37,411 nucleotides of DNA, taken from positions 1 to 37,411 of the forward strand of contig JABIPQ010000102.1 of the NCBI GenBank assembly GCA_018698975.1, given 5' to 3'. The notes beneath the pieces are model-generated. The model saw nothing but the letters and a program-made list of their open reading frames with translations, had not been told where the DNA came from and did no database searches. The translations under genes and the position numbers were made by a program. Within the stretch, counting starts at the first letter, position 1; each line of letters starts with the position of its first letter. Positions 1-37,411 of the stretch are shown here, piece by piece. The DNA comes from Gammaproteobacteria bacterium (GTDB lineage Bacteria > Pseudomonadota > Gammaproteobacteria > Pseudomonadales > Pseudohongiellaceae).

Positions 1-1
1 G

Positions 2-1558
2 CCGCTATGGGCAGATGCACTGTTTGATCTCAAGGAAGTCAGCCTGATGGAAACCTGGGAAAGCGCTCAGGCAGCGCTGAATCATGCATCGCAAACATTG
101 AAAGTTTCGTACTCGACTACACGTTATTTACCTTTGCCAACAAGCGATGACGTGGATGTATTAAATCAAGAGAAAACGGCTTTAAAACAATTACGCAAAA
201 ACGCAGAGGCCGACAATCTGTTTGCACTGGCAAAAGAGGGTTTAAGCAATGCCGGCAGCCAGGATGAGCTCGGTCAGGCTATGAGCTCTGCAGCAAGGTT
301 GTTATTTGGCCATGGCGAAAGCCTGTTATTTATTTATTCTGAGGATGCGGACTCTTTAAGTTGCCTGACGGGGACGCCTTCCAGGAATGAATTAAACCAG
401 ATAGTCATTCGCTGCGAACCAGATCGCAGCGTTATTGCAGATTGCTTTCTTGGCAATAGCGCTATTTTGCAAAGCCCATCGGAACAGCAGACAGTAATCG
501 ATAAACAGATCCTGTCATTGCTAGGCACTGATAACTTTTGTTGTGAGTCTCTTGTAAATCCCCATACCGATGGTCCTTGTGGCGTGCTGGTTTTGGGCAT
601 TCCTCTACAACAAATAGACAACTATAAAAAACAAATATCCTTGCGTTACGAGTTTTGTCTGGAGCTTGGGAAAAAACTGGCAGGAAAGCAGGAATTTATG
701 ACAGTAGAAGGTGATGTGATTGCCGGATATGAACGTCGCATTCGGGAAACAATTCACGAAGCAAATAATCCTTTAGGAATTATTAAGAATTACCTGCAGC
801 TGTTAAGCATAAAGCAGGGTGAGGATACTAAAATTCAATCTGAAATCAGTTTCATGAAAAGTGAAATAGATCGTGTAAGTGGAATCCTGGAAAAACTTAA
901 GGAAAAACCTGAGGAAATAGAACAGTCAGTTGCTGTAGATATTAATTCTGTAGTGACAAGCCTGGTAAATATGTTTTCAGGTTCTTTTGCTGCCAGCGAA
1001 AGTATCAACATTGAAACGAGTCTGGACTCTGATTTACCTGAATTAGCATGCAGTGAAAATACAATTCGACAAATAATTACCAATCTTGTGAAAAATTCAG
1101 CTGAAGCATTCGAAGATGGTGGTACACTCTTGGTTAAAACCGCTGGTAATTTTTATATGAACGGAAACCGTTACATTCAGTTGATTGTAAAGGATAACGG
1201 CCCAGGGATTGCGGCAAGCATACTAGACAAACTATTCGCCTCTGGCAATAACGTCAAATCAGGTGCCGGTATAAGCTCCTCGAAAATAAACTCCTCCAAT
1301 ATTAGTACCTCTAATATTAGTACCAAGGGCGGAAGTCACATGGGCTCCGGCCTTTCCATCGTACAAAATCTCGTAGCAGAACTGGGCGGTCAAATTTCTT
1401 GCCAGACCAGGTCAGTTAGTTCAAGAGCCGAATCAGGTAATAAGAGTCACAAAAATTCAGGCACCGAAATAACGGTGCTCTTGCCTGTCTCTGTCAGTAA
1501 ACAAAATACTTCTCTCAACACCTTGACTAAAAATAATAATTCCGCGGACTTGAGTTAA
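2..1558 (+). CDS. Sensor histidine kinase, 5'-truncated by the window edge
   Basis: Predicted ATP-dependent histidine autokinase, probably the partner of the response regulator that follows. The reading frame is open to base 2, so the first ATG (47) is probably internal and the N-terminus lies outside; an HDOD-type N-terminal domain is possible but unseen. Numbering from that ATG: residues 60-215 look like a degenerate GAF-type sensor; the H-box has the candidate phospho-His at H237 (motif IHEANNPLG); N-box near N346-N350 (NLVKNSAEAF), G1 box DNGPGI at 383-388 and G2 box GSGLSIV at 433-439. No membrane segment is visible, so it is likely cytoplasmic. The ATP lid between F- and G2-boxes carries an odd Ser/Asn-rich insertion (about 405-428) that includes a duplicated SNIST pentapeptide. 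The stop overlaps the next ATG by one base (TAATG), implying translational coupling. Confidence 0.85.
   Translation, partial: PLWADALFDLKEVSLMETWESAQAALNHASQTLKVSYSTTRYLPLPTSDDVDVLNQEKTALKQLRKNAEADNLFALAKEGLSNAGSQDELGQAMSSAARLLFGHGESLLFIYSEDADSLSCLTGTPSRNELNQIVIRCEPDRSVIADCFLGNSAILQSPSEQQTVIDKQILSLLGTDNFCCESLVNPHTDGPCGVLVLGIPLQQIDNYKKQISLRYEFCLELGKKLAGKQEFMTVEGDVIAGYERRIRETIHEANNPLGIIKNYLQLLSIKQGEDTKIQSEISFMKSEIDRVSGILEKLKEKPEEIEQSVAVDINSVVTSLVNMFSGSFAASESINIETSLDSDLPELACSENTIRQIITNLVKNSAEAFEDGGTLLVKTAGNFYMNGNRYIQLIVKDNGPGIAASILDKLFASGNNVKSGAGISSSKINSSNISTSNISTKGGSHMGSGLSIVQNLVAELGGQISCQTRSVSSRAESGNKSHKNSGTEITVLLPVSVSKQNTSLNTLTKNNNSADLS
1295..1324 (+). repeat. 15-bp tandem duplication inside the kinase gene
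   Basis: Two adjacent 15-bp units (1295-1309 and 1310-1324) differ at one base and encode SNIST twice. They sit in the Ser/Asn-rich insertion in the ATP lid of the kinase. The unit is a multiple of three, so copy-number change would keep the frame. Confidence 0.8.
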
Positions 1559-3780
1559 TGACAAACAATTCCAAAATATTATTGGTGGATGACGAGCCTG
1601 GCATGCTGGCGAGCAGCAAAGCCTTGCTGGAAACGGCCGACTATGAGGTAGTGATCGCACAAGGCGGAAAAGCGGCAATTGAAAAGCTCGAACAGGATGA
1701 ATTTGACCTGGTGCTTCTGGATATGAATATGCCGGAAGTGAATGGGCATATGGTCATGGAGTTTATCAATGACAAGTTAATCAAAGTGGCAGTAGTCGTA
1801 TTAAGCGGTGATTTTGATTTTAACAGTGTGGCTCGGGCCTTCCAATTAGGCGCCTTTGACTATATCAAGAAACCTTTTGAGTTTGATGAACTGCAGCACA
1901 CCTTGAAAAATGCCTTAAGAAAGCAGGAGGTGGAAAAAAGTCTGTATACATTACGCAAGCAGCTGGAACGTTCTGAAAGACTGCATCGATTTATGGTTGA
2001 AAGTTCTCCGGATATCATTTTTATAGTTGATAAAGACGGCAATTTTGCTTTTGTTAATGATCGCGCTGGGGATGTACTTAATTATAATAAAGATGAATTA
2101 ATTGGCGCACATTTTGCCACCATTGTGGATCCTGATTCCGTTGAGCGGGCCAGCCATTGTTTTCATGAACGACGTACCGGGCCAAGGGCAACCAAAGATG
2201 CAGAGGTCTGGTTGATGTGCAAGCCGGGCAATCGTCCTGGCTGGACAAGAGACAGAATTGCTATTGAACTTAATTCTCTGGGTATCTATGAAAATGAAGT
2301 CAGGAATGAGAAAGGTGAAGTGCAAAATGGAGAATTTTCCGGGACATATGTAGTGGCCAGAGATATCACTGAACGGCTTGCCTCTGAAAAGCTGATTCAC
2401 TTTCAGGCCTATCACGATCTCCTCACCGGGCTCCCTAATAGAGCGCTATTCCATGACCGCCTCTCAAATACTATTAGCAATGCGCGTCGTGAAAAAGAAA
2501 ACCTTGCCGTGCTGTTTCTTGATCTTGATCGCTTCAAGGCAGTGAATGACACTCTTGGTCACTCAGTAGGTGATGAACTTTTAAAACAGGTGGCAAATCG
2601 ACTTAAGTCTGGCCTTCGCGAAGGTGACACGGTAGCACGTCTAGGGGGCGATGAATTTATTATATTACTGCCCCATGTAGAGTCTGAATTAATGGCCAGG
2701 GTGGTTGGTAAAAAAATGGTTGAGACCATCAAGAGCCCCTTCTTCGTTGAAGGCAATGAAATTTTTGTTACTGGCAGTATTGGTATATCCATGTTCCCCC
2801 ATGATGGTGAAACGGCAGATCTGCTGATAAAGAATTCAGATACGGCCATGTATTACACGAAGGAGCAAGGTAAGAATAATTACAACTGCTATAAAAAGGA
2901 TATGAGCATCAAAAATAGCAGGATGCTTAACATGGAAGCTGAGATTCGGCGGGGCATCAAAGAAGAGCAGTTTGAAGTATTTTATCAGCCGCAGGTTAGT
3001 TCACTGGATGGCAGCATTACCGGTGTCGAAGCATTGCTACGCTGGAACCACCCTGACAAGGGCCTCTTGTCTCCAGTATTTTTCATGACAGTGGCAGAAG
3101 AGACCGGCATCATCGTGGAACTTGGTGACTGGATTTTAAATAAGGCCATTTTTGAAGTTAAAGAGTGGCTGGATGCAGGTCTGCCTCTGGAGAGGCTGGC
3201 TATCAACTTCTCCAGCAAGCAGATTGAACAAGAAGATTTCGTAGACAAAATAATCAATGCTTTAAAGGCTCATGATTTTCCTGGAGCCAAACTGGAAATT
3301 GAAATTACAGAAAGCATGTTGATGAGCAATATTGAACAAACGGTAGTTAAGCTTGATGAGCTTCATCGCGTAGGGGTTCAAGTCGCTATTGATGACTTTG
3401 GTACGGGCTATTCTTCGTTGAGCCTGCTGCAAAAACTACCTATCCATCGTCTAAAAATTGACCGTAGTTTTATTCATGACATGGTAGAAAATGAAGACCA
3501 GTCAATTATTGAGGCTATTGCTCATATGGCAAGAGGTCTTAAACTTGAAATGGTGGCAGAGGGCGTTGAAGAAGAATACCAGCTCAGATATTTACGCAGT
3601 CTTAATTGCCCTATTATTCAGGGCTTTTACTATAGTCAGGCTGTCCCCTGTGTAGATGCTCGCAAGCTGATAGAGGATGCCTCTACAATGGGCTCTCATA
3701 TAGACGGGAGTCAGTCCTTGAAATCCAAAAAGACAGCCAGAAGACGAAGTAAAAACAATCTGAAAGCCTCCGCCAGCTAA
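1558..3780 (+). CDS. Response regulator with PAS, GGDEF and EAL domains
   Basis: Predicted regulator of cyclic-di-GMP that takes its signal from the preceding kinase. The receiver domain (about 5-120) has the acidic pair D11/D12, phospho-acceptor D55, S83 and K105. A PAS domain follows (about 145-275; PDIIFIVDKDGNFAFVN). The GGDEF domain (about 285-445) keeps an intact GGDEF at 363-367 and an RxxD product-inhibition site at 354-357, five residues upstream as in feedback-regulated cyclases. The EAL domain keeps EALLRW (491-496), ITES and DDFGTGYSSL, so both cyclase and phosphodiesterase activity are plausible; the net direction cannot be read from sequence. A basic tail rich in Lys/Arg/Ser closes the protein. 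It overlaps the kinase gene by one base and its stop overlaps the convergent spoT stop by four bases (CTAA). Confidence 0.93.
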   Translation: MTNNSKILLVDDEPGMLASSKALLETADYEVVIAQGGKAAIEKLEQDEFDLVLLDMNMPEVNGHMVMEFINDKLIKVAVVVLSGDFDFNSVARAFQLGAFDYIKKPFEFDELQHTLKNALRKQEVEKSLYTLRKQLERSERLHRFMVESSPDIIFIVDKDGNFAFVNDRAGDVLNYNKDELIGAHFATIVDPDSVERASHCFHERRTGPRATKDAEVWLMCKPGNRPGWTRDRIAIELNSLGIYENEVRNEKGEVQNGEFSGTYVVARDITERLASEKLIHFQAYHDLLTGLPNRALFHDRLSNTISNARREKENLAVLFLDLDRFKAVNDTLGHSVGDELLKQVANRLKSGLREGDTVARLGGDEFIILLPHVESELMARVVGKKMVETIKSPFFVEGNEIFVTGSIGISMFPHDGETADLLIKNSDTAMYYTKEQGKNNYNCYKKDMSIKNSRMLNMEAEIRRGIKEEQFEVFYQPQVSSLDGSITGVEALLRWNHPDKGLLSPVFFMTVAEETGIIVELGDWILNKAIFEVKEWLDAGLPLERLAINFSSKQIEQEDFVDKIINALKAHDFPGAKLEIEITESMLMSNIEQTVVKLDELHRVGVQVAIDDFGTGYSSLSLLQKLPIHRLKIDRSFIHDMVENEDQSIIEAIAHMARGLKLEMVAEGVEEEYQLRYLRSLNCPIIQGFYYSQAVPCVDARKLIEDASTMGSHIDGSQSLKSKKTARRRSKNNLKASAS

Positions 3781-5888
3781 TTTTTCACTCTGGCGACTTT
3801 AGATACTGATTTCATCATTCTCACTTTTTTCATCACTTTGGCCAAATGAACACGGTTACGCACCGTTAGCGTAAGATTCACTATGCTGAACTGGGCGTCG
3901 CGGTCAGATGTCCCGATCTTTTCAATATTGCCTTCCTGGGAAGATATTATGTTGGCCAGAGTAGCAATAATGCCGCGTTGATTCTCCAGCTCAACACGCA
4001 ACTCCACAGTAAACTCACCACCCACCGTAGGATCCCAGCGCAAGTTAATATATTTTTTTGGATCGCTGCGAAACTCTGCTACATTGTTACAGGTCTCTCG
4101 GTGCACAACCATGCCCCGGCCCGCACTGATATAGCCGACGATAGGATCTCCAGGGATCGGCTGACAGCATTTGGCAAAAGACATCACCATGCCTTCAGCG
4201 CCACGGATGGCCATTGAGGTCTCATCTTGATTCAGTGGGGTTTGCTTACCTTCTTCGTCAGGGATCAGACGGCGGGCAACAATATAGGCCATGCGATTAC
4301 CAAGGCCTATATCTTCCAGAAGATCGTCCAGCACATCTAAATCTGTTTGCTCAAGTAATCCCCCTATTTTTTCCTTGGGAATATTGGAGAGATGGAAGCC
4401 AAAGCTCGACAGGGTTTTGTTAAGCAGGCGCCTGCCTAATGCGATGGCTTCAGAGCGGCGCTGGTTTTTCAGAAAGTGGCGGATATTACTGCGCGCTTTA
4501 CCCGTGACCACAAAGCCCAGCCAGGCAGGGTTGGGATCTGTCCCGGAAGCAATAATTTCAACAGTCTGCCCGCTTTGCAGGCGCTGGCTGAGTGGTGCCA
4601 GACGCCGGTTTATACGACAGGCGACGCAAGAATTGCCAACATCCGTATGAACGGCATAGGCAAAATCCACGGGCGTTGATCCTTCGGGTAATTCCAGAAT
4701 GACGCCTTTGGGTGTGAACACATAAATCTCATCAGGGAACAGGTCAGTTTTGACGTGCTCAATAAATTCCAATGAATTACCGGCATGTTTTTGCATTTCC
4801 AGCAAATCCTGAACCCATTGCCGGGCGCGGATATGACTCTGGTTTGGTGTGTCTTCTGAAGATTTGTATAGCCAGTGTGCAGCAATCCCGTTGCCGGCCA
4901 TTTTGTCCATTTCTTCTGTGCGAATCTGGATTTCTATGGGCACACCATGCATACCAAACAAGGTCGTGTGTAATGACTGGTAGCCGTTGACCTTGGGAAT
5001 AGCGATATAGTCTTTGAATTTTCCGGGTACCGGCTTGTAAAGACTATGTATCGCGCCAAGAATACGATAACAGGTATCCACTTCGTCAGTAATGATGCGA
5101 AAAGCGAAAACATCGGTGATTTCCCTGAACGAAAGTCTTTTCTCTTTCATCTTGCGATAGATGCTGTACAGATGCTTTTCTCTGCCCAGCACTCTGCCGG
5201 GCATGTGTTCGCGTTTCAGACATGCTTCCAGCGCTGCCTGAACCTGTGTTACCAGCTCTTTACGGTAACCACTGACATTCTTAACTGCGGCATCGATGCG
5301 GGGTGCTCGTAAGGGGTAAAGGGTTTTAAAACCCATTTCCTCAAATTCCATGCGAATATTGTTCATGCCTAAACGATTGGCAATCGGAGCATAGATCTCC
5401 AGGGTTTCGCGGGCAACACGTTTTTGCTGCTCTCTGCTCATCACATTAATGGTGCGCATATTGTGCATACGGTCTGCCATTTTCACGAGGATGACGCGAA
5501 TGTCCTTGGCCATCGCCAGAGCCATTTTCTGAAAGTTTTCAGCCTGTGCTTCTGCTCGTGTACTGAATTCTATCTTGTTCAGTTTGCTGACACCATCGAC
5601 CAGATTTGCCACAGTCTCGCCGAACTGGCTTTCAATGGCTTCCTTGGTAATACCTGTGTCCTCAATGACGTCATGGAGCATCGCGGCTATCAGACTTTGA
5701 TGGTCCATGTGCATATCACGAAGTATTTCGGCTACAGCCAGCGGATGGGTGACATAAGCTTCACCGGTTCGGCGGAATTGTCCATCATGAGCTTGCTGGG
5801 CATAAAAATAGGCGCGACGCACAAGGTCTACCTGAGCATTACCCATGTAGTCTGTTAAATCATGTGCGAAAGTATTAATCGATTTCAT
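3777..5888 (-). CDS. spoT: Bifunctional (p)ppGpp synthetase/hydrolase SpoT
   Basis: Controls the stringent-response alarmone (p)ppGpp. The 703-residue length matches SpoT. The hydrolase domain has the metal-binding HD at H72-D73 (LHDVIEDT) and ADRMHN at 138-143. The synthetase region follows (about 235-345) with KFKD at 290-293; this basic RxKD-like form is typical of bifunctional Rel/SpoT enzymes, in contrast to the acidic ExDD of RelA. The TGS domain (about 385-447) and a C-terminal ACT domain (about 628-700) are present. The ATG at 5888 gives the expected N-terminus. It lies downstream of rpoZ and gmk in the same orientation, the conserved gammaproteobacterial gmk-rpoZ-spoT order. There is no room for a terminator at its 3' end, because the stop overlaps the convergent GGDEF/EAL gene. 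Confidence 0.96.
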   Translation of the reverse strand: MKSINTFAHDLTDYMGNAQVDLVRRAYFYAQQAHDGQFRRTGEAYVTHPLAVAEILRDMHMDHQSLIAAMLHDVIEDTGITKEAIESQFGETVANLVDGVSKLNKIEFSTRAEAQAENFQKMALAMAKDIRVILVKMADRMHNMRTINVMSREQQKRVARETLEIYAPIANRLGMNNIRMEFEEMGFKTLYPLRAPRIDAAVKNVSGYRKELVTQVQAALEACLKREHMPGRVLGREKHLYSIYRKMKEKRLSFREITDVFAFRIITDEVDTCYRILGAIHSLYKPVPGKFKDYIAIPKVNGYQSLHTTLFGMHGVPIEIQIRTEEMDKMAGNGIAAHWLYKSSEDTPNQSHIRARQWVQDLLEMQKHAGNSLEFIEHVKTDLFPDEIYVFTPKGVILELPEGSTPVDFAYAVHTDVGNSCVACRINRRLAPLSQRLQSGQTVEIIASGTDPNPAWLGFVVTGKARSNIRHFLKNQRRSEAIALGRRLLNKTLSSFGFHLSNIPKEKIGGLLEQTDLDVLDDLLEDIGLGNRMAYIVARRLIPDEEGKQTPLNQDETSMAIRGAEGMVMSFAKCCQPIPGDPIVGYISAGRGMVVHRETCNNVAEFRSDPKKYINLRWDPTVGGEFTVELRVELENQRGIIATLANIISSQEGNIEKIGTSDRDAQFSIVNLTLTVRNRVHLAKVMKKVRMMKSVSKVARVKN

Positions 5889-6129
5889 GGCCTGAACACT
5901 ACCATAGGAGCAAACTTAGCGAAATTGCCATGTATGGGGCTTAATGAGTATTTGGGGTGACTAAAGGAATTGGCAATGGGCATGGCCAGTGTGCAATGCG
6001 GATTCATATAATGCCCGCATTGGCGTCTTTTGGCTTCGGCACTAACCAGGTCTTGCTCAGCAACTGTTTGTAGCTGTTTGTAGCGGTTCAGAGTTGCTTA
6101 CTGCTTGCCCTGAACTCAATACAAATCTG

Positions 6130-6495
6130 TTACTGTTCAGATTCGTCAGCATCAGCCGGAGGTACTACTTCACTTTCATCAGCCTCAGGAATCAGAACGG
6201 CGTCCATTGCTTCTTCAATAGAGATGTCAGTGCTCTTTGCCGCTGCCGCCGCAGCATCCACAGCTTCAAGAGATTTCTGGGTTTCTTCTTCGCGCTTGTC
6301 TATCAGTATAGAGCTGTCGATATGGCCCTCTGCAATTTCACGCAAGGCAACTACCGTTGGTTTATCGTTGTCTTCATTAACCATGGCATCTTTGCCACCG
6401 GTTTGTAGCTGGCGAGCACGTTTGCTGGCAATCATCACCAGGTCAAAACGGTTTTCAACATTATCCAGACAATCTTCAACAGTAATACGAGCCAT
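6130..6495 (-). CDS. rpoZ: RNA polymerase omega subunit
   Basis: Small subunit that helps assemble RNA polymerase and forms part of a ppGpp-binding site in Proteobacteria. The N-terminal 65 residues match the family well ([20 protein letters not shown], then ASKRARQL and [10 protein letters not shown]). At 121 residues it is longer than the roughly 90-residue Pseudomonas and E. coli proteins. The extra length is an Ala-rich stretch followed by a very acidic tail rich in Glu/Asp. It lies between gmk and spoT, 136 bp after the gmk stop, with its own good sigma70-type promoter. Confidence 0.95.
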
Positions 6496-6569
6496 AGTCT
6501 TACCCTAATAAAAAGAGGTTGGTATTCATTCCTGGTAAATAGGTAAAGCCCATATTACCGGGGCCGAGC

Positions 6570-6598
6570 ATTATAAAGGGACTGCTGGCCCAAGTCTA
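6570..6598 (-). promoter_or_regulatory. Predicted sigma70 promoter of rpoZ(-spoT)
   Basis: Reading on the minus strand, a -35 box TAGACT (6598-6593), a 17-bp spacer and a perfect -10 box TATAAT (6575-6570) lie 75 bp upstream of the rpoZ ATG. The bases after the -10 are GC-rich (GCTCGGCCCC), as in promoters inhibited by ppGpp. This fits a gene set that includes the (p)ppGpp enzyme, but stringent control is inferred. Confidence 0.55.
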
Positions 6599-6631
6599 TG
6601 CCTTACAGGTATGAGAAATTGGGGGAGGGTT

Positions 6632-7261
6632 TCAGGAAATTAGTTTGTTCAACAAGTCTGAATTGCTTTTCACCTGATGCTTTATGCTAAGCCTGGCACT
6701 GCGGATCACGGCTTTCAGGTCTTCAAGGGCGGTATCGAAATTTTCATTGATGACGATAAAATCTGCCTGTTCGAAATGTGATATTTCATTAACCGCTTCA
6801 TTCATGCGGGTTTCAATGACTTGTGCATCGTCCTGGCCACGGTTGGTCAACCTTTCTCGCAGAGCCTGCAAAGATGGCGGCAAAATAAATATACCCACGG
6901 ATTCAGGTAATAGGGCCTGGACCTGACTGGCACCTTGCCAGTCAATTTCCAGGATGACATCCTGACCATCGGCCAGGCGTTCCTTGACCCAGGACTTTGA
7001 TGTGCCGTAATGATTGCCAAAAACTTCAGCGCTTTCAAGAAAGGCATGGTCAGATCGCATTTGCTGGAACCGGGCGACGGAGATAAAATGATAATTCTTG
7101 CCGTCCTCTTCGCCAGGTCTCTTGGGGCGGGTGGTGTGAGAGATAGAAACACATAAACCGGAAGCAAGCTCATTGCCCGAAGTATCAAGCAAGGCATTGA
7201 CCAGGCTGGTTTTACCAGCACCGGAAGGCGCTGAAATTAAAAATAATATCCCCTGAGGCAT
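6632..7261 (-). CDS. gmk: Guanylate kinase
   Basis: Phosphorylates GMP to GDP with ATP; cytoplasmic purine nucleotide metabolism. The P-loop SGAGKTS spans residues 13-19. The GMP-binding motifs TTRPKRPGEEDGKNYHF and the segment around FLESAEVFGNHYGTS are intact, and the 209-residue length is normal. The ATG at 7261 places the P-loop at the usual distance from the N-terminus. It is followed by rpoZ and spoT on the same strand, and is preceded by yicC 91 bp upstream. Confidence 0.97.
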   Translation of the reverse strand: MPQGILFLISAPSGAGKTSLVNALLDTSGNELASGLCVSISHTTRPKRPGEEDGKNYHFISVARFQQMRSDHAFLESAEVFGNHYGTSKSWVKERLADGQDVILEIDWQGASQVQALLPESVGIFILPPSLQALRERLTNRGQDDAQVIETRMNEAVNEISHFEQADFIVINENFDTALEDLKAVIRSARLSIKHQVKSNSDLLNKLIS

Positions 7262-7352
7262 TTAAACTCTTCGTTGTGCGGTGTCTGGTAAATCTAGTTT
7301 AACGGTATCACCTTGAAATTAATGTATAAAAACAAGCAGCGTCAAGCACGCC

Positions 7353-8222
7353 TCACTCGATGTTTTGCACCTGTTCCCGTATTTGCTCAATGAGTACTTT
7401 CAGTTCAACAGCATTGAGTGTGGTTTCTGTGACCACTGCTTTGGAACAGATGGTGTTGGCCTCCCGGTTGAGCTCCTGCATGAGGAAATCAAGACGCCTG
7501 CCAACCGGCTCTTTTCGAGACATGACGTGACGGATTTCTTTTACATGGGCTGCCAGCCGATCAATTTCTTCCTGGATATCGGCTTTTTGTACGATCAGAA
7601 CCAGCTCCTGCTCAAGTCGACCCGGCTCTACGTCTGCTTCCAGCTGAGCGACCTGCTCTTTGAGCTTGTTTTGTTGAGCGTTGAGAATATCGGGCAAAGC
7701 AGCACTGATTTCATCGACAATGCCGGTAATACTGTCAAGCCTGCTCTCAATAGCGACTTTTAATTCGGCCCCTTCACGGGCACGATGTTCTGCCAGAAGA
7801 TCCAGTGCACCTTTAAACAGAGATAGCGCCTCTTCTTCGATTACTTTAGTATCCTGCCCCTGTTCCTGAATGATGCCTGGCCATTTCAATATATCGAGAG
7901 GATTGGCTGGATTGACGGCTGTCCCGGTAAGCGCATTTACCTGGTCGAGAGCCTGGTTGAGCTGGGCAAGCAAAGGCTCGTTGATGGGTATCTGGCTGCC
8001 GTCTGACATGTCAGGCAGGAATTTGAGCTGAGCTTCTATTTTACCGCGACTGATTTTATTGCGCAGTAAATCCCGTAAACGGGTTTCAGTGGGGCGGAGC
8101 TGTTCAGGTAAGCGGAAAGCGGGTTCAAGGTAGCGATGGTTAACGGAACGAATTTCCCAAACCAGAGTGCCCCAGGTAAATTCAGCCTGCTTGCGTGCAA
8201 ATGCCGTCATGCTGCTTGTCAT
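7353..8222 (-). CDS. yicC: YicC family endoribonuclease
   Basis: YicC-family proteins have been shown to be endoribonucleases involved in RNA turnover. The family signature N-terminus (SMTAFAR) and the RSVNHRYLE motif are present, and the C-terminus contains the conserved stretch of RLDFLMQELNREANT. I chose ATG at 8222 (289 residues) because family members start a few residues before SMTAFAR; an upstream start at 8330 would add 36 residues of unrelated, mostly hydrophobic sequence. An AGGT lies about 9 bases upstream of the chosen ATG. It is divergent from rph, as in many Gammaproteobacteria, and lies upstream of gmk. Confidence 0.93.
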   Translation of the reverse strand: MTSSMTAFARKQAEFTWGTLVWEIRSVNHRYLEPAFRLPEQLRPTETRLRDLLRNKISRGKIEAQLKFLPDMSDGSQIPINEPLLAQLNQALDQVNALTGTAVNPANPLDILKWPGIIQEQGQDTKVIEEEALSLFKGALDLLAEHRAREGAELKVAIESRLDSITGIVDEISAALPDILNAQQNKLKEQVAQLEADVEPGRLEQELVLIVQKADIQEEIDRLAAHVKEIRHVMSRKEPVGRRLDFLMQELNREANTICSKAVVTETTLNAVELKVLIEQIREQVQNIE

Positions 8223-8351
8223 ATAATAGACCTGACGAATCAAATAAATTGGAAACGAACTATAGCGGATTTGCCAGGCATAATAAAATAAGCTGGCATA
8301 GATGCGAATAGAGCGCATATAAATAATCATAATCCAGTACTAGAGGTAATA

Positions 8352-9089
8352 ATGTCTGAAGTAACTAGACCAAGTGGAAGGCAGGCGAATGAACTGCGCA
8401 AAATTCAGATCACCAGAGGATTTACCAGCCATGCAGAAGGTTCTGTGCTGGTTGAATTTGGTGAAACCAAAGTTATCTGCACAGCCTCGTTAGAAGGAAA
8501 TGTGCCACGCTTTTTAAAGGGCAGTGGCAAAGGCTGGGTGACCGCGGAATATGGCATGCTGCCGCGCTCAACTGGTTCACGAATGGACAGGGAAGCTGCA
8601 AGAGGCAAACAAAGCGGGCGTACTCAGGAAATCCAGCGCTTGATTGGCAGGTCCTTGCGTGCTGCGGTCAATCTCGAGAAGCTTGGAGAAAATACCATCA
8701 AAATAGATTGTGATGTTATCCAGGCCGATGGCGGGACACGGACAGCTTCCATCACCGGCGCTTGTGTTGCACTTGTTGATGCTGTTAATTACATGCTGGA
8801 AAAAAAGATGCTCAAGGAAAATCCGATGCAGCAAATGATTGCTTCGGTTTCTGTAGGTGTCTATCGCGGTATGCCAGTGCTTGACCTTGATTATATAGAA
8901 GATTCCAGTGCAGAAACTGATATGAATGTCGTCATGACCGAGAGCGGCGGGTTTATTGAAATTCAGGGGACCGGCGAAGATGGGGATTTTAGTCTTGAGG
9001 ATCTGAATCAGATGATTGACCTGGCCCGGCATGGCATAGACAATTTGTTTGAAGTGCAGAAAACTACACTGGGGCAAGTGGCGCTTTAA
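8352..9089 (+). CDS. rph: Ribonuclease PH
   Basis: Phosphorolytic 3'-5' exoribonuclease that trims tRNA 3' ends, forming nucleoside diphosphates. It is full length (245 residues) with the family N-terminus ([11 protein letters not shown]), the phosphate-binding and active-site segments [15 protein letters not shown] and [14 protein letters not shown], and the C-terminal [12 protein letters not shown]. An AGAGGT lies just before the ATG. Its stop TAA overlaps the first ATG of a 13-bp tandem array, which separates it from pyrE. The rph-pyrE order is conserved in enteric bacteria, where pyrE expression depends on translation through the end of rph. Confidence 0.96.
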
Positions 9090-9153
9090 TGTAGGAAAAG
9101 CATGTAGGAAAAGCATGTAGGAAAAGCATGTAGGAAAAGCATGTAGGAAAAGC
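9089..9153 (+). repeat. Five perfect 13-bp tandem repeats between rph and pyrE
   Basis: The unit ATGTAGGAAAAGC occurs five times without a mismatch (9089, 9102, 9115, 9128, 9141), followed by decayed copies to about 9191. Each junction reads AGGA-AAAGC-ATG-TAG: a Shine-Dalgarno-like AGGA five bases before an ATG that is followed directly by a stop. The first ATG overlaps the rph stop (TAATG). Confidence 0.95.
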
Positions 9154-9184
9154 ATGCAGGGGCCGGGTGCAGAAAAAGCATGCT
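9151..9184 (+). promoter_or_regulatory. Inverted repeat at the end of the 13-bp array
   Basis: AGCATGC (9151-9157) is perfectly complementary to GCATGCT (9178-9184) across a 20-base GC-rich loop. There is no T-run after it, so it is not a standard terminator. Its place between rph and pyrE is where enteric bacteria have the pyrE attenuator; a regulatory role is only a possibility. Confidence 0.35.
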
Positions 9185-9224
9185 GGAAAAGATCCGGATT
9201 GGGAAGCAATTAAGAGAGTAAACA

Positions 9225-9872
9225 ATGCAGGATTTTCAAAAACAGTTTTTAAGTTATGTGACTGAAAATAATATTCTCCGTTTTGGTAAATTTACCCTTA
9301 AGTCAGGCCGGCAAAGTCCCTATTTTTTTAATGCAGGATTGTTCAATACTGGTGCTGCTCTTGGTTTTCTGGGTTCATGTTATGCACAGGCTATAGAAAA
9401 TGCGGCGCCAGACTTTGATATTATCTTCGGTCCTGCCTACAAAGGCATCCCCCTAGCATCGGCGGCATCAATTGCTTTTTGGCAGGATTTCAAGCAGGAT
9501 ATTCCGTGGTGTTTTAACCGCAAGGAAGCCAAGGACCATGGTGAAGGGGGTAATATTGTAGGTTCTCCTCTGGAGAATCGTGTGCTGGTAATAGATGATG
9601 TCATCACTGCCGGAACCGCAATTAGGGAAACCATGGAAATAATTTCTGCAGCAGGTGCAACAGCAGCTGGTGTAGTGGTAGCTCTGGACAGACAGGAAAA
9701 AGGTAATACTGAATTATCTGCTATCCAGGAAATTGAAAAAGAGTTTTCAATTCCGGTGATCAGTATAATTAATCTGCAACAGATTATTGACTATCTGGAG
9801 CAGGAACAGGATGAGACGCTGGGCGCTTATCTTGAAAGTATGAAAGCTTATCAGAGCCAGTATGGTATTTAA
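9225..9872 (+). CDS. pyrE: Orotate phosphoribosyltransferase
   Basis: Converts orotate and PRPP to OMP in de novo pyrimidine synthesis. Length (215) and sequence match proteobacterial Pyr[17 protein letters not shown] near the N-terminus, the flexible loop segment [12 protein letters not shown], and the PRPP-binding motif [13 protein letters not shown]. An AAGAGAG lies before the ATG at 9225. It is 135 bp downstream of rph, separated by the tandem array, and was probably co-transcribed with it. Confidence 0.97.
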
Positions 9873-9894
9873 GCCGCGAGATATTTGATAACTT

Positions 9895-9923
9895 TTGACA
9901 AAATTCAGACTAATTTTTAACTT
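9895..9923 (+). promoter_or_regulatory. Possible sigma70 promoter of the DUF4124 gene
   Basis: A perfect -35 box TTGACA (9895-9900) is followed after 17 bp by a weak -10 candidate TAACTT (9918-9923), about 37 bp before the ATG at 9960. The poor -10 keeps confidence low. Confidence 0.35.
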
Positions 9924-9959
9924 GAAGAGTAAGTCAGGCCGGCTGGTAAAAAGTCAGGA

Positions 9960-10589
9960 ATGTCATTAAAAATGTTAAAACTTAAACTCACTATAGCAAT
10001 ACTTTTTTCTACCCTCATCGCAACTCAGAGTGAGGCTGCCAATCTGTATAAATATACAGATGATCAAGGCAGAGAAATTGTAAGCTCCAGGGTACCGGCT
10101 GAATTTGTCAAGAATGGTTACCAGATTCTCAATGAAAGAGGTCAGGTGATTGAGGAGGTGGCGCGCAGCTTATCGGCAGATGAATTGGCAGCGCAGTCTG
10201 ATGAAATAAATGCACGTCGCCTTGAAGAAGAAGCGCGTATAGCACAGGAAGAAGCTGACACCATGCTACTGCGCCTGTATCGCTCACCCGAAGAAGTTAT
10301 TCGGCGCCGTGATTCTACAATCTCGGAACTCGATGGCCAGGGCACGGTACTTGCTTCTCTGCTTGAAGATGCAGAGGAAAAGTTGGCAGAACTAGAGCAG
10401 AGAGTTGTGAGCAGTCAAAATGCTGGCAATGCAGTACCTGCGAATTTAATTACGCAAGTCGAAGATGCTACGGTAGAGCGGGACCGTCTGAGCAGACAGT
10501 TGACGCGGATTAACAACGAAAAGCAAGCGGCCATTATAACGGCACAAAAGAATATCGATCGACTTAAAGAGTTATTAAGTCTCGAGTAG
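9960..10589 (+). CDS. DUF4124 domain protein, secreted
   Basis: Function unknown. The N-terminus is a signal peptide (about residues 1-26, hydrophobic core TIAILFSTLIA, ending near SEAA). A short DUF4124-type module follows directly (NLYKYTDDQGREIVSS, about 27-60), the usual lysozyme-inhibitor-like 'KYxDxxG' pattern of this family. The rest (about 65-209) is charged, Ala/Glu/Arg-rich and predicted coiled coil. It is likely periplasmic. It is convergent with slmA, with only 15 bp between the stops. Confidence 0.8.
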   Translation: MSLKMLKLKLTIAILFSTLIATQSEAANLYKYTDDQGREIVSSRVPAEFVKNGYQILNERGQVIEEVARSLSADELAAQSDEINARRLEEEARIAQEEADTMLLRLYRSPEEVIRRRDSTISELDGQGTVLASLLEDAEEKLAELEQRVVSSQNAGNAVPANLITQVEDATVERDRLSRQLTRINNEKQAAIITAQKNIDRLKELLSLE

Positions 10590-10604
10590 CTCTACTTTTT
10601 CAGC

Positions 10605-11201
10605 TCAAGGCCGATGAAATAAATCCTGATTCAGGTAGAGCCATTGTTCACTCCATTGATCCGTGGGCTTCTGATAAAAATCCGTTCGCACATACTGGCT
10701 GATTTTACCCTCAATAAATGTCAGCAATAAATTGGATGTTACCGCTGGCGTCATGCGGGGACGAACTCCTTCCTTTATTTCGGCTTCACGAAACACCTGT
10801 TTTAACTGGGTATCAAGCCGGTTGAATACCTGGCTGGCCCGATCCCGCAAACGTTCGGACTCTCCTACCAGCGCATCACCATTGAGCACCCGACTGATGC
10901 CCGGGTTTTTTTCGGCGAAGGTAAGCACCAGCAAAATTATTTTTTCACACTGCACCAGTGCTGTGGAGCCTTCGCTTATGATACGGGTTATCCTGGAAAA
11001 CAAGGTATCTTCCATGAAATCTATCAGGCCTTCGAACATTCTGGCCTTGCTGGGGAAATGCCGGTAAAGGGCTGCTTCCGACACACCAATTTCTGCGGCT
11101 AAAGCTGCCGTGGTAATTTTGCCACCGGGGTTATTTTCCAGCATCTGGGCGAGTGCGCGCAGAATCGCTTCTTTTTTTTCGCCTTTATTTTTTGCAGCCA
11201 T
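10605..11201 (-). CDS. slmA: Nucleoid occlusion factor SlmA (TetR family)
   Basis: DNA-binding antagonist of FtsZ ring assembly over the nucleoid. The 198-residue protein has an N-terminal TetR helix-turn-helix (about 8-60; ITTAALAAEIGVSEAALYRH then FPSKARMFEGL), and the SlmA-type core (EDTLFSRITRI). The location next to argB and near pyrE-rph fits; in E. coli slmA sits beside pyrE-rph and dut-coaBC. It starts 53 bp downstream of the argB stop on the same strand and was probably co-transcribed. Confidence 0.92.
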   Translation of the reverse strand: MAAKNKGEKKEAILRALAQMLENNPGGKITTAALAAEIGVSEAALYRHFPSKARMFEGLIDFMEDTLFSRITRIISEGSTALVQCEKIILLVLTFAEKNPGISRVLNGDALVGESERLRDRASQVFNRLDTQLKQVFREAEIKEGVRPRMTPAVTSNLLLTFIEGKISQYVRTDFYQKPTDQWSEQWLYLNQDLFHRP

Positions 11202-11253
11202 AGCGTTTACCTGAGCAGTTATTTGAAGTTAGCGACCTGCTTGTTTGTAATCT

Positions 11254-12207
<954 letters not shown>

Positions 12208-12276
12208 TCAGTAATTATAGGCCATGCCCGGTCTGAGCCCAAGAAATTTTCTTGTTTTTAGTATCTCAATGCTGTT

Positions 12277-13164
12277 TTAGTCCTGGGCAGGAACCGGGAA
12301 ATTCAGCTCAAGTATCGGGAAAAACGCCATAATAGCCTGCCTGAAAACTACCTGGATTTGCTCCAGAGCACTGGCTAAATCGGCCTCGAAACGCAGAATG
12401 AGATTAGGCGTGGTATTTGATGCGCGGATAAGTCCCCAGGCATTTTCTGTTTCCGCTCTGATTCCATCCAGGCGTTTTATATGGGCTCCCGGTATCTCCA
12501 GCTTTTCCAGCAGTGCATCCATGATTGAAAATTTTTCTTCTTCACTGACCGGTACATAGAGTTCAGCTGTGCTGTAGGTGATAGGGTACGTTTCCAGCAA
12601 GGTATCTGCACTGCGGTTTTTTTTATCCATGATTTCCAGGAATCTCGCCGCACTGTACATGCCGTCATCAAAGCCATACCAGCGGTGGCGGAAAAAAATA
12701 TGGCCCGAGTATTCTCCGCTCAGAAGCGCACCTGTTGCATGCATTTGTTGTTTAACAAAAGAATGGCCGCTTTTACACATTACCGGTTTGCCGCCTAGCC
12801 GGCTTATGGTTCGCGACAGATGTTGAGAGCTTTTTACATCAAAAATAATACTCCCACCGGGATTTTCCGGAACAATATCCTCTATAAAGGTCAGCATCAT
12901 TTTATCGGCATCAATAATCTTGCCGCTATTGCTTACCAGCACTACACGATCGCCATCACCATCAAAGGCAATACCAAGAGCTGCGTTTTCTTTGTTGGTC
13001 AGCGCTATAAGGTCTTGCAGGTTTTCCTCTCGCGTTGGATCCGGATGGTGATTTGGGAAGTTACCATCTGTTTCGCAATACAGGGGCACCACCTGGCAAC
13101 CGAGCGCAGCAAAGAGCTGGGGAGCAAAATTGCCGGCCACAGCATTGCCACAATCGATAACCAC
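12277..13164 (-). CDS. Phosphomannomutase/phosphoglucomutase, C-terminal part (domains 2-4)
   Basis: AlgC-type phosphohexomutase, C-terminal portion, interconverting hexose 1- and 6-phosphates for polysaccharide precursors. It starts at the codon directly after an in-frame TAA that cuts the gene. The first residues (VVIDCGNAVAG, GTG start if reinitiated) are the opening strand of domain 2. The Mg-binding loop FDGDGDR (68-73), sugar-recognition GEYSGHIFF and phosphate-binding RASNTTPNLILRFEAD are all intact, so the part shows no other decay. With the N-terminal part (13165-13701) it makes a 473-codon gene, normal for AlgC. It may be a pseudogene, a split enzyme made by reinitiation (TAAGTG), or a base error. 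Confidence 0.82.
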   Translation of the reverse strand: MVIDCGNAVAGNFAPQLFAALGCQVVPLYCETDGNFPNHHPDPTREENLQDLIALTNKENAALGIAFDGDGDRVVLVSNSGKIIDADKMMLTFIEDIVPENPGGSIIFDVKSSQHLSRTISRLGGKPVMCKSGHSFVKQQMHATGALLSGEYSGHIFFRHRWYGFDDGMYSAARFLEIMDKKNRSADTLLETYPITYSTAELYVPVSEEEKFSIMDALLEKLEIPGAHIKRLDGIRAETENAWGLIRASNTTPNLILRFEADLASALEQIQVVFRQAIMAFFPILELNFPVPAQD

Positions 13165-13701
13165 TTAATGGGATTTTTTGAGTTGGATGTTCTGGCGCAC
13201 AGTTTTTATATAGTCGGAGGCGATATCAAGAATGCTTGATGACCCGCACCCTTTGTGAAAATCCTCTCTGAGGATTCTTTCTTTAAGCCGGGTGATCTGA
13301 TCGGCGGCAAGGCAATTATTGTTAAGAACAATTTTTACGCCGTTATAATTTTTGGGATTATGGCTGCCAGTAATCATCACACCGGAATGCACATCAAGAT
13401 GATGTGTTGCAAAGTACATTAATGGGGTGGGACCGACACCGATGTTTACAACGTTGCACCCTGTGGAAAGAATACCTTTGATCATGGCATTGGAAAATGC
13501 GGGACTGGAGAGACGCGCGTCTGCACTGACTATGAGGGATTTCTCTCCGAGATCAAGAGCCTCGCTGGCTATAGCCTGGCCAATGAGCTGGATAATGCCC
13601 TCATCCAGACCTGCGCCCACCTCTTCGTCCACTCCTTCATACACTATGCCCCTGATATCATAGGCACGAAAAATATTGTCGGGAAGCCTGACCTTAAGCA
13701 C
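13165..13701 (-). CDS. Phosphomannomutase/phosphoglucomutase, N-terminal part (domain 1)
   Basis: N-terminal domain of an AlgC-type phosphohexomutase. The family start FRAYDIRG is present (11-18), and the catalytic phosphoserine loop TGSHNPKNYNG is intact with S113. The frame ends at TAA (13167-13165) in the linker between domains 1 and 2; the same frame resumes with GTG as the next codon. The start is a GTG at 13701, placed directly after the coaBC TAA, so coaBC and both parts lie in one continuous frame punctuated by two TAA-GTG junctions. Which protein is made cannot be told from DNA: full-length by readthrough, two pieces, or only domain 1. Confidence 0.8.
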   Translation of the reverse strand: MLKVRLPDNIFRAYDIRGIVYEGVDEEVGAGLDEGIIQLIGQAIASEALDLGEKSLIVSADARLSSPAFSNAMIKGILSTGCNVVNIGVGPTPLMYFATHHLDVHSGVMITGSHNPKNYNGVKIVLNNNCLAADQITRLKERILREDFHKGCGSSSILDIASDYIKTVRQNIQLKKSH

Positions 13702-14901
13702 TTAGGTTTCAGTGATCTTTGATTCGCGGTAGCAACGGGCAATCAGAGATACCATATCTCTCGCCAGACTGGTTTTACTGCTTTGTGGGAAGGGATGTTC
13801 GCCATTTTTCCAATACGCTGTAGCAAGAGCGGATTCGCTGTTAAACGTGGCAGCGGCGTTATTGGCAAAGATTAAATCCAGCTTTTTATCCTGTAATTTT
13901 TTGCGTGCATATTCTTCGATATTCTCGGTTTCCGCGGCAAAACCTACACAAAAAGGACGCATTGCAGAAAGTGAAATCTGCGCAAGAATGTCTGGGTTTT
14001 TTACCAGGTTTAATTCCATGGTGTCAGCATGTTTCTTGATTTTTTCACTGGCGATATTCGCTGGCCTGTAATCCGCCACTGCAGCCACGCTAATAAAAAT
14101 GTCGCCTGGTAATACTTGGCAGGCGTCCAGCATTTGTCTGGCGCTTTCCACTGAGACCAGTTTCACCTGGGGAGGTGCTTGCAGTGAGACCGGACCGCTT
14201 ACCAGTACCACCTTTGCGCCGGCCTCCATGGCGGCTCTGGCAAGCGCATAACCCATTTTTCCGGAACTATGATTGCTGATATAACGCACAGGATCTATGG
14301 CCTCACGTGTGGGGCCTGCGGTGATAGTGATTTCAACACCGGCCAGCTCCCCGGTTTCAAATACATCCGCTGCAGCTTGCGCTATTTCTTCAGGTTCCAG
14401 CATTCTGCCCAGTCCCACATCGCCGCAAGCCTGTTCACCCGAGGCCGGGCCTAAAACCGCGATGTCTTTTTGCTTCAGTGCCTGAAGATTTTCCTGGGTA
14501 TTTTCATTGCGCCACATAGCCTGATTCATGGCGGGAGCTACTGCGATAGGGGCAGTGGTGGCCAGGCATAAGGTCGATAAGAGATCTTCCGCTCTGCCCT
14601 GGCTTAAGCGGGCAATAAAATTGGCACTTGCCGGCGCAACCAGAATCAGGTCAGCCCAGCGTGCCAGCTCTATATGCCCCATGGCCGCTTCTGCTTCTTC
14701 GTCCAGCAGCTCGATTTGAACCCGATTGCCGGAAAGCGCCTGGAAAGTCAGCGAAGTAATGAATTCAGTCGCTGAAGGTGTCATGACCACTCTGACATCG
14801 GCGCCAGCCTTGATAAGTAAACGACAGAGTTCTGCCGCTTTATAGGCTGCGATGCCCCCGGTTATACCGAGAATGATCTGTTTATTTGAAAGACTAAGCA
14901 T
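13702..14901 (-). CDS. coaBC: Coenzyme A biosynthesis bifunctional protein CoaBC
   Basis: Joins cysteine to 4'-phosphopantothenate (CoaB) and decarboxylates the product (CoaC). The N-terminal flavodoxin-like CoaC domain (about 1-180) has GITGGIAAYKAAEL, the active-site His in GHIELARWAD, PAMNQAMW and the catalytic Cys in GEQACGDVGLGRM. The C-terminal CoaB domain starts near 188 (EITITAGPTREAIDPVRYIS, NHSSGKMGYALA). Length 399 is normal. The ATG at 14901 is the natural start. The usual neighbour dut, found between coaBC and algC in Pseudomonas, is absent. The stop TAA is followed directly by the GTG of the phosphomannomutase gene. Confidence 0.96.
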   Translation of the reverse strand: MLSLSNKQIILGITGGIAAYKAAELCRLLIKAGADVRVVMTPSATEFITSLTFQALSGNRVQIELLDEEAEAAMGHIELARWADLILVAPASANFIARLSQGRAEDLLSTLCLATTAPIAVAPAMNQAMWRNENTQENLQALKQKDIAVLGPASGEQACGDVGLGRMLEPEEIAQAAADVFETGELAGVEITITAGPTREAIDPVRYISNHSSGKMGYALARAAMEAGAKVVLVSGPVSLQAPPQVKLVSVESARQMLDACQVLPGDIFISVAAVADYRPANIASEKIKKHADTMELNLVKNPDILAQISLSAMRPFCVGFAAETENIEEYARKKLQDKKLDLIFANNAAATFNSESALATAYWKNGEHPFPQSSKTSLARDMVSLIARCYRESKITET

Positions 14902-14940
14902 GTGCGTCCAAACTCAGGCAGAAAACTAAACCTGAACTAT

Positions 14941-14981
14941 AGTTATAAACAAAGAGTTATAAACAAAGAGTTATAACAAAG
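14941..14981 (+). repeat. 14-bp tandem repeats upstream of coaBC
   Basis: AGTTATAAACAAAG occurs at 14941-14954 and 14955-14968, then with one base missing at 14969-14981. It begins 39 bp upstream of the coaBC ATG, a position that could overlap its promoter or leader. Confidence 0.85.
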
Positions 14982-15162
14982 AATCATCAAGTAATAGTTA
15001 TTATTTATAAGCGAATCTGAAATCGTAATTATCAGGGTTATGGGCTTGTCAGTATAGCGAGTATAGCCAAGTCACAAGTCCTTGCAAAAAGTGCCAAAAG
15101 ACTAACAGCAAGACCGGGCAGATACAATTTGATAACAACTTGATAACAGCTTAAAAGCAGAT

Positions 15163-15199
15163 TGAGAGCAGCTTGAGAGTAGCTTGAGAGTAGCTTGAG
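15163..15199 (+). repeat. 11-bp imperfect tandem repeats upstream of radC
   Basis: The unit AGCTTGAGAGT (with near copies such as AGCTTGAGGG) repeats about three and a half times. Looser relatives (GATAACAACTT, GATAACAGCTT) precede it. It ends about 57 bp before the radC ATG. Confidence 0.75.
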
Positions 15200-15256
15200 G
15201 GCCGCCGAATGTAGCCGGGTTTATAAAATGGTTTTCAGCTTAATAGAGGTGTTTTT

Positions 15257-15930
15257 ATGGCTATAGCAGACTGGCCTGACAGCGAAAGACCCAGAGGAAA
15301 GCTGATAAATTCCGGTGCGCACAGTCTTTCAGATGCGGAATTACTGGCAGTATTCCTGCGTACCGGGGTCAGGGGGAGCAGCGCAGTGGAGTTGGCCATG
15401 AACCTTATAACTGGTTTTGGAAGCCTCAGAGGGGTACTGAGAGCTTCCAGGGACGAGTTTTGTGCCCTTCCGGGGCTGGTAATAGCAAATACGCTGAATT
15501 ACAGGCAGCCAACGAGCTGGTTCAGCGCTGCTTGAGAGAAACACTACTGCGGGAAGATGTTTTTACTAATTCCCGGATGACCCGTGAGTACGTGAAATCA
15601 CGTCTTATTGATCGTGGCAGGGAGATATTTCTTTGCCTGTTCCTTGATAGCCAGAACCGTCTTATTGCTCAGGAGGAGCTGTTTCTCGGCACCATAGATG
15701 GCGCCTCGGTTCATCCACGGGAAGTGATCAAACGAGCGCTGCATCATAATGCTGCGGCCATTATTTTTGCTCATAATCACCCTTCAGGAGTTTCAGAGCC
15801 GAGCCAGGCAGATATCAGTATTACGCATCGCCTGAAAAACCTCTTATCTGAAGTTGATATCCGCACCCTTGATCATCTGATTGTGGGCGATGGAGAAGTA
15901 AAGTCGCTGGCAGAACAGGGTCATTTGTAA
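15257..15930 (+). pseudogene. radC: radC (JAB/MPN domain protein), disrupted by a frameshift
   Basis: RadC-family protein with an N-terminal helix-hairpin-helix-like region and a C-terminal JAB/MPN-type metal-binding domain; cellular role unsettled. The first frame (15257-about 15478) gives the RadC N-terminus ([27 protein letters not shown]) up to CALPGLG. The family sequence then continues in the other frame ([14 protein letters not shown]) to the stop at 15930, with the metal motif [14 protein letters not shown] intact. Inserting one G in the CTGG at about 15476-15479 would restore a single gene of about 224 codons. Apart from that base the gene looks fresh, so recent mutation, a base-call error or recoding are all possible. 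The C-terminal frame could start at 15460. Confidence 0.85.
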
Positions 15931-16058
15931 GAATGAGCAGCAAAGTATTCATGACCCTGGCGTGCTATGTTGGGAGTCAATTTGAGGGGGCCGCTTTCGG
16001 TACCCGTAAATATTTTGGCTCCAGGGGGGTGGCAATTTGGGGGAATCCCGAGTTTTCC

Positions 16059-16087
16059 TTGTACTTCAGCTTGAGTTCTGATATAAA
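16059..16087 (+). promoter_or_regulatory. Predicted sigma70 promoter of rpmB-rpmG
   Basis: A -35 box TTGTAC (16059-16064), a 17-bp spacer and a -10 box TATAAA (16082-16087) lie 73 bp before the rpmB ATG. The following bases (ACGCGCTC) make a GC-rich discriminator of the type found at ppGpp-repressed ribosomal promoters. Confidence 0.6.
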
Positions 16088-16160
16088 ACGCGCTCTTTTT
16101 TTCACGGAATTTTCGCAGGGGGCCTGAAGGCTTCATTAGCGAGTAAAACGAGGCAATATA

Positions 16161-16397
16161 ATGTCCAGAGTATGCATGGTTACCGGCAAGAAACCTGTTA
16201 CTGGCAACAATGTGTCCCATGCTAAGAACAGGACCAGACGCCGTTTTTGCCCGAACCTTCATTCACACAGGTTCTGGGTTGAGTCTGAGAAGCGATTTGT
16301 TAAGTTACGCTTGTCCAGCAAAGGGATGCGTATCATTGATAAACTTGGTATTGACCGGGTTCTCAGTGATATCCGCGCCAACGGTACCAAGGTCTAG
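16161..16397 (+). CDS. rpmB: 50S ribosomal protein L28
   Basis: Large-subunit ribosomal protein. The 78-residue sequence is canonical for Proteobacteria: [20 protein letters not shown] at the N-terminus, then [12 protein letters not shown] and a C-terminus ending in [12 protein letters not shown]. The start at 16161 is fixed by the family N-terminus. It is followed 107 bp later by rpmG, the universal rpmB-rpmG pair. Confidence 0.98.
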
Positions 16398-16504
16398 TAC
16401 AAATTTTGGTTTTGGTATAAATACAGTTACGAGATTCAAGTCACTGGCCTTTTAGAGCGAATAATCGCCATCTTTATAAAAGGGCCAACGCAGAGGCAAA
16501 GATT

Positions 16505-16660
16505 ATGAGAGATAAAATCAGACTGGTTTCCAGCGCAGGTACTGGGCACTTTTACACAACTGATAAGAACAAACGCAACATGCCGGAAAAAATGGAAATC
16601 AAAAAGTTTGATCCCGTTGTGCGCAAGCATGTTGTCTATACTGAAGCTAAAATTAAGTAA
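16505..16660 (+). CDS. rpmG: 50S ribosomal protein L33
   Basis: Large-subunit ribosomal protein of 51 residues, found by translating downstream of rpmB. The sequence starts [19 protein letters not shown] and continues with [18 protein letters not shown] and a C-terminus ending [10 protein letters not shown], the standard proteobacterial form. It lacks the four cysteines of zinc-binding L33 paralogues (C-minus form), so it gives no sign of zinc-dependent regulation. An AGAGGCAAAG stretch precedes the ATG. Confidence 0.97.
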
Positions 16661-16691
16661 TCAGACTTTTTACGCTTTCCTTCGGTTACCC

Positions 16692-16720
16692 GCTTTCCTT
16701 GCTTTAAAGAGAAGGAAAGC
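16692..16720. terminator. Possible hairpin between rpmG and ubiX
   Basis: GCTTTCCTT (16692-16700) and AAGGAAAGC (16712-16720) form a perfect 9-bp stem with an 11-base loop, 31 bp after the rpmG stop in a convergent gap. Neither side has a strong T-run, so termination is only likely by position. Confidence 0.4.
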
Positions 16721-16762
16721 CTGCCCGGGATTACTGAGCAGCCTTCAAATTATTCTTTCTTT

Positions 16763-17365
16763 TTATTCTTTATCCCGCCGGGGCTGATTCCCGGTCCATC
16801 GCTTAACCAGACCACTTTCCACATTGAACAGATCCAGCGCTCGACCGATGCTCTGGCATACTATATCGTCAATGGTTTCCGGCTGTGTATAAAAAGCAGG
16901 AACCGGCGGAGTTACGATAGCCCCCATATTGGTGACCCTGAGCATACTTTCCAGATGACCCGCATGCAGTGGTGTTTCCCTGACCATCAACACCAGTTTT
17001 CGGCGTTCCTTTAAAACAACATCAGCAGCTCTGCTAAGCAGTGAGGACGTCACTCCTGTCGCTACCTCTGATAAAGTTTTGATAGAGCAGGGGGCGATCA
17101 ACATACCTATAGTCTGGAAACTGCCGCTGGCAATACAAGCGCCGATATCTGAATTGGCATAATGCACATCCGCAAGTTCGAATAATTCGGCAGCCTTGAG
17201 GGGGCTTTCCTGGCTCAAGGTCACCAGGGCTGATTTGCTTACTACCAGGTGAGTTTCAAATTCAAGTTCACGCAAGGTCTTCAGGGCCTGGATTCCGTAA
17301 ATTACGCCGGAAGCGCCACTAATACCTACGATAATTCTGGGTTTGCTGGGAGAACTACTGCTCAT
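16763..17365 (-). CDS. ubiX: Flavin prenyltransferase UbiX
   Basis: Makes prenylated FMN, the cofactor of UbiD-type decarboxylases in ubiquinone synthesis. The 200-residue protein has the family N-terminus IIVGISGASGVIYGIQAL, the FMN-binding SKSALVTLS segment, the IAPCSIKTLSEVATGVTSSL stretch and the ERRKLVLMVRETPLHAGHLE motif. The start at 17365 adds a short Ser/Pro leader before the first strand. No ubiD is in the window. The small zinc-ribbon gene lies 105 bp upstream on the same strand. Confidence 0.95.
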   Translation of the reverse strand: MSSSSPSKPRIIVGISGASGVIYGIQALKTLRELEFETHLVVSKSALVTLSQESPLKAAELFELADVHYANSDIGACIASGSFQTIGMLIAPCSIKTLSEVATGVTSSLLSRAADVVLKERRKLVLMVRETPLHAGHLESMLRVTNMGAIVTPPVPAFYTQPETIDDIVCQSIGRALDLFNVESGLVKRWTGNQPRRDKE

Positions 17366-17470
17366 GATCTGACCTGTCTTGTTGGCGGTCTGCCATTGTA
17401 GCTACTGCTGACCTGGCTTCCAATAACTCTTCAGGCTTAATCAGCGGTTCCCGGATTTGGATGAATGGAT

Positions 17471-17782
17471 TTACTCGGTTTCTGCCGGTGGCTCCCTGAC
17501 GATAAGTGGCGCTTTAATCAGGTATCTATCAATACAAACAATTAGTGCAGGAATGGTCCCCAGCAGAAAAAAGGACATGCCCGCCATAATGGCAAGTCCG
17601 ATAAAAATCCAGGTCAGGATCATCCACGCTGTCAGCACCATCAAGCCATGAATAATTGGAACATAGCTTAGTTTTTTGCATCGGGGGCAGCAAGCAGGCG
17701 AAAAAGACACAGAAAATATTTTCTGGTAATTTGAAATGCTGCGCTCATGGCAACAGGGGCATTCATGTAATCTTTTGACCAT
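17471..17782 (-). CDS. Small zinc-ribbon-like membrane protein, unknown function
   Basis: Not recognised as a named family. The 103-residue protein begins with two Cys pairs, CPCC at 8-11 and CPRC at 32-35, the layout of a short zinc ribbon. It then has two hydrophobic segments (about 45-65 and 66-85) and a Pro/Glu tail. This suggests a small inner-membrane protein with a cytoplasmic metal-binding head. It lies just upstream of ubiX on the same strand. No function is proposed. Confidence 0.6.
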   Translation of the reverse strand: MVKRLHECPCCHERSISNYQKIFSVSFSPACCPRCKKLSYVPIIHGLMVLTAWMILTWIFIGLAIMAGMSFFLLGTIPALIVCIDRYLIKAPLIVREPPAETE

Positions 17783-17931
17783 GGGCTAAATTTAGATCCT
17801 GTAGAGAGATAGATAAAGGTATCATGAGGTACTGCTATTTTTAAATCGTCGCACAGCTTGAAGCAAGTCAAAAATTGAAAAAAAACTGGTGTGATACTGA
17901 GACAGATATCTAGTGATAGAGGACTAAAGTA

Positions 17932-18480
17932 ATGAAATTGACTTTGAAAACCACCTTATCTAATCGAGCCAGAAACGCGCTTGCTTTAACCGTAATGGGT
18001 GTCTTGGCAGTATTTTCATATTCAGCATCCCTTGTTGCCCAGAATGATGAAAGGAGTATTCCTGTTCCGGTAAGCATTAATGCCCTGATGGTGACACTGA
18101 TTGACCACTCAGCTCACTATATCTGGGATTATTCTGTTATGGAGCGTGAAATCTCTGCTGATGAATGGCGCACCATTGAGTATTACGCCATTCAGCTGGC
18201 GGGTTCAGGTCCTCTGATTACGCTGGGCGGATCTGGCAGCCTCGACAACACCTGGGCTGATTCAGATGCATGGATAAGTTATTCTCGCACTATGACCAAT
18301 GCGGCGATGCTTGCTCTTGATGCAGCTAAAAATAAAGACCAGGGCTTGCTGGCTACCAGCGGTGATGTATTGGTGGCAAGCTGTGAAGGTTGTCATGATG
18401 CATTTAAACCCGGCACGCCGACGGAAGGCATAACACATGCACCTGACTATGATTACCTATACCATTTGTTTGAAAGGTAA
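17932..18480 (+). CDS. Class II (cytochrome c'-like) c-type cytochrome
   Basis: Predicted periplasmic electron-transfer or gas-binding cytochrome. It has a long, positively charged signal peptide (residues 1-36, cleavage near LVAQ). The mature part is helical and carries a single heme-binding CEGCH at 151-155 close to the C-terminus followed by DAFKPG, the position typical of class II cytochromes c' and c556. An AGAGGA lies about 8 bases before the ATG at 17932. It is a single-gene unit that ends in a terminator-like hairpin shared with the convergent M48 gene. Confidence 0.8.
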   Translation: MKLTLKTTLSNRARNALALTVMGVLAVFSYSASLVAQNDERSIPVPVSINALMVTLIDHSAHYIWDYSVMEREISADEWRTIEYYAIQLAGSGPLITLGGSGSLDNTWADSDAWISYSRTMTNAAMLALDAAKNKDQGLLATSGDVLVASCEGCHDAFKPGTPTEGITHAPDYDYLYHLFER

Positions 18481-18536
18481 TAAGTGAATTCAGGCACAAT
18501 GAATAAGGGGTGACATCGAGTGATAAGGGTAAATGA

Positions 18537-18568
18537 AGCCAGATGATGAAAATCAGTTGGCTATTTTT
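18537..18568 (+). terminator. Predicted terminator of the cytochrome gene
   Basis: AGCCA (18537-18541) pairs with TGGCT (18558-18562), and inside it TGAT pairs with ATCA across a GAAA tetraloop; ATTTTTA follows. It lies 57 bp after the cytochrome stop and overlaps the last codons of the convergent M48 gene. Confidence 0.5.
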
Positions 18569-20103
18569 ACCCATTGTCCGGACTCAGGTTCGCCAAAAGG
18601 GTAGTCGCCATTTAATAGTCTGAGCATGTCCTCCTGGTGTTCAGTGAGTCGTGTCTGGCGTGCCAGATCTGCATAGGTGATCTGACCATCGGCCTGGATA
18701 TAGGTGATGTGGACAGGATTGGCAAACAGCATTTCATTGCGGGCGATTGGCCTGAAGCTACGAATTGATTCCATTAACTGCTCATCTGAAAAACCTTCTC
18801 CTGCTGAGCTGGTGAGGATAAATGCTCGTGGGCCAAGATAGAATACCGCCACTCTTTCACCAGTATCAGGATTGATCCCGGTAAACCCCGTTAGACCAAA
18901 TTGTGATATTGACTCTGATTGTTGCAGATTGCCTATGCCCAGGTTTTCCCGGATAAACAATCGGGGTTCTTTGGACTGCTGTAATCGTTGTGCTTCTACT
19001 TTTATGCTACTTCCTCCATCAATACTGACGCTATTCATGGTGGTTGTGGTTTCTTCTTTCGACCACCCTTCCGGGATGAGCATGGTGTAATTAAACAGGG
19101 TTTGATAATAGCGGTTGCGCTGATCACCACCAGCCGCATTCTGGGGGCTGGGGCCAACGATCAAACCGCTCATCTGTTCACGAAATACTGCAGGATCGCT
19201 TTCAGTAATTTGCTGATCTGACAAGGCCCCGACCTTGCCCACGGCTTCCTGCAAGCGGGTATCATTGCGCGGATGTGATGCAAAAAGACCGTGATAGCTC
19301 ACAGCAGTACGGTTCGATGTTCTCTTGGAAAAGTCTTCATGATTTTTCAACACTGAGATGACTTCCACCATGGCAAGCGGGTTATAGCCGGCATTGAAAA
19401 GATACTCGGCACCAAGACTGTCAGCCTCAAGCTCCATATCCCGCCCATAGCCACTGATAAGAGCGCCACTGATCAAGCTGGTGGTTTCCCGCAGATCTAC
19501 ACCTGTGGCAAAAATCAAGGCTATGGAGGCAGCACTGGCCGATCTGGCAGCTGTTTGCTGGCGTACAGCATGGCGGCCAGTGATATGACCAATTTCATGA
19601 CCAAGAACAGCGGCCAGTTGTGCTTCGGAGTTCAGATAAGTTAACAGACCGCGGTTCACATAAACAAAGCCGCCGGGCAGGGCAAAAGCATTGATGTCGG
19701 GGCTGTCGATAATAGTGAAAACATAATCCAGCTCCGGGCGATGGGAGATAGCAGCCATCTTCTGACCGATTTTTTCTACATAGGCCTGCAGTTCCGGATC
19801 CTGATAAATTGGATTTTGTTGCAGCATTTCAGCATGCAGCTCTCTCCCTTTTTCAATTTCGGCGCTTTCACTCATGAGCACGAAATTTGCTCCGCCAGTG
19901 GGGTTACCTGCGCAGGCAGTGAGGAAAAATGACAGTGATAGTGTAAAAAATAAGCGGCTGCGACCTGCTAATACGCGGCTACGACCTACTAATACGCGGC
20001 TGCGACCTACTAATACGCGGCTGCGACCTACTAATAAAAAGAAGGTGTGCGCAAAGAGGCGTATAACACCAAAAATTGTGAAGAAATAGCGCAAGCTTTT
20101 CAT
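18553..20103 (-). CDS. M48 family metallopeptidase, lipoprotein
   Basis: Predicted zinc protease of the cell envelope. A lipobox LTAC places the lipidated Cys at residue 64. The peptidase domain has HEIGH at 169-173 and the third-ligand motif ELEADSLGAEYL. About 230 further residues follow, ending in a module (LLNGDYPFGEPESGQWVKI) common in M48 quality-control proteases. The signal peptide is unusual: four copies of a 7-residue VLVGRSR-type unit (residues 24-50), encoded by 21-bp DNA repeats, sit between an N-terminal hydrophobic stretch and the real signal core. An AGGA lies 8 bases before the ATG at 20103. It may close the envelope gene block, but the 48-bp gap does not prove co-transcription. 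Confidence 0.88.
   Translation of the reverse strand: MKSLRYFFTIFGVIRLFAHTFFLLVGRSRVLVGRSRVLVGRSRVLAGRSRLFFTLSLSFFLTACAGNPTGGANFVLMSESAEIEKGRELHAEMLQQNPIYQDPELQAYVEKIGQKMAAISHRPELDYVFTIIDSPDINAFALPGGFVYVNRGLLTYLNSEAQLAAVLGHEIGHITGRHAVRQQTAARSASAASIALIFATGVDLRETTSLISGALISGYGRDMELEADSLGAEYLFNAGYNPLAMVEVISVLKNHEDFSKRTSNRTAVSYHGLFASHPRNDTRLQEAVGKVGALSDQQITESDPAVFREQMSGLIVGPSPQNAAGGDQRNRYYQTLFNYTMLIPEGWSKEETTTTMNSVSIDGGSSIKVEAQRLQQSKEPRLFIRENLGIGNLQQSESISQFGLTGFTGINPDTGERVAVFYLGPRAFILTSSAGEGFSDEQLMESIRSFRPIARNEMLFANPVHITYIQADGQITYADLARQTRLTEHQEDMLRLLNGDYPFGEPESGQWVKIAN
19954..20037 (-). repeat. Four 21-bp tandem repeats in the M48 signal-peptide region
   Basis: Units at 19954-19974, 19975-19995, 19996-20016 and 20017-20037 differ by one or two bases. 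Each encodes seven residues (LVGRSRV), so copy-number changes keep the frame and lengthen the N-terminal region by seven residues. Confidence 0.93.
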
Positions 20104-20151
20104 GACTACATCCTAACGGGAAAAAGCTTAATCAATGATGAACTGACCAGA

Positions 20152-20844
20152 TCAGGTCCCGCTTCCGTTAATAAATTGTTTGAGCTGGTTACCCAGACCG
20201 CTGCAGGCATTGGCTTCCACCCTGGCGATTAGCGGGATTGGAATAACCACAGCCGGCATATAGGACTGACCATTAGCGTCTGTGCTGATCGAGCCAACGC
20301 TGCTCATTGTATCGAGATCCCAGATCTCTGCTTCAAAATTGGAATCATCTGTCCAGGTACCAAAGCCAAAACAGCCACCGCCGCCTGGTCCAATGGTGCA
20401 GGAAATAGAGCCGGACTGATCAGAACGCTCGGTGATGCCGTCCAGCCAGACAATGTACTCAATACCAAACTCCTCGAGTTTGTCAGCGGCAACATCCACT
20501 GCCATTAATTGCTCCAGGTGACCGGTACGCATCGGCGCCGTGCGTGGCTCAAAGAAAGGGAACATGGCATCAAGAAATAACTGTTCATCAACAACACTTA
20601 TTGAATTTTGGCCTCTGCTCACCACATCTGCAACACAAGTGACAAAGTCTTCTTCTGTTTCGTAGTTATTGTTCTGACGTCGACCGAGAATGACGATACT
20701 TTCATCAAAACTGATGGCGGTCGGGCTTTGCCTGAATTCATCAATTTCAGTTGTGGTGCAACTGCAAAGAAAAAAAATGGCCGGTAATACAAACGCCAGG
20801 CGGGGAATAGAGTTATATGTAAATTTAAATCGAAGTATATTCAT
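20152..20844 (-). CDS. Predicted lipoprotein, unknown function
   Basis: Not recognised. With ATG at 20844 (230 residues) it has a basic N-terminus, hydrophobic core and lipobox (FFLCSC) followed by TTTEIDEF, so it is likely an envelope lipoprotein. A GTG at 20883 would add 13 residues ahead of the basic region. The mature part has alternating strand/helix character (SIVILGRRQ, then EYIVWLDGITERS) and a Gly-rich loop with two Cys (SCTIGPGGGGC) that may form a disulfide. It follows another lipoprotein gene, 60 bp downstream on the same strand. Confidence 0.68.
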   Translation of the reverse strand: MNILRFKFTYNSIPRLAFVLPAIFFLCSCTTTEIDEFRQSPTAISFDESIVILGRRQNNNYETEEDFVTCVADVVSRGQNSISVVDEQLFLDAMFPFFEPRTAPMRTGHLEQLMAVDVAADKLEEFGIEYIVWLDGITERSDQSGSISCTIGPGGGGCFGFGTWTDDSNFEAEIWDLDTMSSVGSISTDANGQSYMPAVVIPIPLIARVEANACSGLGNQLKQFINGSGT

Positions 20845-20904
20845 GTTGTTGACTCTGCAAATAAGTTTTGCCTGATTTAACACAACTTCAAATACCTGGT
20901 TTTT

Positions 20905-21576
20905 CTACTCTTCCAGAAAGTTTTCTGAGCGCAACCATTCTTTAATTTCAGGGACATTGCCAAAGCCCAGGGTAAAGCTGGCGGCCAGATCACGTAAGGC
21001 AACATTGGCCGCATCATTGACGCCTGCATCCACTGACTGAAAAGTTTCTTCGGGTGACTTGCCATACGCTGTCATTACCCAGTCAGCAATATAGTCACCG
21101 TTTGTCCGGGCCAGGCGCATATTATATTTCACCCAGATTTCGTAAACATTGAGTCGGGTTTTCTGGGGTAATCCGACCTGGAATTCCTCGATCCCCGGAA
21201 TAAATACGGCATCAAGTCCGTTCAGGGCATTGGCGCTGTCAATGCTGTCCAGTTGGACCACTTCTTCAAATACTGCGGGTAACATGGTGTTAAAAAGTTC
21301 TATCTGAGACGAGCCGGAATTGATGATGTACTGATCATCCCCGGTATTATCATTGATCTCAATAAAACTGTGATTTGTGAAGGCATCGTCATAGAAGACC
21401 CCGACAGTAAGAGGCAGCTTTTGCACAAGCGGCGCCGGGAAGGTGCCGGAAATATTAATGGTTGTTGCTGAGCATGCCGTGAGTAGCAAAATCGCAGATA
21501 AAAGAAAGCCCTTCAGAGCTCCATGAGCGCTAATGCTTGTTAGACTGGTTGTCATAGTTCGTATCATTGGCATCAT
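20905..21576 (-). CDS. Predicted lipoprotein, unknown function
   Basis: Not recognised. The 223-residue protein has a signal peptide with lipobox LTAC (residues 32-35). The mature part opens with a strand that reads LTVGVFYDD and continues with helix-strand alternation, reminiscent of small envelope lipoproteins that bind partner enzymes or transporters; this is only a resemblance. Several ATG codons are clustered at the start (21576, 21573, 21567), so the exact start is uncertain. A possible promoter lies about 60 bp upstream, so it may be transcribed apart from the vWA genes, 108 bp away. Confidence 0.68.
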   Translation of the reverse strand: MMPMIRTMTTSLTSISAHGALKGFLLSAILLLTACSATTINISGTFPAPLVQKLPLTVGVFYDDAFTNHSFIEINDNTGDDQYIINSGSSQIELFNTMLPAVFEEVVQLDSIDSANALNGLDAVFIPGIEEFQVGLPQKTRLNVYEIWVKYNMRLARTNGDYIADWVMTAYGKSPEETFQSVDAGVNDAANVALRDLAASFTLGFGNVPEIKEWLRSENFLEE

Positions 21577-21632
21577 TTGAATTTTTAGCTACCTGTCCCG
21601 AATAAAGCACTTTTTCCATAGGGGGGATATCT

Positions 21633-21660
21633 ATATTACTCCAGTTTAAGTTTTCAGCAA
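21633..21660 (-). promoter_or_regulatory. Possible sigma70 promoter of the two-lipoprotein unit
   Basis: On the minus strand, TTGCTG (21660-21655), a 16-bp spacer and TAATAT (21638-21633) precede the ATG at 21576 by 57 bp. Both boxes are moderate matches in the only sizeable gap in this part of the block. Confidence 0.3.
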
Positions 21661-21684
21661 TAAGTCAGGTTAAATCCAGTAAAT

Positions 21685-22686
21685 TTAGTAAAAGTCATTC
21701 AGGCCGACAAATGTGCCGCCATTTTTGCGGGCCAACTCTCGCATCAAAGTGGCAAAGCGTATTCCGGTAGACTGATAACGCTCCGGTTGTGAGAAATATA
21801 CGGGGAAACCGATGCCATGGATTCTTACCAGGCGATTACCCTCCCGATCTTCCACATTAATCCGGTCCACTGTCTCAATCACATTCCTCACGGAGCCACT
21901 GGCGGGTGGAAATTCATCGCCGAGCACATAAATACTGATTTTCTTGCCCGGATCATAGTAATTTCGGATGGCATTGGTAATACCCTCTACAGGACTGGAG
22001 TTACTGAAAGGGTTCCAGGTGCGCAGGCGCTGCAATATCGCCTGTCTTCTGGCTGGAGTGTCCGGAATCCAGTCACCACGGAAACTGGAAAACAGGTACT
22101 CACCCATGTCATTCATTACCTGGATACCTTTAACTTCGGGATAAATATCCAGCGTATCTACCATGACCTCCAGCATACGAGACCAGCTATAGTTGAACAT
22201 ACTTCCCGAAGTATCGATGATAAATATGATGTATTCACTGTCTACTGGCACGCCACCCACGGAATCATTGAGCTGCAGCTGATCCATATTGGCCTGTAAG
22301 CGGCGCATTTCATCTGAAAGCTGTTGTCGTGCACGCGCGAGCTGGCCTTCCATGATGTCATTGACCGTAGAGTCCTGATCAGTGGCGTTAAACTGACCAT
22401 TTATAGTGGACAATTCACGGCGCAGGCGCGCGATCCTTTCTTCATACTGGGAGAGTTGTTCATGTTTGGCATTCATTTCGCGGTTAAGAATATTTGTTTC
22501 CCCGCGAATTTCGAAAAGCTGCCGTTGCAGCTCCAGCACGCTGCCTTCCACAGGAGTCTCTGATATTTCCAGCGGTGTTGGTGAAGATGACTTGGTAATC
22601 ATCAACAACAGAATGATGGCGCCAAATCCACAGGACATCACATCCAGGAAGGAAATATTAAAAGTCTCTGTTGTACGTCTGGCCAC
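21685..22686 (-). CDS. vWA domain protein with a TolR/ExbD-like N-terminal helix (copy 2)
   Basis: Predicted inner-membrane protein with a periplasmic vWA domain. One transmembrane helix lies at about 11-31; it opens with SFLDVMSCGFGA, where D15 takes the place of the proton-carrying Asp of TolR, ExbD and MotB helices. A coiled coil follows (about 48-140), then a vWA domain with an intact metal site IIDTSGSM (D158, S160, S162). It is paralogous to the upstream 375-residue protein: same helix motif, coiled coil and vWA order. The start is a GTG at 22686. It lies 83 bp after copy 1. I infer a subunit partnering the MotA/ExbB-like protein of the same cluster. Confidence 0.8.
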   Translation of the reverse strand: MARRTTETFNISFLDVMSCGFGAIILLLMITKSSSPTPLEISETPVEGSVLELQRQLFEIRGETNILNREMNAKHEQLSQYEERIARLRRELSTINGQFNATDQDSTVNDIMEGQLARARQQLSDEMRRLQANMDQLQLNDSVGGVPVDSEYIIFIIDTSGSMFNYSWSRMLEVMVDTLDIYPEVKGIQVMNDMGEYLFSSFRGDWIPDTPARRQAILQRLRTWNPFSNSSPVEGITNAIRNYYDPGKKISIYVLGDEFPPASGSVRNVIETVDRINVEDREGNRLVRIHGIGFPVYFSQPERYQSTGIRFATLMRELARKNGGTFVGLNDFY

Positions 22687-22769
22687 TATTTATATTATCT
22701 CTCAGGTTTACCTTGTTTCATTTTATTGCTGCGCTGCAGGCTGTTGATACCTGCAATGAGTAGTACCCA

Positions 22770-23897
22770 TTATGGCCAGTCCCTGGACGGGCTCAAGAAG
22801 GAGCCCCCTGTTGAAACAGCCAGCTTCCAATAAAGTGAAGCCGCCATAGGGTCACCCTCCAGCGGGGCTAATACTACATTGACCGGAATTCCTGCAGGCA
22901 ATCTCTCCAGAGCAACGTTGAACAATTCCTCACGCTCTCTGCCGGATATCGTATTTTTATTGCTCTCTGCACTGCGGTTAAAAAGGCCGCCTTCTCTTGT
23001 GCCCAAAGTGGGCAGGCCATCGGTGATGAGATAGATATTGTCAGGCAGCGGATTCATCATGGCGACTGCCTGAAATACATTTTCAAGGTTAGTGCCGTTT
23101 ACCGGGATGAGCTGGTTGAGCCGGCTTACGGTTTCGCTCAGCTGGGCTTCATCAGCCACTTCCAGCCAGTTGCCTTCTGTACCAGGAATCAAGGGCTGAA
23201 CATCCTCATTAAAGGCAAGAATCTGATATTGGCTGGGAGGTGGTAATTGTGTTGTCAGCCAATCCACAACTTTTCGCACTGCCACCCATTTCTCTGAGTT
23301 CAGTTTGGCATCATCTGACATATTGCGCCGACGAATAATATTTACAATGGTGTTATCGAGCATACTGGCAGAGGTATCCACCAAAATAAGTATTCTGCTG
23401 CCGCCCAGAATCAGTCCGGTGAGATATTGGCGGTTGCCATCACCCACATAGGGCCGGATAAAATTTCCACTGAATGAGTCCGAGGATGCACGCAAACGTT
23501 CCAGTTCTTGTTCAAGAGCCTGGATATCAGATTTCAGTTTTTCGACACTTTCCCTGCGTGCCAATGTTGTATTTTCCAGTTGCGCCAGCTCTTCCAGAAA
23601 GGTCGTTATTTCATCCTGAATAGAGCGCGCCAGGCCCTGGGCTTCAACCATCTGGAAGTCAACGTCCGAAATAGTATTACGCACTCTGACGAGATTTGCT
23701 TCACCATCAGTAATTTCATCATTGAGTAAGTTTATTTCGGCGGCAAGCTCGGGATTAGTGACTGCGTTTTGAGTGCTGGATGAGTGGTCCAGAATAAGAA
23801 AAATAAGTACAACGGCACCAAAGCCACAGGACATTACATCCAGAAAAGAAAGACTGATAGGGTTGAATTCACGCTTGGCCGCCTTGCTCTCTGCCAT
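22770..23897 (-). CDS. vWA domain protein with a TolR/ExbD-like N-terminal helix (copy 1)
   Basis: Predicted inner-membrane protein. A basic start is followed by one helix (about 15-37) with SFLDVMSCGFGAVV, where D20 matches the TolR/ExbD/MotB channel Asp. A long coiled coil (about 48-137) separates it from a vWA domain whose metal-ion site is intact (ILVDTSASM: D174, S176, S178; later LITDG). The vWA fold binds partner proteins through a bound metal. The gene begins three bases after the stop of the Hsp70-like gene, itself overlapping the MotA/ExbB-like gene, so these three are tightly coupled. The helix match is by eye and needs a profile search. Confidence 0.82.
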   Translation of the reverse strand: MAESKAAKREFNPISLSFLDVMSCGFGAVVLIFLILDHSSSTQNAVTNPELAAEINLLNDEITDGEANLVRVRNTISDVDFQMVEAQGLARSIQDEITTFLEELAQLENTTLARRESVEKLKSDIQALEQELERLRASSDSFSGNFIRPYVGDGNRQYLTGLILGGSRILILVDTSASMLDNTIVNIIRRRNMSDDAKLNSEKWVAVRKVVDWLTTQLPPPSQYQILAFNEDVQPLIPGTEGNWLEVADEAQLSETVSRLNQLIPVNGTNLENVFQAVAMMNPLPDNIYLITDGLPTLGTREGGLFNRSAESNKNTISGREREELFNVALERLPAGIPVNVVLAPLEGDPMAASLYWKLAVSTGGSFLSPSRDWP

Positions 23898-23900
23898 CGT

Positions 23901-25226
23901 TTATTCCACCTGAATAAACTGTAAGGGATTTGCTGTACCCGGTAGACAGATAACATCACCGAGTTTCAGATGCTCAGTTGCAGAGGCCAGATTACCATTG
24001 AGTTCAACGGCACTGCCTTCGGAGCAATCCAGCTGTACGCTTTCAGCATTTAACGAAAAGTTTAATTGACCACTTTGTGACGCTTCAAGAAAAATATTGT
24101 CAGCAACCTGTGAGGAGTGGTTATTTACAGGTCCATAGTGAATAGACACCGGGAGTGTATAGGCACGATGGTTAATCAGAATATGAGAAGGGACATTATC
24201 TTTACTCACGGAGCGAGCCGGTTTTTCCTGGCCACCAGGATTCGATGCCGGAAGACTGGCCACTAAATTAAGCGAGCCAGGCTCTCCCTTGATGTGATCA
24301 AGATTGGCCAGAGTATTTTCCAGCAATTGCGAATCTTTGACCGCTGTGATGTTGTTCAGACAAAGGGAAAGTCCGGGAAGATTTGCATGTGCTTCTGGTA
24401 AATACAAAGCGCTATCATTTCCAACCAATGATTCCAGTTCTGATTTAATGCGCGCAAAAATGTTTTTGCTACGCTGCTCAAAATGTCCCCTGTTTATTTT
24501 TGCCTGATAGACCGAGCCTTTATTGTTGATCTCCATCAGGATCTCATTGTCATGTAAGGAACGCTTAAGCCAGTCTTCGAGCTGGTTGTAAACATACTGT
24601 TCGGTTTCAGCATTATGATGAGGGTCAAAACGACTTTGCTTTATAAATTCATCGGTGAGCATGTTCACCCAGCTATCATGCAGGGCGATCAAGCCTGTGC
24701 CAGGAATTTGAATTACCTTGTCGCGAGCAGGCTTGCCATCTTTGCTTGTGAATGTCGTCAGCACAGACTGGTGTAGCTGAATATCCAGATATACCGTGAT
24801 ATCAGGATCAGCAGAATTACCTGACATTAACAATGGCATATCAACCAGGCCGGCGGCGTCAAACTCGCAGGACTGAACCAGTCCGAGCAAAATAGAAAGC
24901 TGGTTTCTGTTGTAGTTGCTGGGGACGGCAAAAATCACGTCGTCTTTTAGTGCATGCTGGTTGGCAATATCATTTAAATGGGCGAAGGCCAGATCGGCCT
25001 GATGACGAAAATGGTTGTTGCTGTTGACCAGCGGATCCAGGCTTAACTGAGACCAGAACTGTGAATAGGTATGACGCGGATGTAATCTTGCAGAATTGCG
25101 TGCCGGTTCGCCAAACACAGGGGTTTTGTCTGCAATATTGGCAAAGCCCGGGCTTTGTACAAGGACTTCATTCTGATTACGCAGGCTAATGCTGCGGTCA
25201 TTTAATTCAATGATATGAACACTCAC
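23901..25226 (-). CDS. Degenerate Hsp70/actin-like ATPase-fold protein with FHA-like tail
   Basis: The first 330 residues resemble an Hsp70/actin-type nucleotide-binding fold. The strand-turn at the start (IIELNDRSISL) sits where Hsp70 has DLGTTNS, a degenerate phosphate-1 loop; AVPSNYNRNQLSILLGL matches the Hsp70 ITVPAYFxxxQR motif; VYLDIQLHQS matches phosphate-2. Loss of the Gly/Thr residues makes ATP hydrolysis doubtful. The last 90 residues are strand-rich and end in ELNGNLASATEHLKLGDVI, like a divergent FHA or similar beta-sandwich. No signal or membrane segment is seen: cytoplasmic. The GTG start overlaps the stop of the MotA/ExbB-like gene (GTGA), suggesting a cytoplasmic partner of that channel. 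Confidence 0.65.
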   Translation of the reverse strand: MSVHIIELNDRSISLRNQNEVLVQSPGFANIADKTPVFGEPARNSARLHPRHTYSQFWSQLSLDPLVNSNNHFRHQADLAFAHLNDIANQHALKDDVIFAVPSNYNRNQLSILLGLVQSCEFDAAGLVDMPLLMSGNSADPDITVYLDIQLHQSVLTTFTSKDGKPARDKVIQIPGTGLIALHDSWVNMLTDEFIKQSRFDPHHNAETEQYVYNQLEDWLKRSLHDNEILMEINNKGSVYQAKINRGHFEQRSKNIFARIKSELESLVGNDSALYLPEAHANLPGLSLCLNNITAVKDSQLLENTLANLDHIKGEPGSLNLVASLPASNPGGQEKPARSVSKDNVPSHILINHRAYTLPVSIHYGPVNNHSSQVADNIFLEASQSGQLNFSLNAESVQLDCSEGSAVELNGNLASATEHLKLGDVICLPGTANPLQFIQVE

Positions 25227-26041
25227 GCTTGTTCAGCCTTTTCCGGAACCTGTAAATGTCTGATCAGGTAGTTGTCACAATAATTTTGCGTATCAAGTAC
25301 CAGGCGGTCCTGCATAAGCTGGAGCTGGTAAAGCAGGAACATGATCAGGATGCTGACAACCAGGGCAATAAAGGTCGAGTTGAAAGCTACGCCCAGACTG
25401 ACAGTCACACCGACAATATCGCCGCTGACTGCCCGATGGGCTTGCCCAAGGGCTTCACCAATGCCGCGCACAGTCCCCAGGAAGCCAATGGATGGAATTG
25501 CCCAGGCAATATAGCGCACAATGGTTAATTCACTTTCCAGACGGTCTGCTTCGGTATTACAGATATCCTTAATGACAGAAGCAACATCGGTAATGCTATG
25601 AGTCGAACCAAAGCGTTGTAATGCGCCGAGTAAAGCTCTTGGCAGCAGGAATTGCCGCTCATCAGGGGGAAGGGCTTGAACCGGTCGTGAATAATCTCTG
25701 GCATCTTCCGGCAAAATGCTCATGCCTTCTGATAAATTCAACAGTGAGCGTTCAAGCAATTTGTTTTCATTACGATTGCGCGTAATTTTCAAACCAATAA
25801 TGGACATAGCCCAAAGCATCAGGATGATGCAGGTTTCCTGTTCATAATCTTTCATTACAACAAAAAGGGAGCGTTCGCCAACGTAATCCGGATCAACGGC
25901 TTGTTGAGCAGTCTGCTGTTCCATAATCGCCTCTGCATTTGGGCGTATCACAGCAACATAAACTGCATGTACAACAATCACAGAAATAATAAGTGCGAAA
26001 ACCTGATAGATAAAATCCGAAATAATGCCCTGTTGCTTCAT
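25223..26041 (-). CDS. MotA/TolQ/ExbB-type proton channel subunit
   Basis: Predicted inner-membrane subunit of a proton-motive-force motor. The 272-residue protein has a helix at about 8-30, a second at about 71-87, a cytoplasmic segment, and a C-terminal pair (about 178-200 and 215-245). The C-terminal pair carries the family core IPSIGFLGTVRGIGEAL, then VSLGVAFNSTFIAL, the conserved TolQ/ExbB/MotA signature. ATG 26041 has an AGG seven bases upstream. It is preceded by a small secreted-protein gene (24 bp) and overlaps the Hsp70-like gene. Its likely partners are the two vWA proteins with TolR-like helices encoded two and three genes downstream, replacing the usual ExbD/TolR/MotB. Confidence 0.88.
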   Translation of the reverse strand: MKQQGIISDFIYQVFALIISVIVVHAVYVAVIRPNAEAIMEQQTAQQAVDPDYVGERSLFVVMKDYEQETCIILMLWAMSIIGLKITRNRNENKLLERSLLNLSEGMSILPEDARDYSRPVQALPPDERQFLLPRALLGALQRFGSTHSITDVASVIKDICNTEADRLESELTIVRYIAWAIPSIGFLGTVRGIGEALGQAHRAVSGDIVGVTVSLGVAFNSTFIALVVSILIMFLLYQLQLMQDRLVLDTQNYCDNYLIRHLQVPEKAEQA

Positions 26042-26065
26042 ATTCTTGCCTTTGTTTTTTTAAAA

Positions 26066-26344
26066 TCAGATGTCCACGGGAAACGCCACAGGTAAATCTT
26101 CAGCTATTCGTATACTGGGTATAAAATTATCGTCTGAAGTCTCTGCGCTGGTTTCACTAATCGTCTCATTGTTACTTTCATCAAAAATGCTTTCATCAAG
26201 AGCGTTTTCATTCTCTTCTGAACTAATTTCTACTGCCGGTACAGTTACCGTTACACCCTCATCGATTTCGATATTGTCTTGCGCGGCATACAGCCCAGTT
26301 AATGGGGAAACTGCAATGAGGATTGCCATAGCCTTAGCTTTCAT
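26066..26344 (-). CDS. Small secreted acidic protein, unknown function
   Basis: Not recognised. It has a signal peptide (MKAKAMAILIAVSPLTGLYA, cleavage before AQDN) and a very acidic, low-complexity mature part of about 72 residues rich in Glu, Ser, Asp and Asn. I chose ATG 26344 (92 residues); a GTG at 26353 that overlaps the previous stop is the alternative. It sits between the PEGA/FGE-like gene and the MotA/ExbB-like gene with tiny gaps, so it is part of the unit. No family can be named. Confidence 0.6.
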   Translation of the reverse strand: MKAKAMAILIAVSPLTGLYAAQDNIEIDEGVTVTVPAVEISSEENENALDESIFDESNNETISETSAETSDDNFIPSIRIAEDLPVAFPVDI

Positions 26345-26349
26345 GATTA

Positions 26350-28458
26350 TCACTCAAGATAACGTGCCACTCTAAAACCTACATCATCGCGCGGTTCGTC
26401 GTTATAGTCGCGAAAGGAAAGTCTGAGCTCTGTAATAGTGCCATGTGCCCAGCTTGATCCTCTTATGACATGGTAAGTACCGCTTGTCGGACCCAGGGGG
26501 TCAGTTTCTACTGCCGCGCCTATTTGTCCACTGGCGCCATAAAAATCATGTACCCATTCTGCCGCATTGCCACCTATGTCAAAAAATCCATTGCTGTTAG
26601 GCGGGAAGCTTCCAACAGGTGCTGTGCCGAGGTAGCCATCATTGTAGTTGGCGATAATTCTGCCCAGGAAAACTCCTGCTGAGATGTCGGCATAATTGCC
26701 ATGATTGGCAGGGGGAGGCAGCTGTGCACCCCAGGGGAATTTCAGCAGACTTGTCGGTTCACCCTCAACCCTGGCTGCCCATGACCACTCTGCCTCCGTT
26801 GGCAGGCGGTAGCCAGTACTGGCGGCATTAAAGCCTGTAACCACACCATTTTCTGTGGTGTAAAATGGCTCAAGTCCTTCCTGTGCACTTAACCAGTTAG
26901 AAAAAAGTGCAGCTTGATCCCAGCTCACTCTGATTACTGGCTGGTTGTTATTGCTCATGGTCCTGCCTTCCACCACGCCTGAAGAATGCTCTGAGTCAAA
27001 TTGAGCAAACTGGGCATTGGTGACTTCCATCAGGGAAAGATAAAACGGGCGCGTGAGGCTGACATTACGTAAAACTTCATTTGCCTGTCTACCAGGTTCA
27101 CGGCGTGATGCGCCCATTTGAAAACTGTCGGGGTAAATAAGTTTCATGGACTGGCCAGCAGCATTGGTGATAAAGGTTTTTATTGAATCAAGTCGCTGCT
27201 GTTCCAGTGATTTAAGAATGACGTCCAGTTTCTGATCAAGGCCTGGTCGCGAAACAAATTCTGTTTCATAGCTCACATAGCCTTCATAACGAATTTCAAG
27301 AAGCTGTCTTGCTGCCAACAACTCGATAGTCTGGTTAGCATTGCCCTTGTACTCGCCATTCACATATAACTCAGCTTGTTGTGGTACGACGCTGATTTCA
27401 ACGGAACTAAGAATTGGCTCAAGATTCACCTGAAGTGAAGCTTCTTCTTCAGGGCGTGTGCTTATGGAGCGCCGGGCTTCTTCATAGCCGTTAAGAAAGA
27501 ATGACAGGTCATGAGAGGTGCCAGGTGGCACGGTAATTTCAAGCGGGGTTTGCCCCTGAAATACTCCGTCAACAGTTACATTGGCATTACTGGGGGTAGA
27601 TTGCAGCAGTACCAGGCCATCAGCCTGCTCAAGTTCAATTAAAGGGACTGTTATGTTTTGCCTGGCGCTGACACTGATGTCTTCTGTCCAGGCCTTATGG
27701 GCAGGCAGCTTCACAAGTACTTCATGTGCTCCGGCAAGGATTTCTGTTACAAGTGGTGTCTGCCCTACGTCCAGACCATCTACTGTGACCATGGCGCCAG
27801 CCGGGCTGGTACTAAAACTTACCTCGGCCCAGGCAGGAAGTAATTTTACTTCCAGGCCCTGACTGGTTTGGCGTCCTTCCATAAAAATTGAAGTTTCAAA
27901 GGGTTCGTAGCGATCCAGAATGATGGAAATCACATGGTTGCCAGCAGCAAGCTCAAAATCAGTAAGCGGTGTTTGCCCTACTTCCTCGCCACTTATGATG
28001 ACCTGGGCGCCATCGACATCTTCAGTACTAACGCTGAGAAAGCCTGGTAATGGCACCATATCGATAACAAAGGTTTGTGCCTGCTGGTCTGTAACTGTAA
28101 GAGAGGTGTCCAGCGGGTAGTAACCTTCAGCTGTCACCATGACTGGTAGCTGGCCGTCGAGCACCAGATAACGAGGACCGATTTTTACAGCCAGTGGATG
28201 ATTAACCTTGATAAGGCTGGTAGCCGGCGTAACGTCCAGGTATACCGATTTAGCGGAAAGAACAAACCAGGCGACACCGGTAAATAACACCAGAAAAGCA
28301 GACAGGACTATCTTTACCGGGCTGAGTTTGAAATTGATTTTTCGCGAGTACTGATCGACCGGCGTAAAATCAATAGGCTGGATGGGGTCGTTGAAGTTCC
28401 CCTTGCCATTGCTCTCCATATTATTTTCAGGAGTTGGATTGATTTTGTCGTCAGGCAT
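26350..28458 (-). CDS. PEGA-repeat protein with a C-terminal FGE/SUMF1-like domain
   Basis: A 702-residue envelope protein: cytoplasmic N-terminus (1-47), one transmembrane helix (about 48-68, VKIVLSAFLVLFTGVAWFVL), then at least four periplasmic PEGA-type repeats, each with a VDG-x-GxTPL-like turn (for example GLDVGQTPL and GVFQGQTPL), and a C-terminal formylglycine-generating-enzyme-like domain (about 440-702). The latter has FQMGASRREPG, the RLPTEAEWSWAAR signature and the end motif RGSSW...GFRVAR. I do not see the reactive Cys pair of true FGE, so it is probably a binding or scaffold domain with this fold. It follows the TPR gene by 29 bp. Confidence 0.85.
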   Translation of the reverse strand: MPDDKINPTPENNMESNGKGNFNDPIQPIDFTPVDQYSRKINFKLSPVKIVLSAFLVLFTGVAWFVLSAKSVYLDVTPATSLIKVNHPLAVKIGPRYLVLDGQLPVMVTAEGYYPLDTSLTVTDQQAQTFVIDMVPLPGFLSVSTEDVDGAQVIISGEEVGQTPLTDFELAAGNHVISIILDRYEPFETSIFMEGRQTSQGLEVKLLPAWAEVSFSTSPAGAMVTVDGLDVGQTPLVTEILAGAHEVLVKLPAHKAWTEDISVSARQNITVPLIELEQADGLVLLQSTPSNANVTVDGVFQGQTPLEITVPPGTSHDLSFFLNGYEEARRSISTRPEEEASLQVNLEPILSSVEISVVPQQAELYVNGEYKGNANQTIELLAARQLLEIRYEGYVSYETEFVSRPGLDQKLDVILKSLEQQRLDSIKTFITNAAGQSMKLIYPDSFQMGASRREPGRQANEVLRNVSLTRPFYLSLMEVTNAQFAQFDSEHSSGVVEGRTMSNNNQPVIRVSWDQAALFSNWLSAQEGLEPFYTTENGVVTGFNAASTGYRLPTEAEWSWAARVEGEPTSLLKFPWGAQLPPPANHGNYADISAGVFLGRIIANYNDGYLGTAPVGSFPPNSNGFFDIGGNAAEWVHDFYGASGQIGAAVETDPLGPTSGTYHVIRGSSWAHGTITELRLSFRDYNDEPRDDVGFRVARYLE

Positions 28459-28487
28459 TATTGTTTAATTAGTCCCTGGAAAATTTT

Positions 28488-30047
28488 TTATAGTATCTCT
28501 TCAACACACTGCACAGTGATGACAGGTGACTGCCCGTCAAAACCTACCACGAATTCTTCCCTGACATCGCGGAACCCAGCCCTGATGCCAACCGCCACAT
28601 AGGTGCCAGGCGTTAGACTCAAGGTTTGATTGGCGATTAGTCCCAGGTTGCCTACCTGGTAAACAGTTATATCGGTAAGGCCATCGGATTGTATTTGAAC
28701 AGGAACTGGTTCAGTGGCACGTTCAATGAAATTACGCAAAGTAAGCAGTTGGTCATTTAGCCTGGTCCAGTTGCCTTCAATCTTGGCGGCCTCGTTATAG
28801 ATACTCACGGCTTGTTGATAAACAGCATTTTCTGCAAGACGTAAGGGGTCGTTATTAATAGTGTCCAGATAGCTGTCCAGATTATTTCGGCTATTGGCCC
28901 TGCTCTTTCCTTCACGCGCGGATACCAGATTCGGATCTATGGTGAGGGCTTCATCATATTCAGCAAACGCTTGCTGCCATTGTTCCTGGTTTTCAAAGGC
29001 ACTGGCAGCGTCCAGATGGATGTTGATTGCACTTAAGGTCATTTGACTGACAGTTTGTTCCAGTGCCGAACTGGCTTCAGGAGAATCAGGCTTCAGTGCC
29101 AGGGCTTGCTGGAAAGCGATTTCAGCTTCTTCAGGAGCATTTGATGCAAGTGCAGCAAAGCCGCGAGACATCACCTGGGAAAAATCCCGATCGAGAATAT
29201 CGCGAGTTACACTTGCAAGCAGTTCACCAGCACCAATATGGGCGGGATCTTTATCCAGAGCCTGCTGATATTGTTCCATGGCATTTTCAAATTGAGCAAG
29301 CTCATGGAACTCTATACCCTGATCAATAAAAACCAGTACCTGGGTGAGCAACTGAGCGCGATTATAACCGGTTACAGCCGCGTCACTGTCGGGATTAATC
29401 AGCACCGCAATATTGAATGATTCTTCTGCCAGTGTTGGGTCGTCATCCAGAATCGCCTGTTCACCCATTGCCATGTAACGACTGAAAACATCAGGCAAGC
29501 TGGCATCAAGAGTGCTGAGGATGTCGAGCCCTTCCTGATAAGCCGACGTTGCAGCGATGAAATCCTGGCCCTGGTATGCCTGATCACCGATGCTGGCGAG
29601 CTCAAATACTCTGTTAATGCTTTCTTCAGCCCAAAGGGAGACTTCCTTTTCATCCAGGGATTCCTGAAGATCCAGAACTTCTGCCAGAACATTTTGCGCG
29701 GCTTCGCGCTGGCGTAACTTTTGTGCTTCTTCAAACGGCGCTACAGAATTCACTGGCGCTGCGGAATTGGCTTGTGGGGGTAAAACGACAACTCTGGATA
29801 CTGATGCGGAATCGGGGGGTGAAATTAATTCAGGCAGAATGAAAATTACACCGCCTACCAGAGCCAATAGTAGAAAAAAGATACCGCCCAATATTCTGGA
29901 CTGTTTCTTTTTTTCTTCATCACTGCGCCGAATTTCCTCTACGCCCAAAGGCGCTGTTGACGTTTCCGAAACAGCTTCCCGGGACGAGGCTTTACCGCTT
30001 AGATTGATATCAGCAGGGGTGATTTTTTCAAATTCTGAATCAGCCAT
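28488..30047 (-). CDS. Membrane-anchored TPR protein
   Basis: A 519-residue bitopic protein. The N-terminal 48 residues are charged and cytoplasmic, with a basic KKKQSR before the helix (about 50-71, ILGGIFFLLLALVGGVIFIL). The periplasmic part is Ala/Glu/Gln-rich and helical with TPR-like units (QGQDFIAATSAYQEGLDIL, LAQFENAMEQYQQALDKDP, QWQQAFAEYDEALTIDPN). The end is strand-rich (LSLTPGTYVAVGIRAGF) like a single PEGA module. It lies between a lipoprotein gene (55 bp upstream) and the PEGA/FGE-like gene (29 bp downstream). I infer a scaffold for the envelope complex. Confidence 0.85.
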   Translation of the reverse strand: MADSEFEKITPADINLSGKASSREAVSETSTAPLGVEEIRRSDEEKKKQSRILGGIFFLLLALVGGVIFILPELISPPDSASVSRVVVLPPQANSAAPVNSVAPFEEAQKLRQREAAQNVLAEVLDLQESLDEKEVSLWAEESINRVFELASIGDQAYQGQDFIAATSAYQEGLDILSTLDASLPDVFSRYMAMGEQAILDDDPTLAEESFNIAVLINPDSDAAVTGYNRAQLLTQVLVFIDQGIEFHELAQFENAMEQYQQALDKDPAHIGAGELLASVTRDILDRDFSQVMSRGFAALASNAPEEAEIAFQQALALKPDSPEASSALEQTVSQMTLSAINIHLDAASAFENQEQWQQAFAEYDEALTIDPNLVSAREGKSRANSRNNLDSYLDTINNDPLRLAENAVYQQAVSIYNEAAKIEGNWTRLNDQLLTLRNFIERATEPVPVQIQSDGLTDITVYQVGNLGLIANQTLSLTPGTYVAVGIRAGFRDVREEFVVGFDGQSPVITVQCVEEIL

Positions 30048-30102
30048 GGTGTGCTGCTCATGATTAGTGAATTAGCCCTGATCCAGGACGGCTTATCCAT
30101 CA

Positions 30103-31296
30103 CTATAAATCCGAGCTGGGTGCCTCCCCGATTTCATTGGCATAAATGTCCGCAAGAAGTTCACGCCACTGCTCATATTGTGCCTCAACAGAACCTGACA
30201 GGGTAATGGTTCGCTCTTCAAGCTCAATGGTGCGTGGTGCAATTTCCATTTCGAGAGAGTTGCCGAGCTCGGCCAATGCCTCGATATGCATTTGCCGTTC
30301 ATCGCCTTTATTAAAAGCATCCTTGATTAACCAGCCACCACTGGCAAGAATGATGGGCGAGGAATAATAAGCTGCAGCATTATTGCTTTGAGTTGCGGCG
30401 ATACCACCAAGAATAGCGGCCACACCCATGATCATATTGCGGCGTGAATCGGCAGCAAGCCTATCCATTTTCATCACTTCGTCATAACTCATGCGGCGAA
30501 ATTCTGTGTAAGGACCGTCCATCTGACGAACAAAATTTGAGTAGTAATCCTGCAGGGAGTCCACGTAGAGATAGTCCCTTTCACGAATATTTTCTATTCT
30601 GGCCAGAATCGGGTCATTTTCAGCCGGCAGGCGTTTGATTTCCAGTCTGCCATTGCGCCCTTCTTCCAGGTAATCATCAAACACCTGGGGAGCAAAGTCG
30701 CGGGCAAATTGTATTTGGGAGACGGTGCGAATATTGAGGATTTCTTCCCGCTCGATATTGCGCTGCTTATATTCCAGCAGATCATTGGCAATTTTATTGA
30801 ACAGGCCCTGAAAGGCATCTTCGCTGCGACGCATGCGCGGGTCATAACTGTACTTGCTCACTACCTCTTCATATTCCTTGTCGATCCAGGTGGCCCCTGT
30901 GGCATCTTTCACATTGACCTGCATACGCATGGTCTCACCATCTGATTGCAGGATGGTGCCGGTTATTGCCAGATCTGAACTGGACAGGTCTCCGGGAACA
31001 ACTCTGACGACACCCCAGTTACCACTGGTTTGCAGTGCAGCGGCCAGATTGTAGGAGGCAAAATAGGTTTCTGCCATGCGAACATCGGAAAAGGTCAGCT
31101 CTTCCCGGTTACTGGGGATATCATCCAGTCCGGGTTGGAAAATGCCAATACCGATATCCAGCAGCTCTTCTTCAACAATGCCGGACTGGTCTGCATCAAT
31201 GGGGGTGAAGGTGGTGGACTTCACTGTCTGGGTAGCACAGGCGCTGACACCTGCGATCACCAATAATAAGAAAATCGGCTGAAATAGTCTTAACAT
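30103..31296 (-). CDS. Predicted lipoprotein, unknown function
   Basis: Not recognised. ATG 31296 (397 residues) is preferred because a good AAGGAA lies seven bases upstream and it starts right at the signal peptide; the frame is open to 31326. The lipobox is VSAC, followed by ATQTVK. The N-terminal domain has the strand-helix pattern (IGIGIFQPG, WGVVRVVPG, LAITGTILQ) seen in several accessory envelope lipoproteins. A short Gly/Ala-rich hydrophobic stretch (GVAAILGGIAATQ) follows near residue 300, and the C-terminus is charged. It heads the tightly packed part of the cluster, 134 bp after the Ser-rich lipoprotein gene. Confidence 0.72.
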   Translation of the reverse strand: MLRLFQPIFLLLVIAGVSACATQTVKSTTFTPIDADQSGIVEEELLDIGIGIFQPGLDDIPSNREELTFSDVRMAETYFASYNLAAALQTSGNWGVVRVVPGDLSSSDLAITGTILQSDGETMRMQVNVKDATGATWIDKEYEEVVSKYSYDPRMRRSEDAFQGLFNKIANDLLEYKQRNIEREEILNIRTVSQIQFARDFAPQVFDDYLEEGRNGRLEIKRLPAENDPILARIENIRERDYLYVDSLQDYYSNFVRQMDGPYTEFRRMSYDEVMKMDRLAADSRRNMIMGVAAILGGIAATQSNNAAAYYSSPIILASGGWLIKDAFNKGDERQMHIEALAELGNSLEMEIAPRTIELEERTITLSGSVEAQYEQWRELLADIYANEIGEAPSSDL

Positions 31297-31430
31297 AACC
31301 AGATTCCTTCTATGCTCCATTCTCAATTCTCAACTCTTGTTTCAATTACTACCCCGATTGTCAGGGGATGGATAGTTTTATACGCAGTTAACAGATAATT
31401 GGGCTTTCTTTGTCTTTTTTAAAGGCTGTA

Positions 31431-32558
31431 TTACTGACCAAGGCCTGTGTAAGCACGGTATTCATCCCAGAGTCTTTCGCGTAATTCCGGGTCGGGTTCG
31501 CGCATTGCGGCCTCTCTGAGCTGCCTTGCTACAACATCATCGTCATTTCCACTGGGGATATCATCAGGTGTCTCAAAAGTTTCCTGTGGACTGGTATTGG
31601 AAAAGTCACCTTCCCGGTTGGCGTTTCCGGCTGGCATTACGCCACCGCCAGTTGAGCCCGAAGGAGCCGATGCAACAATTAGGGGACCGCCTGGCTCACC
31701 ATCGCCACTGCCAGCACCTGCTCCGCCATTAGACATGACATCGCTGCCTGCTTCATCCGCCTCAGCCTGGACACGTTCACGTTCGCCGAGAATCATGCCA
31801 TCAAATTCGGCAAAGCCTTCATTCAATCTGGCATCAAGTGCGGCCCTGCGTTCGGAAGCAGTCATTACCTGGCCGCGTCCTGCAGATAAATCGCCAAAAG
31901 GATCATCTCCATTGCCCTGATTTCCTGCAGAACTACTGCCATTAGCGGAACCGTTACTTTCAAAACCACCATTATTGCTGGCCCCTGCAGTTTGCTGACC
32001 ACTGCCTTGCTGTCCATTATTTTGTGAGCCGGCTTGTGTGCCTGAATTTTGTTCACCACTATTTCCAGCATCGCCAGATTCTCCTGTATCTCCAGGGCTC
32101 TGGCCTTGAGTGCCGCTGACCTGGGGAGAAGACTGCTGGCCTCCATTACTTGAAGAGTTGCTGTCCTGGGATCCATCTTGTTGCTCGCTTGATTGAGATG
32201 AGCTGGAGCTGTCACCGTTGCTACTGGAGCTACTATCACTAATAGTAGGCATTCCAGGTGATCCGGGCATGCCTGGGGATGCACTGGGCATGCCGGGAGA
32301 TGAGCTTGAACTACTTGACGAAGTACTGGGCATGCTGGGCGATGAACTTGAGCTGCTTGAAGATGAACTCGGCATGCTGGGGGATGAGCTCGAACTGCTG
32401 GATGAGCTGGAGGATGAACTGGGCATGCTCGAAGAAGAAGAGCTTGAACTTGAGGTACTCTGGCAGCCAGTAATAACAAGGACAGCCAGGCCCAGAAGCA
32501 GTTGCGAAATAATTACGTGTCGTTTCATCATTTTAATCTTTTTTAAAATTGCCGCCAT
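31431..32558 (-). CDS. Ser-rich low-complexity lipoprotein
   Basis: A 375-residue predicted lipoprotein. The signal peptide ends in a lipobox VITGC (Cys about 32). The mature protein begins with long Ser runs broken by periodic PSMP/PGMP units, then a Ser/Gln/Asn/Gly-rich stretch to about residue 225: a long disordered linker. The C-terminal part is charged and ordered-looking (ASERRAALDARLNEGFAEFD, then DDDVVARQLREAAMRE and LRERLWDEYRAYTGLG). ATG 32558 is preferred because of GGAGG and AGG upstream; ATGs at 32531 and 32528 are alternatives. It is the first gene of the same-strand block, so I infer an outer-membrane-anchored tether. Confidence 0.78.
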   Translation of the reverse strand: MAAILKKIKMMKRHVIISQLLLGLAVLVITGCQSTSSSSSSSSSMPSSSSSSSSSSSSSPSMPSSSSSSSSSSPSMPSTSSSSSSSSPGMPSASPGMPGSPGMPTISDSSSSSNGDSSSSSQSSEQQDGSQDSNSSSNGGQQSSPQVSGTQGQSPGDTGESGDAGNSGEQNSGTQAGSQNNGQQGSGQQTAGASNNGGFESNGSANGSSSAGNQGNGDDPFGDLSAGRGQVMTASERRAALDARLNEGFAEFDGMILGERERVQAEADEAGSDVMSNGGAGAGSGDGEPGGPLIVASAPSGSTGGGVMPAGNANREGDFSNTSPQETFETPDDIPSGNDDDVVARQLREAAMREPDPELRERLWDEYRAYTGLGQ

Positions 32559-32822
32559 TTTGGCCTAACTCCTCCCAAACTGCGTGAAAACGGGCGAATA
32601 CCTGAATCTGGAATGTGGCCTGAACGAGGTATCGTGCGACTTCAACTCTGTCAGGTCAACCGTTTTACGGAGTTTTTATCTATCTTGGATTAACAGGAAT
32701 ATTGTCATTCTCATGCTGAATCTGCACTGAATAGTGCTTTGCAGTATTTTCCTGCCATCAGACCGGCAGATACTTTAGAAAATTCCCGCTAAATTCCTGC
32801 TATTGAACTGCAGCTGACTCGT

Positions 32823-34883
32823 TCACGCAGTGGCGGGGTTATCCCGCATCAGCATAAGGTTTCCGTAGGGGTCGCACCGGGCATGCCAGCCGCTTGCCAG
32901 CCATGTCGTGGCATTGCTTTCCACAATGAGGGCCGGGCCTCTTATTTTACTATTATTGAGGAGAGTTGAGCGCTGTATAACCGGGACAGCTTGACTGATC
33001 CCATAAAGCATTTTGTTGTTAATACTGCCTTCATTAACAGCCGCCTGATCCAGCTGTGCTTCCAATTGCGCTAATACAGGGGGATCTTTTTGTTCACTAA
33101 CGCTCAGGCGTAGATTTACCAGCTCTACACTTGCCGTAAGTCGATGCCCATAGCGATGCTCATGGCTAATATGAAATTGCTCTTCAGCATCCGCAGAATC
33201 GGTCCAGCCAATAGTAAGACTGGTTGACTGTCCTGCATAACGAAGGTCAGCCTGGCGCTCGATTCGTGTATTTTCAGCATCAAGGCCTTCATCTTTCAGC
33301 TGCTCCAGCCCCTGGGCTGCAAGTCTGGCAAATATCTGTTCAATGTCATTTTTATCCAGGCTCTGCAGAAGCCCCTGGCAGGTTTGAGATAACTGTCTTT
33401 CCACTGGCGCCAGGAACATTCCCATGGCTGACAATACTCCGGCATTGACAGGAACCATGGCATCGTTCATTCCCATGGCCTCAGCAAGGGCGCAGATATG
33501 CAGGCCACCTGCACCACCGAAACAGCACAATCTGAAGGACTTTGGATCATGCCCCCTGGCAACGGATATAACTCGCAGGGCCCTTGCCATATGTTCATTG
33601 GCGACTTTGATTATGCCTGATGCTGCGTCTTCAATACTTAAGGACAATGCCAGGGCTATAGGAGAAATGGCTTCTTTGGCAGCGGCAATATCAAGGTGCA
33701 TAGTGCCGCCGAGAAAAGAATCTGGCTGCAATCTGCCCAACACCAGATTTGCATCAGTGACTGTTGCCCGTGTTCCACCCAGACCATAACATGCCGGACC
33801 TGGGCTGGCTCCTGCAGATTGCGGGCCTACCTGGAGCAAGCCGCCAGCATCAATCAGGGCTATAGAGCCCCCGCCTGCACCAATTGTATGCATATCCACC
33901 ATTGGTACCGCGACAGGAAAATCACCAATACGGCCTTCGGTGGTTAAATTGATCTTGCCATCAAGCAAAGCTACATCGGTGGACGTACCGCCCATATCAA
34001 AAGTCATCAAGCGTGATTGTCCGGTGAGCTCAGCCAGAAAACTGGCTGCCGCAAGGCCGCCGGCAGGACCTGAAAGGAGCAGGTTGACAGATTTTCGTGC
34101 GGCCTGGTCGGCATCAATGGTGCCACCTGAGGATTGCATGACAGATAATCTTGATGGCTGGGTGCTGTTTTTCAGATTTAGCAGGTATTTCTTAACCAGG
34201 GGACCCAATGAGGCATTAAGCCAGGTGGCAATGCCTCGTTCATATTCTCTGTATTCAGGCAGCACCTCATGCGAGCAGGTGATAAACGGCGAATAATCAA
34301 GATTCTCTGCAAGGAACCTGGCGATTTGCTTCTCATGGCCGGGATCGAGAAAGGAAAATAACAGAGAGATTGCCACCGCATCGGGTTTTTGTTGATTCAG
34401 GGTGGTAAGTAGAGCTTCGAGGTTAAGCTGGTTCAAGGGGACAAGTTCATTGCCAAGACTGTCAATGCGACCGTCAGCTTCCAGGCATAGTGCGCGGCTA
34501 ACTGGAGGAGATATTGGTGGCGTTTCCAGAAGGTATAATTCAGGTCTGGTTTGGCGACCAATGGTAAGCAGGTCCCTGAATCCGGTATTGGTGATAAAGG
34601 CCGTTTTCACTCCCTTTCCTTCCAAAGCGGCATTGGTTGCTACGGTACTGCCATGAATAATTTTTACCTGGCCTGTAGCTACCTCAGCAGCTAGACCCAT
34701 TTCCTCTATCCCTAGTAGAATGGCTCGCTCCGGCGACCCGGGGGTCGAAAGTACCTTGTGTGTTCTCAGTTCGGCGCTCTGACCCGTGTTGTTGTTCGAA
34801 GATGAAGAAGCAGGTTGAGAAGATGAGCGGGTTAACAGCACGAAGTCGGTGAATGTACCGCCAGTATCTACACCCAGAATCAT
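32823..34883 (-). CDS. Hydantoinase/oxoprolinase subunit A-like protein
   Basis: Predicted ATP-dependent lactam-opening enzyme of the N-methylhydantoinase A / 5-oxoprolinase A family. The 686 residues cover the whole family fold: N-terminal ILGVDTGGTFTDFVLL (ATP-binding, actin-like), HGSTVATNA, the central MTFDMGGTSTDVAL, the hinge stretch IGAGGGSIALID and CCFGGAGGLHICALAEAMG. The usual second subunit (HyuB) is not adjacent. GGAG lies eight bases before the ATG at 34883. It shares no obvious role with the envelope block downstream; the gap between them is 264 bp and holds no gene I can see. Confidence 0.88.
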   Translation of the reverse strand: MILGVDTGGTFTDFVLLTRSSSQPASSSSNNNTGQSAELRTHKVLSTPGSPERAILLGIEEMGLAAEVATGQVKIIHGSTVATNAALEGKGVKTAFITNTGFRDLLTIGRQTRPELYLLETPPISPPVSRALCLEADGRIDSLGNELVPLNQLNLEALLTTLNQQKPDAVAISLLFSFLDPGHEKQIARFLAENLDYSPFITCSHEVLPEYREYERGIATWLNASLGPLVKKYLLNLKNSTQPSRLSVMQSSGGTIDADQAARKSVNLLLSGPAGGLAAASFLAELTGQSRLMTFDMGGTSTDVALLDGKINLTTEGRIGDFPVAVPMVDMHTIGAGGGSIALIDAGGLLQVGPQSAGASPGPACYGLGGTRATVTDANLVLGRLQPDSFLGGTMHLDIAAAKEAISPIALALSLSIEDAASGIIKVANEHMARALRVISVARGHDPKSFRLCCFGGAGGLHICALAEAMGMNDAMVPVNAGVLSAMGMFLAPVERQLSQTCQGLLQSLDKNDIEQIFARLAAQGLEQLKDEGLDAENTRIERQADLRYAGQSTSLTIGWTDSADAEEQFHISHEHRYGHRLTASVELVNLRLSVSEQKDPPVLAQLEAQLDQAAVNEGSINNKMLYGISQAVPVIQRSTLLNNSKIRGPALIVESNATTWLASGWHARCDPYGNLMLMRDNPATA

Positions 34884-34983
34884 ATAAGAGCTCCCGACCT
34901 GTTTTTTGTTAGAAAATTTTAAGTGAAAAAAAGAGCTGCATTATAGCGTGGAAAATAGCGTGTAATAGCGCATGGAAAATTGA

Positions 34984-35799
34984 ATGCCTGAACTACCTGA
35001 AGTGGAAACCACGCGACGTGGAATTGAACCTCATATTCTGAATCGGAAAATTGCCAATGTAGTGCTCAGAGAGAGAAAGTTGCGCTGGCCTGTGCCGGCA
35101 AAGCTTCCTGCTAATCTGGTCGGGAATAGTGTGCAATCAGTTAAACGGCGAGCCAAATACCTGCTGATCGATATGGGCAATGGCACGCTGATGATTCATC
35201 TTGGCATGTCGGGTAGTTTACGTATTGTTCCAAAATCAGCGTTGCCGGAAAAACATGATCATGCGGACTTCCAGTTCGACAATGACAAGATTCTTAGATA
35301 TCGTGATCCGCGGAAATTCGGCTGCATCTTATGGATAGCAGAGGACCTGAATCAACATCCGCTACTGAGTAAGCTGGGGCCTGAACCACTCGCTGATGAA
35401 TTTGATAGTGATTATCTGTTTGCTCTGTCCAGAAAAAGAAAAGCGCCAATTAAGACATTTATCATGGACGGTCACATGGTTGTGGGCGTGGGGAATATTT
35501 ATGCAAATGAGGCGTTGTTCAGGGCAGGTATTCGTCCAACCCGACAGGCCGGTTCGCTGTCCAAAGTGAAAACGCGCTTGCTGGTCTCTACAATTAAAAA
35601 GGTATTGGCGGAAGCAATACAAGTTGGCGGGACAACCCTCAGGGATTTTATTGGCGGCGATGGGGAGCCAGGGTATTTCAAACAGTCGCTGGCAGTATAC
35701 GGAAGAGCAGGTCTGCCTTGTGTTAAATGTGGTGGAATTTTAAAAGAAATCCGTCAGGGACAAAGATCAACAGTGTACTGTGGCAAGTGCCAGCGCTAG
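34984..35799 (+). CDS. mutM: Formamidopyrimidine-DNA glycosylase (Fpg/MutM)
   Basis: Base-excision-repair glycosylase/AP lyase that removes oxidised purines such as 8-oxoguanine. The N-terminus PELPEVETTRRGIEPHI gives the catalytic Pro (after Met removal) and Glu. GNIYANEALFRAGI and FKQSLAVYGRAGLPC are intact, and the C-terminal zinc finger has two CxxC pairs (CVKCGG and CGKCQR). Length 271 is normal. It is divergent from the hydantoinase-like gene with a 100-bp gap. Confidence 0.97.
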   Translation: MPELPEVETTRRGIEPHILNRKIANVVLRERKLRWPVPAKLPANLVGNSVQSVKRRAKYLLIDMGNGTLMIHLGMSGSLRIVPKSALPEKHDHADFQFDNDKILRYRDPRKFGCILWIAEDLNQHPLLSKLGPEPLADEFDSDYLFALSRKRKAPIKTFIMDGHMVVGVGNIYANEALFRAGIRPTRQAGSLSKVKTRLLVSTIKKVLAEAIQVGGTTLRDFIGGDGEPGYFKQSLAVYGRAGLPCVKCGGILKEIRQGQRSTVYCGKCQR

Positions 35800-35805
35800 A
35801 ATAAC

Positions 35806-35821
35806 AGTCTTTTTTAAGACT
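35806..35821. repeat. Short inverted repeat after mutM
   Basis: AGTCTT (35806-35811) and AAGACT (35816-35821) form a 6-bp stem with a TTTT loop, seven bases after the mutM stop. There is no T-tail after the stem, so a terminator is not shown. Confidence 0.3.
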
Positions 35822-35877
35822 AAAAGACTAAGTAATCTCTTCTAATTGTTATAACTGGCGAGTACAAAGAGGTGAGA

Positions 35878-36288
35878 ATGAAACAAGGATTGAAAAAGGT
35901 ATGCTCAATAATTGGCTTAACACTTTTTATTTTAGCTGCGCCAAAAATTTATGCCCATCATTCCTTTGCCGTACATTTTTTACCTGAAGGTGAAGTCAAG
36001 GCTTCAGGCGTGGTAAAAAGTTTTCGCTTTGCCAATCCTCATGGAGTTCTGGAATTTACCGTTATTAATGAAGACGGAGAAGAGATGCAGTGGCGTGCTG
36101 AAACCAACTCACCCAGCCTCCTGCGCAGAAGAGGCTGGAGCAGGGATTCAATAAAAACAGGCCAGGAAGTGACAGTGACAGGCTGGCCAGCAAGAAATGA
36201 TGATTACTATATGCGCATACGCACTGTCACTTTTGCGGACGGGTCAGTACTTGCCACTCAAAATGGTATAAGTCTGAGCCAGGATTAA
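35878..36288 (+). CDS. DUF6152 family protein, secreted
   Basis: Function unknown. ATG 35878 follows an AGAGGTGAGA, giving 136 residues; a GTG at 35872 lies inside that ribosome-binding site and is unlikely. A signal peptide (about 1-26, ending KIYA) precedes HHSFAVHF, the hallmark of the DUF6152 family. The mature protein is strand-rich with FANPHGVLEFTV and a GW-type end (VTVTGWPARND), as expected for a small OB-like periplasmic protein. A second secreted gene of unknown function follows 43 bp later, suggesting a two-gene unit. Confidence 0.82.
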   Translation: MKQGLKKVCSIIGLTLFILAAPKIYAHHSFAVHFLPEGEVKASGVVKSFRFANPHGVLEFTVINEDGEEMQWRAETNSPSLLRRRGWSRDSIKTGQEVTVTGWPARNDDYYMRIRTVTFADGSVLATQNGISLSQD

Positions 36289-36331
36289 ATCCTGACTTGT
36301 CAGAACTCAATATCAGAATCCGGGAAAATTA

Positions 36332-37075
36332 ATGAAAAATCATTTTCAAAATAAATTGCTGTTGGCTTTGTACCTGTTGCTTTCATCTCTTGCTTCCCTT
36401 GTAGCGCAAGCGGCTGATGAACCGGATATATCGGGTTTCTGGACAGTAAAATTTGAACAGACACCTTCAGGTACTGAGCTTTTTGAAAAGCTTCCCGAGG
36501 ATGCCATCTTTATCAACGATGCTGGTGGCGGCGAGCTGGCTGAAGGTGATTTTGGCGGCATCGAGCTTACTGAAAGCGCACTGCAGGAAGTGCGTGATTA
36601 TGATTTTGATTATGAATTCAGTATGTCCTATACCTGCATGGCGCCGTCAGCAGTTTTTTATATGCAGGCGCCTTTTCCCATGGAAATTGATCAGGATAGA
36701 GACATAATAGTTTTCAGAATGGAATATTTTGATATGGTCAGGGTGATTTATCTGGATGGCAGAGGCCACCCGGGCGATGATTATCCCCATTCTAAAAACG
36801 GACATTCCATTGGCCATTGGGAAGGGGATGAACTGGTAGTGGACTCCACACATTTTGTGCCATCGACTTTTATGAATAACGGTTTTAACCACAGTGATGA
36901 TATTCACATGGTGGAACGTTTCAAAATAAGCGAAGACGGAGAGACTTTATGGCTTACGCAGGTTTATGAAGACCCCGCTGTTTTTGCTGGTAAAGCTTCT
37001 CGCTATATGGCCTGGCGAAAAGTCCCTGGAGAAAATATTTATCCCTATGATTGCGATCCAAGCTTTGGCAGATAA
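36332..37075 (+). CDS. Secreted protein of unknown function, paired with the DUF6152 gene
   Basis: A 247-residue protein with a signal peptide (1-28, core LLLALYLLLSSLASLVAQA, cleavage near QAAD). The mature part begins PDISGFWTV and contains YTCMAPSAVFYMQAPFPMEI, DGRGHPGDDYPHSKNGHSIG and HWEGDELVVDST, a pattern common in secreted proteins encoded beside DUF6152 genes. Two Cys residues could form a disulfide. It follows the DUF6152 gene by 43 bp on the same strand, so the products probably act together in the periplasm. No enzymatic motif is recognised. Confidence 0.75.
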   Translation: MKNHFQNKLLLALYLLLSSLASLVAQAADEPDISGFWTVKFEQTPSGTELFEKLPEDAIFINDAGGGELAEGDFGGIELTESALQEVRDYDFDYEFSMSYTCMAPSAVFYMQAPFPMEIDQDRDIIVFRMEYFDMVRVIYLDGRGHPGDDYPHSKNGHSIGHWEGDELVVDSTHFVPSTFMNNGFNHSDDIHMVERFKISEDGETLWLTQVYEDPAVFAGKASRYMAWRKVPGENIYPYDCDPSFGR

Positions 37076-37158
37076 AAGAGACAAGAGGCAAGAGGCAAGA
37101 AAATAGGTTCGCGTTTAAACTCATTCTCCAGGGAGAAGACGAACCAATATAGGAGGGA

Positions 37159-37411
37159 CTTCAGTCCCGAAGCAGGGTGCTGCGTTCTTCGCGGTTGAAA
37201 CCGCTCCTACAGGGGATAGCGGAACTTTGTAGAAAGGACTTTGCCTGTATGGATGTAGGTAAGGGGTGAGAGCAGGAGTGGAAGCTTCAGTTCCGAAGCA
37301 GGGTGCTGCGTTCTTCGCGGTTGAAACCGCTCCTACAGGGGATAGCGGAACTTTGTAGAAAGGACTTTGCCTGTATGGATGTAGGTAAGGGGTGAGAGCA
37401 GGAGTGGAAGC
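37159..37411 (+). repeat. 126-bp tandem repeat with REP-like palindromes, running off the window
   Basis: Copy 1 spans 37159-37284 and copy 2 spans 37285-37410; at least one more base of a third copy is present. The copies are nearly identical. Each contains a palindrome GCGGTT-GA-AACCGC (37191-37204 and 37317-37330) followed by TCCTAC, and an opposed upstream palindrome (GGGACT-TC-AGTCCC at 37155-37168 before copy 1; a GGAA/TTCC version before copy 2). Paired inverted palindromes with (G)TAGGAG edges are typical of extragenic REP/BIME elements of Gammaproteobacteria. It starts 84 bp after the last CDS. Confidence 0.88.

Follow-up and report, generated by a model that had tools for sequence, protein, structure and literature searches.

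Pairs of transpore-helix (TPH) vWA genes that accompany tolQ-like genes, and whose function is unknown, have been reported in Proteobacteria and Verrucomicrobia, and in AF3 models the pairs sit within pentamers of TolQ-like proteins (PMC12204202, Mol Biol Evol 2025, here and below for the available text). In Idiomarina, such a family has a tolQ-like gene, mostly heterologous vWA pairs, an Asp-bearing transpore helix and no tolR or exbD. The locus that we describe here resembles this family: its vWA genes lie by a tolQ-like gene, they form a heterologous pair with a conserved Asp, and no tolR or exbD was seen among ten of its eleven proteins, the likeness to the Idiomarina family being one of description. 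With the 5:2 motors TolQ-TolR, ExbB-ExbD and MotA-MotB the locus shares a common A-subunit domain, two pore threonines and a B-type helix with an Asp, and unlike them it has vWA heads and two paralogous B-type subunits. A further system that is alike, the AglRQS-Glt machinery of Myxococcus, combines one TolQ-like and two TolR-like proteins with the FHA protein GltG and TPR proteins (PMC3169522, available text), and whether the two TolR-like proteins form homo- or heterodimers is left open in the available text of PMC9389320.

The block lies at positions 20152-32558 of the window, by which we mean the whole stretch of 37,411 nucleotides that was analysed, from an uncultured gammaproteobacterium. 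All eleven minus-strand open reading frames of the preliminary description are present there, named K to A from 32558 down, and the tight spacing that it had reported is borne out by the coordinates: F/E and H/G overlap by 4 nt each, and gaps of 3 to 108 nt separate the other neighbours. The genes, and a twelfth that lies outside this span, are as follows:

31431..32558 (-), K, lipoprotein with an ITGC lipobox and a long Ser-rich linker
30103..31326 (-), J, lipoprotein with a predicted FlgT/PelC/CsgG/TolB-N-like N-terminal domain (model pLDDT 77.9)
28488..30047 (-), I, bitopic protein whose TPRs (Pfam TPR) follow the TM segment
26350..28458 (-), H, cysteine-free bitopic protein with four PEGA repeats and a domain of FGE fold
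26066..26353 (-), G, small exported acidic protein
25223..26041 (-), F, channel subunit of the MotA/TolQ/ExbB type (Pfam MotA_ExbB)
23901..25226 (-), E, protein of predicted Hsp70-NBD fold with a C-terminal FHA-derived domain (model pLDDT 88.6)
22770..23897 (-), D, transpore-helix vWA protein with the TM segment SFLDVMSCGFGA, a coiled coil and a vWA domain with MIDAS
21685..22686 (-), C, transpore-helix vWA protein, paralogue of D
20905..21576 (-), B, accessory lipoprotein with a lipobox, missing from several lineages
20152..20883 (-), A, accessory probable lipoprotein, missing from several lineages
18553..20103 (-), M48 metalloprotease, BepA/LoiP-like, match below curated cut-offs

We found the block at 80 related loci, which excludes a chance arrangement, and 49 of these 80 hold all of it in the order K to A. 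The relatives include cultured isolates such as Microbulbifer. A smaller set of seven genes, K-J-I-H-F-D-C, also occurs outside the class; the block can do without E, G, A and B, G was not found in the seven-gene loci, and K is the first block gene in loci both with and without E. In 50 of 60 loci the M48 metalloprotease gene adjoins A and shares its strand; it is a probable associated gene of the block. Promoter- and terminator-like sites are no more numerous in the block than in shuffled sequences and are therefore uninformative on transcription units.

The genes are inherited together even where their order has been lost. J and D are present in the identical 39 of 57 relatives, and in a class sample of 274 genomes D is strong in 20, J is found in 19 and both are found in 18. 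D also occurs in all 35 other genomes from the window's genus and family. One genus of this family retains the block in two parts, K-J-I-H and G-F-E-D-C-B-A: in five of its genomes J lies far from D, two of them carrying both genes on a single contig at distances of 34 kb and about 120 kb and the remaining three carrying them on different contigs. Elsewhere, F is detached from the block in one genome, in which J was not found (G268), has a changed position in another (G147), and was not seen near the block in a third, where K-J is inverted and placed behind C (G017). Homologues occurring apart from each other had been named beforehand as an argument against a common machine; this was borne out in part, as to place, with J far from D in five genomes and F detached or moved in two, and not as to presence, given the same 39 relatives and the 18 shared class genomes. 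The exact co-occurrence of J and D counts against the weight of the lost fixed order. A genome that appeared to hold J without D (G240) was set aside because it appears to carry a decayed block, with I in three pieces, J in two and no F or D match in the genome. D appears doubled at two loci (L101, L110) and I at one (L100).

F matches Pfam MotA_ExbB at 2.1e-13 (50.6 bits, cut-off 22.9), and its pore threonines T190 and T223 align with threonines of the ExbB/TolQ-type proteins from the same genome; each of the two positions holds T in all 99 of 99 F proteins. D matches Pfam VWA_2 at 2.9e-6, barely above the cut-off, and C at 0.041, below it; profile comparison shows the two to be homologous (99.6%), with 22% identity in the alignment. 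The two are paralogues that both combine an Asp-bearing TM helix with a MIDAS-bearing vWA head. The helix Asp is D in 90/90 C and 92/92 D proteins, and the MIDAS residues D158, S160, S162 and D257 of C are invariant in 90/90 C proteins. Both the ExbB-like channel subunit and the two vWA proteins with TolR-type helices proposed earlier are supported. A Pfam match to ExbD/TolR itself was absent from the ten block proteins other than G. In profile searches against PDB sequences, C and D gave what appear to be chance coiled-coil matches and F gave none.

The pairing of the two vWA genes is strict. Among 74 loci with D, C is found in 71, directly after D in every one, and in the other three (L045, L084, L097) the sequence stops at most 148 bases behind the last match. 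Likewise, C adjoins D in 18 of the 20 class genomes with a strong D, and in the remaining two a contig end abuts D or truncates it. An apparent D-C fusion at one locus (L169, where the C frame is 688 aa) was rejected, since a separate frame of 377 aa encodes D at this locus.

The two bitopic scaffolds with PEGA/FGE and TPR domains were likewise recovered: I carries TPRs, and H contains four PEGA repeats (Pfam, 3.8e-47) and an FGE-sulfatase fold (8.5e-38). Formylglycine-generating enzymes have an active-site cysteine pair. This pair is lacking in all 83 H proteins, of which 79 have one Cys in the last 270 residues and 4 have none; the window's H has none. In type IX secretion, the FGE-fold scaffold GldK/PorK stands beside the ion-driven GldLM motor, and H matches GldK at 8.9e-29, but scores 101 bits where the cut-off is 350.

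Of the several lipoproteins expected, three have a lipobox (K, J and B), whereas A has a weaker LCSC that was judged by eye. The +2 rule is used for outer-membrane lipoproteins, and K and J are probably such lipoproteins. The C-terminus of K carries the conserved motif DDDVVARQIREAA..EKLWEEYRKYK. The model of J resembles FlgT (VIA Z 10.9), PelC (10.7), CsgG (9.8) and TolB (9.1) over 103-135 residues, as well as DUF330/PqiC, LptE and TraT chains; these structural matches span about 150 of 407 residues, with a best Foldseek E-value of 1.1e-3, and beyond the N-terminal domain the model consists of long helices of low confidence.

E had been described as an Hsp70-like ATPase. The fold is supported by its model, which superimposes on the Hsp70 NBD with Z 26.8 and an rmsd of 2.8 over 311 residues, although Pfam gave no PF00012 match; the ATPase was not supported. 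The DnaK loop DLGGGTFD aligns to LDIQLHQSV in E, a weak profile alignment of 39% probability in which the phosphate-2 loop is lost, making an ATPase unlikely. E is therefore probably an Hsp70 fold that has lost at least one phosphate loop and has no ATPase, and ATP binding has probably been lost as well, as read from this one loop alignment and from the first strand, which by eye is IELND. A C-terminal FHA-type domain further sets E apart from Hsp70; it is degenerate in the window and intact in some relatives (Pfam FHA).

Next to this, I has an N-terminal extension of 205-308 residues in ten related loci, which is a Ser/Thr kinase domain where tested; the window's I is without it. Of the 73 loci in which both E and I were detected, 8 have the kinase together with an intact FHA domain, 64 have neither and 1 has the kinase only, so that the kinase is present in 8/8 loci with an intact FHA domain vs 1/65 without (Fisher p 6.7e-10, relatedness ignored). 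On a tree from a quick search, in which long branches meet, kinase and FHA each change just twice, giving 1 to 2 independent pairs, and with so few events the link is statistically weak; which state is older we infer. The lineages with kinase and FHA are the Woeseiaceae and relatives. In kinase-bearing loci, an N-terminal extension of H looks FHA-like by eye and gave no Pfam FHA match in the three tested. A connection between the block and the genome's own Ser/Thr kinase was considered and dropped: the sole PF00069 match lies on another contig, by a PP2C-like ORF, and no link was seen. At a locus of a sister type, genes for ExbB, vWA, PP2C, FHA and protease-FHA proteins occur together.

On balance, we favour a trans-envelope machine as the product of the block, powered by a flow of ions, most likely protons. 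In this machine, F would build the channel ring, and the TM helices of C and D would lie inside its pore with one Asp each, possibly as a C/D heterodimer axle, and transmit motion to the periplasmic vWA heads. H, through PEGA and FGE fold, and I, through its TPRs, both anchored in the inner membrane, may form a periplasmic scaffold. J and K would be the outer counterpart, probably in the outer membrane, to which J may contribute its TolB-N/PelC/CsgG-like domain and K its long Ser-rich tether with the conserved terminal motif. E could serve as a cytoplasmic adaptor that joins an FHA domain to a dead Hsp70 fold and, where I bears the kinase, would probably read threonine phosphorylation and so gate the machine.

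The single F gene, which accompanies both C and D, could instead supply the channel of two separate motors, F5C2 and F5D2, which would differ in vWA head and in partner, and the strong divergence of C and D (22% identity in the profile alignment) is expected for differing partners. We regard this as a serious although less probable alternative, since C adjoins D wherever the contig continues and vWA pairs are predominantly heterologous also in PMC12204202. The heterodimer in its fullest form, an asymmetric 5:1:1 ion motor with an obligate vWA heterodimer axle, in a seven-gene machine switched in part of its range by a TPR-scaffold-fused kinase that a dead-Hsp70/FHA adaptor reads, is itself a tentative proposal, more doubtful still. 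A gliding, adhesion or surface-transport machine of the Myxococcus Agl-Glt type is unlikely: the parts lists are alike, with AglR beside AglQ and AglS, the TPR proteins GltD/E and GltG, an FHA-TonB protein (PMC3169522), and I matches GltE weakly at 3.6e-5, below the cut-off, but C and D are vWA proteins where AglQ and AglS have ExbD/TolR domains (PMC3169522), and the ten block proteins scanned gave no TonB match; the likeness is one of parts list.

The FHA domain and kinase of some lineages, together with the sister-type locus above, speak for a gated ion channel or sensor, in which the vWA heads sense the envelope state and the channel signals to E without any motor; we consider this improbable to a similar degree, as the lipoproteins and scaffolds are retained where E and the kinase are lacking. 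A Zorya-like anti-phage system, suggested by a weak match of F to ZorA (PDLC00635, 0.0046), is very improbable indeed. ZorB and further Zor proteins were not matched among the ten block proteins scanned (PADLOC), D is present in all 35 other genomes of the window's genus and family, the surroundings of the block in the window resemble what we take to be housekeeping genes, D has no plasmid match, and a PHROG search of C, D, F and J gave none.

For the ion-driven machine that we favour, the gene set gives a motor core of unknown function a defined set of seven genes with candidate outer-membrane partners, the function of which can be tested by deletion. Heterodimer operation of ion motors that have two different axle subunits is stated as an open question for AglRQS (PMC9389320); to it the C/D family adds a case of strict pairing that is present in cultured isolates, Microbulbifer among them. 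In the Woeseiaceae and their relatives the motor set also gains a candidate switch by phosphorylation.

Compared with known systems, the block shows no Pfam match to TolA, TolR, the TolB propeller or Pal (OmpA domain) in ten block proteins, as Tol-Pal would have. No named system emerged from Pfam, NCBIfam or PADLOC (ten block proteins) or from PHROGs (four), and open-licence PMC text yielded no system with this gene content. The earlier view that the system has no name stands, whereas a motor core of this description is already contained in PMC12204202, the main text of which makes no mention of 'pega', 'fge', 'hsp70', 'kinase' or 'sulfatase'. Such a motor core was described in 2025, and the additions made here are the wider gene set, the predicted fold of E with its FHA domain, the kinase of I and the predicted domain of J.

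The preliminary description had placed eleven minus-strand genes here, and we found the corresponding open reading frames at the positions it gave. The genes, named K to A in order, end on one side in A, which is followed 3′ on the same strand by an M48 protease gene in 50 of the 60 loci having A.

31431-32558, minus strand: K, lipoprotein gene at one end of the block
20152-20883, minus strand: A, probable lipoprotein gene at the other end of the block
18553-20103: lipoprotein-like M48 protease gene; close to the N-terminus of its product, a 'VLVGRSR'-type stretch is repeated

In domain searches on ten block proteins (all except G), F matched MotA_ExbB and D matched VWA, H showed four PEGA repeats together with a formylglycine-generating enzyme (FGE) fold, and I contained TPRs. 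C alone scores under the VWA cut-off, and the C and D profiles align along their length (99.6%). E, A, B, J and K gave nothing over a curated cut-off, and none of the ten proteins matched ExbD/TolR. Elsewhere in the window, a phosphomannomutase/phosphoglucomutase-like gene (12277-13701, judged by eye) is interrupted by one in-frame TAA, which may be genuine or an artefact of assembly.

Aligned with ExbB/TolQ-type proteins of its own genome, F agrees with them at the two pore residues of the putative motor, T190 and T223, which are threonine in 99/99 F proteins. C and D begin with 'SFLDVMSCGFGA'-type helices whose Asp is conserved in 90/90 C and 92/92 D proteins, as is the DxSxS metal site (MIDAS) of the vWA head in 90/90 and 91/92, respectively.

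Scanning genome contigs with F yielded 468 stretches encoding relatives, and in the best 80 of these a profile search found the order K-J-I-H-G-F-E-D-C-B-A in 47. Two more loci (L100, L110) hold all eleven genes with one gene twice, so that 49 of the 80 are complete. Among the remaining 31, a contig end cuts short one or both flanks of 20, five are without B and A (L085, L098, L101, L102, L106), one has A and B reversed on the far side (L077), and five carry G-F-E-D-C-B-A only, despite 9.7 kb of upstream sequence (L037, L040, L041, L042, L044). C directly follows D in 71 of the 74 loci with D and takes no other position; in the three with D and no C (L045, L084, L097) the sequence ends within 148 bases. 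F is detached from the block in genome G268 and has moved behind C in G147.

The five loci with G-F-E-D-C-B-A only pointed to g2, a genus of the window's family. In its five genomes J lies apart from D, either on different contigs (G006, G018, G023) or on one contig at distances of 34 kb and about 120 kb (G013, G028), and K-J-I-H stay together and in order in the three examined (G013, G023, G028). The separate occurrence of K-J-I-H and G-F-E-D-C-B-A indicates two sub-blocks, able to part in place: a scaffold and outer sub-block and a motor sub-block. In G017, K-J stand inverted behind C, with no F seen within the 16 kb fetched. Upstream of the split motor block and on the strand opposite to it, an FHA-like frame and a secreted-protease-like frame (both judged by eye) are neighbours (L037:422-2712, L044:5748-8047).

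D occurs in 39 of 57 relatives, namely the window's genome, 35/35 others of its genus and family and 3/21 of the order's other families; J occurs in exactly these 39 and was not found in the remaining 18. Across 274 genomes sampled evenly from the class, D matches strongly (E value below 1e-70) in 20 and at any level in 27, the seven weak matches being mostly unrelated-looking stretches. J is found in 19, 18 of them together with D; G143 and G268 have D without J, and the one genome with J without D, G240, holds a decayed block (L191:7873-10689), with I in three frames, J in two and repeated transposase-like frames nearby. At phylum level, 18 of 398 genomes match, and the 12 strong ones belong to family f217, marked as the same phylum and not the same class, with a C match in 12/12. 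Four f217 loci (L164, L165, L177, L183), L167 (family f142) and L182 (family f65) carry K-J-I-H-F-D-C without E, G, B and A, and E is also absent beside F and D at L120-L123, L127, L132 and L170. The loci free of E, G, B and A define a common set of seven, K-J-I-H-F-D-C, with E, G, B and A added or lost by lineage. Collectively, the block is real, conserved and coherent. The window's genome encodes a second J-like protein (356 aa), beside a 246-aa lipoprotein-like frame, on a contig separate from the block (L192:1681-3464, G000:C29); many other members of the family also give such a second J-like match.

By the +2 rule, a residue other than Asp at this position suggests an outer membrane lipoprotein. 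Wherever a lipobox is present in K, J, B and A (not found in 3/28, 9/77, 2/67 and 16/66, respectively), +2 is never Asp, making these candidate outer membrane lipoproteins. In the model of J (pLDDT 77.9) there is an alpha/beta domain resembling FlgT, PelC, CsgG and TolB-N (Z 10.9 to 9.1), with no Foldseek match below 1e-3. H has at most one Cys within its last 270 residues, and its FGE fold is therefore probably structural, as in GldK, which H matches at 8.9e-29, under the cut-off.

The E model (31-row alignment, pLDDT 88.6) resembles Hsp70 nucleotide-binding domains (VIA Z 26.8, rmsd 2.8, 311 residues; Foldseek best 8.2e-18). Profile comparison with the genome's own DnaK/HscA sets their phosphate-2 loop DLGGGTFD opposite LDIQLHQSV in E, at a probability of no more than 39%. 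The first strand is IELND in E versus GIDLGTTNS in DnaK; judged from these motifs, E is likely a pseudo-ATPase. In five relatives tested (L077, L085, L106, L171, L173; 3.4e-14 to 5.2e-12) Pfam identifies the E C-terminus as an FHA domain; it gives no such match in L168, and the window has a degenerate FHA-derived domain there.

We also found that I carries 205 to 308 additional N-terminal residues in 10 of 81 loci with I. The extension is a protein kinase in the four loci tested by Pfam (8.7e-10 to 4e-29), and NCBIfam kinase models match I of L171; of eight sequences inspected, five retain HRD and seven retain DFG, and L077 is degenerate. Where E and I were both detected (73 loci), eight combine the kinase with the FHA motif, 64 lack both, and one, L108, has the kinase only, its last match stopping inside E, 7 bases from the contig end. 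On the F+D+C tree kinase and FHA each change twice, with 1 to 2 independent pairs; the association of the two is suggestive and falls short of proof. In eight kinase-bearing loci (L077, L085, L098, L101, L102, L104, L171, L173) H is extended at its N-terminus by 125-172 residues that look FHA-like by eye; H of L085, L173 and L106 gave no FHA match in Pfam. The only PF00069 match of the window's genome has a PP2C-like frame beside it and is not on the contig that carries the block (G000:C119, L190:7088-8812).

Two weak class matches led to sister-type loci (L178:7122-11750, L179:5563-10174). Their Asp-bearing helix, 'INIFSMSALDLFASAMGAFIL', is related to that of C and D and sits on a vWA domain in L178 and on another head in L179. 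Both loci have PP2C-type, FHA and trypsin-FHA genes nearby; L178 also has a MotA_ExbB gene, and L179 has kinase-like frames (its kinase and PP2C frames are judged by eye). Such helices may thus be tied more broadly to phosphorylation signalling.

The reading of the block as a proton-driven machine with vWA heads has a precedent. PMC12204202 describes vWA genes that accompany tolQ-like genes where tolR/exbD are lacking. These vWA genes mostly form heterologous pairs, and their transpore helix, which bears a proton-binding Asp, is modelled within a TolQ-like pentamer, the same core idea; 'pega', 'fge', 'hsp70', 'kinase' and 'sulfatase' are absent from its main text. For AglRQS, whose parts list comes from PMC3169522, PMC9389320 calls the homo- or heterodimer state an open question; the available text of the MotAB study PMC12505986 has no 'vwa', and PMC7159879, in its available part, treats vWA systems, but without ExbB, TolQ or MotA. 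The motor core is of an already published kind, and what is new here is the wider co-inherited gene set, the predicted pseudo-Hsp70/FHA adaptor and the kinase fusion.
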